Below, one piece after another: positions 1 to 64,000 of a stretch of 64,000 nt of DNA (positions are counted from its first letter, which is position 1; every line of letters starts with the position of its first letter). The position numbers and the translations under genes were made by a program. The DNA lies in contig NZ_JACHJS010000001.1 of NCBI RefSeq assembly GCF_014203755.1, positions 372,001 through 436,000 on the forward strand. The letters run 5' to 3'. The notes below the pieces were generated by a model. The model saw only the letters and a program-made list of their open reading frames with translations, searched no databases and was not told where the DNA came from. The stretch comes from Saccharothrix violaceirubra. GTDB lineage: Bacteria > Actinomycetota > Actinomycetes > Mycobacteriales > Pseudonocardiaceae.

Positions 1-1
1 C

Positions 2-673
<672 letters not shown>

Positions 674-679
674 TCGACC

Positions 680-713
680 GCCGGTCGGAGGGGCCCGTCC
701 CCCTCCGACCGGC
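680..713 (+). terminator. Intrinsic terminator hairpin after mdh
   Basis: A 14-bp perfect stem (680-693 with 700-713) with a 6-base loop lies just after the mdh stop. There is no T-run, which is usual for GC-rich actinomycete terminators. Confidence 0.7.
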
Positions 714-736
714 CAAGATCGTGGCAGGGTGGGCTG

Positions 737-1552
737 GTGACCAAGAACCCGTGGCCCGTCCCCGAACCCCAGGTCTCGCACGACGTCCACCCCGCGTTGG
801 CGGCGACCGCGCGCGCGGCGGCCCGGGCCTACCAGGAGGCCCGCCAGCTGCACGCCCGCTCGGAACTGCGGGAAGAGGTCGCCCAGGGCGCGGACGGCAC
901 GCCGACGATGCGCGTGGACGCGATCGTGGAGGAGGCCGTCGCCACCGCCGCCCGCCGGGTCGGCGTCAACCTCCTGTCGGAGGAGGCCGGTTTCCTGGAC
1001 CACGGTTCGGCGGTCACGCTCGTGGTGGACCCGGTGGACGGTTCGGCGAACGCCGCGCTCGGCGTGCCGCTGTCCTGCTTCTCCGGTGCCGTGGTCGTCG
1101 ACGACCGGCCGGTGGAAGCGCTCACGGTCTGGTTCGACACCGGCCGTAGCTGGTGGGCGAAGGCCGGTGAGCCCACGCCGTTCCGCACGTCCCGGCGCAC
1201 GAGTCTCGACGGCGCGGCGGTCTGCCTGATGCGCCCCAAGCGCGGGTCGACGGACGCCTGGCTGCGGGTCGCGGACCGCGCCGACCGCATCCGCGTGCTG
1301 TGCACGACCTGCCTGGAGACGATGCTGGTCGCGGAGGGCGCGGTCGACGCGTTCGCCGACACCGGCTCGGACACGCACCGGCTCATGGACCTGATCGCCG
1401 CGTCGGTGATCGTCCCGGCCGCCGGTGGCGCGCTGGTCGACCTCGACGGCCGGCCGCTGGTCTTCGACGTCGACCTGAGCCGGCGCTGGTCGGGGATCGC
1501 GGCGGCGACCCCTCAGCTCGCGGACGAGTTGATCACGACGATTCTCGGCTGA
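737..1552 (+). CDS. Inositol monophosphatase family protein
   Basis: A 271-residue protein of the metal-dependent inositol monophosphatase / fructose-1,6-bisphosphatase superfamily. The key motif DPVDGSANA near residue 97 matches the metal-binding DPIDGT signature, and an acidic LLSEEAG segment just before it matches the GEE/SEE metal-ligand motif. The C-terminal half holds an Asp in [12 protein letters not shown], where the family has its last metal ligand. The substrate (inositol phosphate, histidinol phosphate, PAP or other) cannot be told. The GTG start is preceded at 6 bases by a -10-like CAGGGT, so the mRNA may be leaderless. The 3' end overlaps the convergent SDR gene by 20 bases. Confidence 0.8.
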
Positions 1553-2468
1553 GGGCGGCCCCGACCCCGAGGTCCCGGTACCACTCGGCGGTGCGGCGGA
1601 TCGCCTCCTCGTGCGGCGTCACCGCGAACGGACCGAAGTCGGTCTCGAACGCCGAGTGGTCCACCACCCACGGCCGGGTCCGCTGGTGCGCGAGTTCGCC
1701 CGCGCCGCGCAGCCGCTTCTCGAACAGCGCGCCGACGGTGAGCGCGATCTCGGGCAGCCGCAACGGCGTCCGCTCGCTCCCGATCACCTTCCGGGCCAGG
1801 TCGGCGAACGCCCGCACGGTCAGCGTCGGCGCGGCGGGCACGTGCCAGGTCCCGTCCCGGTCGCCGTCGCCGAGCGTGATCTGGGCCGCGGCCGTGTCGC
1901 CGAGGTAGGCGAAGGTGTGCGGCACGTCCAACGGTCCGAACCACATCGGACGTCGGCCCGCCGTCATCGGTCGAAGGATCAGCTCGCCCACGAGCGAGGA
2001 CACGCCGCCCGGTCCGTAGTAGTCACTGGACCGCCCGATCGCGTAACGCACACCCGAGGAACGCAACGTCGCGCCGAGTGCGCTCCGCAGCTTTTCCTTG
2101 ACCCCCAAGGGCTTTTCGGGGGTCGTCTCGCGCAGCGGCCCCGACACCGGTCCGTACGCGTAGAGGTTGTCCGCGAACACCAGCCGGGCGCCGGTGTCGT
2201 GGGCCGCCGCGATCGCGTTGTCCAGCATCGTCGGCAACGTCGTGGTCCATTCCGTGTAGGGCACGTTCGCGGCCAGGTGCAGCACGGAGGCACCCTGTGC
2301 CGCCCGCACCGTCGACTCCCGCGACAGCAGGTCGGCCCGCACGCCTTCGGCACCCGCCGGGGCACCGCCCGAACGGCTGACGGCGCGCACGTCCCGTCCC
2401 GCCTCGGCGAGCTGCCGGGCGATCTCGTGGCCGATACCCCTGCTCGCGCCGAGCACCACGACCGTCAT
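1533..2468 (-). CDS. NAD(P)-dependent epimerase/dehydratase (SDR family)
   Basis: A 311-residue extended-type short-chain dehydrogenase/reductase. The N-terminus VVVLGASRGIGHEIARQL carries the GxxxGxG-type Rossmann motif, and a later YAIGRSSDYYGPGG segment looks like a sugar-nucleotide epimerase-type protein. The open frame continues upstream, but the ATG at 2468 is chosen because a GGAGG ribosome site lies 7 bases before it and the Rossmann strand starts immediately. It is divergent from a TetR gene, with a palindromic operator between them, so it is probably the TetR target. The substrate is unknown; it could be a detoxification or sugar/flavonoid-reductase type enzyme. Confidence 0.8.
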   Translation of the reverse strand: MTVVVLGASRGIGHEIARQLAEAGRDVRAVSRSGGAPAGAEGVRADLLSRESTVRAAQGASVLHLAANVPYTEWTTTLPTMLDNAIAAAHDTGARLVFADNLYAYGPVSGPLRETTPEKPLGVKEKLRSALGATLRSSGVRYAIGRSSDYYGPGGVSSLVGELILRPMTAGRRPMWFGPLDVPHTFAYLGDTAAAQITLGDGDRDGTWHVPAAPTLTVRAFADLARKVIGSERTPLRLPEIALTVGALFEKRLRGAGELAHQRTRPWVVDHSAFETDFGPFAVTPHEEAIRRTAEWYRDLGVGAALSRESS

Positions 2469-2497
2469 CCGAACCTCCAGTGAGAGCCTCTCGCTTC

Positions 2498-2523
2498 TGT
2501 TAGAAGTTCTAACACAAGTTAGA
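2498..2523. promoter_or_regulatory. Palindromic operator between SDR and TetR genes
   Basis: TGTTAGAA-G-TTCTAACA at 2498-2514 is a perfect 17-bp palindrome. A second overlapping inverted repeat TCTAAC-N4-GTTAGA spans 2508-2523. It is the only AT-rich stretch nearby and lies between two divergent starts, as expected for an autoregulated TetR operator with two dimer sites. Confidence 0.7.
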
Positions 2524-2544
2524 GTGCGCAACAAGGAGGTGGCC

Positions 2545-3198
2545 GTGACGACGAGGCGTGAGCGGTACCGCGAGGAGACCCGGGACGAGGTCAAGCGCAT
2601 CGCGCTGGGGCAACTGGCCGAACACGGCCCGGAGGGGATCTCGGTCAACGCGATCGCCAAGCGCATGGGCGTGACCGGACCCGCGCTCTACCGGTACTTC
2701 AAGGGGCGCGACGCGCTGCTCGACGCGTTGATCAGGGACGCGTGGGCCGACCTCGGCACCGCGGTCGAGACCGACGCCGACGCGAGCCGGCACCGGCCGA
2801 CCGCGGACCGGGTGCTGTCCTTCGGCGCGGCGTTCCGGGACTGGGCACTGGCCCAGCCGCACCGCTACCTGCTGTTGTTCGGCACGCCCGTGCCCGGCTA
2901 CCACGCGCCGCCGGACACCATCGCCGCCGCGCACCGCACGATGAGCGCGTTCATCGCCGTCCTGCGTGACGGGGTCCAGGACGGCGGCGTCCGGCCCGCC
3001 GGACTCGACGAGCAGCTCATGGGCTGGGCCGATGCGCGCGGCGAGGACGAGGTACCCGCCGCCGTGCTGCTGACGGCCGTGCGGGCGTTCACCAGGCTGC
3101 ACGGCGTGCTCAGCCTGGAGGTCACCGGCCAGTTCGGACCGGTGGGTGTCGACCCGGCGCTGCTCTACCGCGCCGAGCTGGAGTCCCTCCTGACCTGA
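2545..3198 (+). CDS. TetR/AcrR family transcriptional regulator
   Basis: A 217-residue one-component regulator. Residues ~10-60 form a TetR helix-turn-helix (AIAKRMGVTGPALYRYFKGR), and the remainder is an all-helical ligand domain of the WHG-like type. The GTG at 2545 is preferred over an upstream in-frame GTG (2524) because AAGGAGG lies 5 bases upstream of it. It should bind the palindromes just upstream and repress itself and the divergent SDR gene. The ligand cannot be inferred. Its 3' end overlaps the convergent DUF1918 gene by 34 bases. Confidence 0.88.
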   Translation: MTTRRERYREETRDEVKRIALGQLAEHGPEGISVNAIAKRMGVTGPALYRYFKGRDALLDALIRDAWADLGTAVETDADASRHRPTADRVLSFGAAFRDWALAQPHRYLLLFGTPVPGYHAPPDTIAAAHRTMSAFIAVLRDGVQDGGVRPAGLDEQLMGWADARGEDEVPAAVLLTAVRAFTRLHGVLSLEVTGQFGPVGVDPALLYRAELESLLT

Positions 3199-3392
3199 CG
3201 CGGCAGGTCTTCGGGGTGCCGGACCAGGCTGTCCGGGCCGGGGTAGACCAGACCCTCGTGCCCGTCGTCGAACCGGACCAGGTACGGGGGAGAACCTGCC
3301 GAGCCGCGAACCTCGATGATCTCGCCGACCTGTTCGGCGAGTCCGGCTTTACGGCTGTGGATGTGCAACAAGTCGCCGACTATCGCTTGCAT
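3165..3392 (-). CDS. DUF1918 domain protein
   Basis: A 75-residue protein that is almost entirely one DUF1918 domain. It begins MQAIVGDLLHIHSR and contains VGEIIEVRG and PYLVRFDDGHEGLVYPGPD, the hallmark of this small SH3/KOW-like actinobacterial family of unknown function. GGAGGTGT lies ~9 bases before the ATG. A longer open frame upstream is a composition artefact. The C-terminal 15 residues (Arg/Ser-rich) overlap the TetR 3' end on the other strand. Confidence 0.85.
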   Translation of the reverse strand: MQAIVGDLLHIHSRKAGLAEQVGEIIEVRGSAGSPPYLVRFDDGHEGLVYPGPDSLVRHPEDLPRQVRRDSSSAR

Positions 3393-3460
3393 TCGCCTGA
3401 CACCTCCATGCGTCCGCGCAGGGGCCGGTTCCGAACGTACCGGCCCCACCGCGTCCGCGC

Positions 3461-3856
3461 TCAGGCGCAGGCTTTGGAAAGTGCGTTGAACTGGTCCAGC
3501 TTCTTCTGCGACCACTCGGCGATGGACGCCGGGCTCAGGTCCTGGACCGTCACCTGGCTCATCGTCGTCGACACGCCGGTGATCGCGTCCTTGAGCGTGG
3601 TGTCGCCGGCCTTGGCCGCCAGCGCGTTCAGCTCCTCGGCCTTCTTCTGCGTCTCCTCGACGGCCTTCTGCGGGTCGGTCGCGTCCGGCGTGAACCCGGC
3701 CAGCTTCAACGCCTCGACGCACAGCGTGACCTTGTCCGCCGCGTTGCCGACCTGGTTCGCCGTGTCCGACGCCTGCTGGACCGCCTCGCACCCGCTGATC
3801 GCGCCGGCGAGCCCGAGCGCGAGCAGGATGGTGGCTACCGGACGACCTGCGCGCAT
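3461..3856 (-). CDS. Small lipoprotein, spanin2-like family
   Basis: A 131-residue predicted lipoprotein. It starts with RPVATILLALGLAGAISGC, a short hydrophobic signal ending in a lipobox Cys at ~23, followed by a soluble helical domain rich in Gln, Ala and Lys with two further Cys (in LCVEAL and near the C-terminus) that could form a disulfide. Similar actinobacterial proteins are often annotated bacteriophage spanin2 family, but nothing here indicates a phage. It stands alone between the DUF1918 gene and the ABC operon. Function unknown; probably attached to the outer face of the membrane. Confidence 0.7.
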   Translation of the reverse strand: MRAGRPVATILLALGLAGAISGCEAVQQASDTANQVGNAADKVTLCVEALKLAGFTPDATDPQKAVEETQKKAEELNALAAKAGDTTLKDAITGVSTTMSQVTVQDLSPASIAEWSQKKLDQFNALSKACA

Positions 3857-3920
3857 GGCGGGCTCCCGTTCATCGTTGACCGTTTCGCCCGACTCTACCG
3901 ATGCGCGTAAGGCTCGTGGC

Positions 3921-4871
3921 CTAACGACGCGCGTACAACTCGCGCACGACGTCGTCGATCTCCGGCTCCGCCACGGCGACGTCGTGCACGTCGACCCGTG
4001 CCGCGACCGCCGCGATCAACGCCGCCGCCGTGGTCTCGGCCCGGCGGAACGCGATGCGCAGCCGCAGGCCCTCGGCCCGTACGGACACCACGCCGGGCAG
4101 GTCGGCCACCGACGGGCCCGGCCGTTCCAGGTCCACGACCAGGGTGCGCTCCGGCGCGACCTCGGTCCGCAGCCGGTCCAGCGGCCCGTCCACGAGCACC
4201 GTGCCCCGGTCGATCACGACCAGGCGCGGGCACAGCCGCTCGATGTCGTCGAGGTCGTGCGTGGTCAGCAGCAACGTGGTGCCGCGCCGGGTGTTCAGCT
4301 CGGCGAGGAACTCGCGCAGCTTCTCCTTGGACTCCAGGTCGAGCCCGATCGTCGGCTCGTCGAGCACGAGCAGGTCGGGCGCGTGCAGCAGCGCGGCCGT
4401 GACCTCGCCGCGCATCCGCTGGCCGAGCGAGAGCTGGCGGACCGGCGTGTCCAGGAACGCGGCCAGCCCGAGCAGGTCGACGCACTCGTGGAGCCTGCGC
4501 GCGTGGTCGGCGGCCGGCACCCGGTAGACCGACCGCAGCAGGTCGAAGCTGTCCCGCAGCGGCAGGTCCCACCAGAGCTGGCTGCGTTGCCCGAACACCA
4601 CGCCGATGCGCCGGGCGAGCGCGCGCCGGTCGCGGCTGGGGTCCACGCCCGCCACGCGCACGTGCCCGGCCGTGGGCACGAGGATGCCGGTCAGCATCTT
4701 GATCGTCGTGGACTTGCCGGCGCCGTTGGGTCCGACGTAGCCGACGGCCTCGCCGGCCGCGATGTCGAACGACACGTCGGCGACGGCCGTGACCACGCGC
4801 TTCTCCCGGCGGAACCGGCCGCTCTTGGCCCGGACGACGAACTCCCGGCGCAGGTCGCGCACCTCGATCAT
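3921..4871 (-). CDS. ABC-2 exporter ATP-binding protein (COG4586 type)
   Basis: A 316-residue ATPase that should power the two adjacent permeases. Walker A is GPNGAGKST (~residues 50-58), the signature is LSLGQR, Walker B is LLVLDEPTIGLD, and the switch His is in LLTTHDLDD. The insert FGQRSQLWWDLP after the Q-loop and the C-terminal ~70-residue extension are typical of the COG4586 exporter ATPases that pair with two ABC-2 permeases (COG4587/COG3694). Its ATG overlaps the upstream permease stop by 4 bases, so translation is coupled. The transported substrate is unknown; drug or lipid export is the usual guess. Confidence 0.88.
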   Translation of the reverse strand: MIEVRDLRREFVVRAKSGRFRREKRVVTAVADVSFDIAAGEAVGYVGPNGAGKSTTIKMLTGILVPTAGHVRVAGVDPSRDRRALARRIGVVFGQRSQLWWDLPLRDSFDLLRSVYRVPAADHARRLHECVDLLGLAAFLDTPVRQLSLGQRMRGEVTAALLHAPDLLVLDEPTIGLDLESKEKLREFLAELNTRRGTTLLLTTHDLDDIERLCPRLVVIDRGTVLVDGPLDRLRTEVAPERTLVVDLERPGPSVADLPGVVSVRAEGLRLRIAFRRAETTAAALIAAVAARVDVHDVAVAEPEIDDVVRELYARR

Positions 4872-5665
4872 GATCCAGTCCCTCGGTAGTGCCGGACGGC
4901 GAAGCGCCACACCAGGCCGGCCAGCGACGCGGCCACGAGCGCGACGAGCGGCGAGATCCAGCCCAGGAAAGCCGGTCCGCCCAACGGGTCCGCGCGGTCG
5001 AGCAGGGCCAGCGCGGGGTAGTAGGCGACGAACGCGCCGCCCGCGACGTAGCCCAGGAACCAGCGGATCCACCCGCTGTAGGCGCTGACCGGGTAGGACG
5101 TGAACGCGTTGTTGCCGTAGGTCACCGTGGCCGACAGTTCGCGCCCCTCCACCAGCCAGAAGCACACCGACCCGGCCGCGACCCACACCGACGCGAAGAT
5201 CACCGCACCCGCCGCGGGCGTCACGGTGATCAGCGCGACGGTCGCCGGCGACCACGCGATGTCGTTGTGCCACAAGGCGAACACGAGCATGCCCAGCGCC
5301 GAGAGGATGCGCCCCACCCGGCGGATCTGGAACTCGGACACCACGATCTGCCCGAGCGTGCCCAGCGGACGCAGCAACAACGTGTCGAACGAGCCGGTGC
5401 GCACGTGGTTGGGCAGCTCGTCGATCTGGCCCACGAACAGGTCGGCGAGCGCGAACGACAACCCGGCGAACGAGTAGACCAGCAGCACCTCGGTGACGGC
5501 GAACCCGCCGAGCGCGTCGACCCGCGTGAACATCACCAGGATCAGCACCAGCTCGGCGAACTGGCCGACGGCCTGGCCCAGGCACTGGATCAGGAACGAG
5601 CGCCGGTACGCGAGCTGGCCGCGCAGTCGCGCGCCGACCAGCCGGAGGTAGGTCCGGTCAGCCAC
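4868..5665 (-). CDS. ABC-2 family permease (COG3694 type)
   Basis: A 265-residue integral membrane protein with about six hydrophobic segments and the conserved cytoplasmic stretch VGQIDELPNHVRTGSFDTLL, which marks ABC-2 permeases of the COG3694/COG4587 pair. The start overlaps the previous permease gene by 8 bases and its stop overlaps the ATPase start by 4 bases, so the three genes form one coupled operon. It most likely forms a heterodimer with the other permease. Confidence 0.85.
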   Translation of the reverse strand: MADRTYLRLVGARLRGQLAYRRSFLIQCLGQAVGQFAELVLILVMFTRVDALGGFAVTEVLLVYSFAGLSFALADLFVGQIDELPNHVRTGSFDTLLLRPLGTLGQIVVSEFQIRRVGRILSALGMLVFALWHNDIAWSPATVALITVTPAAGAVIFASVWVAAGSVCFWLVEGRELSATVTYGNNAFTSYPVSAYSGWIRWFLGYVAGGAFVAYYPALALLDRADPLGGPAFLGWISPLVALVAASLAGLVWRFAVRHYRGTGS

Positions 5666-6437
5666 CCTGGACCACCACCCGGCGTACCGCGCGGGCGAGC
5701 ACCAGGCGGCCGAGCAGGATCAGCGCGACGGCCCAGAACACCTGGTGTGCCAACGTGATCCACTGTGGACCGTGGCCGAGGTAGACGTCCACGGGCGCTT
5801 GGAGGGTCGACGGGAACGGCGTGCACCACAGCAGGGTCCGCGCCCAGTCCGGGAAGAACGCCAGCGGCAGGCCGAGCCCGCACATGACCCAGACCAGGGC
5901 GTTGTAGAGGCTCATGATGCCCCGGTTGTCGAGCAGCCAGAACGTGGACAGGTTGACCAGGAACCGCACGCCGAAGCTCACCGTGAGCGAGAGGGCGAGG
6001 CTGAGCGCGAACAGCGGCCAGGTGCCGGCGTCGGGCCAGTGGAACGGGAAGAACACCGCGCCGACCGCGGTGGGCGGCACGAACCGGATCAGCGCGGTGA
6101 ACCCGGCCCGGCCGACGTCCTGCGCGTACAGGGCGGCCTGCAGGTCCCAGGGGCGGTACAGGTCGACCACGACGTCGCCGGAGCGGACGCGTTCGCCCAG
6201 TTCGGTGTCGCCCCAGAGGTTGATGAATCCGATGATCCCCTGGCCGAGCCACACGTAGCTGACCGCGGCGGGCACGTCGTAGCCGGCGACCGTGCCGGCC
6301 GAGGACACGACCGCGACGAGGATGGCCGTGCGCAGGAACCCGAACACGACGTTCGCGGCCACGCCCGCGAGCATCGCCTGGCGGTAGGTGGAGTGGCGGC
6401 GGAACCCGGCCGCCGCGAGCCGGGCGTACAGGCGCAC
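5658..6437 (-). CDS. ABC-2 family permease (COG4587 type)
   Basis: A 259-residue membrane protein with about six transmembrane segments and a cytoplasmic ELGERVRSGDVVVDLYRPWD stretch matching ABC-2 permeases. It is the first structural gene of the exporter operon and lies 31 bases downstream of the ArsR-type regulator on the same strand. Together with the next permease and ATPase it forms a complete exporter of unknown substrate. Confidence 0.85.
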   Translation of the reverse strand: MRLYARLAAAGFRRHSTYRQAMLAGVAANVVFGFLRTAILVAVVSSAGTVAGYDVPAAVSYVWLGQGIIGFINLWGDTELGERVRSGDVVVDLYRPWDLQAALYAQDVGRAGFTALIRFVPPTAVGAVFFPFHWPDAGTWPLFALSLALSLTVSFGVRFLVNLSTFWLLDNRGIMSLYNALVWVMCGLGLPLAFFPDWARTLLWCTPFPSTLQAPVDVYLGHGPQWITLAHQVFWAVALILLGRLVLARAVRRVVVQGG

Positions 6438-6468
6438 GGATTACAACCTAGGCAGGCCGGCAACCGAT

Positions 6469-6783
6469 TTAGCGGCGGGCGGCGAGCACCCCGTCGAGCA
6501 GGCCCGGGAACAGGGCGTCGAGGTCGGCGCGGCGCAGCGTGCTGATCCGCGACGTGCCCTTGGGCGTGACCTCGACGACGCCCGCCTCGCGCAGCGTGCG
6601 CACGTGGTGGGTGAGCGTCGACGCGCCGACGCCCAGGTCGAGCGTGCCGCACGAGATGCCCTCGGTGCGCTCGGCAAGGGCGCGCACGATCTTGAGCCGC
6701 ACGGGGTCGGCGAGGGCGTTGAGCACGGTCGAGATCTCGATCTCGGTGCGGTCCGGCTGCGGCAGTGCGCTCATGCCGCCCAT
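6469..6783 (-). CDS. ArsR-family winged-helix regulator
   Basis: A 104-residue regulator. Residues ~18-90 form an ArsR-type winged helix: ALADPVRLKIVRALAE, then the recognition helix ASTLTHHVRTLREAGVV and a wing TPKGTSRIS. There is a single Cys in EGISCGTLDL, so a metal-sensing Cys pair is absent; it is closer to the YjgA/HxlR-like multidrug type than to ArsR itself. It heads the ABC exporter operon and is divergent from an MFS exporter across a 78-bp AT-rich spacer, so it probably controls both. A second ATG three codons in (6774) is an alternative start. Confidence 0.82.
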   Translation of the reverse strand: MGGMSALPQPDRTEIEISTVLNALADPVRLKIVRALAERTEGISCGTLDLGVGASTLTHHVRTLREAGVVEVTPKGTSRISTLRRADLDALFPGLLDGVLAARR

Positions 6784-6861
6784 ATTACGATACAGGTCGA
6801 ACTTTCATGGATATCGTAGTACGGTCCACATCGAAATATAGTCGGCCTCCGGGGGAGTCCC
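6784..6861. promoter_or_regulatory. Divergent promoter/operator region, ArsR and MFS genes
   Basis: A short AT-rich intergenic region in an otherwise very GC-rich sequence. It contains the inverted repeat TACGATA (6786-6792) and TATCGTA (6812-6818), separated by 19 bases, a probable regulator binding site. A GGGGGAG ribosome site precedes the MFS ATG. Confidence 0.55.
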
Positions 6862-8061
6862 ATGTCCGCCCGTACCACCCTGCTGGCGTTCGGCGCGTTC
6901 ACCGTCGGCACCAGCGGCTACATCGTGGCCGGCGTCCTGCCGGCGGTCAGCGCGGAACTGCACGTCTCCCACGCCACGGCGGGACAGCTGCTGACCGCGT
7001 TCGCCATCGCCTACGCCGTGTCCTCGCCCGTGCTCGCCGCCCTCACCGGGCGGTGGGAACGGCGCACGCTGCTCGTCGCCGCACTCCTGGTGTCGGCCCT
7101 GGGCAACGCTTTCGCGGCCATCGCGCCGAACTACCCGCTGCTGCTGGTCGCCCGGGTGATCAGCGCGTTCGGCGCGGCCGTGTTCACACCCGGCGCCACA
7201 CTCGTGGCCACCGTGCTCAGCCCGCCCGAACGCCGGGGACGGGCGGTGGCACTGGTGTTCGGCGGGCTCACCGCGGCGCTGATCGTGGGCGTGCCGGCGG
7301 GCAACCTGCTCGGCGGCACGCTGGGTTACCGGGGTGTGTTCGCCCTGATCGCGGTCGTGTCGGTGCTCGCGGCCGTTGCCGTCCGGCAGTGGTTGCCGCG
7401 CGTGGACGCACCGCCGGTCGTCGGCCTGCGCGCCCGTTTCGCACCGGCGGCGGACCGGCGGGTGCTCGGCGTGCTGGGCGTGACCGTGCTCGTGTGCGTC
7501 GCGGTGTTCTCGGTGTTCAACTTCATCGCGCCGCTGCTGCACGCGACGGCCGGGCTCGACGGTGCGGTGGTCGGCGGCGTGCTCGTGGCCTACGGGCTGG
7601 GCGCGGCGTTCGGCAACTGGGGCGCGGGCGTGCTCGCCGACCGGGTCGACACGCGGCGGCTGCTGGTGACGTTGCTGAGCCTGTTCGTCGTGGTGCTGGC
7701 GACGTTGCCGCTGACCATGACGTCGGTGTTCACGTCGGCCGTCGTGCTGTTCGTGTGGGGTGCGCTGACGTGGTCGGCCAACCCGCCGATCCAGAGCTGG
7801 CTGATCCGCCTGGCACCGGCCGACGCCGGGCTGCTGCTGTCGCTCAACGCGTCCGCGATCTACCTGGGCGTGGGGCTGTCGGGCGTGGTCGGCGGCGTCG
7901 TGATCAGCTGGGTCGGGCTGGGACCGTTGGCGCCCATCGCGGCCGTGCTCGGCGTCGTGGCGCTGGGTCTGCTGCTGGTCGCGTTGAAGCCCGCTCAGGA
8001 ACCGAACGCGCTCGTGGTGACCTCGCCGGCGTCGGGCTCGCTCGCCAGGCAGTGGAAGTAG
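6862..8061 (+). CDS. MFS exporter, DHA1 family
   Basis: A 399-residue major facilitator with 12 predicted membrane segments. The loop 2-3 motif ALTGRWERRTLLVAA corresponds to the MFS A-motif and the helix 5 region GVPAGNLLGG to the exporter C-motif, as in arabinose/chloramphenicol-type DHA1 drug exporters. It is divergent from an ArsR-like regulator and a three-gene ABC exporter, giving two efflux units under likely common control. Its last 67 bases overlap the convergent kinase gene. Substrate unknown. Confidence 0.85.
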   Translation: MSARTTLLAFGAFTVGTSGYIVAGVLPAVSAELHVSHATAGQLLTAFAIAYAVSSPVLAALTGRWERRTLLVAALLVSALGNAFAAIAPNYPLLLVARVISAFGAAVFTPGATLVATVLSPPERRGRAVALVFGGLTAALIVGVPAGNLLGGTLGYRGVFALIAVVSVLAAVAVRQWLPRVDAPPVVGLRARFAPAADRRVLGVLGVTVLVCVAVFSVFNFIAPLLHATAGLDGAVVGGVLVAYGLGAAFGNWGAGVLADRVDTRRLLVTLLSLFVVVLATLPLTMTSVFTSAVVLFVWGALTWSANPPIQSWLIRLAPADAGLLLSLNASAIYLGVGLSGVVGGVVISWVGLGPLAPIAAVLGVVALGLLLVALKPAQEPNALVVTSPASGSLARQWK

Positions 8062-9590
8062 TTGCGGTCGCCGTCGGCGAACCCGACGGCGGTGATCGTC
8101 CACGTCGAGGTGTCCACGTTCGGGCGGGTGTTGGCCTTCATCGCCGCGGCCGTGCAGATGCCCACGACCTCGGGGGCCTTGGCCAGGTCGTCGCTGTCGA
8201 CCTTGGGGATCGCGCCGGACAGCCAGCCGCCGGAGAACGCCTCCCAGTAGTGCTCGATCGAGCAGTCGCCGGCGCGGCGCGCGGTCGAGGCCTGGCCGCC
8301 CGTGCTGTTGATGCCGTGGTAGCAGGTGGGTTCGGCGATGCACATGCCCGTCGCGCACTCCTTGAGGCGGGGCGGGGGCGTTTTGTCCGCGGCCTTGGTC
8401 GTGGTGCCGGCCGAGGTCGTGGAGTTGGCGGCGTTCTTCTTGCCGTTGTTGTTGTGGCGCACGACAAGCCACGTGCCCACCGCGAGGGCCACGACGAGGA
8501 GCGCGGCACCCGCGACCAGTGCCGGGTTGCGTCGGCGTGGGGCCTGCGTGACGTACTGCGGCGGCGGCCCGGACTGGTACTGCGGTCCCGAGTGGTGGGG
8601 CTGGTTCGGTACCTGAGGTTGGTTCGGCACTCCCTGCTGGTTCGGTAGTCCGGGGTGGCTCTGGTTGCCCGGGTGGTTCCGGGGAACCGACTGGTACGGG
8701 GCGCCCGGGTGGTTCTGGGGTACCCGGGGGCCCGGCTGGTACGGCGGACCCGGTGGGGGCGGGGGTCCGCCGTACTGGACCTGGGGTGTACTCGACGCCG
8801 CGTCGAGTTCGTCCCGCAGCCGGGCCGCACTGGCCGTCCGGCTGGTGGCCTCGGGGTCGAGCGCCCGGACGAGCACGGCGTGCAGGTCGGCGGGCACTCC
8901 GGCGACCGGCGGCACGGGGGAGCGCAGCACGACGCCGAGGTGGTCGAACGACTCGATCGGCCACGGCACCGGTCGCGGCGGCTTGCCCGCGAGCAGGTCG
9001 TACAGGGTCGCGGCCAGCGAGTAGACGTCGGCGGCGGCCGAGGGCTGGGCCATGGCGAACGCCTCGGGCGGCGCGTAGCTGGGGCTGAGGGCGTCGCGGG
9101 TGACCGTCGAGCTGCCTTCGGCGTCGAGCAGCGCGGCCAGGCCGAAGTCCGCGAGTTTGGCCGTGCCGTAGCGGTCGAGCAGGATGTTGCCGGGTTTGAT
9201 GTCGCGGTGCAGGACGCCTTCGGCGTGGGCCGCGGCCAACGCGTCGGCGAGCTGGACGCCGAGCTTGCGCACCCGGTCGGCCGGCAGCGGGCCTTCCCGG
9301 CGGGCGAGGTCGGAGAGCGAGCCGCCGGTGCACAGCTCCATGACGAGGTAGGGCGTGCCCTGCGGCGTGAAGTTGGCGTCGTGCACGGACACCACGTGGG
9401 GGTGTCCGGACAACCGCGCGGCGGCGTGCGCCTCACGCAGGAACCGCCGCCGGTCACGTTCCGTCTGGAGCACGCGGTTGTCGATCTTCACCGCGACCTC
9501 GCGGTCCAGTTGAACCTGACGCGCCCGGTAGACGGTGGCGAACCCACCCTGTCCCAGGGGCGTGAGGTCGACGAGTCCCGGCAGCTGCAC
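7995..9590 (-). CDS. Transmembrane Ser/Thr protein kinase
   Basis: A 531-residue PknB-like receptor kinase. Residues 10-270 are the catalytic domain: Gly loop GQGGFATV (13-20), Lys35 in VAVKI, catalytic loop HRDIKPGN (128-135) and DFG (148-150). A ~90-residue Pro/Gln/Asn/Gly-rich linker follows, then one membrane helix at about 355-380. The extracellular ~150 residues hold six or so Cys (CATGMC, PTCYHG, GDCSIEHYWEA) in a small disulfide-rich domain resembling septum-formation/DUF-type modules rather than PASTA repeats. The GTG start has TAGAGT six bases upstream, suggesting a leaderless transcript. The last 67 bases overlap the convergent MFS gene. Confidence 0.92.
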   Translation of the reverse strand: MQLPGLVDLTPLGQGGFATVYRARQVQLDREVAVKIDNRVLQTERDRRRFLREAHAAARLSGHPHVVSVHDANFTPQGTPYLVMELCTGGSLSDLARREGPLPADRVRKLGVQLADALAAAHAEGVLHRDIKPGNILLDRYGTAKLADFGLAALLDAEGSSTVTRDALSPSYAPPEAFAMAQPSAAADVYSLAATLYDLLAGKPPRPVPWPIESFDHLGVVLRSPVPPVAGVPADLHAVLVRALDPEATSRTASAARLRDELDAASSTPQVQYGGPPPPPGPPYQPGPRVPQNHPGAPYQSVPRNHPGNQSHPGLPNQQGVPNQPQVPNQPHHSGPQYQSGPPPQYVTQAPRRRNPALVAGAALLVVALAVGTWLVVRHNNNGKKNAANSTTSAGTTTKAADKTPPPRLKECATGMCIAEPTCYHGINSTGGQASTARRAGDCSIEHYWEAFSGGWLSGAIPKVDSDDLAKAPEVVGICTAAAMKANTRPNVDTSTWTITAVGFADGDRNYFHCLASEPDAGEVTTSAFGS

Positions 9591-9687
9591 GCCGGGACTC
9601 TAACCCGTTCGTGTGGGTCAGCCGAGGAGGACGTCGATACTCGCCGTCACCGAACGAATCGATCTTTTCCACCACGCGAACAGCTCG

Positions 9688-10263
9688 CTAGCCCTTTGCG
9701 GCGGCCTTCGCGGCCTTCTTGAAGTCCCGGACCTCGAGGAGTGTGGCCTGGTCCACCACGTCGGCGACACTGCGCCGCGACCCCTCGTCCCCGTAGGCAC
9801 CGGCCGCCTCCCGCCACCCCTCGGGCCGGACGCCGAGCTGCTTGCCGAGCAGGGCGAGGAAGATGCGGGCCTTCTGATCGCCGTAACCGGGAAGCTCCTT
9901 GAGCCTCTTGAGGACCGCCTTGCCGTCCGGCTCGTCCCGCGTCCAGATCGCTTCGGCGTCCCCGTCGTAGTGCTCGATGAGGTACCGGGCCAACGCCTGG
10001 AGCCGCTTGCCCATGGAGCCGGGGAACCGGTGGACGGCCGGCACCTCGGCCATGACGGCGCCGAAGTCGCCCTCCTCGGCCTCCGCGATCTTGTGGACGC
10101 TCAGCTCCCCGCCCATGCGGTCGGCGATCACCTTCGGGCCCTTGAACGCCTTCTCCATCGGGATCTGCTGGTCCAGCAACATTCCGAAGAGGAGGGCGAG
10201 CGGACTGCTGGAGAGCAGCTCGTCCGCTTCCTGGTCCTGCGCAAGGCACAGCTTCGTGCTCAT
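9688..10263 (-). CDS. HhH-GPD-type base excision repair protein
   Basis: A 191-residue protein of the small actinobacterial HhH-GPD DNA glycosylase family. ALLFGMLLDQQIPMEKAF matches the LLxQQ segment of AlkA/Nth-like enzymes, and LKELPGYGDQKARIFLALL is a helix-hairpin-helix with the Gly-rich turn. The canonical catalytic Lys/Asp is not obvious. The ATG at 10263 is chosen because a broken second copy (11463-11570) starts at the same residue; an in-frame ATG 9 bases earlier is possible. A Fic gene lies directly upstream on the same strand, followed by that broken copy of this gene's 5' end. Confidence 0.8.
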   Translation of the reverse strand: MSTKLCLAQDQEADELLSSSPLALLFGMLLDQQIPMEKAFKGPKVIADRMGGELSVHKIAEAEEGDFGAVMAEVPAVHRFPGSMGKRLQALARYLIEHYDGDAEAIWTRDEPDGKAVLKRLKELPGYGDQKARIFLALLGKQLGVRPEGWREAAGAYGDEGSRRSVADVVDQATLLEVRDFKKAAKAAAKG

Positions 10264-10299
10264 GGGCGACATGGTGGCACGCGTTGGTCGCGTTTGCTG

Positions 10300-11307
10300 T
10301 CAGGTGGCGGGTCCGTTGAGGCGGCGGTGGCGGTTCTGGCGGTATTCGTCGACCCAGTTCCTGCTGCTTCGCCACAGGCCGTCGTCGCCCTTGATCGCCC
10401 GTAGTCGTCCTCGCATGGAGGCCACTCGGAGTGCGTTCTCGGTCAGGTCCTCGGTGGCCAGGGCGACGAGCGGCACAAGCTTCACCGGGCCGGCCACCGC
10501 CGGGATGACGAACTTGTACAGGTTGGCGGTGACACTGCGGGCGATGAGTTCGCCCAGTGGGCCGTATTCGCGGCGGTCCGCGCGTCTCATCGCCTGGAGA
10601 TACTTGTCGCGGTCCCTCTTGAAGATGATCGCGGGCGGGTAGCCGAGGCGGCCGAGCAACAGGTTGAGGACCAGACGGCCGGCCCGCCCGTTGCCGTCCA
10701 GGAACGGGTGGATCTGTTCCAGGGAATTGTGGGCTCGTGCCAGCGACTCCGGTAGAGGTTCATCACCGAGGTCGCGCAGCTTGGCGGTCTCGTCGACCCA
10801 GCCGCGCATCAGGTGATCGACATCAGTCCACGACGGCGGCTTCATGCCTCCGGGGAACGCCGCGATCTCATGTCGGCGAAAACTTCCGGGGCTCTCGACG
10901 TCGGTCGCGTGCGGGTGGGGGTCGATGGTCCACACCGGGGTCATGCAGAGGTGGTGGACGTGGCGGACCTCCTGCAACGAGATGAGTTCGCCCGTCTGCC
11001 AGTCGCCGGGATCGAGGGCTTGTCCGTAAACCCAGCGGGCCGCGTCGGCGTAGCCGCGTACCTCCATGTAGTCACGGAGTGGCTTCGCGCCCACCGCGCG
11101 GCCCTCGTCCAGGAGCCGTTCGACTTCTTGCAGGACGAGAGTGTTGCCTTCGAGCGCGGTGCTGTTGTGGGCTTCCTGGTGCCAGATGTTGGACCAGATG
11201 TCCTCGGCTTCGGCGGGGGCGGGCAGGCCACCGAGCCGTTCCCGAAGCTCGGCGACTGCCTCGTCCAGCCGTTGGTACACGGCCGCTCGTGATGGGCGCC
11301 CTGCCAT
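10300..11307 (-). CDS. Fic family protein (AMP-transferase-like)
   Basis: A 335-residue Fic protein. The active-site motif HPFLDGNGRAGR (residues 200-211) is complete, with catalytic His200 and the phosphate-binding DGNGR, so it should transfer AMP (or another phosphate-linked group) to a protein target. An N-terminal STALEGN (49-55) matches the class II inhibitory helix motif with its Glu, so activity is probably self-restrained. The last ~90 residues look like a degenerate winged helix. The ATG at 11307 has AGAGGA upstream; a longer open frame upstream covers non-coding DNA. The promoter holds two tandem inverted repeats. Neighbours are an AbiE pair and a repair gene, an accessory context. 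Confidence 0.9.
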   Translation of the reverse strand: MAGRPSRAAVYQRLDEAVAELRERLGGLPAPAEAEDIWSNIWHQEAHNSTALEGNTLVLQEVERLLDEGRAVGAKPLRDYMEVRGYADAARWVYGQALDPGDWQTGELISLQEVRHVHHLCMTPVWTIDPHPHATDVESPGSFRRHEIAAFPGGMKPPSWTDVDHLMRGWVDETAKLRDLGDEPLPESLARAHNSLEQIHPFLDGNGRAGRLVLNLLLGRLGYPPAIIFKRDRDKYLQAMRRADRREYGPLGELIARSVTANLYKFVIPAVAGPVKLVPLVALATEDLTENALRVASMRGRLRAIKGDDGLWRSSRNWVDEYRQNRHRRLNGPAT

Positions 11308-11319
11308 GCGAGTCCTCTT

Positions 11320-11405
11320 AGTTGTTCGGATCAAGCTCGTCGAACTGTACCGAACAACTAGAGGAAGTTGTTCGCGACCCGTCGAGTGAATCGAACCGAA
11401 CAACT
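11320..11405. promoter_or_regulatory. Tandem inverted repeats upstream of the Fic gene
   Basis: Four copies of one 10-bp word in alternating orientation: AGTTGTTCGG at 11320-11329, its reverse complement CCGAACAACT at 11350-11359, AGTTGTTCG at 11366-11374, and CCGAACAACT at 11396-11405. The inner two form a hairpin with a 6-base loop. They begin just 12 bases upstream of the Fic ATG and look like a cooperative operator, probably for autoregulation by Fic's C-terminal winged helix or for a nearby regulator. Confidence 0.7.
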
Positions 11406-11462
11406 GGCCGGTGGAAGTAGTGGCTTTCGAGGCGGTCGAGAGCCTGCCCCGGGTGTCATGCA

Positions 11463-11570
11463 TCAAGCGGTGTGCTGGTCCGGCAACACCCCCAGAAGCA
11501 GTGCCGACGGGCTGGTCGACAGGAGTTCGTCGGCGTCCGGGTCCTGGGCGAGGCACAGCTTCGGGCTCAT
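11463..11570 (-). pseudogene. Truncated 5' copy of the HhH-GPD gene
   Basis: Encodes 35 residues starting MSPKLCLAQDPDADELL and then stops. This aligns without gaps to the first ~33 residues of the intact HhH-GPD protein at 9688-10263 (MSTKLCLAQDQEADELL), and the DNA is clearly similar from about 11472 to 11570. The rest of the gene is missing. The copy lies in the same orientation as the intact gene, on the other side of the Fic gene, so Fic is bracketed by direct repeats of this gene's start. Confidence 0.8.
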
Positions 11571-11720
11571 GATGGCCAGAGTTGCGCACAGGTCGTGCCT
11601 CCGAGAGGTAAGTGCACGGCGTTGGGCGATGCATCGGATGTGGGCATGGCGTGACCTGGCTCTCATCGGTACGTGGGTGTCCACGCGTCGAGTGGGAAGA
11701 ACTTGCTGTTGGTGGCCCTG

Positions 11721-11758
11721 GTGTTCAAAATTGGTACATGTTCAACGAAAATGAACAC
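11721..11758. promoter_or_regulatory. Inverted repeat over the AbiEi promoter and start
   Basis: GTGTTCA (11721-11727) and TGAACAC (11752-11758) form a perfect inverted repeat that brackets the ATG at 11738. A -10-like CAAAAT ends 6 bases before the ATG, which suggests a leaderless mRNA and an operator sitting on the promoter. Confidence 0.5.
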
Positions 11759-12787
11759 GGAAGAAAATTGAACGAGTCCACCCGGTTGAGCGAGCTGCGG
11801 GCGTGGCTGAGCCCGTTGGGTCTCAAGGTCGACATGGAGCCGGGTGGGCATGCCTCGGATCATCGGATCGACATGGTGGTCCGTGTCAGTCGGGCCTCGG
11901 GTGCCGCTCGGACGTACGCCGTCGAGATCAAGCGGGATGTGCCACCCGCGATGGCGACGGCCCTCCATCCGCATGCTTCCTTGCCCACATTGGTCGTCGC
12001 CCGCTGGATCACCGAGCAAGCTGCCGGTCTGATGCGCGAGCGGGGAATCGACTACGTCGACGAGGCAGGCAATGCCCACATCGCCTGGGGGGATGTGCTC
12101 GTTGACGTCCGAGGACGCCGCAAGACCGGCAGTCGTGGCGGAGGTTCCTTGCCGCGCGGGACCAAGGCGTTCAGCCGCGCAGGTTTGCAGGTCGGGTTCG
12201 TCCTGCTCAGCTGGCCGTCTATGGCCGGCGCCCCGCTGCGTGCGCTCGCGAGCGCGAGCGGGGTCTCGCTCGGTACGGCTCAGGCGGCGGTCGAAGACCT
12301 CGCCAAGGCGGGCTACCTGTACGAGGTGGCGGACAAGCGCCAACTCGGAAGGGCAGGAGAACTGCTGAACCGATGGTCGGAGGCGTATTCGACAAGGCTC
12401 TCGCCGACACTGTCCCTTGGGGACTTCGCGGGCTCCGACATCTCATGGTGGCGAGGTTCGGAGGACGAGCTGACGCGGATCGACGTGCAGGTAGGAGGGG
12501 AAGCCGGTGCGAGCGTTCTCGACCCGCACCTGATCCCCGCCACTCTCACGCTCTACGCCGAAGATCGGCCACGCTCGCTGATCGGCGAACACCGACTGAC
12601 GCTTGCCGGCGAAGTGGGCAATGTCCACATGCGACGACGGTTCTGGACCATGCCGCGACAGTCGTGGATCGTGCCTCCCACGTTGATCTACGCTGACCTC
12701 CTCGCTTCTGGTGACTCACGCCAACGTGAGCACGCCGACAGGATCAGGATCAGTGACGATCGACTTGCGGGCCTCGACCGAATATGA
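11738..12787 (+). CDS. AbiEi-like antitoxin/regulator (type IV TA)
   Basis: A 349-residue protein resembling the AbiEi_2 family of type IV antitoxin-like regulators. Residues ~1-125 look like a nuclease-fold region (Asp45 and the EIK at 63-65) ending in GIDYVDEAGNAHI (103-115), a family hallmark. A winged helix spans ~166-195 (LRALASASGVSLGTAQAAVE). The ATG at 11738 starts the conserved part; an in-frame extension back to 11612 is not credible. The gene after it encodes an AbiEii-type nucleotidyltransferase, so the two should act as a toxin-antitoxin or phage-abortive pair in which this protein represses the operon through the inverted repeat at its promoter. Confidence 0.75.
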   Translation: MFNENEHGRKLNESTRLSELRAWLSPLGLKVDMEPGGHASDHRIDMVVRVSRASGAARTYAVEIKRDVPPAMATALHPHASLPTLVVARWITEQAAGLMRERGIDYVDEAGNAHIAWGDVLVDVRGRRKTGSRGGGSLPRGTKAFSRAGLQVGFVLLSWPSMAGAPLRALASASGVSLGTAQAAVEDLAKAGYLYEVADKRQLGRAGELLNRWSEAYSTRLSPTLSLGDFAGSDISWWRGSEDELTRIDVQVGGEAGASVLDPHLIPATLTLYAEDRPRSLIGEHRLTLAGEVGNVHMRRRFWTMPRQSWIVPPTLIYADLLASGDSRQREHADRIRISDDRLAGLDRI

Positions 12788-13577
12788 GGTTCTACGGGCC
12801 GCCAAGGTACTGGCCCGAATCGACGAAGCGGCACGCCAGGCGTGGGTCCACTACTTGGTCGTGGGTGCCACCGCCCGCTCGCTCATATCGTTCGACCTGT
12901 CGGGAAGGAGTCCGGGCCGCCAGACCCGGGACATCGACATCGCGGCCATGGTCGACTCCTGGGAGGAGTTCGACAGTCTGGTGCGGACACTTGCCCGGTG
13001 CGGCAACAGCGTGCACAAATTCGTCGTCGAGGGCACCGAGGTCGATGTAGTCCCCTACGGCGGCATCGAAAGACGGGACCGGACGATCGTCTGGCCTGAT
13101 GATCACGCGATGAACGTCCTCGGCTTCCGTGAAGCGGTCGAGACCGCGCGGACGGTGTTCTTGCCGGACGGCGCCATCGTCAAGATCCCGTCCATCCCGG
13201 CACTCGCGCTTCTGAAGATCTTCGCTTGGCGGGATCGTCATCGCGATGACACGCGCGACGCGCTCGACTTGGCGACGATGATCGAGTGGTACTCGTCCGG
13301 AAAGTACTTCGACGCACTCTACGGTGAGAACGTCCACGCGCTGGAGAAGTTCGACTACGATCCGCTGCCGGCCGGAGCGTGGCTTCTGGGGGCACACATA
13401 TCGGCGTTGCTCGATGACGACGGCGTCGCCGCGCTACTGCTCATTCTGGACGACCGTGAGTTGACGGGCCGATTGGCGGCGGACATGCGCTCGCCTCGTT
13501 CCAGGATTGTGGTGGAGGCTGTGGGTAGAGGCGTTCACGATGCCGTCGACGACGCCAGGAAATTGCAATCCGACTGA
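12753..13577 (+). CDS. AbiEii-like nucleotidyltransferase toxin
   Basis: A ~274-residue DNA-polymerase-beta-fold nucleotidyltransferase. GATARS (38-43) followed by TRDIDIA (58-64, with Asp60 and Asp62) is the GS/GG...DxD metal site of AbiEii/AbiGii proteins; known members transfer nucleotides to tRNA. The GTG at 12753 is preferred (AGGATCA just upstream); a GTG at 12711 is also in frame. Either way the gene overlaps the end of the AbiEi gene, so they are cotranscribed and coupled. The third catalytic acidic residue probably lies in the EVDVVPYGG segment (~100). Confidence 0.75.
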   Translation: MTIDLRASTEYEVLRAAKVLARIDEAARQAWVHYLVVGATARSLISFDLSGRSPGRQTRDIDIAAMVDSWEEFDSLVRTLARCGNSVHKFVVEGTEVDVVPYGGIERRDRTIVWPDDHAMNVLGFREAVETARTVFLPDGAIVKIPSIPALALLKIFAWRDRHRDDTRDALDLATMIEWYSSGKYFDALYGENVHALEKFDYDPLPAGAWLLGAHISALLDDDGVAALLLILDDRELTGRLAADMRSPRSRIVVEAVGRGVHDAVDDARKLQSD

Positions 13578-13685
13578 TCGAGTCGGTCGTCCGATGGGTA
13601 TCTGAATGGCGGTTGGCGTGCGGTGCGGCCATCTCGATCGACCGGTCGCGCCGACAGCAAGGCTCGGGGCGGTGGCGTCCGTGGT

Positions 13686-14396
13686 TTACGCCTGACCCGT
13701 GAAAATGGATTTCGGGGCGGTGAAGGAGGGTTGCAGGGTGATTTGCAGTTCACCCGTCTCCGCGGTCACCGAGTACGCGGCCTCATAGGTGTACGTCTTT
13801 CCCGGGAGGATCGTCGTCGCTTCGAAACCGCCGCCGCAGCCGCCGTCGGTATCGAAGATCTGCTCCGCCCTCTTCCCGTTGAACTGCGCGTCCGAGCCCA
13901 CGGTCAGGGTCGCGGTGTCGAACGGTTTGTCGGTGCCGTTCAGCACGGTCACCGTGATCTTCGTGGCACGCGCCACGTTCGGCGGCTGGGCGTACTCGCC
14001 CGGCGTGCACGCGATCGGGGTGGCGATCTCCACGGCCAGGCCGTCGTCCCACGTGTGCCGCTGACCCCAGCTCAACGGCGTGACCTGCGGGCTGGTCGTG
14101 CCTTGCACGATCTCGTCCAGCTTCTCCACGAAGGTGCTCTGCACGGAGACCGTGACCACGATCGCACCCACGCACAGAATCGTGCCGATCGCGGCCAGGA
14201 TCTTTTTCGTGCCGAAGAACGCGATGACGCCCAGGATCACGCCGACGCCCGCCGCGATGGCGGTCAGGTTGTTGAAGAAGATGATCGGCGAACCCATGAG
14301 TCCGACGATGCCGAGGATCAGGGCGGTCCACGCCAGGGCTCCGAAGCGCTGCGGTCGGGTGACGACCGGGACCTGGTTATCGTGCAATTGGGTCAT
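13686..14396 (-). CDS. Membrane protein with C-terminal extracellular beta domain (DUF4190/DUF4352-like)
   Basis: A 236-residue protein. Residues ~18-80 hold two or three membrane segments with the GxxxGxxGxxGS pattern of DUF4190-type proteins, and residues ~105-236 form a secreted beta-sandwich like DUF4352 (TKITVTVLNGTDKPFDTATL), with Cys in IACTPGEY and in the DGGCGGGF loop. It is a stand-alone gene on the minus strand. Such proteins are common actinobacterial cell-surface proteins of unknown role. Downstream toward 13600 nothing else is seen. Confidence 0.75.
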   Translation of the reverse strand: MTQLHDNQVPVVTRPQRFGALAWTALILGIVGLMGSPIIFFNNLTAIAAGVGVILGVIAFFGTKKILAAIGTILCVGAIVVTVSVQSTFVEKLDEIVQGTTSPQVTPLSWGQRHTWDDGLAVEIATPIACTPGEYAQPPNVARATKITVTVLNGTDKPFDTATLTVGSDAQFNGKRAEQIFDTDGGCGGGFEATTILPGKTYTYEAAYSVTAETGELQITLQPSFTAPKSIFTGQA

Positions 14397-14459
14397 GGCG
14401 CACTTCCTCGGGCGATGTGGTTTTACCCGGGAATCGCCTGTGCGTGGATCAAGCGTTAG

Positions 14460-14660
14460 CGGAACGTCGGGAACTCACACCTTCGGGCGGTTTTTGGTAA
14501 CGCGGCCCACGGGAACGACATGGTCCAACAGCGTCAAGTACGCATTTTGTCTACTGTGGACGGGTCGACCGCGAGCCATTCGCCGATCTCGCGCACGAAC
14601 TGGCCCGGCGTCATCGGCGGCACCACGGCGTGCGACGGCAAGGTCGTGGCGGACCTCGGC
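14460..14660 (-). pseudogene. Broken partial copy of the J-domain/nuclease gene 3' end
   Basis: This stretch closely matches 16317-16480, the 3' end of the intact J-domain gene, in the same orientation. It encodes AVVPPMTPGQFVREIGEWLA as in the intact gene. One base is missing after the STVD codons (14548 region), which shifts the frame into a stop. The two copies bracket the phage-like ParB-fold gene as direct repeats about 1.8 kb apart. Confidence 0.8.
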
Positions 14661-14670
14661 GCGGTCGGCT

Positions 14671-14890
14671 TCATTCGCACGCGGTCCAGGCTCGACCCGG
14701 GCTGCCGGACGTCGCGGCTTCCAGTTCGTACTTGCGGATCACCGCCGCCGCGATCCACTCGTCCTCCTCGCGTCCGGGAGGACTGACGCTGCCACCACGG
14801 CCGCCCTTGCTCTCGGCCTCACGTGGGCAGTAGAAGCGCGTCGGGCCCGTGATGTCGGCGAGGTCGTCGATGCGGAACCCGGGCGCTGCT
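14671..14890 (-). pseudogene. Open fragment of an unidentified protein
   Basis: One frame reads as plausible protein (FRIDDLADITGPTRFYC followed by an acidic EEDEWIAAAVIRKYELEA stretch) but has no clear start. It is probably a remnant of a lost gene carried with the neighbouring duplication. I do not recognise the family. The rest of 14900-15300 shows no supportable gene. Confidence 0.25.
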
Positions 14891-15304
14891 CCGAGGGCTG
14901 GAGGAGCGGAGCGCGTAAGTGGCGATGTGGATCAATGGGTCGGTGCCTGGCAAACGTCACCGTCGGGGTTGCGACGGCTTGACTGTCGAGGTCGCGATCG
15001 TTCCCGACCCCGTGAGCACCAGCTGGCGGCATGCGGTTGGTCGCCGAGGTCGTCCGCGTCCGCCCGATGGCGCCCGCCGCCGCCAGGGGGCGGCAGCGTG
15101 ACACGCAAAGGTGCGCAATGTGCGGTGAGCGGATCGCGAGGTCGCATCAGATTTGCTCATCGGCGCGGCGCTATGCAGCGGTATTCCATTTGAAAAGGAC
15201 TGTAGTGCAGCGGCTGTGGATGCATAATTGTATGCCGTCGTCTGCCCTGCGATCGGGACTGAGGTCGTGTGATAGATTCCTGCTCGGCCGATGGGAGGCA
15301 ATGC

Positions 15305-16204
15305 ATGGCTGGCATTGCTGCTCCCCGGTCCCCTGATCAACCATGGAGGTCGGTATTGAACGTGCGTACACCATCGAGTGCTGTCCGCTTCGTGGTCGAG
15401 TTGGTCACCCCGGAGCGCGCGCATGCTGATTTACGGAACGGGCGTCCGAACAATCGAAAGATTTCACGGGCGACTGTGGCCGGGTATGTGCGGGCGATGC
15501 AGCACGGCGAGTGGAGGTCTGACAACGGCGTCGCCATCAAGTACAACCAGGATGGCCTGCTGATCGACGGACAGCATCGGTTGAGTGCTGTCTGTGAGTA
15601 TGGCGAGCCCGTGGAGATGCTGGTTGCCTACAATGTTCCGGACGAGGCCATGGCTACCATCGACTACGGTCGAGGTAGGACGATCGCGGACCTTCTGACC
15701 ATTGAGAGCAAGACCGATCACAGTGTTGTGGTCGCGGCTGTGGCCAGGCGTGTTTACGCCTGGAAAAGCGGAAAGTTCATGCAGCTCAGTGGATTCAAGT
15801 TCACCCCGCTCGACAATCGTCGAGTGCTCGGGGAGAATCCGGAAATTATGGACGCCGTGCAGTTTTCGCGTCTGCCCGACATGGAGCAGATGCGAGCTAC
15901 GCTCACGACGTCGTCTCGTGCGGCGTTTCTCAGCTGGTTGCTCAGGGCTGTCGACCGTGAGCAGGCGGAGGATTTCTTGCTGAAACTCTCCACCGGCGAG
16001 GGGCTGCGCAAGTTGCAGCCCATCTACGCGCTTCGCGAGGCTTTGCTGCGGTCGGAACGGGCAGGCCGGTCCAGAGCAGCGGAATGGCAGCAGGTCTACC
16101 TCGTCATTGCCGGATGGAATCACCACCGTCGCGGCACCGAATGCAAGCTGATCAAGATGCCCGTGGGGCTCCTCACCAACGAACAAATGCCAAAGCCGAT
16201 CTGA
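15305..16204 (+). CDS. Phage-like ParB-fold protein
   Basis: A 299-residue protein with the DGLLIDGQHRLSA motif (around residue 80-92) of the ParB/sulfiredoxin-fold superfamily, of a type common in actinobacteriophage genomes. Only the N-terminal ~110 residues show this fold; the helical C-terminal part is unassigned. The ATG at 15305 has GGGAGG six bases upstream. The gene is visibly richer in A and T than its neighbours and sits alone between two copies of the J-domain gene's 3' end, so it was probably brought in by a mobile element. No integrase remains. Biochemical function unknown; DNA binding or nucleotide hydrolysis is the family theme. Confidence 0.65.
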   Translation: MAGIAAPRSPDQPWRSVLNVRTPSSAVRFVVELVTPERAHADLRNGRPNNRKISRATVAGYVRAMQHGEWRSDNGVAIKYNQDGLLIDGQHRLSAVCEYGEPVEMLVAYNVPDEAMATIDYGRGRTIADLLTIESKTDHSVVVAAVARRVYAWKSGKFMQLSGFKFTPLDNRRVLGENPEIMDAVQFSRLPDMEQMRATLTTSSRAAFLSWLLRAVDREQAEDFLLKLSTGEGLRKLQPIYALREALLRSERAGRSRAAEWQQVYLVIAGWNHHRRGTECKLIKMPVGLLTNEQMPKPI

Positions 16205-16278
16205 CCCCGAAGAACATGGCGGTGCGCATGGCTGGTCGCGCACCGCCATGTTCATTTAATTCTGGCACACTTCGAGTG

Positions 16279-17370
16279 TCATTGCCAATCGGCTTCCGCC
16301 GTGGGCATTTCTCGGCCGGTGCGGCCCACCGGCACAACGTGGTCCAACAGCGTCAGGTACGCATTTCTGTCCACTGTGGACGGATCGACCGCGAGCCATT
16401 CGCCGATCTCCCGCACGAACTGCCCCGGCGTCATCGGCGGCACCACGGCGTCCGACGGCTCGGTGGTCGTCACGTGCCCGGCCCGGCTCGGGTACACCAC
16501 GGCGGCCGTCCGGATGTCCAGCCACGGCAACAACTTCCGGTACAGGGCCAGGCCGCGCGGCAACCTCGTGCCGCCACCGCGGAACGGGTGGTCGTTGCGC
16601 CACACCGTGCCGTCGTCCTCGGCCTCGTAGTGGCCCGGCAGCCACGACTTCGACTCGATCAGCACCAGCCGCCGGCCGCACAGCACCGCGTGGTCCACGT
16701 CGGCGAACACCGAACCCGGCCACGCGAGGCCGTGGAACACGCGCACGCCCGGCAGGTGCGACAGGTACTCGGCGATCAACGCCGCCGTGAGCCGCTCGGG
16801 GTGCCGGGGATCCGGCGTGCCGTGCGTCCGCACGGTGTCCACGGCCGACGCGAACGCCTGGTCGGAGCCCAGCGCCCGCAGGTGCCGCCGCACCAACCGG
16901 AACGTCGCGAACGCCGCCCCGGCCACCAGCACCAGCCAGAGGGTCAGCGTCAACGGCGAGAAATCCACCGTCATGATCGGCAGCAGGAGGAAGAACCAGC
17001 CGCACACCGCGAACAACGCCGGAGCATGTCCTGGTCCGGTCACCGGTGCGTAGCGGACCCGCTGTCGGGGGTCCACGGTGCGCCACCACGGTAAGCGCCG
17101 GATGTCGACGACCGGCTTCGGCGGCACGAAGTGCGGATCGTCGCCCAACTCCCGTCTGCTCCACGACGGCCGCCACGTCCGGTCGTAGTGCCGGCGCCGG
17201 GTCGTGTCGCGCAGCGTGTCGTACGCGTCCTGCAACACGCGGAACGTGTCGGAGTCGCCGCCCGCGTCGGGGTGCATGACCTTGGCCAGCGCCCGATAGG
17301 CGGTTTTGATCTCCGCGGGGGACGCGTCGCGCTCCACTCCGAGGAGTTCGTAGAAGTCGACCCCGCGCAC
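16279..17370 (-). CDS. J-domain protein fused to a NERD/PD-(D/E)XK-like nuclease domain
   Basis: About 363 residues. The N-terminus is a J-domain (FYELLGVERDASPAEIK and KVMHPDAGGD with the HPD at 33-35), which should stimulate an Hsp70. Two membrane helices lie at about 100-150 (FAVCGWFFLLLPIM and the next). The C-terminal half carries VFADVDHAVL then RLVLIESKSW, the D...ExK pattern of NERD-type nucleases. Three in-frame GTGs exist (17406, 17391, 17370); 17370 lies closest to the conserved J-domain. A broken copy of its 3' end lies at 14460-14660. Role unknown; the architecture suggests membrane-tethered DNA processing aided by DnaK. Confidence 0.75.
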   Translation of the reverse strand: MRGVDFYELLGVERDASPAEIKTAYRALAKVMHPDAGGDSDTFRVLQDAYDTLRDTTRRRHYDRTWRPSWSRRELGDDPHFVPPKPVVDIRRLPWWRTVDPRQRVRYAPVTGPGHAPALFAVCGWFFLLLPIMTVDFSPLTLTLWLVLVAGAAFATFRLVRRHLRALGSDQAFASAVDTVRTHGTPDPRHPERLTAALIAEYLSHLPGVRVFHGLAWPGSVFADVDHAVLCGRRLVLIESKSWLPGHYEAEDDGTVWRNDHPFRGGGTRLPRGLALYRKLLPWLDIRTAAVVYPSRAGHVTTTEPSDAVVPPMTPGQFVREIGEWLAVDPSTVDRNAYLTLLDHVVPVGRTGREMPTAEADWQ

Positions 17371-17408
17371 TCGACAGACCTTATCGGTCACTGGATATGG
17401 TGACACCG

Positions 17409-17482
17409 AGCCGGGTAGCGCAGTGGTTGTCGCGCCCTACACCACGTGGGGGAGGACGTCGGTTCGAATCCGACCCCGGCTC
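17409..17482 (+). tRNA. tRNA-like gene, degenerate anticodon arm
   Basis: A 74-base cloverleaf: acceptor AGCCGGG/CCCGGCT (17409-17415 with 17475-17481), TA at positions 8-9, D stem GCGC/GCGC, a 5-base variable loop, and a perfect T arm GTCGG-TTCGAAT-CCGAC (17458-17474). The anticodon arm is poor: one register gives loop ACCACGT with a mismatched stem (anticodon CAC), a shifted one gives CCA, and neither has U33. CCA is not encoded at the 3' end. It may be a decayed tRNA, a tRNA-like RNA or an old integration site rather than a working tRNA. Confidence 0.5.
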
Positions 17483-17485
17483 GCA

Positions 17486-17965
17486 CTAGCGGCAGTCGAG
17501 CACGAGTTTCCCGTTCACGAACGACGGCCGCAGCTCGCCGCGCGCGTCGACGCTCTTGATCCCGTGCGGCAGCACCTCTTCGATCGCGCTGAACGCCAGG
17601 ATGTCCGACACGCCGTACCGCCCGTGCAACGCCCGCTGGCCGGGGAACCGCAGGGCCCGACCCTCGCGGCGGTAGCGGTGCGCGATCGCGGCCCGCAGTG
17701 CTCCCCGGTTGAGTGACACCGGTCCGGCGAGGCGTTGCAACGTTCCGTTATGCGCGGCGACGCCGTAGCCGCGTTCGATCAGCGTCGAGACGATGTTCTC
17801 GGACGGATCGTCGGCGAACCGGAACGACAGCGCGTAGTGCTCCTCGACGCGGTGCACGCACACCACGTTCGCGTGGAACAGCAACGAGCCGTGCAGGGCC
17901 AGGGCGGTGTCGTCGGCGGTCGCGGCGTCCGCGTGCCAGGCGTCAAGGCCGAGCCAGGTGGTCAT
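17486..17965 (-). CDS. Hypothetical protein
   Basis: A 159-residue soluble protein I do not recognise. It starts MTTWLGLDAWHADAATADD with GAGGAGG upstream, which supports the start. It has a mixed alpha/beta composition with an Arg-rich centre (AIAHRYRREGRALRF) and one Cys near each end, and no signal or membrane segment. It ends 3 bases from the tRNA-like gene on the other strand. Confidence 0.6.
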   Translation of the reverse strand: MTTWLGLDAWHADAATADDTALALHGSLLFHANVVCVHRVEEHYALSFRFADDPSENIVSTLIERGYGVAAHNGTLQRLAGPVSLNRGALRAAIAHRYRREGRALRFPGQRALHGRYGVSDILAFSAIEEVLPHGIKSVDARGELRPSFVNGKLVLDCR

Positions 17966-18064
17966 TCGGCGGGTTCCTCCTCGACGCGAGCCGGCGCGGG
18001 AATCCGACGCAGGCTAGTCCGATCGGGTGATCTCGCGGTAGCCGCCGAATGGCCGCCGTGTGAA

Positions 18065-18871
18065 CTAGATCGGCAGGAGATCGATTCCGTCCAGGAACGG
18101 CAGCGCGCCCGCCTGCTGCAAGGCCGCCGCCGACAGCCACACGGACAGGGCCGTGACCACCGGGCCGACGATCGACATCTCCACGCGCCCGCCGGTCTGC
18201 ATCCGCATGATCTTGGGCGGCGCGACCGGGAACCAGGTCTTGCCGCCGATCGGCACCGGCCACAGGATCGGGCAGCCCTGCTCGGTGATCGCGTCGCCGA
18301 GGAAGTGCGCCACGCACCCGACGCCGACCGCCACGCCGCACGCCGCCGCGCTCGCGGGCGTCTGCGCGGTCCACGCCACGCACAGCACGGTCACGCCCGC
18401 CGACACGCCCGTGATCATCAGGGCGTCCTTCTTCGGGTTCCAGTCGTTCATGATCCCGCGCACGGCCAGGCCCGCGAACACGAACATCAGCGCGGGCAGC
18501 GCCCACTTCTGCGACTGCTGCACGACCGCGGTCGTGACCAGGGCCGCGATCACCGCGAACACCAGCGTGTGGGTCAGCCCCCGGTGCCCGCCGTCGCGCT
18601 TCGAGTCCTTCTTCGTCCGGGTCGTGCGGTAGACGAGCTTGCTGGTGGTGTTGATCAACGTCGACGCCGCCGAGCTGACCGGCCCGAACGTCCGCGAGAT
18701 CGTGGACGACGGGTGGTCGAGGTCGGGCAGCAGGGCCGCGCCCGTGGCCAGCACGGCGCCGACGACCCAGCTCTGCGGGGTGAGCTGCCCGATGGGATGG
18801 TTGTCCGCGAGTGCGGTCACCGCCGCCCAGGCGAGCAGACCGCTCATGGCGTGCGTTGGTCCGGTCGACAT
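18065..18871 (-). CDS. Membrane-bound metal-dependent hydrolase, YdjM/DUF457-like
   Basis: A 268-residue membrane protein of the LexA-regulated YdjM-like family. THAMSGLLAWAA at the N-terminus, LLPDLDHPSSTISR, HRGLTHTLVF and the C-terminal HFLGDAITEQGCPILWP carry the conserved His/Asp metal ligands. Five to six membrane helices are visible. The ATG at 18871 has GGAGGGGG just upstream; the longer frame is not needed. Members are thought to be metal-dependent phosphohydrolases; the substrate is unknown. It is divergent from icd. Confidence 0.82.
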   Translation of the reverse strand: MSTGPTHAMSGLLAWAAVTALADNHPIGQLTPQSWVVGAVLATGAALLPDLDHPSSTISRTFGPVSSAASTLINTTSKLVYRTTRTKKDSKRDGGHRGLTHTLVFAVIAALVTTAVVQQSQKWALPALMFVFAGLAVRGIMNDWNPKKDALMITGVSAGVTVLCVAWTAQTPASAAACGVAVGVGCVAHFLGDAITEQGCPILWPVPIGGKTWFPVAPPKIMRMQTGGRVEMSIVGPVVTALSVWLSAAALQQAGALPFLDGIDLLPI

Positions 18872-19008
18872 GGTCCCCCTCCAAGATCGTGTGACGGAGG
18901 GTAGGCCACCGTGTCGTCGATCCCTATTCACCAGGGGCGGCGCACGGTCCGGCGGGCGTAGCAGTACGCTTGTCTTGCTTGCATTGTCGCGAGAGGAGCG
19001 CCCGGGTT

Positions 19009-20226
19009 ATGGGCAAGATCAAGGTTCAGGGGAAGGTCGTCGAACTCGACGGCGACGAGATGACCCGGATCATCTGGCAGTTCATCAAGGACAAGCTGAT
19101 CCACCCGTACCTGGACGTCGACCTCGAGTACTACGACCTGGGCATCGAGCACCGGGACGCCACCGACGACCAGGTCACGATCGACGCCGCCCACGCCATC
19201 AAGCAGCACGGCGTCGGCGTGAAGTGCGCCACGATCACCCCCGACGAGGCGCGGGTCGAGGAGTTCGGCCTGAAGAAGATGTGGGTCTCGCCCAACGGCA
19301 CGATCCGCAACATCCTCGGCGGCGTGGTGTTCCGCGAGCCGATCATCATCTCCAACATCCCACGGCTGGTGCCGGGCTGGACCAAGCCGATCATCATCGG
19401 CCGTCATGCCCACGGCGACCAGTACAAGGCCACCAACTTCAAGGTGCCGGGCGCGGGCAGGCTCACCATCACCTTCACGCCCGAGGACGGCTCCGCGCCG
19501 ATCGAGCACGTCGTGGCCAACTACGGCCCCGACGGCGGCGTGGCGCTGGGCATGTACAACTTCAACAAGTCGATCGAGGACTTCGCGCGGGCTTCGTTCT
19601 CCTACGGCCTGCAGCGCAACTACCCGGTCTACATGTCGACCAAGAACACGATCCTCAAGGCGTACGACGGTGCGTTCAAGGACATCTTCCAGAAGGTGTT
19701 CGAAGAGGAGTTCAAGGCGCAGTTCGACGCCGCCGGCCTGACCTACGAGCACCGGCTGATCGACGACATGGTCGCCGCCGCGCTCAAGTGGGAGGGCGGC
19801 TACGTCTGGGCGTGCAAGAACTACGACGGCGACGTGCAGTCCGACACGGTCGCGCAGGGCTTCGGCTCGCTGGGCCTGATGACGTCCGTGCTCATGACGC
19901 CGGACGGCTCGACCGTCGAGGCCGAGGCGGCGCACGGCACCGTGACCCGGCACTACCGCCAGCACCAGGCGGGCAAGCCGACCTCCACCAACCCGATCGC
20001 GTCGATCTACGCGTGGACGGGCGGCCTCAAGCACCGCGGCAAGCTGGACTCGACCCCCGAGGTCACCGGCTTCGCCGAGACGCTGGAGCGCGTGATCATC
20101 GAGACCGTCGAGAGCGGCGCGATGACCAAGGACCTCGCGGCGCTCGTCGGCCCGGAGCAGGAGTGGCTGACCACCGAGGCGTTCCTCGGGACGCTGGACG
20201 AGAACCTGCGCAAGGCCGCCGGCTGA
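19009..20226 (+). CDS. icd: NADP-dependent isocitrate dehydrogenase
   Basis: A 405-residue enzyme of the homodimeric eukaryotic-like NADP-IDH type. It oxidatively decarboxylates isocitrate to 2-oxoglutarate in the TCA cycle. Visible landmarks are [11 protein letters not shown], the substrate-binding SPNGTIRN (with Ser and Asn) and the NADP-contact region [14 protein letters not shown]. The ATG at 19009 has AGAGGAG upstream. A -10-like TACGCT lies at 18965-18970. A perfect 13-bp hairpin terminator follows. The length fits the family. Confidence 0.95.
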
Positions 20227-20241
20227 GCTTGATTTCTTCGA

Positions 20242-20273
20242 CGAAAGGGACCGCTCACGGGCGGTCCCTTTCG
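20242..20273 (+). terminator. Intrinsic terminator after icd
   Basis: Perfect 13-bp stem CGAAAGGGACCGC / GCGGTCCCTTTCG (20242-20254 with 20261-20273) around a 6-base loop, 15 bases after the icd stop. Confidence 0.85.
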
Positions 20274-20352
20274 CTTGTCGGTGGTCACCCGTCGGGTGCG
20301 CATACCGGGTGATCGCCTTCCAGGGTGCGGTTTCGTGGGCGAACCTGCACCC

Positions 20353-20655
20353 ATGTTCGGAATTCCCACCCGCGGGCTCCTGGTGATCGGCGTGCTGGGC
20401 ACGGCGGGACTGCTCTACCTGGGCAAGGGCGTCGAGTCGACGCCGCGCGAGGCCGCGTCGTGCCGGGTCGCGGTCGTGGCCGACGTGCTCAACGTGCGGT
20501 CCGGTCCGTCCGACGCCCAGCCCGTGGTCGCCACGCTGCGCCGGGACGCGGTCGTGGCCGCCGAGCGGCAGGTCGTCGACGGGTTCCGGCTGCTCGGCGA
20601 CGGTCGGTGGGTGAAGGACGAGTACGTCCTGCCCACGTCCGACAGTGCGTGCTGA
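20353..20655 (+). CDS. Small membrane-anchored bacterial SH3 protein
   Basis: A 100-residue protein: an N-terminal hydrophobic helix (RGLLVIGVLGTAGLLYLG), then a bacterial SH3 domain with the signature ADVLNVRSGPS and a final GDGRWVKDEYVLP. It is probably tethered outside the membrane and may bind cell-wall peptides. Two Cys (in ASCRVAV and the last residue) could pair. The ATG at 20353 directly precedes the hydrophobic helix, and upstream residues in the open frame are not protein-like. Confidence 0.7.
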   Translation: MFGIPTRGLLVIGVLGTAGLLYLGKGVESTPREAASCRVAVVADVLNVRSGPSDAQPVVATLRRDAVVAAERQVVDGFRLLGDGRWVKDEYVLPTSDSAC

Positions 20656-20669
20656 GGCACCATGTGGCC

Positions 20670-20885
20670 ATGTTCTTCAAGTGGCCTTTCGGTCGCGGTA
20701 ACAAGATCACCACGTGCGCGTGCGTGCCCGAGTGGCCCGGACTCGTCGCCGAGCAGGCCGGCCACCACGTGACGGGCGTGCCCTCGCCCGAGGGCAGCAG
20801 TCCGATGGTGATGATGTTGGGCCTGGTCGCGCACTGCACGGGCTGCGGCGCGCGGTACCCGCACGGCTGGCGGGTGGCCGACTAG
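20670..20885 (+). CDS. Small Cys-containing protein
   Basis: A 71-residue protein starting MFFKWPFGRGNK. It has a CAC pair near residue 16 and HCTGCGARYPHGW at the end, which together could bind zinc. Nothing like a signal peptide is present. It follows the SH3 gene by 14 bases and precedes exonuclease III, so it may share their transcript. I do not recognise the family. Confidence 0.5.
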   Translation: MFFKWPFGRGNKITTCACVPEWPGLVAEQAGHHVTGVPSPEGSSPMVMMLGLVAHCTGCGARYPHGWRVAD

Positions 20886-20895
20886 GCTGCGGTGC

Positions 20896-21690
20896 GTGCT
20901 CACCGTGTCGACCGTGAACGTGAACGGCCTGCGTGCGGCTGCCAAGAAGGGTTACCTGGAGTGGCTGTCCGCGACGGCCGCCGACGTGGTGTGCCTCCAG
21001 GAGGTCCGCGCGTCACCCGACCAGTTGCCCGAAGAGGTGCGCGCGCCGCAGGGGTGGCACATGGCGCAGGCGTACTCGGACGTCAAGGGCCGCAACGGCG
21101 TGGCCGTGCTGACGCGTGAGGAGCCCCAGGCCGTGCGCGTCGGCTTCGGCGTGGCCGAGTTCGAGCACTCCGGGCGGTACGTGGAGGTCGAGCTGGCGGA
21201 CGTCGTCGTGGCCAGCCTGTACCTGCCCAGCGGCGACGTGGGCACCCCGCGCCAGGACGAGAAGGACCGGTTCATGGCCGCGTTCCTGCCGTACCTGGTC
21301 GAGCTGCGGGAGAAGGCGGCGGCCGACGGGCGCGAGGTGCTGGTGTGCGGCGACTGGAACATCGCCCACCGGCCCGAGGACCTCAAGTCGTGGAAGACCA
21401 ACCAGAAGTCGTCGGGCTTCCTGCCGTACGAGCGCGAGTGGCTGGGCAGCGTGTACGACGAGGCCGAGTACGTCGACGTGGTGCGCGCCCTGCACCCGTC
21501 GGGTCCGGGCCCTTACACCTGGTGGTCGTACCGGGGCAAGGCGTACGACAACGACTCCGGGTGGCGCATCGACCTCCACGTGGCCACGGCGGGCCTGGCC
21601 GCCCGCGCGACCGGCGCCGTGGTCGAGCGCGCCGCCACGTACGGCGAACGCTGGTCCGACCACGCCCCCGTGACGGTGACCTACGCCTGA
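20896..21690 (+). CDS. xthA: Exodeoxyribonuclease III
   Basis: A 264-residue AP endonuclease/3'-exonuclease used in base excision repair. The ExoIII pattern is complete: VNVNGLRAA with the metal-binding Asn, CLQEVRA with Glu, GDWNIAHRPEDLK with Asp/Asn, and the terminal WSDHAPV with Asp-His. A -10-like TAGGCT ends 7 bases before the GTG start, so the mRNA is probably leaderless; there is no ribosome site. Length and motifs are normal for the family. Confidence 0.95.
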   Translation: MLTVSTVNVNGLRAAAKKGYLEWLSATAADVVCLQEVRASPDQLPEEVRAPQGWHMAQAYSDVKGRNGVAVLTREEPQAVRVGFGVAEFEHSGRYVEVELADVVVASLYLPSGDVGTPRQDEKDRFMAAFLPYLVELREKAAADGREVLVCGDWNIAHRPEDLKSWKTNQKSSGFLPYEREWLGSVYDEAEYVDVVRALHPSGPGPYTWWSYRGKAYDNDSGWRIDLHVATAGLAARATGAVVERAATYGERWSDHAPVTVTYA

Positions 21691-21706
21691 GCAGGAGGTT
21701 CCCGGG

Positions 21707-21994
21707 ATGCACGAACTCATCGAGGCCAGGCGGCACGAGATCGTGGAGTTGCGCCGCGAAGTGGGTGTGCGGCGCCTTGCGGTGTTCGGCTCGGCGGTCG
21801 ACGGTTCGTTCGACGTGACGTCCAGTGACGTGGACGTCACGGTCGAGTTCGCCGTCCGGCCGGGGTTCGACCACGTCGGCAACTACTTCTCGCTGAAGGA
21901 AGGGCTGGAGGCGATCTTCGGGCGGCCGGTCGACCTGGTCGGCGAATCGGGCATCCGCAACCCGTACTTCAGGCAGCGGGTGCGGGAGACCTAG
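21707..21994 (+). CDS. MNT-type nucleotidyltransferase antitoxin (MntA-like)
   Basis: A 95-residue minimal nucleotidyltransferase. FGSAVDGSFD (27-36) followed by SSDVDVTVEF (39-48, Asp41 and Asp43) is the GSx10DxD metal site. In MntA/HepT modules this enzyme AMPylates and silences the HEPN toxin. It starts 10 bases after a GCAGGAGG ribosome site. The HEPN gene begins 11 bases downstream but is broken by two frameshifts, so this antitoxin is an orphan. Confidence 0.82.
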   Translation: MHELIEARRHEIVELRREVGVRRLAVFGSAVDGSFDVTSSDVDVTVEFAVRPGFDHVGNYFSLKEGLEAIFGRPVDLVGESGIRNPYFRQRVRET

Positions 21995-22004
21995 GAGCCG
22001 CTGT

Positions 22005-22350
22005 ATGCGGCGTGACCCGCGCGTCTACCTCTGGGATGCCCTGAACGCGGCGGACCTGCTGACGCGGTTCAGCGGCGGCAAGACCTTCGAGGACTACCGG
22101 CCGATCCGATGGTCGGCTCGGCGGTGGAACGGCAATTCGAGATCATCGGCGAGGCGCTGAACAAGCTCTCGAAGGTCGACGCCGAACTCGCGTCGGCCAT
22201 CCCGACCTCGGACGCATCGTCGCGTTCCGCAACATCCTCAGCCACGGCTACGCCACGGTCGACGACGCGTTGGTGTGGCAGGTGCTCACCGGGAACCTGC
22301 CGGCGTTGGAGCGGACGCTTCGGGCGTTGCTCGCGGAACGCGACGCGTAG
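22005..22350 (+). pseudogene. Frameshifted HEPN toxin (HepT-like)
   Basis: Reading across three frames restores a HepT-like protein: it starts MRRDPRVYLWDALNAAD, continues [18 protein letters not shown], and ends in [15 protein letters not shown], which contains the RNase motif RX4HXY. One base is missing near 22092 (a GGG run shortened to GG) and another near 22205, each shifting the frame. The gene keeps its 3' part up to the TAG at 22348-22350, so the loss is recent or the errors are technical. It partners the MNT gene upstream. Confidence 0.78.
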
Positions 22351-22454
22351 CCCCGGGCTTCGGGGTACCGCAGTGGTCCGGTGGTGCTAGGGGAGGACCA
22401 CCGGGTGGGAGAACACAGGCCGGTCGGGAATGTGAGCGGCCTAAGGTCGTTGTT

Positions 22455-24989
22455 GTGGCAGTGGACATCTCGATCACTCCTCCGGAATCCCAGCCCTCCC
22501 CGGCGGCCATGCGGCGGGCGTTGCGCCGGGCCGCGGACGGGGCCGTCCTCGACCTGACCGAGGCGTCCGTGCTGCTGCACGCGCGCGGCGACGACCTCGA
22601 CGCCCTGCTCGCCGCCGCCGGCCGGGTGCGCGACGCCCACCTGCTGGCCGAAGGCCGCCCCGGCGTCGTGACCTACAGCCGCAACGCGTTCATCCCCCTC
22701 ACCCGGCTGTGTCGCGACCGGTGCCACTACTGCACGTTCGCGACCGTGCCCCACCGGCTGCCCGCCGCCTTCCTCGAACGCGACGAGGTCCTGGAGATCG
22801 CCCGCGCCGCCGCGGCGGCCGGGTGCAAGGAGGCCCTGTTCACGCTCGGCGACCGACCCGAGGAGCGGTGGCCCCAGGCGCGCGAGTGGCTGGAGGCGCG
22901 CGGCTACTCGTCGACGCTCGACTACGTGCGGGCGTGCGCGATCGCCGTCCTGGAGGAGACCGGCCTGCTGCCGCACCTCAACCCGGGCGTGCTGAGCTGG
23001 GAGGAGTTCCAGCGGCTGCGGCCCGTCGCGGCCAGCATGGGCATGATGCTGGAGACCACGGCCGAGCGGCTGTGGAGCGAGCAGGGCGGCCCGCACTACG
23101 GCAGCCCCGACAAGGAACCCGCCGTCCGCCTGCGCGTGCTGACCGACGCGGGACGGGTGAACGTGCCGTTCACGACCGGGGTGCTGATCGGGATCGGCGA
23201 GACGCTCACCGAGCGTGCCGACTCGTTGCTGGCCATGCGCGGCATCGCCCGCCAGTACGGGCACATCCAGGAAGTGATCATCCAGAACTTCCGGGCCAAG
23301 CCGGACACCGCCATGCGCGGCATGCCCGACGCCGACCTCCGCGACCTGGCCGCCACGATCGCCGTCGCACGGCTGGTCATGCCGTCGTCCACGAGTGTGC
23401 AGGCGCCGCCCAACCTCGTCGGCGACGAGTACGGGCTGATGCTGCGCGCGGGCATCGACGACTGGGGCGGCGTGTCGCCCGTGACGCCCGACCACGTGAA
23501 CCCCGAACGGCCGTGGCCGCAGGTGGACGTGCTCACCGAGGCCACCGCCGCGGCGGGCTTCGAGCTGCGGGAACGCCTGGCCGTCTACCCGCGCTACGTG
23601 CGGGCCACCGCCGGCCAGTGGATCGACACCCGTCTGACCACGCACGTCGCCGCGCTCGCCTCGGCGGACGGTCTGGCGGTGCCCGACGCGCCGGTCGTCG
23701 GCCGCGAGTGGCAGGAGCCCGACGGCGGCCTGGACACGTACGGGCGGGCGGACCTGCACGCGTCCATCGACACCGAGGGCCGGACGGACGACCGGCGGTC
23801 CGACTTCGACTCCGTGTACGGCGACTGGTCGTCGCTGAGCGTGCCCGCCGCCGTGTCGCGGCTGCCCGAGGACACCGCGCGGGCGTTGCGGCTGGCCGCC
23901 GACGCGCCGGAGCGGCTGCTGGCCGACACCGACGCGTCGATGGCGTTGCTGACCGCCGACGGCGAGGCGCTGGAGACGATGGCACGCCTGGCCGACGACC
24001 TGCGGCGGGACGTGGTGGGCGACGACGTCACGTACGTCGTCAACCGCAACATCAACTTCTCGAACGTCTGCTACGTGGGCTGCCGGTTCTGCGCGTTCGC
24101 CCAGCGCGAGCGGGATGCCGACGCGTTCCGGCTGTCGGTCGACGAGGTCGCGGACCGGGCGCGGGAGGCGTGGGACGCGGGCGCCACCGAGGTCTGCATG
24201 CAGGGCGGCATCGACCCGAAGCTGCCGGTCACGTACTACGCGGACGTCGTGCGGGCGATCAAGGCGCGGGTGCCGGGCATGCACGTGCACGCGTTCAGCC
24301 CGATGGAGATCGTGTCGGCGGCGGCCAAGGCGGGCGTGAGCGTGCGCGAGTGGCTGGCCGACCTGGCGGCGGCGGGGCTGGACACCATCCCGGGCACGGC
24401 GGCCGAGATCCTCGACGACGACGTGCGCTGGGTGTTGACCAAGGGCAAGCTGCCGGCCGCCACGTGGCTGGAGGTCGTGGAGACGGCGCACACGCTGGGC
24501 ATCCGGTCGTCGTCGACGATGATGTACGGGCACGTCGACCACCCCGGTCACTGGCTCGGGCACTTCCGGACGCTGGCGGCGTTGCAGGACCGCACGGGCG
24601 GGCTGACCGAGTTCGTGGGGCTGCCGTTCGTGCACCGGAACGCGCCGATCTACCTGGCGGGTGTCGCCCGTCCGGGGCCGACTCGGCGGGACAACCGGGC
24701 GATCCACGCGTTCGCTCGACTGGCTTTGCACGGCCGGGTGTCCAACGTCCAGGTGTCGTGGGTGAAGCTCGGTGACGAGGGGACGGCCGAGGTGCTGCGG
24801 GGCGGTGCGAACGACCTGGGCGGCACGTTGATGGAGGAGACCATCAGCCGGATGGCCGGGTCCGAGCACGGCAGCAACCGCACCGTGGCCCAGCTCCACG
24901 CCACGGCCGCTTTGGCCGGACGTCCCGCGCGTGAGCGCACCACGACGTACGCCACCCCCACCCGCGAGTCCTCCACTCAGACACCCTGA
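22455..24989 (+). CDS. fbiC: FO synthase, CofG-CofH fusion
   Basis: An 844-residue bifunctional radical-SAM enzyme that makes 7,8-didemethyl-8-hydroxy-5-deazariboflavin (FO), the chromophore of coenzyme F420, from tyrosine and a pyrimidine precursor. It has two radical-SAM halves: CRDRCHYC (Cys86, 90, 93) in the CofG half and CYVGCRFC (Cys539, 543, 546) in the CofH half. The fused form is the actinobacterial type. The GTG at 22455 has TAAGGT 7 bases upstream, which suggests a leaderless mRNA; the GTG at 22461 is an alternative. The gene marks an F420-producing organism. Confidence 0.95.
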
Positions 24990-25038
24990 ACTACGCGCTC
25001 AGGCCCCTCCTTCCGGGTGCCCGTGCTCCCGCCACCGC

Positions 25039-25103
25039 GCGAGTTATGCGTTCGGACACCGCGAGTTGTGCGTTCAGGCACCGCGAAATGTGCACTCGGC
25101 ACC
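25039..25103. repeat. 22-bp repeat array, left arm
   Basis: Three tandem units of about 22 bp (25039-25060, 25061-25082, 25083-25103); the first reads GCGAGTTATGCGTTCGGACA plus CC. They are the reverse complement of the units at 25248-25335, so the two arrays can fold into a long hairpin with a ~145-base loop. They sit after fbiC. Confidence 0.85.
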
Positions 25104-25247
25104 TGTCGGCGGTGCCGGTACGGGTCGACGCAGGTGGAAGGGCGGTACGCGTCGGGGCGGGTGTCAGGTCGATGCGCCGCCCCCAGGGCGTCTCGCGTAC
25201 CGCGATCCGCGTGCACATGGCCCGGGTGCATGCACGTGCGACCTACG

Positions 25248-25335
25248 GGTGCCCGAACGCACGACTCGCGGTGCCCGAACGCACGACTCGCGGTGCCTGA
25301 ACGCACGACTCGCGGTGTCCGAACGCATAACTCGC
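25248..25335. repeat. 22-bp repeat array, right arm
   Basis: Four exact-length 22-bp tandem units (25248, 25270, 25292, 25314), consensus GGTGYCYGAACGCAYRACTC followed by GC. The last unit is the perfect reverse complement of the first unit of the left arm. No spacers separate the units. The same repeat recurs at 59412-59498. The region 25336-25602 after it shows no gene. Confidence 0.88.
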
Positions 25336-25602
25336 ACGTGGGTGGCTGGGCGTGTGGGGGCGGGAGGGAGGTCACCCGAAAGAAGGGGGTCTGAGCGCGT
25401 GTTTCGGGGTGCCTGGGTGGAGGACTCGCGGGCGGAACGGACCCCGGAAGGATCATGGCGTGGGGGCGTGGCTAGTCTGCGGCGGGTCGCGAAAATCACT
25501 CAAGGGCACACAAAAGTCCTCCAGCTTCGATATGTTCGCGGCCGTCCGTCAACCAGGTTCACCCCGTAGTGGCGGCCTGGTGTGGGTAGGGAGGCTCGGC
25601 AG

Positions 25603-26896
<1,294 letters not shown>

Positions 26897-26921
26897 TCAC
26901 CGCGCGCCTTAGCGTAATCGC

Positions 26922-27935
26922 GTGGCGGAGTCGAAGCCCGAGTCGAAGATCGACAGGTTGCGTCGGGAACGGCCGTGGCTCGACCACCTGGTCCGCGCGG
27001 CGCAGCGGTTCAGCGAGCGCTACGGCACGCACTACGCGGCGGCCGTGACGTACTTCAGCGTCCTGTCGCTCGTGCCCATGCTCATGATCGCGTTCGCCGT
27101 CGCCGGCATCGTGCTGTCCAACCAGCCCGGCCTGCTCCGGGAACTCCAGTCGAGCATCACCGAGGCGGTGCCCGGCGCGCTCGGCGACACGATCAACGAC
27201 ATCGTCGGCGAGGCCATCGAGTCCAAGGGCACGGTCGGCGTCTTCGGCCTGCTCGGCGCCGCCTACTCGGGCCTGGGCTGGATGAGCAACCTGCGGGACG
27301 CGCTCACCGCGCAGTGGGGGCACGCCAAGGAGGACCTGCCGCTGCTGAAGACGGCGCTGAAGGACTTCGTCGCGCTGCTCAGCCTGGCCCTGGCCCTGGT
27401 CGTCTCGTTCGGGCTCACGGCCGCCGGCACGGGGTTCGCCGAGCTGGTCCTGGAGAAGGTCGGTCTGACCGGCGTCGGCTGGGCCGAGGCCGGGCTGAAG
27501 GCCGGCTCGATCGTGCTGTCCCTGTTGGCGAACTGGCTGGTGTTCGTCTGGGTGCTGGCCAAGCTGCCGCGCCGCCCGGTCGGTTGGCGGTCGGCGGTGA
27601 AGGGCGCGTTGGCCGCGTCGTTCGGGTTCGAACTGCTCAAGCAGGCGGGCACGATCTACCTGACGATCGTCACGTCGTCGCCCGCCGGTGCCGCGTTCGG
27701 CCCGGTCATCGGCGTCCTGGTGTTCGCCAACCTCGTGGCCCAGTACCTGCTGTTCATCACGGCGTGGACGGCGACGGCCCGGGAGAACCTGCTCCGCGAC
27801 CCGCCCAAGCCGCCACCGCCCGCCGTGATCCGGCCGGTCGTCGAGGTCCGGTCGAAGCCGAACGCGCGCACTGCCGCCGGGCTGGTCGGCGTCGGCTTCG
27901 TGCTCGGCGCGTTGCTGCTGCGCCGCCGGAAGTGA
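26922..27935 (+). CDS. YihY/BrkB family inner membrane protein
   Basis: A 337-residue membrane protein with six predicted helices and the family sequence GTHYAAAVTYFSVLSLVPML near residue 35. It matches the YihY/BrkB (YhjD-like) family, whose molecular function is unsettled. A Pro-rich stretch (RDPPKPPPPA) precedes the last helix, and the protein ends in RRRK. TAGCGT ends 6 bases before the GTG start, suggesting a leaderless mRNA. Confidence 0.85.
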   Translation: MAESKPESKIDRLRRERPWLDHLVRAAQRFSERYGTHYAAAVTYFSVLSLVPMLMIAFAVAGIVLSNQPGLLRELQSSITEAVPGALGDTINDIVGEAIESKGTVGVFGLLGAAYSGLGWMSNLRDALTAQWGHAKEDLPLLKTALKDFVALLSLALALVVSFGLTAAGTGFAELVLEKVGLTGVGWAEAGLKAGSIVLSLLANWLVFVWVLAKLPRRPVGWRSAVKGALAASFGFELLKQAGTIYLTIVTSSPAGAAFGPVIGVLVFANLVAQYLLFITAWTATARENLLRDPPKPPPPAVIRPVVEVRSKPNARTAAGLVGVGFVLGALLLRRRK

Positions 27936-27947
27936 CTCCGGAAGTGA

Positions 27948-28292
27948 CTACTGCCAGAACACCGCCACGCCCACGTTGACGACGACCAGACCGGCCAGTG
28001 CCGGGGTCAGCCACGAGGCGGGCTTCTTGTTCAGGTTCGTCGCGACGAGTCCGGCGATCACGACCAGGACCAGGAGCTTCACGCCGATCTTGAAGTGGTC
28101 GTAGTCCTTGTCGGTCAACGGCGCGAGCCCGACCAGCGCCACGCCGGTCAGCAGCTGGAGCGCGGCGCCGTGCAGCCAGCCCTTGTTCAGCGGGGCGTCC
28201 GCGCCCGCGCGCTTTTGGACGAAGAACATCGCGACCAGCATGCCCATGCCGAGCAGGTGCAGGAACACCAGCAACAGGCGCACGAACTCCAC
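27948..28292 (-). CDS. Small integral membrane protein (SCO4849-like position)
   Basis: A 114-residue protein with four hydrophobic helices (FVRLLLVFLHLLGMGMLVAM first) and little else. The GTG at 28292 follows GGAGG by 7 bases; the longer open frame upstream is rejected. It lies downstream of an SCO4848-like gene on the same strand and beside a D,D-carboxypeptidase, the same trio I remember from Streptomyces (SCO4847-4849), which suggests a link to the cell wall. Function unknown. Confidence 0.65.
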   Translation of the reverse strand: MEFVRLLLVFLHLLGMGMLVAMFFVQKRAGADAPLNKGWLHGAALQLLTGVALVGLAPLTDKDYDHFKIGVKLLVLVVIAGLVATNLNKKPASWLTPALAGLVVVNVGVAVFWQ

Positions 28293-28315
28293 GGCGGAAC
28301 CTCCAGTGTGGTGGG

Positions 28316-28540
28316 TTACTTGCGTAGCGCACGCAGGCCGCGTACGCCCAGCACGCCGATGACCGTGCCGAACGTCAACGAGGCGACCACGAGCGCCAGG
28401 TGCACGGTGAAGAACGCGGTCGGTCCGGCGTCCCACGAACGCGGGTCCTTCCAGATGTTGCGCAGGAAGGTCGGCCAGATCACCCACGACCACACCCCGA
28501 AGGCGACGAGGAACAGCGCCATGCCACGGGAGAGCTTCAC
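28316..28540 (-). CDS. SCO4848-like small membrane protein
   Basis: A 74-residue two-helix protein that reads VKLSRGMALFLVAFGVWSWV then IWPTFLRNIWKDPRSW, matching my memory of the SCO4848 family. It starts at the GTG at 28540. It is divergent from the carboxypeptidase gene across 61 bases and precedes the 27948-28292 membrane gene by 23 bases. Confidence 0.7.
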   Translation of the reverse strand: MKLSRGMALFLVAFGVWSWVIWPTFLRNIWKDPRSWDAGPTAFFTVHLALVVASLTFGTVIGVLGVRGLRALRK

Positions 28541-28601
28541 GGCGACCAGTATCCGACGTGGCGGGTGCGCGTCACTCGACCGGGGTGGATAGCCTGGGGT
28601 C

Positions 28602-29894
28602 GTGCGTTCCTCCGCGTCCCGCCGGCCCCTGGCCGCCCTGGTGTCGGCCGCCTGCGCGCTGATGGCGTCCATCGTGTTGGTGGCGCCGCCGGCGGGCGCC
28701 CAGCCCTCGTGCGAGAACAAGGTGTCGCCGCCGCCCGCGGTGGACACGTCGGAGCAGGTCCCGCCCGGTCAGTCGCCGCCGCGCGCGCTGCCCGTGCCGG
28801 AGAACCCGGTCGGCGGCGAGCGGATGGGCGAGTGCGGCCTCGTGCTGCCCGCGAACGCCCCGAAGCTGCCGGACAACATCAGCGCGAAGAGCTGGCTGGT
28901 GGCGGACATGGACAGTGGTGCCGTGCTGGCCACGTTCGACCCGCACGGCCGGCAGCGGCCCGCGTCGGTGATCAAGGTGCTGCTGGCGACCGTGGTGGCC
29001 AAGGAGCTGCCGATGGACGCCACCGTGACGGCGACCGCCGAGGACCTGGCGCAGGAGTGCACGTGCGTCGGCCTGCGCGAAGGCGGCGAGTACACCGTCG
29101 AGCAGCTGCTGAACGCGCTGGTCATGGCGTCGGGCAACGACGTGGCGCACCTGCTGGCCCGGCGGCTGGGCGGCCTGCCCAGCGCCATCCGCAAGATGAA
29201 CGCGATGGCCGCCGAGCTGGGCGCGCTGGACACGCGGGCCATCACGCCGTCCGGTTTGGACGCTCCGGGGACGAGCACGTCCGCCTACGACGTGGCGTTG
29301 ATCTTCCGCAAGGCGATGGAGTACCCGGACTTCCGCAAGGCCGTGCTGACCGAGCGGATCGACTTCCCGGCCGCGAACGGCAACGGGACCGCGGTCGTGG
29401 TGAACGACAACCGGCTGCTCGGCGCGTACGCGGGTGCGTTGGGCGGCAAGTCCGGGTTCACCGACGACGCGCAGCACACGTACGTGGGCGGGGCCGAGCG
29501 CAACGGGCGGCGGCTCGTGGTCGTGTTGCTGCGCGGGCAGCAGCAGCCCGTGCGGATGACCGACCAGGCGGCCAAGCTGCTGGACTACGGCTTCGCGATG
29601 CCGCAGGCGGCGGTGGACGAGCCGGTCGGCAAGCTGGTGAAGGGCGCGCCGCAGGCGGAGAAGAAGACCACGACCGTGAAGCCGACGGAGGCGGGGACGC
29701 CGGAGGGCGGGTCGACGCAGGCGCCGGTCGTGGACAACAGCGCCATGCACAAGGCTTTCGGCACCGTGGGTGGTCCGGTGACCGCGGTGGCCGGGTTGGG
29801 GTTGGTGCTCGCGTTCGTCATGTTCCTGCGGAACAAGCGAGCGAAGGCGGCACGGGCGGCTCGCGCGCGTGCGCAGGCCCAGCAGCAGTCCTGA
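28602..29894 (+). CDS. D-alanyl-D-alanine carboxypeptidase (low-molecular-mass PBP)
   Basis: A 430-residue secreted, membrane-tethered penicillin-binding protein that trims the terminal D-Ala of peptidoglycan stem peptides. A signal peptide covers ~1-33, a Pro-rich region follows, then SVIK (122-125) with catalytic Ser, SGN (177-179) and a GGKSGFT box in place of KTG. A membrane helix near residues 390-415 and a basic tail anchor the C-terminus. A Thr/Lys/Pro-rich linker lies before it. TAGCCT ends 6 bases before the GTG start, suggesting a leaderless mRNA. It is convergent with the HEPN/ATPase operon, 16 bases apart. Confidence 0.9.
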   Translation: MRSSASRRPLAALVSAACALMASIVLVAPPAGAQPSCENKVSPPPAVDTSEQVPPGQSPPRALPVPENPVGGERMGECGLVLPANAPKLPDNISAKSWLVADMDSGAVLATFDPHGRQRPASVIKVLLATVVAKELPMDATVTATAEDLAQECTCVGLREGGEYTVEQLLNALVMASGNDVAHLLARRLGGLPSAIRKMNAMAAELGALDTRAITPSGLDAPGTSTSAYDVALIFRKAMEYPDFRKAVLTERIDFPAANGNGTAVVVNDNRLLGAYAGALGGKSGFTDDAQHTYVGGAERNGRRLVVVLLRGQQQPVRMTDQAAKLLDYGFAMPQAAVDEPVGKLVKGAPQAEKKTTTVKPTEAGTPEGGSTQAPVVDNSAMHKAFGTVGGPVTAVAGLGLVLAFVMFLRNKRAKAARAARARAQAQQQS

Positions 29895-29910
29895 GTAGAG
29901 CCGTCGTCGA

Positions 29911-31368
29911 CTACTGGCGCACCCGGGGCACGCCACCCTTGCGTCCGAGGTCGAACGCGATCCGGTACACGTCCGGCAGGTCGAGTTTTCCGTTGGCGCG
30001 TCGACTCATCACACCCAGTTCGACGAGTTCCCCGATGAGCTTCGGGTAATCGGTCGTGAGTGGACCGGTCGGTGCGGGAGCGCCGCCGTCGGCGGACGGG
30101 GTGGCTTCGGAGAGTCTGATCAGTTCGCCCTTGAGATCACGTTCCTCCCAACGCTGGATCACGTCCTGCGTCTCGATGGGAACCTGGAGTCCGCCGAGCG
30201 GGACGATCGCGGTGCTGACCCACGGAATGTCTTCGCGTACCTCCACGACCCGGATTCCCGACGCGGTCTGCACCCCCTGTCGGATGCCGTCCCAATGCAG
30301 CGCGTACTCGTGACCGAAAAACCTTTCGCCGGTCACGTCGGTCGCTTTGCGCAGGGCACTCAGGAAGCTGCGCGGGCTGACCTGGCCCAAGCCGTCGGTC
30401 AAGTGGTTGGGCAGCCAGGTGTAGACGATGCCCTTGCGGTGGTCCCTGCCCATGTAGGGCCCGGCCATCCGTTCGAATACCTTCCGCTGCTGCTCGTGAT
30501 CGCTCGTCAGCCAGTGCGGCGGTGCCTTGCGGAATTCGGTGGAATTCCACCCGCCGGTCTCGGCGATGAAGTCGTCGGACAACGCGTGGTCCGCGTTTCC
30601 CATCTGGTGGAAGAGCAGGCCGTAGAGGCTCGGTGGTGACCAGGTGAGGTCGGCGGCATTCGCGGTCAGCTTGGACGCGTCCGGGAAGGTGAGGCGGATG
30701 CCGTCGAACATGTCGTGGCGGATGAACACCTTGGCCCGCAGGTTCCGGGTCCGGGTACGCAGGTCCAATGCGACGCGCAGGATGCCTTCGACCAGCCGGT
30801 CGGTGATATCGCGGCGGCTGTGCAGTCGGTCGAGCGCGTCGAACAGGAAGAGCGGTGTGGTACCGGTCGAGGCGGCCTCCTGGTCGGCATGGGCCAACGC
30901 CCGTTCGGCTGCCTCGGGGTGGGCGAGCAGCCACCGCACCCGGTCCGCCCAGTTGTCGATCGCGTTGATGTCCGGCGCTCCCACGGCGTGCAGCACGACG
31001 GTCAGCCAGATGTCAGCCGCGTCGGCGAACTCGGTCGTCAGCGCGTCGAGCGTCCGTTGGCTCGGGTAGCGGTCGGGCAGCAGTGCCGTGCCGTAGCCTG
31101 GTAGTGCGCGGATCGTGGTCAGCCTCGGCAGGCGGTACTCCGCGGCTGCGAGCCGACGGAGCTCCTCATCCTGGAGCGATTTGAACCATACCGTCTTGCC
31201 GACGCCTCTCCCGCCTTTGACCACGGTCGCGTCCGGGTCGAGCGCGCGACGGTGGCTGTCGGGTGTGAAAAGGGTGCGCACGTGCGGCTCGAACGTGTCG
31301 GCGTCGAAGGCGGACGGCAGGGTGGCCGACAGGAGTTCGCGGTACTGGTGGGGGTCCAGCGGCATCAT
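29911..31368 (-). CDS. P-loop ATPase of the HEPN/KGGVGR triad
   Basis: A 485-residue AAA/STAND-like ATPase. Walker A is GGRGVGKT (52-59) and a Walker B-like LFLFDALDRL lies near residue 178, in the hhhhDxLDR style of KAP/STAND NTPases. A long helical middle region follows. The C-terminal ~50 residues (LIGELVELGVMSRR then LDLPDVYRIAF) resemble a small winged helix. Its ATG overlaps the stop of the KGGVGR gene by 4 bases, so it is translated together with it. No nuclease or membrane segment is seen. It may act as a sensor or energy module for the other two proteins. Confidence 0.75.
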   Translation of the reverse strand: MMPLDPHQYRELLSATLPSAFDADTFEPHVRTLFTPDSHRRALDPDATVVKGGRGVGKTVWFKSLQDEELRRLAAAEYRLPRLTTIRALPGYGTALLPDRYPSQRTLDALTTEFADAADIWLTVVLHAVGAPDINAIDNWADRVRWLLAHPEAAERALAHADQEAASTGTTPLFLFDALDRLHSRRDITDRLVEGILRVALDLRTRTRNLRAKVFIRHDMFDGIRLTFPDASKLTANAADLTWSPPSLYGLLFHQMGNADHALSDDFIAETGGWNSTEFRKAPPHWLTSDHEQQRKVFERMAGPYMGRDHRKGIVYTWLPNHLTDGLGQVSPRSFLSALRKATDVTGERFFGHEYALHWDGIRQGVQTASGIRVVEVREDIPWVSTAIVPLGGLQVPIETQDVIQRWEERDLKGELIRLSEATPSADGGAPAPTGPLTTDYPKLIGELVELGVMSRRANGKLDLPDVYRIAFDLGRKGGVPRVRQ

Positions 31369-32663
31369 CGGCTCCCGACGAGCAGTGTCGCGGCTTCTTC
31401 GAGGAAAGGCCGGTAGGCGGCGGCGATCAACGGCTGGGTGTGCCAGCCGTCCCGACGTACGGGGTCGAAGCTGATCAGGTCCGAATTGAACAGGATCGGC
31501 AGCGGGGAATGTGGAGCCGTCCGGTCGTCGGACGCGAAGTTGAAAGCTTCGAAATCATCAGGGTGTGCGTCGTCGTAGAGTGTCTCCGCGAAACATTGCT
31601 GTGCATGGTCGCGGAAGAGATCGAGGTAGTTCGACGCATTATTGGGTGGAACCATCGATGCGACCATGCGCAAGCGCCTGCGGATGTGGTCGAGCGCCTC
31701 TGGTGGGAGATGTCTCTGCCACTGCTTGAAGAGGATTCCGTAGCCGTTCCAGGTCTGCGGGTTGTCGGCCGCGAAAAGCAGGCTTGTATCGCTCAGCTGC
31801 GTGATCGCGGCGGCCGCGATGTCGTGGATTCCGGCCCGGCTGTCGAGCAGTACCACGCTGGGGCGGCGGCTTTGCTTCGTGACCTGTTCCTCGCACGCGA
31901 CGATTGCGGCTTCCAAACGGTCTCCGAAGCGGCGTGGTGTCCCGTCGTCCGTCGGAGGGAGATCGGTGTACACCCGGTTGAGCTTTCCCAGGTAGTCGTC
32001 GTCCGGTGACACCCGTCCGGCCGCCGGGGCGATCCACACCTCGCCGTTGCCGTGATTGCCCAGCAGGGTGCTCCGGGAAACCAGGTCGAGATCGGCTTCG
32101 TTGTCGACCGCCGCCTCGACGAGATGGTCGATCACGCCGTGTTCGGGCAGGCCGTCCTCGTTCTGGAGGAGTGCGCCGACGCCAGGTGATTCCAGGTCCA
32201 GATCCACCACCAGGACGCACTCGCCGAGGTTCGCGAGGTGGTCGGCGAGCATGGCGGTCGCGGTGGAGCGACCCACACCGCCCTTGAACCCGTAGAGCGT
32301 CGTTCGGTTGCGTCCGGGAGTGTCGGTATGCGGTCGTGACCAGTCGGCGCCGACGAGGCTGCGATCCAGGGTCGCGAGTCGGCCGACTCCGTCGGACCGC
32401 TCCGCGCGGACGTGGAGGTCGGGCGAATCGAGTACCACGCCAGGTTCGAAAAGATCCGCCATGTACAGGACGGGATTCGGAGACGAAAAAGCGCCTACTC
32501 GTCCGGTGAAGGCAGCCGGCAGGTCTTCGTCCGGTTCACCGCCCACGATCAGGGACAGCCGTCCGACGACATCGCGAACCAGAATGACGTCCCGGTCGGC
32601 ACGCCTGACCTCGTCGGCGAATTCGTACGCGACAGACCAAGCCTCGCTGAACCGGACAGTCAT
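31365..32663 (-). CDS. KGGVGR-motif MinD/ParA-like ATPase
   Basis: A 432-residue protein with a ~120-residue unassigned N-terminal domain followed by a deviant Walker ATPase. GFKGGVGRSTA has the signature Lys127, while the usual P-loop Lys is Arg132; VLVVDLDLESPG is the A' motif and SVVLLDSRAGIHD the Walker B-like strand. Matching proteins are, as far as I recall, called KGGVGR-motif variant AAA ATPases. It is too large and in the wrong context for chromosome partitioning (no ParB or parS). The start overlaps the HEPN gene stop and the stop overlaps the P-loop ATPase start, each by 4 bases. Confidence 0.78.
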   Translation of the reverse strand: MTVRFSEAWSVAYEFADEVRRADRDVILVRDVVGRLSLIVGGEPDEDLPAAFTGRVGAFSSPNPVLYMADLFEPGVVLDSPDLHVRAERSDGVGRLATLDRSLVGADWSRPHTDTPGRNRTTLYGFKGGVGRSTATAMLADHLANLGECVLVVDLDLESPGVGALLQNEDGLPEHGVIDHLVEAAVDNEADLDLVSRSTLLGNHGNGEVWIAPAAGRVSPDDDYLGKLNRVYTDLPPTDDGTPRRFGDRLEAAIVACEEQVTKQSRRPSVVLLDSRAGIHDIAAAAITQLSDTSLLFAADNPQTWNGYGILFKQWQRHLPPEALDHIRRRLRMVASMVPPNNASNYLDLFRDHAQQCFAETLYDDAHPDDFEAFNFASDDRTAPHSPLPILFNSDLISFDPVRRDGWHTQPLIAAAYRPFLEEAATLLVGSR

Positions 32664-33109
32664 GACAGCACTCCATCAATCTTGGCTCGCTCGTAGAGCG
32701 CGATGATATTTCGAGCGGCGGCCAGGTGTTCGGCCGACCGCTGGTCGCTTATGTGCGTACCGTCGCTGTACCGCTCGGCGACGTCCCAACTTGCGAATGG
32801 ATTGGGCGCTGAGATGAGTTCGGCGAACTGTGCCGCGTTCCTGCCCGTGGCCACTGCCGAGAGTTGGCTCCACAGGCCGGGAAGGTGTCCGGCTTCTTTC
32901 TTGCCGGACATCTGTGGGTGCTCCAGCAGGCCGCGCTGATTCGGTGTCGCGCCGAGGAATTCGTGTAGGATTCCTTTGAGTGCGCACTCTGCGGCGATTC
33001 CGGCGAAGTGGTCGGCGTTGGCATGTCGACCGGCGGTGTCGAGCATTGTCGCGTCGGCGTGGTGCCGCTTCGCGGCTGTCCCGAATGCTGTCCACGATCC
33101 ACCTGGCAC
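32660..33109 (-). CDS. HEPN-like protein, first gene of the triad
   Basis: A 149-residue helical protein. HADHFAGIAAEC-like sequence (residues ~32-42, AAECALKGILHEF) is the first helix pair pattern of HEPN-superfamily proteins, and ERYSDGTHI gives an RX5H that could serve as the RNase motif, though this is uncertain. The GTG start is supported by TACGCT exactly 6 bases upstream, as in other apparently leaderless genes of this window. Upstream codons read like protein but contain no start. The operon order HEPN, KGGVGR ATPase, P-loop ATPase with 4-base overlaps points to one functional complex. Confidence 0.65.
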   Translation of the reverse strand: MPGGSWTAFGTAAKRHHADATMLDTAGRHANADHFAGIAAECALKGILHEFLGATPNQRGLLEHPQMSGKKEAGHLPGLWSQLSAVATGRNAAQFAELISAPNPFASWDVAERYSDGTHISDQRSAEHLAAARNIIALYERAKIDGVLS

Positions 33110-33169
33110 CGCGACAGCGTACTTCAGTTTGTAGCCGTCGGTAGGCAGACGGTAGGCGGGTCCGAACGC

Positions 33170-33214
33170 CGAACGGGGTGCGCGCCGACCCGTGATCGGC
33201 GCGCACCCCGTTCG
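33170..33214. terminator. Hairpin between HEPN operon and sdhB
   Basis: A 19-bp perfect stem (33170-33188 with 33196-33214) around a 7-base loop, 13 bases downstream of the sdhB stop (sdhB reads leftward). It probably ends sdhCDAB transcription before the HEPN promoter. Confidence 0.8.
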
Positions 33215-33227
33215 GGCAAGTCGGTTG

Positions 33228-34009
33228 TCAGACGCGCTTGAAGAGCAGGGCGCGCTTGACTTCCTGGATGGCCTTCGTGACCTGGATGCCGCGGGGGCAC
33301 GCGTCGGTGCAGTTGAAGGTCGTCCGGCAACGCCAGACGCCGTCCACGTCGTTCAGGATGTCCAGCCGCTCCTCGGCGCCCTCGTCGCGGCTGTCGAAGA
33401 TGAAGCGGTGGGCGTTGACGATCGCGGCCGGGCCGAAGTAGCTGCCCTCGGTCCAGTACACGGGGCACGAGGTCGTGCAGCACGCGCACAGGATGCACTT
33501 CGTCGTGTCGTCGAAGCGCTCGCGGTCGGCGACCGACTGGACCCGCTCACGGGTCGGCTCGTTGCCGTAGGTGATCAGGTACGGCTTGACCGCGCGGAAC
33601 GCCTCGAAGAACGGCTCCATGTTCACCAGCAGGTCCTTGTTGACCGGCAGGCCCTTGATGGGCTCGATGGTGATCGTGGTGGGCTTGCCGTTCGCGGCCA
33701 GCAGGTCCTTGAGCAGCACCTTGCACGCCAGGCGGTTGACGCCGTTGATGCGCATCGCGTCCGAGCCGCAGATGCCGTGCGCGCACGACCGGCGGAACGT
33801 CAGCGTGCCGTCGAGGTACCACTTCACGTAGTGCAGCAGGTTCAGCACGCGGTCCGAGGCCAGCGCGGGGATCTCGAACGAGTCCCAGCGGGGCTCGTCG
33901 TCGAACTCCGGGTTGAACCGGCGGATCTTCAGCGTGACGGTGATCGCGCCGTCCGGCACCGGAGGCTGGGAGCCGCGCGAACCGGCGGGTGCTTCAGCGG
34001 TAGCGGTCA

Positions 34010-34010
<1 letters not shown>
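33228..34010 (-). CDS. sdhB: Succinate dehydrogenase iron-sulfur subunit
   Basis: A 260-residue subunit carrying three iron-sulfur clusters that pass electrons from FAD to the membrane subunits. Cys motifs: CAHGICGSDAM (2Fe-2S), CILCACCTTSCPVYW (4Fe-4S) and CTDACPRGI (3Fe-4S). It starts at an ATG sharing one base with the sdhA stop, so it is coupled. It is the last gene of sdhCDAB and is followed by a strong hairpin. Gene order and length match the mycobacterial/actinobacterial type 1 operon. Confidence 0.95.
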
Positions 34011-35761
<1,751 letters not shown>

Positions 35762-35783
35762 GTCGAAGGCTCCCCGCGGCGGG

Positions 35784-36191
35784 TCAGGAGGTGATGTCCG
35801 GGTCGAAGGTGAAGATCACGTACGAGCCGAGGGCGATGATCAGCACCATCGACACGTAGAGCAGCACCTTGAGCCAGAACCGGGTGGCGTCCTTGCGGGC
35901 GTAGTCGTTGATGACCGTGCGCAGCCCGTTGCCGCCGTGGATCTGGGCCAGCCACAGCATGGACAGGTCCCAGAACTGCCAGAACGGCGAGGCCCAGCGG
36001 CCGGCGACGAAACCGAAGTTGATGCGGTGCACGCCGCCGTCGAGGATGTTCATGATGAACAGGTGGCCGAGCACCAGCACGAGCAGCGCCACGCCGGAGA
36101 TCCGCATGAACAGCCAGCTGTAGAGCTCCAGGTTGGAGCGGCGGGCGGCCGGGCGGCGGGGGGACCGGGGCTTGTCGAGGGTCAGGCTCAT
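35784..36191 (-). CDS. sdhD: Succinate dehydrogenase membrane anchor subunit
   Basis: A 135-residue protein with three membrane helices that anchors SdhAB and helps bind quinone and heme. LFMRISGVALLVLVLGHLF carries a candidate heme-binding His, and LAQIHGGNGLR holds another conserved His. The N-terminus is Pro/Arg-rich (KPRSPRRPAARRS). It lies 22 bases before sdhA and 2 bases after sdhC, so it is part of the operon. Confidence 0.9.
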   Translation of the reverse strand: MSLTLDKPRSPRRPAARRSNLELYSWLFMRISGVALLVLVLGHLFIMNILDGGVHRINFGFVAGRWASPFWQFWDLSMLWLAQIHGGNGLRTVINDYARKDATRFWLKVLLYVSMVLIIALGSYVIFTFDPDITS

Positions 36192-36193
36192 CG

Positions 36194-36616
36194 TCAGCTA
36201 CCCCCGAACAGGTCGGTCACGGTGCGCACCATCATGAAGTACGTGCCCGGGATCATGACCGCGACCCAGATCGCGAGGATCACCCAGAGCATCGGACGCT
36301 GGTACTTCGGGCCCTTCGACCAGAAGTCGACGAGCATCACGCGGATGCCGTTGAGCGCGTGGTAGAGCACGGCGCCGACGAGGCCGACCTCGAACAGGTT
36401 GACGACCGGGTTCTTGTAGGTCTCGATGACCTTGTCGTACGCGTCCGGGCTGACCCGCACGAGCGCGGTGTCCAGGACGTGTGCGAACAGGAAGAAGAAC
36501 GTCAACACACCGGTGATGCGGTGGGCGACCCAGGACCACATGCCCAGGTCGCCGCGGTAGAGCGTTCCGCCTCCTCGGGAGGTGCCCGCCCGCTCAGTAG
36601 CGGTGGTGCCGGCCAT
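36194..36616 (-). CDS. sdhC: Succinate dehydrogenase cytochrome b556 subunit
   Basis: A 140-residue membrane subunit with three helices. SWVAHRITGVLTFFFLFAHV contains the SdhC family S-x-x-H-R-x-T-G motif and a following heme-ligand His. The ATG at 36616 has GGAGG ~10 bases upstream; the TTG two codons earlier is not needed. It is the first gene of sdhCDAB. In mycobacteria, as I recall, sdhC is divergent from cdd; here the giant-gene locus and nucleoside importer lie between them. Confidence 0.92.
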   Translation of the reverse strand: MAGTTATERAGTSRGGGTLYRGDLGMWSWVAHRITGVLTFFFLFAHVLDTALVRVSPDAYDKVIETYKNPVVNLFEVGLVGAVLYHALNGIRVMLVDFWSKGPKYQRPMLWVILAIWVAVMIPGTYFMMVRTVTDLFGGS

Positions 36617-36838
36617 GCGCAACGGCCTCCAGCGTCAGTGGTGGACTGGTACCCGCGTCTGCGCGGGACCTTGACCCCCGGATGCTAGACCCGCCCGCCG
36701 TGGCCGACCCAATGGCCGGGACCCGTCTGTGAGCGACGAGACAGGGCGTGCCACCTTGACCGTTCCACATCGGGTGACGGTCCGCGACGTGGGTCACTCG
36801 GGCGAGTGGCCCACGCCGTCCCGGCCGGATCGTCGGCG
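36617..36838. promoter_or_regulatory. sdhCDAB promoter region and giant-gene end
   Basis: 222 bases between the stop of the giant gene and sdhC, both on the minus strand. GTGGGTCACTCG (36789-36800) and CGAGTGGCCCAC (36803-36814) form a near-perfect inverted repeat, either a terminator for the giant gene or a regulator site for sdh. The sdh promoter should lie to its left, and no clear -35/-10 pair stands out. Confidence 0.5.
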
Positions 36839-39800
36839 TCAGCGGGGGACGACCATCTCGGCGACGACCCGCCGGCGGTCTGCCCCGGGGTCCGTCGAGT
36901 CGGGCGGTACCGCCCGACCGTGGGACAGCGTCACGACGGTGATGTCCGCGGGGGTGAGCGGGCGTTCGCCGTCCGGGAGGTCCTTCTGGAGTTCTTCCAG
37001 CAGGCGGGCGATTTCCACGTCGACCCACGCCTTGGCGACGTCCGCCCGTGCCTGCCCGGTCTTCGTGGCGTGCAGGTGCGAGTTGCCGTAGGCGTGCACG
37101 TGGATCTCCGGCAGCGGCATGCCGTTGCGGTGTCGCCAGAGCGCGGCCTTCACGGTGGACCACGCCACGTCGGTCAGCGCACTGTTGCCGTACTCCGGCA
37201 GCTGCCGGCCACCGGCCGCCACCTCCGCCGGGTCGAGCCGCTTGGCGTCGTCGGCGAGCGTGACCTTGGCGACGTACTTCTCCAGGTGCGAGCTGGTGAC
37301 GGCCACCAGCGGGTTCGCCGAGGTGTGCCGGTCCAGCGGCTCGTCCAGGTGGGCCCAGCGGTCGAAGAACGACTCGCCCTCGGCTTTGCTGTACATGCCG
37401 AGGAACCACATCTGGCCGGGGGCCGGCAGCCGATCCGGCCCGGCGAGGACTGTGATCATCTGGCGTGCCCGCAGCTGCGCGTTCTGGAGTTCGACCTCCG
37501 CGCTCTGCCGGTCGCTGCCCCGCACCGCCGGGTCGCGGAGCAGGTCGCGCAGGGACTGGATCCGCACCAGGTCCTCGGCCAGCCGGCGCTGGTCGGGCGT
37601 GCTGTACACGTCGGCGACCACCTGGTCCCGGATCGCCGGCAGGTGGCGTCCGTACGCGGTCAGGTTGGCTTCGATCGCCTCGTCCAACGCGTACTTGCGT
37701 ACTCCGCCCTGGCGCACGGACTCGACGGTCAGCTGGGTCGCGTCGTCCATGCTGGTCACCGCGACCGACCCGAGGTGGTAACCCCACACGGCGCCGAGTT
37801 GGGCGCCGTCGTGCGCGGTGAAGTCCTGGCCGAAGTCCGGTGCCTTGGGATCGTTCGCGTCGGGGACGGCGATCGACTGCAACAGGTACGCCTCACCGGG
37901 CCGGGCCCAGGCGAACTGGTTGACGCCCAGCCTCTCCGCCGCGTGGTTCAGCCGGGCGTGCGCGAGTGTCCCGGGTCGCAGCGCCGTGCCGTACTCCCGG
38001 CCCGGCCGGGGCGGCGCGATGGACTTGCGCTCCAGGTGCTCGGCGATCGACCGCGCCGAGATGTCGCCCGGTGCGTCGGTCGACCACGCGTGCCTGGCCA
38101 GGGCGTCGGCCAGTTCGTGGGTGCCCAGGAACTCGTGCGAGCCGCCGGGCGCGATCGAGCCGAGCACCGGTGTGGTCCCGTCGTCGGTGCGCATCACGAC
38201 CTGCCGGTGCGTGCCGCCGATGACGGCCTGGGAGAACTCGCTGCACACGCTCGGCGGCGTCTTGTCGAACTTCGGGGTGACCATGACCAGGGAACGGGCG
38301 CCCGATCCGTTGTCGACGGTCACGGTGTTCCCGGGCGCGACGACCAGGGTGACCTTGCTCCCGACCTCCCGCAGCCGCGCGTTGGCGGACTCGACCAGGT
38401 CGGGCGTGGCGTAGAACTCCTTGAACCGCGTGCCCGGAGGCGCCTGCGGGAGGCCGAGCGTGGCGTCGTGCGAGAAGACGATCGGGGGGTTGGTCGCCGC
38501 CTGCCCCCGATCGACCACGGGGATCGTGGCGGGGAAGCGCCTCGGGTCGGTGTCGAGGGTGACGTTCTCGTTGTGCAGCACGAACTGCGGTTCCACGCCG
38601 TCGCTCGCGAAGGTGTAGTCGAGGACGGTCGACCGGCCCGGCCGCGCGTAGTCGTCCACGACCGAGGCGAGGTGTTCCGCGTTGGCCGCGCGGGCCGCGT
38701 CCGCCCGCTGTCGGTCGAACTCCTGTCGCTTCCGGTCCTGCTGCGCCGCGTAGCGCGCCGGGCCGCTGTCCGGGATCGGGTCGGCCGCGGGACGCGGTGC
38801 CGGCCGGGGTGCGGTCGTCGGCGCCGCGGTGCCGATCAGGGCCCGTGCCAGCGCGCTCGCGGTACCCCGATCGCTGGTGTGCAGGGTCAGGGCGATCTGG
38901 GCCAGGTCGTCGTCGCGCACGCGGCCGACGGGGTCGGCCGCGTGCGCGATCGACAGGGCGTCGGTCAGCAGGGCGTCCAGCTCGCGTTGCGGCAGGCGCA
39001 GCGACAGCAGGGCGTTGCCGGTGGCCGTCGCGGCGAGGCGCGGGTCGGGTGGCGTGCGGCCGATGTCCCCGGCGCGGTGCTGCGCGGCGGCCATGCCGCG
39101 GTGGTGGAGTTCCCAGGCCACGGCGGCGATGGCCGGGCCGTCGATCGCGTGCGGGTTGGCGGCGAACTGCAGGCTGATGCGGTCGGCGTGGTTCAACAGC
39201 GGGTCCAGCCCGCCGACCGGGAGGTTGAGGTTCGCCAGTGCCACGCCGGCCGGCCCGCCGTGGCCGCGGAGCCAGTCGATCGCCGCCGCGTGGCGTTGTG
39301 CCTGGGTCTGCGGCCGCGTGGGGGCGTGCGGTGCCTGGACGGTGTGGTCCGGGGCTGCCTCGACCGTCGGTTCCACCGACGATTCCAGTGCCCGCATGCG
39401 GTTTTCGATGAGCCAGGCGTTGCGGGGTTTGAGGCTCGTGTCGGTGGCGTCGATGCCCTGGGTCATGGGTGCGTTGTCGGCCATGACCCGGCCCTTGCCG
39501 TCCTGGTGCTGGAAGATCGGCTTGACGTCGGAGGTCTCGTGGTACTCGTCCTGGAGGCCGATGAAGTGGCCGACCTCGTGGGCGAGGCGTCGGGGGTCGG
39601 TGTCGACGGGCCAGTTGAGCTGGTTGGCGCGGCCGTCGGGGTCGGTGAGGGTGACGGTGCTGTGGGCGTCGGCGGGGTTGTCGACGAACTCGACGGTGAC
39701 GTGGAGTTGTTCGCCGGAGGGGAGGCGGTGGCCCTGGTTGAACAGTTCGTCGACGCCGGCCCTGGTGCGGGCTTCGACGTCAGCGCGGGCGTCGGTGTTC

Positions 39801-42800
39801 CCGTCGAGGTGGATCTTGACGGTGAGGTCCTTGACCTTGGCGCCGCCGATGTCCAACGTCCGCACGTCGTAGGCGATCGGACCGCGCCACGCCCGTAGGT
39901 CGATCCCGTTCGGGCCGACGGTCGAGGTGTTCAGGACGCCGCCGTCCTCGCCGCGCACCCACGAGGTGGGCGGGGTGTTCGCGCGGGCGTGGGCGATGTC
40001 GTTCGCGGAGACGGGCGCCGGGTTGGCGAACCACTCGGCGGTGGACGCGGTGCTGTGCCGCCAGGTCCCGTCGTCCAGGACCGACCGCGACGGCAGCTCG
40101 GTGGACGTGATGACGACCGGCTGTGCCATCGGCGTCGACTTGGGCGCGACGGGCGGGACGTAGCCCTCCGGCCGCTTGAGGTCCCAGTCGACGTGCACGT
40201 CCGCGCCGTCCGGACGGCCACCCGGCCGCACCACCGCGTCGATGCCCCTGGCGAGCAGTTCCGCGCGCATCGACTGCGCGTGCGCGCCGGAGACCTCGAC
40301 CACGGGCGGCAGGTAGCCGAGGCGGTCGCGCTTGGCGTTGGCCTCGACCAGATCGGTGGCGAGTTCGTCGAGCTGCGCGGTCTGCGTGTCGGACAGGGCG
40401 GTGTCGTTCGGCGCGAAGGCGAACGACCGTTCGGGCCGGGCGGTGCGCGGGGTGGCGTCCGGGCTCCCGACGGGGTGGACCGGCGTGACGGTGCGGGGGG
40501 TGCTCGTGTTCGTCGAGGTCGGTGGCGCGGGAGGGGTGATGGTGATGGCGGGGATCGAGGTGTTGCCGGTGGTGTTCGTCGAAGTGGAGCCGACCGCGGG
40601 GGCGTTGTTCTGCTGCGTGCTCGAACCGGCCGGCGGGGTGACCGGGGTGGCGTTGAAGGTGTCGATGCCGGCGTCGAGGGTGGTCTTGGCGTCCCACCAC
40701 GCCTGCTGCTTGACGTCCGACCGGGCCCGGCGGTCGGCCAGCTCGACCAGGGTGGCGGCGTGGTCGGACTGGACCGTGTCCAGGGCCGCCTGCCGCCGGG
40801 CGCGTTCGTCGATCGCCGCGTCGAGGGCGTCCCGCGTGGGCTTGCCCTGGGCGATCGCGTCGGTCAGGTCGGTGTTCGCCTTGTCGAGCGACTGCTCCAG
40901 GGTGGACAGCTCGGCCTGTGCGTCGGCGAGGTTCTTGCGCGCGGTGGGGATCTCGGTCCCCGCCTGATCGAGCATCTGCCTGGCGTAGGACACCCGGGCC
41001 TTCGCCCCGGCCTGCGCCTCCGTCGCGTTGACGAGCGCGGCGTCCAACTTTGCCGTCGGCCTGCCGTCCAGCTTCGCCTGGTCGATGGCCGCCGTCAGGT
41101 CGGTGACCCGGGTGTCGAACGCGTGCGAGATCGTCCGCGCGTCCCGCAGCATCTCCACGCGGTCGTCGTAGCTCGGAGTCAGCCGCTCGCCGCGGGCCTG
41201 TGCCTCGGCCAGCTCGCCGGACAGACGGTCGACCTCGGTCCGCTTCGCGGCGGTCCGGGCGTCGAGGTCCGCGACGGCCTGGTCCAGCCCGTCGATCTTC
41301 GTGGCGTGCGGCGCGTGGTCGCCGGTCCTGGTGACGATGTCCGCGTCGGCGTCGGCGAGGTTCCCGGCGGCCTTGGCGATGTCGGCGTCCAGGCCGTCGG
41401 CCCGGTGCAGGCTCGCCTCGACCTCGACCTCGGCGGTGCGCCACTCGGCGGCGGTGTCCTTGACCCTCTTCTGGGCGCCGTCCAACGGCGCCAACGGCTT
41501 GTTCCCCAGCAACTTCTCGACCTCGGGTGCCGGCATGCGCAGCTGCGCCGAGCCCGGGATCGTCAGGTCGACCACCCGGATGTTGCCGTTGCCGAGATCG
41601 GCGACGATCCGGTACTCCATGTCCACGTCGACCAGGCCGGACCGCCCGCCCGCCTTGGGGTTCTGGCCCCTGTTGGCGGTCTGGCCGGCCGGGGTCGTGT
41701 CGATGGCGTCGGAGCCGTGCTTGGTGTCGACGCCGGGCGTGGTGAAGGCGAGGTCCGGCGACTGCTTCGAGGTCACGTTGGTCGCGCCGATGCCGAACGT
41801 GAGGTCGCCGCTCTCGCCGTGCCTGGCGTCGCTCGCCGTGGACGACGTCGTCGACGTCGGGTTCTCCAGGTTGATCGTGTCACTGAGACCGGCCAGCCGG
41901 GGGTTCACCATCCGGCCGTGGATCTCCAACTTCACGTGCTGCCCCGGGCCGAGCGTCTTCTGGTGCTGGCCCGGCACGACCAGCGGCGACGAGGTCATCC
42001 CGAGCAGCACCGACTGGAGGGTCTCGGAGCTGAGCGTGGACTCCAGCGCGTTGCGCGAACCCGTGCCCTTCGCCGTGAGGCCGTCGGACGCGCCCGCGAG
42101 CGTCATCGTGCGGACCGACGTCGCCCGCAGGTCGGCCGCGCCGCGGAAGCTCTCGACCGAGGTGTTGGTGGTCGGCACGACCACCGCCCGGGGGTCCTGC
42201 CGCCAGGCGGCGATGCGGTTCGGCCGGCCCTCCGCGGCGGGTCGGACGACGGAGGTCTTGGTGAACGGCTGCGCCGCGGGCCGGTTCGCGTTCTCGACCT
42301 TGAGGTTGTCCGCGAGCAGTCGGACCGTCATGTCCTGCGCCGACTTCGTGTCGACCCGGCCGACCTCGACCGAGCCGCGTTCCACGACCAGTTCGAACTT
42401 GACCTTCACGGTGAAGTGCGCCTGCGGCCCACCCGCCTGCCTGAGGTTGCCCGCCTGTCGGGTGGACGTGGTCGAGGTGGAGTTCGAGTGCGTCTGGCCG
42501 ATCGAGCCGGTGCCGACCGCGCCGACCGCCACCGACAGGTTGGAGTTGCCGGTCTGGGGCAGGCCGCTGCCCTGCAGGCGGATGCCGGTGTTCCAGGACT
42601 TGCCCTTGCCCTGCAGATCGGTGTCCTTCGTCGAACCGGTGGCCGCGTGCTCCATGTCCGAGCCGTCGTGCGTCGCCTTGAGGAACACTGGCGGGCCCTC
42701 GACCTTGGCCCGGAGCGTGACCTGGTAGCTGTTGTTGCCGAACGTGCCCGGCTTGTGGACCAGCAGCGGTACGCCGCCGTCCAGCGCGCTGTCCACCAGC

Positions 42801-45800
42801 GCTTTCACGCTGGACTCGGACGTGAGGTCCACCATGCGCTGGAAGTTGTTCATCGAGTCGTCGAGCACCGACGGCGGCATGAGTTCGGTGCCCAGCCGAC
42901 CGAGTTCGGCGCGCAGCTCCGGCACGAGCGGGGACAGGTCGGGGACCGTCTCGATGTGGCTCAGACCGAGGTTGACCGGTGCGACGGCGTTCGGGGCGGT
43001 GTTCGTGGCCGGGGCCGGGCTGAACAGCTTCGGCGGCTGCATCCTCGCCGTGACGGCGGACGTGTGCGGCGGCACGGCCGGGATCAGGCCCATCTGGCGC
43101 GCGGTCGCCTCGTCGACCCGGACGAACACGCTGCCCGGCAGGTCCACAGTGGACCCGGCGCGGTTCGGCGTGCCCTTGACCAGCACGTTGCCCGTCCGCG
43201 ACTCCGCGACCAGGTTGACCTTCGCGTCGAGCTGCACGTAGTAGGTCCGCTGCGCCTGACTGCGCTTGTTGCGGAACACCTCGCCGCCGACCTCGTGGCT
43301 CTTGCCGCCGAACTTCGCCCACGGCGTCCACTTGGCGTTCGGTCCGATGCCGACCGCCGCGGTCGCGTCCTTCTCGGGCTTGATCGGCACGTTCACGGCC
43401 GCGGTCAGGTCGACGGACTGGTTCTTCGTCGTGCTGTCACCGGTCTTGAAACCGCCGGTGAGCGCGTTCTCGGTGGGGGTGCCGTCGGACATCGACAGCA
43501 GCTTCGGGTTGCTCAGCTCGAAGTTGCTGCCGAACGCGCCGGTGCGGTTGGAGATCCGGCGGCTGTACAGCATGCCGCCCTCCTGGACACCGGTCTTGGA
43601 CGAGATCGGCAGTTGCGCCTTGATGTTCTCGGCGCTGAACATCTTGTCGATCTGGTTGCGCGCCTGGGTGCCCAGACTGGTCAGCGACCCGTCGGCCCGC
43701 GCGGCCCGGTTGAGCACGTTGAGCGCCTCGGCGTGGATCGCGCCCGTGTTGGCGACCGCGTCGACGTGCAGCAGGTTGTACTTGTTCCGGGTGTTCGGCT
43801 GGGGCTGTGCGGTGGTGTTCGGAGCCGTGTTCGGGGCCGCGCTCGGGGCGGGGGAGTTCCACTTGCCGCTGACCAGGTCGGCGATCGTCGGCGGGGCGGT
43901 CATCGGCCGCGCGGTCGGCGTGCCGATCGGGTTCGCGTTCGGCGGGCTGGTGAACGTGGCGCCGTCGGGCACCCAGAGGTTGACCTTGCCGTTGATCGGC
44001 GGGATCGCCTTGGCGTCGGCCGCGACCGGGACGCCGTTCGCCGACGACGCCGGGTTCGGGGTGGTGGCGTCGGCCTTGGTCATCGCCACGACCTGGGGCG
44101 CGGGGATCTTCATCTTCGGTGCGCCCGGCGTCAGCCGCTTCACCCACGCCCGGTGCGCGCTGAACTTCGTCACCTCGACGGTGATGTCCACGTCGTGCTG
44201 GAAGACCTGTGCCCTGGAACCGCCGGTGCTGAGCGTCGTCGTGGTCGCGGTGGCGCCCGACGAGGTCTTGTACGCGGTGGAACTGTTGTACTTGGCGCCG
44301 ATGTTCGGCGCCGGGGACACCGAGTTGCCGCCGGTCACCGTCGGGATCACCACGCGGCCTTCGAGGCCCGCGTTCCACCCCTTCTGCACGGTCGTCGAGG
44401 CGTCCAGCCTGGGTGCCACCGACGCGGAGCCGCGCACCGCGTGGCCCTCGACCTGGCCGAGGTGCGTGGGATTGCGCAGCGTGGCCTTGACCGTCACGTT
44501 CACGTAGTCGTTGGACCACAGGCCGCGCCGCTTGAGCTGGACGGTCACGCCGGGGCCGAGCAGGGTGTCCATCTTCGCGGTCAGCGCGGCCCGGCTCAGC
44601 TCGGTGTCGAGCTTGCGCTGGTTGGCCGTCGCGTCGACGACGTCGGCGAAGTTGCGGCCGGACTGGCGCGGGTCCGCGGTGGTGTTCCACTTCGGCAGGA
44701 AGCCGTCGAAGCCGGGGATGCCCTTGATCGCGGTCTCGACCTTGCCCTTGACCTCGTTGCCCGGTGCGAACTCGCCCACCTTCGCGCCGCCGCTCGCGAC
44801 CTGGGAGGCGAGGTAGGGCGGCGCGTGGCGGGTGTTCGGCGTGCCGGCGGTGAAACCGGTCGCGGTGTTGACGGGCAGGCCGTGCGCGTTGGCCTCGAAG
44901 GTGCCCAGGCGCAGGTAGACGGTCGTCGGGACGACGACGTTCTGCCCGGTCGTCGTCTTGATCTCCAGGTCCGCGGTCACCTTGTACAGGCCCGTCTCGG
45001 ACTTGATCTCGATGCCGGACTTGTTGCCCGCGACCGTGCCGGACGACGAGGTCTCGGTGTTCTTCGACGAGAAACCGCCCACGAGGCCCACCGTGCCGCC
45101 GACGGTCTTGGGCACCATCGCACCGCCGCCGACCGCCAGGTTGACGTCGAAGCCGCTCTTGGTCGACGACGACACCGCGCTGCCGCTGGTCGCGGACTCG
45201 TGGATGCGCAGTTGGGTGTCGTTGGTGACGCCGACCAGCTCCGCGGTCCGCGGCGTCAATCGCATCTGCACCACGCTCGCGTGCGCACTGTTGCGGCTCA
45301 CCAGGTCGGGCGAGGTGATCCAGTCGTTCATCATCGCGCCCGCGTTGTCGCGGATGTTGGTCGCGCTGAGGAAGTCGCGCAGCTCGGTGCGGCCCGGCGC
45401 GCCCATCTGCGTGACCGACGGCGGCAGTTTGGCCGCGACCCGGTCGAACGCCTGGTCGGGCGTGACGTTGCCGTCGAACGTGACCGCCTCGGGCGCCGGG
45501 TGCTCGATCTTCCCGCCCCACCCGTCGGCGGGCGTCGCGATCCGGCCCGGGGTGACCGGCGGGGTGAGGGTGGTGATCTCGTCCGGGATCTTGAGCGTGA
45601 TGCCGACGGGATCGGTGGCGGTCGAGGTGACCGTGCCGGTGTTCACGACGTTGTTCTGCGCGTCGACCACGGTCAGCGTGTACGTGACCGGCACGTCCGC
45701 GTTGGTCGAGTTCTTGCCCGACCGGATCTGCCGGTTGTCCACAGTGGACGTCTGTGTGGTGTTCGCCTGGGCGGGGCGGGCGAACTGCGCCTTGGCGCCG

Positions 45801-48475
45801 ACCGAGCCGTACGGGCCGACGGTGGTGGTGAACAGCGCGCTGGTGCCGATGTCGCCCGAAGTGGAGATCTGGGTCGTGGACCCGGTCGTCGAGCCGCTGT
45901 TGGTCGCCATGTCGACCTTGGTCGTGCTCGCGGGCGGTGCGACGGCGGTGCTCGGCGGCGAGTGGAGGGTGGCGACGACCTTGACCTCGAAGTGCTGGTT
46001 GCCCACCTGGACCGGGAACTTGCGGCCGTTGCCGAGCAATGTCTCGAAGTTGCCGTCGATCGCCGCCTCGATGCGCCCGATGCCCTGCGGCGTGGCGCCG
46101 TCGACCCGGGGGAGCAGGGTGGTGACGGTGCTCAAGACGCGCGGCACGCCTGTGGGGTTGGCGGTCGCGACGGCACCGAGTGCCCGCCCGCTGTTCACGA
46201 ACTCGGGGAGGTTCTTGGACGACAGCAGGGGGGTCGAGCCACCGGGGTTGGGCGGCGTGTTGCCGGGTGCGTTGTTGCCGGTGTTCGTGTTGCCCGTGTT
46301 GGTGTTGCCCGGGGTCGTGTTGGTGTTGCCGGGCGTGGTGTTCGTGTTTCCGGCGGCCGGCGTGATGGTGCCCGGCGTGATGGTGCCCGGGGGGATGGTG
46401 CCCGGCGGCGTGGCGCCGGTGGCCGTGGGGTTCGGGCGGTTGATGGTGCCGTTCCGGCTGCCGCTGGTGCCCGCGTTCGGGTTGGCGGGGGTGTTCGGCT
46501 GAGTCGTGCTCTTACTGCCGAACCACTTCCGCACGGTCTCGCGCATCGGCGCGTTGGGCAGCATCGGCGCGGGAGCGACGACGGGGGTGTCCAGGCTGCC
46601 GGTGGTGTCGCCGTTCCGCACGGGCGGGTTCTGCCGGGGGGTCTTCGCGGGGGACGGGGTGTCGCTCTCCGGCAGCACCGCGGACTTCGAACCGGTGCCG
46701 GTCGGCGACTGGTTCGGCCGCGACGTCGGGTCGACCGGGGGGATGCCGCTCGTGCTGCCGGGCTTCGGGGCGTTCTGGTTCTGCGTGTTCGGGGTTTGGG
46801 TGCCCGGGGTGTTCGCGGGGGTCTGGAGCGGCGGTGTCGTGCCGGGCCTGGTCGTGGGGGTGTCGACCGCCGGCGCGGGCTTGGCCGTGGCGGGGGTGGC
46901 GTTGCCCGGGGTCGGGGTGGTCGTCGTGCCCGGCTTGGTCGGGATGCCGACGGCCGGGGTGGGGGAGACGGCCGGGGTCGGCTTGGGCGCGGGCTGCGGG
47001 GTCGACGGGGAGTTCGGCGGCGCCGTGGAGATCGTGCCGTTGCCGATCGGAGGCTTGGCGCCCTCGAAGAGGCCGCGGTTCGGGGTCGCGGTGGGCCGGC
47101 CCGTGCGGTCGGTCCCGGTGTTCGTCGGGGTCGTTCCGGGGGTCGTCGGCGGCACGGCGGTCGGCGTCGTCGTGGTCTTCGGCGGCGCGGAGGGCGGCAC
47201 CGTGGACGACGTCTTCGGCGGGGTGCTGATCGTGCCGGTGGACCCGACCGTCGGCTTGGGCGAGTCGAACAGGTTCTTGCCGGACCCGGCCGTGTATTTG
47301 CTGGTCCGCTCGGTCGCCGTCGCGCCGCCCGGCGCGGCGCCACCGGCCGGCGGTGCCCCGCCCGCGAGCGGGCTCGCGGCCGGTGCGGCGGCCGACCGGC
47401 CGTCCGGACCCCGGGTGATCGGGCTGCCGGCGGGCGTGGTGGGCGTGACGACCGCCGACTTGCTCCCGGCGGTCGGGCTGTTCGGCGAGCCGCCGACCGC
47501 GGACCCGCCGGTCCCCTTGGGGGTGGTGACGGGACTGGCCGGCGAGCCGCCGGTCAGGGGGGAACCCTTGCCCGTCGTCGACCCGCCCGTTCCGCCGGGG
47601 GTGGCGACCGGGCTGACCGGGGAACCGCCGGTCAGGGGCGAACCCTTGCCGGACGTCGACCCGCCGGTCCCCTTGGGGTTGGCGGTCGGGTTGACCGGGG
47701 ATCCGCCGGGCAGGGTGGTGTTCTTGCCGGTCGACCCGCCCGTCCCCTTGGGGTTGGTGACGGGGCCGATCGGCGAGCCGCCGGGCGTGGTGGTGCCCTT
47801 GCCGGACGTGGACCCGCCCGTCCCCTTCGGGTTGGTGATCGGGTTGAGCGGGGACCCTCCAGGCGCCGAGGTGCCCTTGGTGAGGCCGCCGTTCGTGCCC
47901 TTCGGGGTGGTGACCGGGCCGACCTGCTTCCCGCCGGTGTTCCCTGGGCCGGCGGTCGTGCCCGTGGTGCCCTTGGGCGGTGGCGGCGCGGTGTAGGAGT
48001 TGCCGTTCGTGTTCGTGGGACCGGCCGTGGTGCCGGTCGTGCCCGGCGGCCTCAGGGCGTTCGAGTTCGGGATGATCTTGTCGAACTGGCCGCTGCTGTG
48101 CGTGTCCGTGTTGAGGTGCGTCTGGTGCGTCGCCTTGATGTTCGCCTGTACGTTGCCGAACGTCGTCGACGCGCGCTCGGCCTGCTGGGCCGACGAGTCC
48201 TTCGACATGTTCAGGGCGGGCACCATGAACGCGCCGATCGGACCGAACGCGTTGGGCGAGAGGCGGATCTCGTTCAGGCCCTTGGCGGTGCTCAGCATCC
48301 GCTCCTGGAAGGAACCGGCCTGGTTGGCCAACCTGTCCATCGTCGAACCGTTCACCGAGAACCCGGAACCGCCCGTCGGTCCGCCGACTCCCGTCCTGGG
48401 GGGCGGCGGCGGGTTGTTCGTGTTCGTGTTGGTGTTCGTGTTCGAGTTGGAATTCGTGTTGGTGTTCTTGGCCAT
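36839..48475 (-). CDS. Giant type VII-secretion-type polymorphic toxin/adhesin (3,878 aa)
   Basis: One uninterrupted 11.6-kb gene. Order: Asn/Thr repeats then PPPPP; a helical EspC-like secretion domain (~45-150, with LSPNAFGPIGAFMVPALNMS); a 500-residue Pro/Gly/Thr/Ser linker with ~24-residue GTGGS repeats; ~1,700 residues of repeated beta modules (~640-2330), each with a VPGSVFVRV-like end; a coiled coil (~2331-2612); an OmpA-like segment (~2682-2772); a metzincin-like site HEVGHFIGLQDEY (His2966); then a C-terminal ~600 residues with a Cys3411/His3567 pair and a second OmpA-like end. The ATG has GGAGAGA upstream. Known relatives are large actinobacterial T7SS toxins; the effector activity here is inferred, not shown. 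Confidence 0.8.
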   Translation of the reverse strand: MAKNTNTNSNSNTNTNTNTNNPPPPPRTGVGGPTGGSGFSVNGSTMDRLANQAGSFQERMLSTAKGLNEIRLSPNAFGPIGAFMVPALNMSKDSSAQQAERASTTFGNVQANIKATHQTHLNTDTHSSGQFDKIIPNSNALRPPGTTGTTAGPTNTNGNSYTAPPPPKGTTGTTAGPGNTGGKQVGPVTTPKGTNGGLTKGTSAPGGSPLNPITNPKGTGGSTSGKGTTTPGGSPIGPVTNPKGTGGSTGKNTTLPGGSPVNPTANPKGTGGSTSGKGSPLTGGSPVSPVATPGGTGGSTTGKGSPLTGGSPASPVTTPKGTGGSAVGGSPNSPTAGSKSAVVTPTTPAGSPITRGPDGRSAAAPAASPLAGGAPPAGGAAPGGATATERTSKYTAGSGKNLFDSPKPTVGSTGTISTPPKTSSTVPPSAPPKTTTTPTAVPPTTPGTTPTNTGTDRTGRPTATPNRGLFEGAKPPIGNGTISTAPPNSPSTPQPAPKPTPAVSPTPAVGIPTKPGTTTTPTPGNATPATAKPAPAVDTPTTRPGTTPPLQTPANTPGTQTPNTQNQNAPKPGSTSGIPPVDPTSRPNQSPTGTGSKSAVLPESDTPSPAKTPRQNPPVRNGDTTGSLDTPVVAPAPMLPNAPMRETVRKWFGSKSTTQPNTPANPNAGTSGSRNGTINRPNPTATGATPPGTIPPGTITPGTITPAAGNTNTTPGNTNTTPGNTNTGNTNTGNNAPGNTPPNPGGSTPLLSSKNLPEFVNSGRALGAVATANPTGVPRVLSTVTTLLPRVDGATPQGIGRIEAAIDGNFETLLGNGRKFPVQVGNQHFEVKVVATLHSPPSTAVAPPASTTKVDMATNSGSTTGSTTQISTSGDIGTSALFTTTVGPYGSVGAKAQFARPAQANTTQTSTVDNRQIRSGKNSTNADVPVTYTLTVVDAQNNVVNTGTVTSTATDPVGITLKIPDEITTLTPPVTPGRIATPADGWGGKIEHPAPEAVTFDGNVTPDQAFDRVAAKLPPSVTQMGAPGRTELRDFLSATNIRDNAGAMMNDWITSPDLVSRNSAHASVVQMRLTPRTAELVGVTNDTQLRIHESATSGSAVSSSTKSGFDVNLAVGGGAMVPKTVGGTVGLVGGFSSKNTETSSSGTVAGNKSGIEIKSETGLYKVTADLEIKTTTGQNVVVPTTVYLRLGTFEANAHGLPVNTATGFTAGTPNTRHAPPYLASQVASGGAKVGEFAPGNEVKGKVETAIKGIPGFDGFLPKWNTTADPRQSGRNFADVVDATANQRKLDTELSRAALTAKMDTLLGPGVTVQLKRRGLWSNDYVNVTVKATLRNPTHLGQVEGHAVRGSASVAPRLDASTTVQKGWNAGLEGRVVIPTVTGGNSVSPAPNIGAKYNSSTAYKTSSGATATTTTLSTGGSRAQVFQHDVDITVEVTKFSAHRAWVKRLTPGAPKMKIPAPQVVAMTKADATTPNPASSANGVPVAADAKAIPPINGKVNLWVPDGATFTSPPNANPIGTPTARPMTAPPTIADLVSGKWNSPAPSAAPNTAPNTTAQPQPNTRNKYNLLHVDAVANTGAIHAEALNVLNRAARADGSLTSLGTQARNQIDKMFSAENIKAQLPISSKTGVQEGGMLYSRRISNRTGAFGSNFELSNPKLLSMSDGTPTENALTGGFKTGDSTTKNQSVDLTAAVNVPIKPEKDATAAVGIGPNAKWTPWAKFGGKSHEVGGEVFRNKRSQAQRTYYVQLDAKVNLVAESRTGNVLVKGTPNRAGSTVDLPGSVFVRVDEATARQMGLIPAVPPHTSAVTARMQPPKLFSPAPATNTAPNAVAPVNLGLSHIETVPDLSPLVPELRAELGRLGTELMPPSVLDDSMNNFQRMVDLTSESSVKALVDSALDGGVPLLVHKPGTFGNNSYQVTLRAKVEGPPVFLKATHDGSDMEHAATGSTKDTDLQGKGKSWNTGIRLQGSGLPQTGNSNLSVAVGAVGTGSIGQTHSNSTSTTSTRQAGNLRQAGGPQAHFTVKVKFELVVERGSVEVGRVDTKSAQDMTVRLLADNLKVENANRPAAQPFTKTSVVRPAAEGRPNRIAAWRQDPRAVVVPTTNTSVESFRGAADLRATSVRTMTLAGASDGLTAKGTGSRNALESTLSSETLQSVLLGMTSSPLVVPGQHQKTLGPGQHVKLEIHGRMVNPRLAGLSDTINLENPTSTTSSTASDARHGESGDLTFGIGATNVTSKQSPDLAFTTPGVDTKHGSDAIDTTPAGQTANRGQNPKAGGRSGLVDVDMEYRIVADLGNGNIRVVDLTIPGSAQLRMPAPEVEKLLGNKPLAPLDGAQKRVKDTAAEWRTAEVEVEASLHRADGLDADIAKAAGNLADADADIVTRTGDHAPHATKIDGLDQAVADLDARTAAKRTEVDRLSGELAEAQARGERLTPSYDDRVEMLRDARTISHAFDTRVTDLTAAIDQAKLDGRPTAKLDAALVNATEAQAGAKARVSYARQMLDQAGTEIPTARKNLADAQAELSTLEQSLDKANTDLTDAIAQGKPTRDALDAAIDERARRQAALDTVQSDHAATLVELADRRARSDVKQQAWWDAKTTLDAGIDTFNATPVTPPAGSSTQQNNAPAVGSTSTNTTGNTSIPAITITPPAPPTSTNTSTPRTVTPVHPVGSPDATPRTARPERSFAFAPNDTALSDTQTAQLDELATDLVEANAKRDRLGYLPPVVEVSGAHAQSMRAELLARGIDAVVRPGGRPDGADVHVDWDLKRPEGYVPPVAPKSTPMAQPVVITSTELPSRSVLDDGTWRHSTASTAEWFANPAPVSANDIAHARANTPPTSWVRGEDGGVLNTSTVGPNGIDLRAWRGPIAYDVRTLDIGGAKVKDLTVKIHLDGNTDARADVEARTRAGVDELFNQGHRLPSGEQLHVTVEFVDNPADAHSTVTLTDPDGRANQLNWPVDTDPRRLAHEVGHFIGLQDEYHETSDVKPIFQHQDGKGRVMADNAPMTQGIDATDTSLKPRNAWLIENRMRALESSVEPTVEAAPDHTVQAPHAPTRPQTQAQRHAAAIDWLRGHGGPAGVALANLNLPVGGLDPLLNHADRISLQFAANPHAIDGPAIAAVAWELHHRGMAAAQHRAGDIGRTPPDPRLAATATGNALLSLRLPQRELDALLTDALSIAHAADPVGRVRDDDLAQIALTLHTSDRGTASALARALIGTAAPTTAPRPAPRPAADPIPDSGPARYAAQQDRKRQEFDRQRADAARAANAEHLASVVDDYARPGRSTVLDYTFASDGVEPQFVLHNENVTLDTDPRRFPATIPVVDRGQAATNPPIVFSHDATLGLPQAPPGTRFKEFYATPDLVESANARLREVGSKVTLVVAPGNTVTVDNGSGARSLVMVTPKFDKTPPSVCSEFSQAVIGGTHRQVVMRTDDGTTPVLGSIAPGGSHEFLGTHELADALARHAWSTDAPGDISARSIAEHLERKSIAPPRPGREYGTALRPGTLAHARLNHAAERLGVNQFAWARPGEAYLLQSIAVPDANDPKAPDFGQDFTAHDGAQLGAVWGYHLGSVAVTSMDDATQLTVESVRQGGVRKYALDEAIEANLTAYGRHLPAIRDQVVADVYSTPDQRRLAEDLVRIQSLRDLLRDPAVRGSDRQSAEVELQNAQLRARQMITVLAGPDRLPAPGQMWFLGMYSKAEGESFFDRWAHLDEPLDRHTSANPLVAVTSSHLEKYVAKVTLADDAKRLDPAEVAAGGRQLPEYGNSALTDVAWSTVKAALWRHRNGMPLPEIHVHAYGNSHLHATKTGQARADVAKAWVDVEIARLLEELQKDLPDGERPLTPADITVVTLSHGRAVPPDSTDPGADRRRVVAEMVVPR
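47500..47920 (-). repeat. Coding repeats in the linker of the giant gene
   Basis: About six imperfect repeats of roughly 24 codons, each encoding a version of NPKGTGGSTSGKGTTTPGGSP. They lie in the low-complexity linker between the secretion domain and the beta modules. Unequal crossing-over here could change linker length without breaking the frame. Confidence 0.75.
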
Positions 48476-48508
48476 GACCGGTTCTCTCCGACTCCGGAAG
48501 GACTGCGA

Positions 48509-50164
48509 CTAGGTGGTGACCTTCGGCGCCGACGTGCTGGTGTTCGTCTTGTTGACGTAGGTCTTCTGGTAGTTCTCGTAGCTGTTCTTGGCGGCCTCGC
48601 CGGTGGCCCTGGCCTCGTTCGCCGCCCGCTCCGCCCGCGTGCCCGCGTCCTGGGCCGCCTTGGACGCCTGCTCCGCCGCCTTGATGTCGGCTTCGCTGCC
48701 GGTGCGGAACGCCTTCGCGTTGGCCTCGGCCGCCTTCGCGTTGGCCTCGGTGAAGTCGACGTTCGCCTGCTCGTAGCGGGCGTTCGCGTCCTTGGCGGCG
48801 GTGGACTTGGCGGTCAGGTCGGATTCCGCCGCGGTACGGCCCGGGTCGGGCGTGCCCTCGTTCGGGTGCTTGTCCTTGTAGTCCTGGAACGCCTTCTGCG
48901 CCGCGTCGTCGTACGGCTTCGTCGCGTCCAGCGCGGCCTTGCTCGCCTTGGCCTCGTCGGCGAGCTTGCGTGCCTTCGTCGCCGAGTCCTGCGCGGCGTC
49001 TGCGGCGGCGGCACGGGCCAGATCGGCCTCGTACTTGGCCGCCTCGTACTTGGCCTTCGCCGCGTCGTACCGCGCCTGGTCGCCGGACGCGGCGGCGGCG
49101 TTCAGCTCGTCGGCTGCGGCGTTGGCCTTGTCGTTGGCGGCCGACGCCTTGGTGGACAGGTCGTTCAGCTTCTCGTTGGCCGCCTTCAGCTCGTCGGCGG
49201 CCTTCGACTCGTTCTCCTTGGCCTGGGAGTACTTGTCGTTGGCCTCTTCGAGCTTGTCGTTCGCCTGGTCGACGACGTCCTGGTCGTCGTCCTCGCCCTG
49301 GGCCTTCGCGATGTCCTTGTCGATGCCGTGCGCGATCTTCCAGCCTTCCCAGGTGACCTCGCCGGCGTCCGCCAGGTTGTCGAACCGGTCCCAGCCCTTG
49401 CCGATCTTCTTCATGATGTCCTGAAGATCGTCGGCCCGCTTCATGTTGCGACCCAGCGCCGCGACGACGCGGGCGATCCGGGCCGAGATGTTCGCGGCCA
49501 GCGCGACCGCCTTGCCCACCGCGAAGCCGATGAAGACGGCGATCGACCCGCCGAGCGTGAACACCGCCGCTGCCGCCGCCGCGATGGCTCCCGCCAGCAG
49601 CGAGCCGAGCAGCTGCGCGATCATGTCGCGGATGATGTCCCGCGCGACCTGGACGATCATGCCGCAGATCGCGCCGATCTTGGTCCAGGTCTCGATCGCG
49701 TGCGCGAGGCTGTCGAGTTCCTTGCCGAGCTGCTCCATGCTGGCGCTGTAGCGCTCGGCCGCGGTGCCGGTCCAGCCGTCGGGCTTGATCATGCCCTGCC
49801 GGTGGTCGTCGGCCAGCACGCGCAGCTCGATGGTCCGCTTCTTGGCGGCCTCGACGACCGCCTGGATCTCCTCGGGGTCACCCAGGAGCAGGTCGAGCCC
49901 CTCTTTGAGGAACGAGACGTGTTCCAGCAGCCAGCCGATGCCCGCGCCGAGGAGCGTGCCGAACGGGTCGGCGACGAACATGGCGGTCGACGCCACCGCG
50001 CCGATCGCGTTGAACGTGATGTCCACGGCCCGGACCGTCTCGTTCTCGGCCTCGCCGCTGATCGAGTCGATCAGCCCGTCGTAGGCCTCGAAGATCAACG
50101 TGCCTTTGAACTTGTTCTCTTCGGTGACGTTGACGAACGGCGTCGGGGCGTTGGTGTCCGGCAT
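48509..50164 (-). CDS. WXG-like membrane and coiled-coil protein
   Basis: A 551-residue protein. Residues ~25-180 are helical with a WTGTAAERY motif (~130) like the WxG of type VII secretion proteins. A glycine/alanine membrane segment follows (~190-230, LLAGAIAAAAAAVFTLGG). A long Ala/Lys/Glu coiled coil covers ~290-530 and the tail is Thr/Ser/Asn-rich. It lies 33 bases upstream of the giant gene and 15 bases downstream of the YbaB-like gene on the same strand, so the three form an operon. It may help present or translocate the giant protein; homologs are usually unnamed. Confidence 0.65.
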   Translation of the reverse strand: MPDTNAPTPFVNVTEENKFKGTLIFEAYDGLIDSISGEAENETVRAVDITFNAIGAVASTAMFVADPFGTLLGAGIGWLLEHVSFLKEGLDLLLGDPEEIQAVVEAAKKRTIELRVLADDHRQGMIKPDGWTGTAAERYSASMEQLGKELDSLAHAIETWTKIGAICGMIVQVARDIIRDMIAQLLGSLLAGAIAAAAAAVFTLGGSIAVFIGFAVGKAVALAANISARIARVVAALGRNMKRADDLQDIMKKIGKGWDRFDNLADAGEVTWEGWKIAHGIDKDIAKAQGEDDDQDVVDQANDKLEEANDKYSQAKENESKAADELKAANEKLNDLSTKASAANDKANAAADELNAAAASGDQARYDAAKAKYEAAKYEADLARAAAADAAQDSATKARKLADEAKASKAALDATKPYDDAAQKAFQDYKDKHPNEGTPDPGRTAAESDLTAKSTAAKDANARYEQANVDFTEANAKAAEANAKAFRTGSEADIKAAEQASKAAQDAGTRAERAANEARATGEAAKNSYENYQKTYVNKTNTSTSAPKVTT

Positions 50165-50179
50165 GCGGGCCTTCCTGGC

Positions 50180-50671
50180 TCACCAGGGCCGGTTGTCGTC
50201 GTCGACGTCGTCGGCCGCGGCGGGGCGGCGGACGGGTCGCGACGGTGCCGGCGCGGGCTGGGGGACGGGCGGGCGCACCGGTTCGGGTTCGGGCTCGGCG
50301 TACGCGTCGTAGTCCCCGTGAGCGTCCTCGTCCCCGTCGGTCGGGATCGAGTCCACGATCAGGCGCATCGCCTCCGTGCCGCCGCCGAACGGCTCGAACG
50401 CCGCGACCACGTTGGCCGCCGCCTGCCGCTGGGCCTGCCGCACGGTCTCCATGATCAACGTGGTGAGCCGGGCCGGGCCCAGGTCGCACGCGCGGTGCCC
50501 GAGCTGGAGGTTCTGGAGGCCGCCGTTGGGGTTGACGGTGACCGTCACCGAACCGTCCTTGCTCTCCACCCGCGCGCCGGCGTTGGCGACGTTCTCCTGG
50601 AGTTCCACGGACTTCTTGCGGATCTCCTCGATGCGGCCCGCGTAGTCTTCCAGCCAGTGTCGGGGGTCCAA
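50180..50671 (-). CDS. YbaB/EbfC-like protein, first gene of the giant locus
   Basis: About 163 residues. WLEDYAGRIEEIRKKSVEL then VTVTVNPNGGLQNLQLGHRA match the YbaB/EbfC DNA-binding/nucleoid family, here with a long acidic, Pro-rich tail (EPEPVRPP, DDVDDDNRPW). In actinomycetes such proteins often accompany WXG100/ESX-type genes. The TTG at 50671 is preferred because GGAGG lies 5 bases upstream; a TTG at 50737 is the alternative. A second protein of this family is encoded at 63481-63966. Confidence 0.65.
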   Translation of the reverse strand: MDPRHWLEDYAGRIEEIRKKSVELQENVANAGARVESKDGSVTVTVNPNGGLQNLQLGHRACDLGPARLTTLIMETVRQAQRQAAANVVAAFEPFGGGTEAMRLIVDSIPTDGDEDAHGDYDAYAEPEPEPVRPPVPQPAPAPSRPVRRPAAADDVDDDNRPW

Positions 50672-51045
50672 GGCCGCCTCCAGGTAGGGGTACCGGTGCG
50701 GCAATGAGTTGACCGACTGTCGCCAACGCGAGGCCAACGTCCCACCAACGGAGTATCACGAGAAAGGGAGGCCGGAACCCCGCCGTAGGTTCCGACCTCC
50801 ACCCAGGGCATACGCACCGCGACCGGGCTCGGTTCAGGGGTCGACGCTGCGTGATCACGAACCACCCGAGGGGCGTAGTGGATCACCCCGAGTGGCGGGA
50901 TCGGGAGGGGCCACCAACGATTAGGTCACGTGCGAGCCGGTCCTCGGGCGGCGCGGGTTACCACGGGGTACGGTTCGCCACTCGGAGCCCCCGACGACGG
51001 CGTCGGGTCAACGACTGCTCTGCCGAGCAGGGAGGGAGACGAGCC
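50672..51045. promoter_or_regulatory. Divergent promoter region, giant locus and nucleoside importer
   Basis: 374 bases between two divergent operons. CGGAACC/GGTTCCG (50773-50794) forms a hairpin on the YbaB side. TCACCCCGAGTGG (50883-50895) and a related CCACCCGAGGGG word (50862-50873) resemble the 36794-36809 palindrome. GGAGGGA lies 8 bases upstream of the bmpA-like GTG. No open frame here is convincing. Confidence 0.4.
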
Positions 51046-52197
51046 GTGCGTCGTCCAATTCGCGGCCTCGCGGTGGCCGCGATCGCGCTGACCAGCATCG
51101 TGTCCATGGCAGCGTGCGCCAAGGACAGCGGTGGCACCAGCGGAGGCAGTTCGACCACCAGTGCCTCCGGTGGTTGCAAGTTCGCGGAGAAGCCGCCGGC
51201 CGCGGCAGCCGCCACGTCGTCCGGCACAGCGGCGGGCGAGAAGGTCGACGGCAAGGCGCTCAAGGTCGGCCTGGCCTACGACATCGGCGGTCGCGGCGAC
51301 GCGTCGTTCAACGACTCCGCGGCTGCGGGCCTGGACAAGGCCAAGGCGGACTTCGGCATCACCGACGTCAAGGAGCTGACCGCCGCCCCCAACGAGGCCG
51401 AGGACGCCAAGCAGACGCGGCTGCGCCAGCTCGCGAGCGAGGGCTACAACCCGATCGTCGGCGTCGGTTTCGCGTACGCCGAGTCGCTCAAGGTCGTCGC
51501 GCCGCAGTTCCCGAACGTCAAGTTCGCGATCGTGGACGGCGCGGTCGAGGGCGCGGCCAACGTCACCCCGCTGACCTTCGCCGAGGAGCAGGGTTCCTTC
51601 CTGGCCGGCGTCATCGCCGCGTACCAGTCGAAGAACTGCCACGTCGGCTTCATCGGCGGCGTGAAGATCCCGCTGATCCAGAAGTTCGACGCCGGGTTCG
51701 AGCAGGGCGCCAAGAAGGCCGCGCCGGACATCAAGATCGAGAAGAAGTACCTGACGCCGGCCGGCGACTTCACCGGTTTCCAGGACCCGACCAAGGGCCA
51801 GGAAGCGGCCAAGGGCCAGATCGAGGCCGGTTCGGATGTGCTCTACCACGCGGCCGGCGCGTCCGGCAAGGGCGTGTTCTCGGCGGCCAAGACGGCGAAC
51901 GTGAAGGCCATCGGCGTCGACTCCGACCAGTACAACCAGGCCACCGTCGCCGAGTCCAAGGACGTCATCGTGTCGTCCATGCTCAAGCGCGTCGACGTCG
52001 CCGTGTACGACTTCGTCAAGGCCGTGGCCAAGAACGACCTCGCGAGCCTGCCCAAGGTCTTCGACCTCAAGGTGGACGGCGTCGGCTACGCGACCTCCGG
52101 CGGCAAGATCGACAACGACCTGAAGGCGGTCCTGGAGGGCTACAAGGCCCAGATCATCTCGGGTCAGATCGTGGTGTCGGACAAGCCGAGCAGCTGA
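51046..52197 (+). CDS. BMP/PnrA-type nucleoside-binding lipoprotein
   Basis: A 383-residue solute-binding protein for an ABC importer. Residues 1-24 form a lipoprotein signal (VRRPIRGLAVAAIAL... ending MAAC with Cys24). The mature part starts with a Gly/Ser/Thr-rich linker, and KVGLAYDIGGRGDASFNDSA is the BMP/PnrA family sequence near the N-lobe, the nucleoside site. Family members bind purine and other nucleosides. The GTG at 51046 follows GGAGGGA. It is the first gene of the importer operon and is 68 bases upstream of the ATPase. The ligand is inferred from the neighbouring salvage enzymes. Confidence 0.88.
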   Translation: MRRPIRGLAVAAIALTSIVSMAACAKDSGGTSGGSSTTSASGGCKFAEKPPAAAAATSSGTAAGEKVDGKALKVGLAYDIGGRGDASFNDSAAAGLDKAKADFGITDVKELTAAPNEAEDAKQTRLRQLASEGYNPIVGVGFAYAESLKVVAPQFPNVKFAIVDGAVEGAANVTPLTFAEEQGSFLAGVIAAYQSKNCHVGFIGGVKIPLIQKFDAGFEQGAKKAAPDIKIEKKYLTPAGDFTGFQDPTKGQEAAKGQIEAGSDVLYHAAGASGKGVFSAAKTANVKAIGVDSDQYNQATVAESKDVIVSSMLKRVDVAVYDFVKAVAKNDLASLPKVFDLKVDGVGYATSGGKIDNDLKAVLEGYKAQIISGQIVVSDKPSS

Positions 52198-52265
52198 TCC
52201 CTGCGGTACTGCACCTGGCCTCGCGAGATCGGCTCGCGGGGCCTTGTGCGTGGTTGGAGGAGCTT

Positions 52266-54023
52266 TTGAGCACCCCTGCGGTCGTCCTGTCGGGCATCAC
52301 CAAGCGCTTTCCCGGCGTCGTCGCCAACAGCGACGTGCACCTGTCCGTCGCGGTGGGCGAGGTGCACGCGCTGTGCGGCGAGAACGGCGCCGGCAAGTCC
52401 ACCCTGATGAAGATCCTCTACGGGATGCAGCAGCCCGACGAGGGCACGATCGAGATCGGCGGCACCCGGGTCCGCTTCCGGACGCCGGCCGACGCGATCA
52501 AGGCGGGCATCGGCATGGTGCACCAGCACTTCATGCTCGCCGACAACCTGACCGTGCTGGAGAACGTCGTCCTCGGCGCCGAATCCCTGCACGGCATCGG
52601 TGCCAAGGCACGGGCGCGCATCCGCGAGCTGGCCGGCTCCACCGGGCTCGACGTCGACCCCGGCGTGCTGGTCGAACGCCTCGGCGTCGCCGACCGGCAG
52701 CGCGTGGAGATCCTCAAGGTGCTCTACCGGGGCGCCAAGGTGATCATCCTCGACGAGCCGACGGCCGTGCTCGTCCCGCAGGAGGTCGACGAGCTGTTCG
52801 CCACCCTGCGCGGCATGAAGGAGCGCGGCTTCACGTTCCTGTTCATCTCGCACAAGCTCGACGAGGTCCGTGCGATCGCCGACTCGGTCACCGTGATCCG
52901 GCGCGGCACCACGGTCGGCACGGCCGACCCGAAGACCGTGTCGTCGCGGCAGCTCGCCGAGATGATGGTCGGCTCGGAGCTGCCCAGCCCGGAGACCCGC
53001 GAGTCCACGGTCACCGACCGGGTCGTGCTGGAGGTCGCCGACCTGGGCCTGGTCGCCGAGGAGGGCACGCGGCCCGTGCTCGACGGCATCGGGCTGACGG
53101 TGCACGCCGGTGAGATCGTCGGCATCGCGGGCGTCGAGGGCAACGGCCAGACCGAACTCGTCGAGACGATCATGGGCATCCGGTCCGCCTCGCACGGCCG
53201 GGTCTCGTTGTCCGGCAAGGACATCACGAAGCTGGGCACGCTCGCCCGGCGCGAGGCGGGCATCGGCTACATCCCCGAGGACCGCCACCGCCAGGGCCTG
53301 CTGCTCACGCAGCCGTTGTGGTTCAACCGGATCCTCGGCCACCAGACCCGCAAGCCGGTGTCGAACGGCCGATGGCTGGACCTGGCCGGTGCGAAGAAGG
53401 ACACGCGGCGGATCGTGCACGAGTTCGACGTGCGCACGCCCGGCGTGGACGTGCCGGCGGCGGCGTTGTCCGGCGGCAACCAGCAGAAGTTCGTGGTCGG
53501 CCGGGAACTCTCGGGCGATCCCGTGCTGCTGATCGCCGCGCACCCGACGCGCGGTGTCGACGTGGGCGCGCAGGCGTTGATCTGGGACGAGATCAAGCGG
53601 GCGCGGCGCGGCGGGCTGGCGGTGCTGTTGATCTCCGCCGACCTGGACGAGCTGATCGGCCTGTCCGACACCATCAAGGTCATGCTGCGCGGCCGGTTGG
53701 TCGCCGACGCCGACCCGTCCTCGGTCACGCCGGAGGACCTGGGCAGTGCCATGACGGGCGCGACGACCGGCCCCGAGGTGGTGGGCACCGACCCGGCCGC
53801 CCCGAGCGCGAGTGGCCCCGACCCGGCCGGTTCGGGGGCGGGTGGTGCCGACCCGGGCGCGACCGGTGCCGATCCGGCCGACTCCGACTCGGCACCCACC
53901 GGCGCCGATCCGGCCCCCGACGACCCGGACCGGTCGAACCCGTCCGGTCGACACCGGGCCGACCTCGGCGCCCCGGACGCCGGCGGCACCGGCGCGACCG
54001 CTCCCGACCCGGAAGGGCAGTGA
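52266..54023 (+). CDS. Nucleoside ABC importer ATPase (two-domain)
   Basis: A 585-residue protein with two ABC domains, like RbsA/YufO. First domain: Walker A GENGAGKST, and VLYRGAKVIILDEPTAVL Walker B. Second domain: AALSGGNQQKFVVGREL is its signature, and the second Walker A is degenerate (GVEGNGQTE). After ~500 residues comes an ~80-residue Asp/Pro/Ala/Gly/Ser tail that is not part of the family. The TTG at 52266 has GGAGGAG upstream. It overlaps the permease start (TGATG). Confidence 0.88.
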   Translation: MSTPAVVLSGITKRFPGVVANSDVHLSVAVGEVHALCGENGAGKSTLMKILYGMQQPDEGTIEIGGTRVRFRTPADAIKAGIGMVHQHFMLADNLTVLENVVLGAESLHGIGAKARARIRELAGSTGLDVDPGVLVERLGVADRQRVEILKVLYRGAKVIILDEPTAVLVPQEVDELFATLRGMKERGFTFLFISHKLDEVRAIADSVTVIRRGTTVGTADPKTVSSRQLAEMMVGSELPSPETRESTVTDRVVLEVADLGLVAEEGTRPVLDGIGLTVHAGEIVGIAGVEGNGQTELVETIMGIRSASHGRVSLSGKDITKLGTLARREAGIGYIPEDRHRQGLLLTQPLWFNRILGHQTRKPVSNGRWLDLAGAKKDTRRIVHEFDVRTPGVDVPAAALSGGNQQKFVVGRELSGDPVLLIAAHPTRGVDVGAQALIWDEIKRARRGGLAVLLISADLDELIGLSDTIKVMLRGRLVADADPSSVTPEDLGSAMTGATTGPEVVGTDPAAPSASGPDPAGSGAGGADPGATGADPADSDSAPTGADPAPDDPDRSNPSGRHRADLGAPDAGGTGATAPDPEGQ

Positions 54024-55093
54024 TGGGAATCCTGCGCGGCAAACTCCTGCCGCCCGCCCTGGCGATCCTGTTCTCCGCGCTGCTGTGCGGCATCGCGCTC
54101 GTGGTCTCGGGCGCGAACCCGCTCAAGGCGTTCGGCGCGATGGTGTCGCAGGTCGGCGAGGGCACGACCGCCGTCGACATCGTCAACAGCACGGGCACGT
54201 ACTACATCGCGGCCCTGGCGGTCGCGATCGGCTTCCAGATGAACCTGTTCAACATCGGCGTCGAGGGCCAGTACCGCGTCGCGGCCGTGGTGGCGGCGGT
54301 CTTCGGCGGGTCGTTCGCCCTCCCGGCCGGGTTGCACGCGTTGGCGATCATCGTGGTGGCCGCGCTGGTCGGCGCCCTGTGGGCGGCGATTCCGGCGGTG
54401 CTCAAGGTGACCCGGGGCGTCAACGAGGTCATCTCCACGATCATGATGAACGGCCTCGCGCTGGGCCTTGCCGCGTACCTCATCCGCGAGGACGTGTTCG
54501 GCGAGTTGCGCGGCAACAACATCCGCACGCCCGAGATCGCGGAGAGCGGCCGGGTGCCCGGCATCCCGTTGGGCGACAACGGCACCGTGTTCGGCCTGGT
54601 CTTCCTGGCCGCCGCGCTCGGCATCGGCTACTGGGTGCTGATGAACCGCACCCGGTTCGGGTTCGAGCTGCGGGCGTCGGGCGAGTCGACCACGGCCGCG
54701 GCGGCGGGCGGCGTGAGCGCCAAGAAGATGGTGCTGATCGCGATGCTGCTCTCCGGCGGCATCGCGGGCCTGGTGTCGATGCCCGAGATCCTGGGCCGCG
54801 ACCACACGTACAACCTGAACTTCCCGGCGGGCATCGGGTTCTCCGGCATCGCGATCGCGTTGCTCGGACGAAACCACCCGGGCGGCATCGCGTTCGGCGC
54901 GCTGCTGTGGGCGTTCCTCGACAAGTCGGGCCTGGCGCTGGACAACGTGGGCGTGCCGCGCGAGATCGTGACCATCATGCAGGGCTCCATCGTGCTGTCC
55001 GTGGTCGTCGCGTACGAGGTCGTGCGGCGGTTCGAGTTGGCCGCGCGGCAACGGCAGGTCGGCAAGCAGCTGGGAACGGTGGGTGCGGCATGA
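54023..55093 (+). CDS. Nucleoside ABC importer permease 1
   Basis: A 356-residue permease of the BPD_transp_2 (RbsC/YufP) type with ~9 membrane helices. LFNIGVEGQYRVAAVVAAVF and MNGLALGLAAYLIR match the family. Its ATG shares a base with the ATPase stop and its stop overlaps the next permease start by 4 bases, so the run is translationally coupled. With permease 2 it forms the channel for nucleosides. Confidence 0.9.
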   Translation: MGILRGKLLPPALAILFSALLCGIALVVSGANPLKAFGAMVSQVGEGTTAVDIVNSTGTYYIAALAVAIGFQMNLFNIGVEGQYRVAAVVAAVFGGSFALPAGLHALAIIVVAALVGALWAAIPAVLKVTRGVNEVISTIMMNGLALGLAAYLIREDVFGELRGNNIRTPEIAESGRVPGIPLGDNGTVFGLVFLAAALGIGYWVLMNRTRFGFELRASGESTTAAAAGGVSAKKMVLIAMLLSGGIAGLVSMPEILGRDHTYNLNFPAGIGFSGIAIALLGRNHPGGIAFGALLWAFLDKSGLALDNVGVPREIVTIMQGSIVLSVVVAYEVVRRFELAARQRQVGKQLGTVGAA

Positions 55094-56355
55094 GCACGTC
55101 GTTGATGAACCCGTCCGAGGCACCGACGACCGTCCCGCCGCCGCGCAAGAAGCGCGTACCCGGCTGGCTGGTCGGCGTGCTCGGGGTCGCGGGCGCGGTC
55201 GTGCTGCTGTCCACGACGTCGTACCTGACCGACGTTCCGCAGCTCACGTCCAGCGGCACCACGCAGACCGCCGTGCGCCTGGCGTTGCCGATCCTGCTCG
55301 CCGGGCTCGGCGGCCTGTGGGCCGAACGCGCGGGCGTGGTCAACATTGGCCTCGAAGGCATGATGATCATGGGCACGTGGGGTGCCGCGTGGGCGGGCTA
55401 CCAGTGGGGTCCGTGGGCCGCGCTGCTGTCGGCCGCCGCGTTCGGCGCGCTGGGCGGCCTGCTGCACGCCATCGCCACGGTCACGTTCGGCGTCAACCAC
55501 ATCGTGTCCGGCGTGGCGATCAACCTGCTCGGCGCGGGCCTGACGAAGTACCTGTCCACGCTGATCTTCTTCCCGATCTCGCACAACCCGCGCGAGTCGC
55601 CGGCCGTGCCCAAGTTCGACACGTACTCGGCGTCGTCGAGCCTGTCGGACTGGCTGGCCGAGCTGGAGAACGCCCAGCGCGTCGGCATCTCCGACGTCGC
55701 GGGCATCCTGCGCGGCCTGGTCACGGGCGTGTCGCCGTTGACGATCCTGGCCGTCCTGCTCGTCGTGTTCACCTACTACTTCCTGTGGCGCACGCGGTTC
55801 GGCCTGCGGCTGCGGTCGTGCGGCGAGAACCCGGTCGCGGCCGAGTCGCTGGGCGTGGACGTCTACCGGTACAAGTACTTCGCGGTGCTGGCGTCCGGCG
55901 CGCTGGCCGGCATCGGCGGCGCGGCCCTGGTGCTCAACCCCGGCCAGCCCGGCTACCTCGAAGGCCAGACCAACGGGCGCGGCTTCATCGGCCTCGCCGC
56001 GATGATCTTCGGCAACTGGCGGCCCGGCGGCCTGCTCGGCGGCGCGGCCCTGTTCGGCTACGCCGACGGCCTCCAGTTGCGCAGCGGCGGCAAGACGTTC
56101 CTGGCGCTGATCTACGGCGCGGTGCTGCTGCTCGGCGTCATCGTGATCTGGCAGCTCGTCCGGCGGCGCTGGTTCGCGGCGGCCTTCGGGATCGTGGCCG
56201 CCGTCGCCCTGTACGCCGTGTACTACAGCGTCGACGAGGTGCCCAGCGAGCTGACCACGTACGCGCCGCACCTGGTGACGCTGGTCGTGCTGGCCGTGGC
56301 GTCCCAACGACTACGCATGCCCGCCGCCGACGGGGTGGTGTACCGCCGTGGCTGA
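55090..56355 (+). CDS. Nucleoside ABC importer permease 2
   Basis: A 421-residue permease of the YufQ type, ~10 membrane helices plus a Pro/Lys-rich N-terminal tail (PPPRKKRVPG). GLEGMMIMGTWGAAWAGYQW and the VNHIVSGVAINLLG segment are family sequences. Overlaps with permease 1 (4 bases) and cdd (8 bases) show the importer is cotranscribed with the salvage enzymes. It is the last importer gene. Confidence 0.9.
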   Translation: MSTSLMNPSEAPTTVPPPRKKRVPGWLVGVLGVAGAVVLLSTTSYLTDVPQLTSSGTTQTAVRLALPILLAGLGGLWAERAGVVNIGLEGMMIMGTWGAAWAGYQWGPWAALLSAAAFGALGGLLHAIATVTFGVNHIVSGVAINLLGAGLTKYLSTLIFFPISHNPRESPAVPKFDTYSASSSLSDWLAELENAQRVGISDVAGILRGLVTGVSPLTILAVLLVVFTYYFLWRTRFGLRLRSCGENPVAAESLGVDVYRYKYFAVLASGALAGIGGAALVLNPGQPGYLEGQTNGRGFIGLAAMIFGNWRPGGLLGGAALFGYADGLQLRSGGKTFLALIYGAVLLLGVIVIWQLVRRRWFAAAFGIVAAVALYAVYYSVDEVPSELTTYAPHLVTLVVLAVASQRLRMPAADGVVYRRG

Positions 56356-56727
56356 CTGGGACCACCTGAGGCGTAAGGCGCAGGAAGCGGCCTCCCTGGC
56401 GTACGCGCCGTACTCGGGCCTCCACGTCGGCGCGGCGGCGCTGTGCTCGGACGGCCGCGTGGTCACCGGGTGCAACGTCGAGAACGCCTCGTACGGCCTG
56501 GGGTTGTGCGCGGAGTGCACGATGGCCGGCCAGCTCCGGCTGACCGGCGGCGGCCGGTTCGTCGCCGTGGCGTGCCGCTCCGGCGACGGCGAGCTGCTCA
56601 TGCCGTGCGGACGCTGCCGCCAGCTCCTGTACGAACTCGGCGGCCCCGAGTGCCTCGTGGACACGCCGCACGGCATCAGGCCCATGACCGAAGTCCTGCC
56701 CGACGCGTTCGGACCGGAGGATCTGCC

Positions 56728-56731
<4 letters not shown>
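56348..56731 (+). CDS. cdd: Cytidine deaminase
   Basis: A 127-residue homotetrameric-type deaminase converting cytidine and deoxycytidine to uridine and deoxyuridine. Zinc motif: CAECTMAGQ (with the catalytic CAE) and PCGRCRQLL. NVENASYGLG binds the ribose. The GTG at 56348 overlaps the permease by 8 bases, and the stop overlaps deoA. It acts on nucleosides brought in by the importer. Confidence 0.95.
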
Positions 56732-58002
<1,271 letters not shown>

Positions 58003-58068
58003 TGTCCGGCATCGGGGGCTTGTCGTCAGTTTTCGAGGGGTTCGACGAACGTCGATTAGACAGACGTC

Positions 58069-59412
58069 ATGAGACGACTGGGCATCCTGGTCCTGACGAT
58101 CGTGGCGATGACGACGACGGTCTTACCCGCGCGAGCGGACACCGTCACGCGGTACGAGGGCGAGATCGACGGCGCGAAGTACCGCGTGATGGTGCCGTCC
58201 TCGTGGAACGGCACGTTGGTCCTGTGGAGCCACGGCGCGTACGGCGTGGAACCGCCGACGATCGCGCTGACCGATCAGCCCGCGACCGAGGAGTACCTGC
58301 TGTCACGCGGGTACGCGTTGGCCGCGTCGAAGTTCCGGCAGCCGGTCGGCTGGTCCGTCGAGGACGGGCCGCGCGACCAGCTCGCGCTCCTGGACTGGTT
58401 CCGCCGCACCGTCGGGCCGCCGAGGCGCACGATCTCGGCGGGCGAGTCGGCCGGTGGTGCCACGGCGACCGTGCTCGCGGAGCGAAACGCCCACCGGTTC
58501 TCCGGGGTGCTGACCCTGTGCGGTGCCATGGCGGGCAGCGGGGCGTACTGGAACTCGGGCCTCGACGTGATGTTCGCGGTGAAGACGTTGCTGGGCGCGG
58601 ACTTCGCACTGGTCAAGGCCATCGACCCGGCCGCGAACGAGCAGGCCGCCTACGACGCGGTCGACCGGGCCGTCGACCCGGCGGGCGCGGCACGGGTGGC
58701 GTTGGCGGCGGCGTTGGGCGACGTCCCCGCGGCCTTCGACCCGACCGTGCCGGCGCCGACAGAGTTGGCCGATCGGCTGTACTGGGCACGGGTGTGGGTG
58801 CAGTACTTCCGCACGGCGGCCGTGGGCACGGCCCGTGCCGATCTCGAACGCCGGGCCGGTGGCAACCCGAGCGGCAACCTGCTCGTCGACTACCGCCGCG
58901 TGCTCGACCGGTCCGGTGCGAAAGGGTTGGTGGTCGAGGCTTATCGGACCGCGGGGCTCGATCTGGACGCCGATCTCGACCGGCTGGCGGCGGCACCGCG
59001 CGTCACCCCGGATCTTCGGGCGGTGGCGTACCTGGGCGTTCCGCTCGGCTTCGACCCGTGGCCGGTCGTGACCGTGCACAACCGGTACGACGGCGTGCTG
59101 CCGCTGTCCAACGAGACGGTCTACGCCCGGCGTGCGCTTCGGCCGGACAACCTGCGCCAGTACGCCGTCGACCGGGCGGGGCACTGCCGGTTCACGGCGT
59201 CGGAGGAGATCACCGCGTTCGAGTCGCTGTTCCACCGGCTCGACACCGGGACGTGGCGTGCGGACGACCCGGCGACGCAGAACACGCGGGCGGCGGCCCA
59301 TGGTCCCGAACGGCAGACCATTCGCAACCCTTTGACGGGGCAGACCGTGGTGGTGGGTCCGGCGTTCACCACCGTGCCGCGGACGCCTTACCCGCGTGAG
59401 TTCCCGTTCTAG
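58069..59412 (+). CDS. Secreted alpha/beta hydrolase
   Basis: A 447-residue exported hydrolase. A signal peptide covers ~1-23 (ending PARA). The nucleophile elbow is SAGESAGG with Ser127, and WSHGAYG resembles the oxyanion-region HG motif. The catalytic His is probably in RAGHCR (~370). Substrate unknown; the architecture resembles polyester/tannase-like secreted esterases. It lies between deoA and add but has its own start. Upstream an AT-rich GATTAGAC stretch may be its promoter. Confidence 0.72.
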   Translation: MRRLGILVLTIVAMTTTVLPARADTVTRYEGEIDGAKYRVMVPSSWNGTLVLWSHGAYGVEPPTIALTDQPATEEYLLSRGYALAASKFRQPVGWSVEDGPRDQLALLDWFRRTVGPPRRTISAGESAGGATATVLAERNAHRFSGVLTLCGAMAGSGAYWNSGLDVMFAVKTLLGADFALVKAIDPAANEQAAYDAVDRAVDPAGAARVALAAALGDVPAAFDPTVPAPTELADRLYWARVWVQYFRTAAVGTARADLERRAGGNPSGNLLVDYRRVLDRSGAKGLVVEAYRTAGLDLDADLDRLAAAPRVTPDLRAVAYLGVPLGFDPWPVVTVHNRYDGVLPLSNETVYARRALRPDNLRQYAVDRAGHCRFTASEEITAFESLFHRLDTGTWRADDPATQNTRAAAHGPERQTIRNPLTGQTVVVGPAFTTVPRTPYPREFPF

Positions 59413-59498
59413 ATCGTGAGTGCACGACTCGTGGTGCCCGAGTGCATGACTGGGGGTGTCCCAACGCATAACTCGCGGTGTCTGAACGTATAACTCGC
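59412..59498. repeat. Third 22-bp repeat array
   Basis: Three full 22-bp units (59433, 59455, 59477) and a weaker one before them, same family and orientation as 25248-25335 (GGTGTCCCAACGCATAACTC then GC). They lie right after the hydrolase stop and before a strong terminator, again in a 3' intergenic space. Confidence 0.85.
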
Positions 59499-59506
59499 GT
59501 GGAAAG

Positions 59507-59539
59507 CACAAAGGCACCCCCGACGGGGGTGCCTTTGTG
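59507..59539. terminator. Bidirectional terminator
   Basis: 15-bp perfect stem (59507-59521 with 59525-59539), 3-base loop, including AAAGG and CCTTT that give A/T flanks in both directions. It lies between the convergent hydrolase and coiled-coil genes. Confidence 0.88.
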
Positions 59540-59552
59540 GGGTCTGAGTGGA

Positions 59553-60752
59553 TCAGGCGCCTTCGGCGGTCAGGTCGTCGTCGTCCACCCGGGCGTCCTT
59601 GGGGCCCTTGCGGGTCCGGCGCTGCGGCCGGGGGAGCGCGGTGGGCGGCGGGGGCGGCGTGGCCGGACCGCCGCCGAGGATCAGCTCGGCGAACGTGGCC
59701 ATGGCCTCGTCCAGCTGCCCGCCGATCCGCAGCTCCGACTCCTGGTTGCTCTTGCGGACCATGGCCGCCAGCGAGTCCGAGTCCGGACGCGCGGACAGCG
59801 TGCCCTCGACCGCGGAGATGCCCGAGGACACCACGCCCGACAGCTCGGCGATCCGGCTCGCGAAGTCGTCCTCCACCGAGTCCAACCGGGACGTCATCGT
59901 GTCCAGTCGCGACGTGACCTGCTCCAACCGCTGGGCCAGGGCCTCCAGGCGGTCGGTCGCGTCGACCTGGTCGCGGGTCTCGTCGAGCGCCGCGCGCAGG
60001 CTCTCGCGGGTCTCGTCCAGGCGCCCGTGCACCGAGTCCCGGCTGTCGCGCACGGCCGACGTCAGCGAGTCCTGTGCGGACGACACCGCACCGCTCACCG
60101 CGTCACGCGCCGCGACCACGGTCTCGGACAGCGACGTCGACGCGTCGGCCACGGACCGGGCCAGGGCCTCGCGCGTGCCGTCGAGGTGCTCGTGCACGCC
60201 CTCGTCCACCTCGTCGAGCCGACCGCGCAGCGCCGCCTCCAGCGCTTCGATCCGCTCGCGCAGCGGCGCCGTCACCAGGCTCGGCACGGCGTCGGTCTTG
60301 CCGTCCTGCTTGTCCAGGTGCAGGTCGAGGTCGTCGAGTCGCTTGTGGATGTGCGACAGCTTGTCCTCCAAGCCGTCCATCCGACCCGCGACGCCCTCGA
60401 ACCGGCCGGCCACCCCGTCCAACCGCCCGTCGAGCTGCGCGAACGGCTTGGCGAGCTTGTCGACGAGCCCCTCCACCGCGCGGCCGATCTCCTGGACCGC
60501 CTGGTCCTGGGACTCCAGCCGGGACAGTGCCTCGTCGAGCCGCTCGGCGAGCACGCCGACCTCGGTGCGGTCGGGCAGCTCGGACAGCCGCTTGCGCACG
60601 GACCCGAGGGTCTCCAGCGGGGACATCCGGGCGTGGATCTCGTCCAGCGCGTCGAAGATCTGCTGCTGTTCGCTCTCACGGATCTCCGCGGCGCGCGTGA
60701 GCATGTTGCGCATCCGGTCGAAGGACATCGTGGAGTTGTTGTTATCGCTCAC
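59553..60752 (-). CDS. Long coiled-coil protein
   Basis: A 399-residue cytoplasmic protein, mostly heptad repeats from ~25 to 350 (QLDGRLDGVAGRFEGVAGRM and many LxxxLDxxxxRLD periods), then a Pro/Arg/Lys-rich tail PPPPPTALPRPQRRTRKG. It has no known enzymatic motif. It may be a scaffold or cytoskeleton-like protein. The start is a GTG at 60752. It is convergent with the hydrolase gene. Confidence 0.65.
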   Translation of the reverse strand: MSDNNNSTMSFDRMRNMLTRAAEIRESEQQQIFDALDEIHARMSPLETLGSVRKRLSELPDRTEVGVLAERLDEALSRLESQDQAVQEIGRAVEGLVDKLAKPFAQLDGRLDGVAGRFEGVAGRMDGLEDKLSHIHKRLDDLDLHLDKQDGKTDAVPSLVTAPLRERIEALEAALRGRLDEVDEGVHEHLDGTREALARSVADASTSLSETVVAARDAVSGAVSSAQDSLTSAVRDSRDSVHGRLDETRESLRAALDETRDQVDATDRLEALAQRLEQVTSRLDTMTSRLDSVEDDFASRIAELSGVVSSGISAVEGTLSARPDSDSLAAMVRKSNQESELRIGGQLDEAMATFAELILGGGPATPPPPPTALPRPQRRTRKGPKDARVDDDDLTAEGA

Positions 60753-61092
60753 AGGCTCGCGTGCCTTCGTCCAGAGGTGGGGAGGGGAGACCTCCGGCAG
60801 CCTAACCAGTTTCGGCCCTGGAACGAACCACCCCCCGCTGCGTAATCCCCTTACTGCCCTTGTGGGTACTCCGTTGGAGTGACAAGAGCGGTCCGTACCA
60901 GAGGGTAATGCGACGCCCGCTCACAGCGTCGGGTCGGCGCATTGGGCCGCCCGAGTGAGGGAAACGCCTGTCCGATCGCGGAAAGTTCTCCGTCACGAGT
61001 CGACAACGGCGTCATATCGACAAGATCGAGTGGTTCTGGACACATGAAGGTGATCAAGCACCTGAATCGTTCGGGGGTCTACCGTTGCGGGC
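60753..61092. promoter_or_regulatory. Divergent spacer, coiled-coil and add
   Basis: 340 bases without a convincing gene. GTAA-TCCCC-TTAC (around 60843-60855) is a small palindrome. TACCGT at 61080-61085 ends 7 bases before the add ATG and is probably its -10 box, giving a leaderless mRNA. Confidence 0.45.
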
Positions 61093-62154
61093 ATGGCTTC
61101 GCTGACCCCGGAGGTTCTCCGCGCCGCGCCGAAGGTCCTGCTGCACGACCACCTCGACGGCGGTCTGCGCCCGTCGACGGTGATCGAACTCGCCGAGGAG
61201 AGCGGGCACCAGGGTCTGCCGACCACGGACCCCGAGGCGCTGGGCGACTGGTTCCGCGACAACGCCGACTCGGGTTCGCTGGTCCGCTACCTGGAGGGGT
61301 TCGCGCACACCTGCGGCGTCATGCAGGACGAGGCCGCGCTGGTCCGCGTGGCGAGCGAGGCCGCCCAGGACCTGGCCGACGACGGCGTGGTCTACGCCGA
61401 GATCCGCTACGCCCCGGAGCTGTTCACGGACAAGGGCCTGAGCCTGGCGCAGGCCGTCGAGGCCGTGCAGGAGGGCTTCCGCCAGGGCGAGGCGGCGTCG
61501 GGCAACCGGATCCGGGTCGGCACACTGCTGTGCGCGATGCGCCAGAACGACGACTGGCAGCGCATCGCCGACCTGGTCGTCCGCTACCGGGACGCGGGCG
61601 TGGTCGGGTTCGACATCGCCGGCCCGGAGCTGGGCTTCCCGCCCACCCGCGAGCTGTCCGCGTTCGAGTACCTGCGCCGGGAGAACGCCCACTTCACGAT
61701 CCACGCGGGCGAGGCCGACGGCCCGGAGTCGATCCACCAGGCCGTGCAGTACGCGGGCGCCGAGCGCCTGGGCCACGGCGTGCGCCTGATCGAGGACGTG
61801 CGCGGCGACGAGGTCGGCCACCTGGCCGCGTACGTGCGCGACCGGCGGATCGCGCTGGAGATGTGCCCGACGTCCAACGTGCACACCGGCGCCGTGGCGA
61901 GCCTGGCCGAGCACCCGATCAAGCGCCTGGACGAGCTGGGCTTCCGGGTCACGGTCAACACCGACAACCGGTTGATGAGCCGCGTGTCGCTGTCCGGGGA
62001 GTTCGGCGTGCTGGTCGACCGGTTCGGCTTCGGCCTGGACGACCTGCGCCGGTTCACCGTCAACGCGGCCAAGGCGGCGTTCCTGCCGCTGGACGACCGC
62101 CGCTCGATCATCCAGGACATCGTGGAACCGGGCTACGCCGCACTGTCGCGCTGA
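61093..62154 (+). CDS. add: Adenosine deaminase
   Basis: A 353-residue zinc enzyme converting adenosine to inosine. LLHDHLDGG holds the first metal His pair, FTIHAGEADG the catalytic Glu with His, and VTVNTDNRLMS the Asp of the metal site. Length is normal. TACCGT 7 bases before the ATG suggests a leaderless mRNA. It completes the nucleoside-salvage block begun by the importer, cdd and deoA, though a secreted hydrolase and coiled-coil gene intervene. A hairpin follows. Confidence 0.95.
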   Translation: MASLTPEVLRAAPKVLLHDHLDGGLRPSTVIELAEESGHQGLPTTDPEALGDWFRDNADSGSLVRYLEGFAHTCGVMQDEAALVRVASEAAQDLADDGVVYAEIRYAPELFTDKGLSLAQAVEAVQEGFRQGEAASGNRIRVGTLLCAMRQNDDWQRIADLVVRYRDAGVVGFDIAGPELGFPPTRELSAFEYLRRENAHFTIHAGEADGPESIHQAVQYAGAERLGHGVRLIEDVRGDEVGHLAAYVRDRRIALEMCPTSNVHTGAVASLAEHPIKRLDELGFRVTVNTDNRLMSRVSLSGEFGVLVDRFGFGLDDLRRFTVNAAKAAFLPLDDRRSIIQDIVEPGYAALSR

Positions 62155-62156
62155 CA

Positions 62157-62196
62157 CGGACAAGGCCCCGCCGGACCTCCGGCGGGGCCTTGTCCG
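62157..62196. terminator. Hairpin between add and the Rv3311-like gene
   Basis: A 19-bp stem (62157-62175 with 62178-62196) with a 2-base loop, 2 bases after the add stop, serving two convergent genes. Confidence 0.88.
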
Positions 62197-62203
62197 GTTG
62201 TGA

Positions 62204-63418
62204 CTAGTGGACCTTCAGCCGGTCCTCGAAGGACGCGACCAGCGTGCGCCACGCGGTGACCTCGGCGTCGAACGGCGCCGACGGCGCGAGCCGCGTGGGG
62301 TCGGGCTTGAGCACGTAGGACACCAGCCAGCCCAGCGACTCGGACTGGTTGAGCGCCACCTTCACGGTGTCGTCGCCGGCCCAGTCGCCCGCGTCCTCCA
62401 GCAGTTCGACCACGAGGTCGAGCTGGGTCGGGTCGACCGCGTCGGGGCCGTCGGCGATGTCCTCGTCGAGCCCGGTCAGCACGTAGACGTTGTCCGGGTC
62501 GATCTCCACGTCGAGGTCGCCGCCGGTCGCCTTGACGACCAGCTCGCCCCAGGTGGACACCTCGGACAGGTCGTTGTCGTCGGCCTCGACGATGAACCGC
62601 GACAGCGCGCGGGGCGAGGTGAACGCGTCGATCCGGCCCTTGCGGCCCAGGAAGACGGGTTCCTCGTCCAGGTAGCAGCGCAGCGTGTAGTACTCGCCCG
62701 CGCCACTGATGATCTTGATCGGGTCGATGCCGACCTCGGCCCAGAAGCCGGTGGGCTCGCCGTCCTCGTCCTCGTCGTCCTCGTCGTCGGACGTGGCGGC
62801 AGCGGCGGCGTTGGCCTCCTCGAACGCGGCCAGTTCCTCCTGGGCGCGTTCGAGTTCGGCCTCGTCGACGTCGGGCTGGGCCACGACCTCGTCGAGCGCG
62901 TCGAGCACGTCGTCCCACTTCTCCGCGACGACCTCGGAGATCTCCGTCCACAGCGCCGCGCCGTCGCGGCCGGTGAACGGCAGCGTGCCCTGCGGCAGCA
63001 GCGCGAAGCCCTCGGCCGAGTCGAGGATCTCGTGCACCTTCTCCAGCTCGCACACGTCCGCGAGCGAGCGCACGATCGACACCACGTCGGCGAGTTCGCC
63101 GATCACCCAGGTGTCGGGCTCCTCCGCGACCAGCTCCGGCACGCCGACCAGGTCGAACTGGTGGTTGTCGTCGGGCGACAGCTCGCCCACCGACAGGCCG
63201 GGGATCGCGTGCCACGCCGGGTGGTCGGTGAGGTCGTGCTCCTCGGTCTTGCGGACGAACGCCGCGAGGTGCGCGGCGTCGGGGAACACGTACAGGTTCT
63301 CCTCATGACCGAGGAAGGCTTCCCACTCCTCGCCCTCTTCCCGCCAGCGGGGAGCCCACAGGGTGACGACATCACCCTGCGTGAGCCCCAGCTCGATCGG
63401 GACGATGTCCTGAGCCAT
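62204..63418 (-). CDS. Acidic conserved protein (Rv3311-like; often 'primosomal protein')
   Basis: A 404-residue protein with a very acidic central stretch (DDEDDEDEDGEP, ~215-230) separating two similar halves. Each half has a hydrophobic patch of the type LYVFPDAAHLAAFV and DAFTSPRALSRFIVEADD, which suggests an internal duplication. It lies convergent to add, the same arrangement as Rv3311 in M. tuberculosis as I recall. It is sometimes labelled primosomal protein, but I see no such domain. Function unknown. Confidence 0.7.
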   Translation of the reverse strand: MAQDIVPIELGLTQGDVVTLWAPRWREEGEEWEAFLGHEENLYVFPDAAHLAAFVRKTEEHDLTDHPAWHAIPGLSVGELSPDDNHQFDLVGVPELVAEEPDTWVIGELADVVSIVRSLADVCELEKVHEILDSAEGFALLPQGTLPFTGRDGAALWTEISEVVAEKWDDVLDALDEVVAQPDVDEAELERAQEELAAFEEANAAAAATSDDEDDEDEDGEPTGFWAEVGIDPIKIISGAGEYYTLRCYLDEEPVFLGRKGRIDAFTSPRALSRFIVEADDNDLSEVSTWGELVVKATGGDLDVEIDPDNVYVLTGLDEDIADGPDAVDPTQLDLVVELLEDAGDWAGDDTVKVALNQSESLGWLVSYVLKPDPTRLAPSAPFDAEVTAWRTLVASFEDRLKVH

Positions 63419-63480
63419 CCGACCTCCCGGTCACGCCATACCCCATAGCCGTGCGTTGGCAAGCGTACGGGGTCGATCGC

Positions 63481-63966
63481 TCAGGACCGCCGTTGACCAC
63501 GGAAAGGGTCCGCGAAGTAGGCGTCCTCGTCCTCTTCGGCCGGTGGCCGGGGCCGCTGCGCGCGGGCCGGCGGGCCGGTGACCGGCGGTGTTGGCGCAGG
63601 TGCGAAGGGTGTGGAAGTACTTTCGGGTTCGGCCACGGAACGTTCCGCCTCGACGCGGAACGGCGGCGCCCCCACGAACGCCTCCACCGCGATGGCCACG
63701 CCGTCGCCGAGCGCCTTGGCGAGTTCGTTGAAGGAAGTCTGCACGGCCGCGTCGGTGGCCAGCCGTGCCGTCTCGACCACGGTCCGGCCGACCGCGTCGG
63801 GGCCCTGGGCGAGCAGGGCGGGGTGCAGTTGGAGGTCGCGCAGTTCGCCGTTGGCCGTGGCGGTCACGCGCGCGAGCCCGCTGGGGTGCTCGGCCCGGCC
63901 CACGGTCCGGGCGAGGACCTCGGTCAATCGGTCGGCCGCGAACCGCGACGCCTCGAGCCTGCTCAT
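63481..63966 (-). CDS. YbaB/EbfC-like protein 2
   Basis: A 161-residue protein with the YbaB/EbfC pattern (VTATANGELRDLQLHPALL then AVGRTVVETARLATDAAVQ) and a Pro/Arg/Asp-rich C-terminus. Its overall plan matches the giant locus YbaB protein at 50180-50671. Its ATGA start overlaps the stop of an upstream gene that runs off the window. That pairing again suggests a type VII-secretion-like cassette just beyond this edge. Confidence 0.65.
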   Translation of the reverse strand: MSRLEASRFAADRLTEVLARTVGRAEHPSGLARVTATANGELRDLQLHPALLAQGPDAVGRTVVETARLATDAAVQTSFNELAKALGDGVAIAVEAFVGAPPFRVEAERSVAEPESTSTPFAPAPTPPVTGPPARAQRPRPPAEEDEDAYFADPFRGQRRS

Positions 63967-64000
63967 CGCGGTCCCCTCAGGTAGCCGCCGGTGAAGTCGT
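63963..64000 (-). CDS. 3' end of an upstream gene (cut by window edge)
   Basis: The last codons read DFTGGYLRGPR then TGA, overlapping the YbaB-like ATG by 3 bases. The rest of the gene is outside the window. A Gly-Gly-Tyr-Leu ending is seen in some ESX-like proteins, but this is only a hint. Confidence 0.35.
   Translation of the reverse strand, partial: DFTGGYLRGPR

Follow-up and report, generated by a model that had tools for sequence, protein, structure and literature searches.

A three-gene HEPN, MinD-like and STAND-type ATPase operon of Saccharothrix violaceirubra belongs to the candidate defence system PDC-M28

Introduction

Between a dacC-like gene and sdhB of Saccharothrix violaceirubra lie three coupled genes, termed A, B and C here, that raise the question of whether they form an anti-phage module, a selfish element, an accessory of another system or part of the housekeeping complement. 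They were studied within a 64-kb stretch of this genome, referred to as the window, and compared with homologues in other Saccharothrix, in a sample of the class, in a second genus that is apparently Streptomyces (the genus of genome G076), and on plasmids and viral contigs.

Results

Organisation of the locus

According to the open reading frames, the trio is encoded on the minus strand in the order A-B-C, from 33109 to 29911. Gene A (32660..33109, 149 aa, with a GTG start) encodes a predicted HEPN-fold protein, B (31365..32663, 432 aa) a MinD/ParA-like ATPase with a variant KGGVGR motif, and C (29911..31368, 485 aa) a putative P-loop ATPase of the ORC/Cdc6-STAND type. The stop of A and the start of B share a four-base ATGA overlap (32660..32663, minus strand), as do the stop of B and the start of C (31365..31368, minus strand). 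The neighbours, named by reading without a family search, are the dacC-like gene (28602-29894, plus strand) and sdhB (33228-34010, minus strand), and junction comparison delimits the interval holding the trio, from dacC stop to sdhB stop, as 29895..33227. A hairpin adjoining sdhB on its side of the trio (33170..33214) is terminator-like in sequence and may act as one. The GC content of the trio is low, though not extreme (65.5%, against 69.9% for the window; 23 of 305 segments of 3.2 kb are lower), while GC3 is 0.70, 0.77 and 0.85 in A, B and C, against 0.96-0.97 in dacC, sdhB and sdhA. The original prediction for this locus had described three genes coupled by four-base overlaps, set between dacC-like and sdhB and slightly AT-richer than their surroundings, all of which is borne out.

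Family identity and conservation of gene order

All three window proteins, encoded by adjacent genes, match PADLOC-DB models over nearly their full length: PDC-M28A (E 1.7e-38), PDC-M28B (E 1.5e-125) and PDC-M28C (E 2.7e-160). The trio is a member of this catalogued candidate, from which no difference was noticed; the original description of it as a possible undescribed system therefore fails. The candidates (PDCs) of PADLOC-DB v2.0.0 are described, in the part of the source available, as putative systems found by guilt-by-embedding, without experimental validation (PMC10855318). Open-licence PMC searches of the literature found neither an experimental test nor a mechanism for PDC-M28, and nothing on the trio was found in the accessible portions of PMC13092281 and PMC2701414.

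Whether homologues co-occur in the same order had been proposed as a check, and they do: A-B-C is complete at 74 of 77 genome loci and two of four viral loci, a conservation that exceeds chance. No A was found at locus L066 and no C at L070, while at L074 C lies 4.2 kb away and A is divided between two ORFs; at the remaining viral loci (L085 and L086) a B-like gene alone was found. Among 343 genomes of the G076 genus, A is present in 23, C in 26 and both in 22. In all 22 of the latter the two genes are adjacent and on the same strand, with 1385-1421 bases between them, the size of B, in 21. For four of the 26 C genes, neither A nor B was found inside the fetched 12 kb, and a scan of ten proteins neighbouring such C-only genes yielded one Pfam match, a LuxR-type regulator. 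Fragments of A and C lie 53 bases apart in G362, and G471 retains a fragment of A.

Predicted properties of the three proteins

Protein A is predicted to carry a HEPN helical fold, the model (pLDDT 91) having five HEPN-titled entries among its six best PDB matches; the fold was thus recovered by structure prediction, as the original prediction had proposed to check. By itself the window's A had no Pfam or NCBIfam match, a HEPN match emerging only in a family-wide scan, and its profile found only weak, unrelated-looking matches among PDB sequences. In the alignment of 78 A proteins, from which rows shorter than 125 aa or more than 85% identical to another had been removed, Arg113 and Tyr114 of the RYSDGTH motif (residues 113-119; 32753..32773, minus strand) are invariant. 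Its His is conserved only locally: an Rx4-6H motif occurs in 19 of the 78 proteins (24%, against 17% expected from His content alone), so the conserved motif of canonical HEPN RNases, though present in the window's A, is not found family-wide. Hence RNase catalysis does not characterise the family, and A may be no nuclease, which leaves the fold but not the RNase motif of the HEPN RNase originally proposed. As the near relatives of the window copy retain the His (RYSDGxHI), RNase activity of this copy is possible.

Protein B is assigned a MinD/ParA-like fold from its sequence, scoring above cut-off for PF10609, PF01656, PF13614 and PF06564, and belongs to the NCBIfam family NF047398, AAA_KGGVGR (189.1 bits, cut-off 90). 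The deviant Walker A motif of MinD/ParA proteins is KGGxGK[ST]. In B this is KGGVGRST (residues 127-134; 32262..32285, minus strand), in which the signature Lys127 is retained and the Walker Lys is replaced by Arg, as had been noted originally. Lys127 and Arg132 are present in all 82 alignment rows with letters at the site, a count that is partly selected because FKGGVGRST was one of two search patterns behind the set, and KGGVGR is also invariant in 22 B proteins gathered without that pattern. Two further motifs, on the minus strand, are likewise conserved in 82 of 82 rows: the MinD-type Asp-x-Asp region DLDLESPG (Asp154 and Asp156; residues 154-161, 32181..32204), presumably the switch region, and LDSRAGIHD (Asp274, Arg276 and Gly278; residues 273-281, 31821..31847), which is taken to be the counterpart of MinD DSPAGI.

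For protein C, structural modelling (pLDDT 93.8) supports an ORC/Cdc6-STAND ATPase core with Walker A and B motifs, the PDB matches including 2qen, 2fna, NRC4, CED-4 and Cdc6, with BrxC among the best Foldseek hits, although TM-scores are low (0.29-0.37 for the best nine). Its profile gave only weak, unrelated-looking matches to PDB sequences, and at 63.9 bits it falls below the cut-off of 75 for the Sll1717 P-loop ATPase family NF047389. In 79 aligned proteins (rows below 440 aa or more than 85% identical to another removed), no exception was seen to Gly52, Gly55, Gly57 and Lys58 of the Walker A motif GGRGVGKT (residues 52-59; 31192..31215, minus strand), Asp177 at the Walker B position (30838..30840, minus strand), or Arg217 and Asp219 of an Arg-x-Asp following a strand (residues 217-219; 30712..30720, minus strand), which may occupy a sensor-like position. 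Several structural alignments extend to residues 470-485, and the C-terminal part may be winged-helix-like. Of the STAND/KAP-like assignment made originally, the ORC/STAND-type fold holds in the model, and KAP was matched weakly by Pfam in one of 58 members (E 0.039).

Distribution and mobility

Full-length C is absent from 23 of the 24 other Saccharothrix genomes, with partial, weak C-family matches in four (G008, G012, G013 and G017), and in 21 Saccharothrix genomes the dacC-sdhB junction is short (60-723 bases) and free of the trio. In two of these (G004 and G014) the short junction includes a dacC frame running about 280 codons beyond the match, and A, B and C are likewise not detected there. 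Two of the Saccharothrix carriers have an inverted dacC block.

Across the class sample, A and C occur together in two of 148 genomes, one of which is the window's own. The sdhAB tree leaves the three Saccharothrix carriers unjoined, a weak result (p-AU 0.036), and the B tree, from which rows shorter than 330 aa were removed, unites their copies with a support of 88. One copy of the trio is carried on a lambdoid phage contig, flanked by P-like and NinB/Q-like genes, and integrases adjoin two plasmid copies; a comparison of C with the INPHARED phages gave no match. Taken together, the evidence supports gain of the trio by transfer and its movement between bacteria as one block.

Association with BREX type 2

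Nearness to known defence genes, which had also been proposed as a check, was found for BREX type 2, with weak excess elsewhere. In the G076 genus, Pgl genes of BREX type 2 were found close to 18 of 20 cassettes, in one case (L183) as a short PglW piece only, against none of 20 control regions whose coordinates were chosen by the analyst rather than drawn at random (Fisher 1.7e-9). These cassettes represent 20 of the 22 genomes with A and C, G362 and G455 being omitted. The controls were taken from the same genus because earlier ones came from Saccharothrix while many cassette loci are from Streptomyces; five are uninformative, since they derive from G324, which carries C alone and has no PglX match, and the remaining 15 also contain no Pgl genes. 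Genome-wide, PglX accompanies A and C in 19 of the 22 genomes that have both, against 62 of 321 others in the genus (Fisher 1.7e-10). The PglX proteins found with the cassette cover the whole query, while most of those elsewhere match only from about residue 270 onward; seven genomes with a full-length match (56-61% identity) have no detected cassette.

Over all genome loci, Pgl genes are present in the fetched flanks of at least 30 of 77, a lower bound because the neighbour scan also found PglX and BrxC/PglY families, and one that is not independent of the 18 of 20 since several cassettes are records common to both sets. None was detected at the other 47, although at one or two of these, at least, such genes were missed. 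In the B tree, BREX-linked copies form two separate supported groups and one mixed group. The label changes five times, the mean after shuffling being 26.9, and a change may reflect either loss or gain. The window's genome had no match to one PglX model, so the window copy was not recognised as belonging to a BREX locus.

The neighbour scan yielded 64 PADLOC families at 1e-10 from 147 of 401 ORFs at 47 loci, and that of the controls 24 from 130 of 183 ORFs, these being counts of families rather than proteins. Among the matches listed, covering 25 of the 64 families, are DolB and PDC-M37B (two proteins each), BrxC/PglY, PglX, a type IIG enzyme, the PD-T4-6 kinase and mad6. Owing to the per-family counts and the many generic matches, the excess of defence genes outside BREX loci is graded as weak. 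In the window, the 25 of 51 matching families listed include, besides the trio, PD-T4-6, mad6, CARF_ADA, C3a189 and MkoA, which are mostly kinase- or housekeeping-like.

Discussion

Membership of a PADLOC candidate, proximity to BREX type 2 and carriage by phage and plasmids support, by association, a role in defence. The favoured reading, at a probability of roughly 60%, is that this PDC-M28 member is a mobile three-part anti-phage module and a candidate sensor-switch-effector system. As to which component senses and which acts, C would be the sensor, assembling with ATP upon infection, probably through foreign DNA or the inhibition of another defence; B would be a nucleotide-gated dimer, with its Arg P-loop, that links C to A and keeps A quiet at rest; and A would be the effector, a HEPN protein cutting or blocking RNA and so halting the infected cell. 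In streptomycetes the trio may back up BREX type 2 as a further barrier, while the window copy would stand alone. A bolder version, considered doubtful, is that the trio represents a new mechanistic class, in which an NLR/ORC-like C drives A through a MinD-type B that may bind ATP but hardly hydrolyse it, A mostly does without the canonical catalytic His and binds RNA instead of cutting it, and the whole guards streptomycete BREX type 2, firing when a phage disarms it.

The small, mobile operon, with its plasmid copies, could instead be an addiction-type toxin-antitoxin that spreads selfishly rather than defending its host, with B (and C) as the antitoxin to the HEPN toxin A; a dyad of a HEPN protein and a ParA/Soj-like ATPase has been so proposed, in the available part of the article (PMC3710099). 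Three genes with two ATPases, complete at 74 of 77 loci, an association with BREX type 2 that is unexpected of a purely selfish unit, and a HEPN gene placed first, unlike the ATPase-for-MNT order of the dyad in the text at hand (PMC3710099), make this unlikely. That same association, with 18 of 20 cassettes near Pgl genes, a full-length-matching PglX alongside and BrxC among the best structural matches of C, might suggest that the trio assists or regulates BREX type 2, for example as a guard upon its inhibition or a PglX adaptor, and is no defence system of its own. This seems distinctly improbable given the 47 of 77 loci without a detected Pgl gene (at least one or two missed), the lack of a PglX match in the window's genome and the seven genomes with a full-length PglX (56-61% identity) in which no cassette was detected.

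A housekeeping unit, acting for instance in cell division or in the partition of chromosomes or plasmids, comes to mind because B is MinD/ParA-like and matched by MinD/ParA profiles. It is very improbable: full-length C is missing from 23 of 24 other Saccharothrix genomes, A and C occur in only two of 148 in the class sample, including the window's, the codon make-up of the trio is odd, and the Walker Lys is replaced in every aligned B.

The results make an anonymous database entry open to experiment, with folds for two of its three proteins, residues to mutate and trio-free sister species that serve as natural controls, and its habit of adjoining one BREX type in streptomycetes is striking. 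If the trio guards BREX, this would explain extra ATPase-effector sets in BREX loci; if A works without a catalytic His, HEPN proteins in defence loci would have to be read differently.

Comparison with known systems

In overall fold C resembles BrxC of BREX and STAND or ORC ATPases of the NLR/CED-4/Cdc6 type, but is short, with no repeat sensor domain seen. BREX loci themselves encode HEPN proteins as presumed backup effectors, according to the portion of the source available; no HEPN-MinD-STAND trio was found in that portion, whose main text contains neither MinD nor SIMIBI (PMC12839542). Menshen was considered and rejected, as it consists of DUF262 and a predicted OLD nuclease in the accessible text of its source (PMC10952713).

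MinD/ParA-like domains predicted to be inactive have been described in conflict systems (PMC7159879, in the part available), and these share with the trio such a domain, presumed to have lost its activity there as it may have in B, in conflict operons with NTPases. There the domain lies, in the sections at hand, within larger proteins, whereas B forms a subunit of its own, partnered by HEPN and STAND proteins. Another related arrangement is the dyad of HEPN MAE_18760 and a ParA/Soj-like ATPase, proposed in 2013 as a toxin-antitoxin; in the available part of that article, HEPN proteins without the motif can also be toxic, and the ATPase gene replaces MNT, which nearly always stands first (PMC3710099). 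As far as that part extends, the trio resembles the dyad in that a HEPN gene adjoins one for a ParA/MinD-like ATPase, and differs from it in having the third gene C, a HEPN gene in first place and an Arg in the P-loop.

Organisation of the cassette

The three genes are carried on the reverse strand of the window: A (33109-32660, 149 aa) encodes a HEPN-fold protein, B (32663-31365, 432 aa) a MinD/ParA-like ATPase and C (31368-29911, 485 aa) an ORC/Cdc6-STAND-type ATPase. An ATGA overlap is found at both the A/B and B/C junctions, confirming the proposed four-base coupling, and the expected housekeeping neighbours, a dacC-like gene and sdhB, flank the trio. GC3 is 0.70 in A, 0.77 in B and 0.85 in C, against 0.96-0.97 in the neighbouring dacC, sdhB and sdhA. 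The suggestion that the trio is slightly AT-richer than its surroundings holds for total GC (65.5% against 69.9%), although 23 of 305 windows of equal size are lower still. Next to the sdh genes, a single open frame of approximately 3,880 codons (36839-48475, reverse strand) probably encodes a large multidomain enzyme.

The system is not undescribed, a possibility raised by the original prediction, but is already catalogued as a phage defence candidate, PDC-M28. In PMC10855318 the PADLOC v2 PDCs are treated as putative systems still without experimental validation. No paper on PDC-M28 was found among the main texts of open-licence PMC articles; within that literature, four points are new here: folds for A and C, the finding that the RNase motif is weak, sister genomes in which the trio is missing, and a measured link between the trio and BREX type 2.

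Conservation of order and residues

A search of GTDB genomes with the B alignment gave 127 relatives, the best 80 of which were retained, corresponding to 77 loci. At 74 of these 77, A, B and C follow in order on a single strand, as they do at two of four viral loci. The 77 include Actinomycetota and methanotrophic Gammaproteobacteria, along with metagenome-assembled Planctomycetes, Nitrospirae, Acidobacteria, Elusimicrobia and one cyanobacterium. The reverse search, using A and C as queries, covered 343 genomes from the genus of G076 (apparently Streptomyces), picked since G076 carries the trio. C was present in 26, A in 23 and both in 22, adjacent in every case; the A-C spacing is 1385-1421 bases in 21, the remaining one being a decayed remnant. 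The four C genes without A are lower-scoring, and neither A nor B was found within the 12 kb fetched around them; they (L154, L155, L156 and L157) form a branch of C-type genes standing on their own. Decayed remnants of the cassette keep fragments of both A and C or just of A (L158, 5488-6478; L159, 4510-5394). In a sample of 148 genomes from the class to which the window belongs, A and C each turned up in two, the same pair for both genes, one being the window's own genome.

The loci behind the alignments were picked partly by the pattern FKGGVGRST, and all 82 B proteins have KGGVGR, with Asp154, Asp156 and Asp274 each likewise invariant (82/82); KGGVGR is equally constant in 22 proteins collected independently of the pattern, bearing out the predicted arginine in place of the P-loop lysine. 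C has invariant Lys58, Asp177, Arg217 and Asp219 (79/79), and A has Gly37, Glu41, Cys42 and Lys45 (76/76 aligned) as well as Trp108, Arg113 and Tyr114 (78/78). The RX5H motif predicted for A is present in the window copy and many of its closest relatives (RYSDGxHI), but does not extend to the family: a histidine lies 4-6 residues past Arg113 in only 19 of 78 proteins (24%), compared with 17% predicted from family histidine content.

Transfer of the cassette

The trio in the window was acquired by transfer. Across 60 genomes searched, full-length C was found only in the window's own and in G006, of the same genus, with weak partial matches in four more. G006 carries the trio at the identical dacC-sdhB site, the only one of 24 other genus genomes to do so; in 21 the dacC-sdhB spacing is 60-723 bases and A, B and C were not found there, while in G012 and G021 the gap is longer and again holds no trio. 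S. coeruleofusca (L006), not part of the genus sample, also carries it there. The window shares 57-59% identity with L006 and S. algeriensis (L007) in A, 63-65% in B and 70-71% in C; for sdhB the figure is 95-96%, and for dacC 74-78%. Relative to the window and cassette-free genomes, dacC and a small divergent gene are inverted in L006 (7898-9400) and L007 (13183-14689). Short units, both repeated and inverted, occur in the dacC-sdhB gaps of numerous Saccharothrix genomes, e.g. GAGTCCTACGTTC / GAACGTAGGACTC (loci L094, L095, L097, L099, L101, L102, L104, L106, L110, L111 and L112).

Nineteen plasmid records match B, nine with coverage of at least 80%. Six plasmid regions were read: two fall inside BREX type 2 loci, and in two an integrase adjoins A, one of the latter also having a TIR protein nearby. 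In lambdoid phages, accessory genes sit between the replication genes and NinB/Q-type genes; the lambdoid contig L083 carries the full cassette (9549-12722, opposite strand) between O-like, P-like and CII-like replication genes on one side and NinB/Q-like genes on the other.

Association with BREX type 2

Using PglW, PglX, PglY and PglZ queries from two annotated plasmids, a Pgl gene was detected in the fetched flanks of 32 of 87 loci (30/77 genome, 2/6 plasmid, 0/4 viral). As read from coordinates, the cassette separates pglW from pglX, running in the same direction at 13 loci and the other way at 14, or, at three, separates pglY from pglX and again runs the other way; some loci have only one detected flanking Pgl gene (L053, L070), and a Thiodictyon plasmid has the cassette in yet another position. 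In a 76-row tree of B, the two pglW-pglX arrangements, represented by 13 rows apiece, each form a single group, with support of 98 and 99, while pglY-pglX copies are intermixed with BREX-less ones; five changes of linkage, either gains or losses, are required.

Within the genus of G076, Pgl genes are near 18 of 20 cassettes (read from 20 of the 22 genomes with A and C; one positive is a short PglW piece only), against none of 20 regions elsewhere, five of which belong to one genome without PglX. PglX occurs in 81 of the 343 genomes overall and in 19 of the 22 that carry both A and C; the window's genome gave no PglX match. Cassette-side PglX matches the plasmid protein over its full length, most PglX in cassette-free genomes only from about residue 270. 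It is possible that a PglX subtype accompanies the cassette.

Proposed mechanism

Alongside the observed components, folds, order, mobility and BREX association, the most likely roles would have C sensing and then assembling, B relaying the signal as a nucleotide-gated dimer and A arresting the cell via RNA. HEPN proteins without the motif can be toxic nonetheless according to PMC3710099, which suggests RNA binding, and MinD/ParA-like domains in other conflict systems are described as predicted to be inactive (PMC7159879). It is therefore plausible, rather than proven, that A acts without catalysis and that B is slow.
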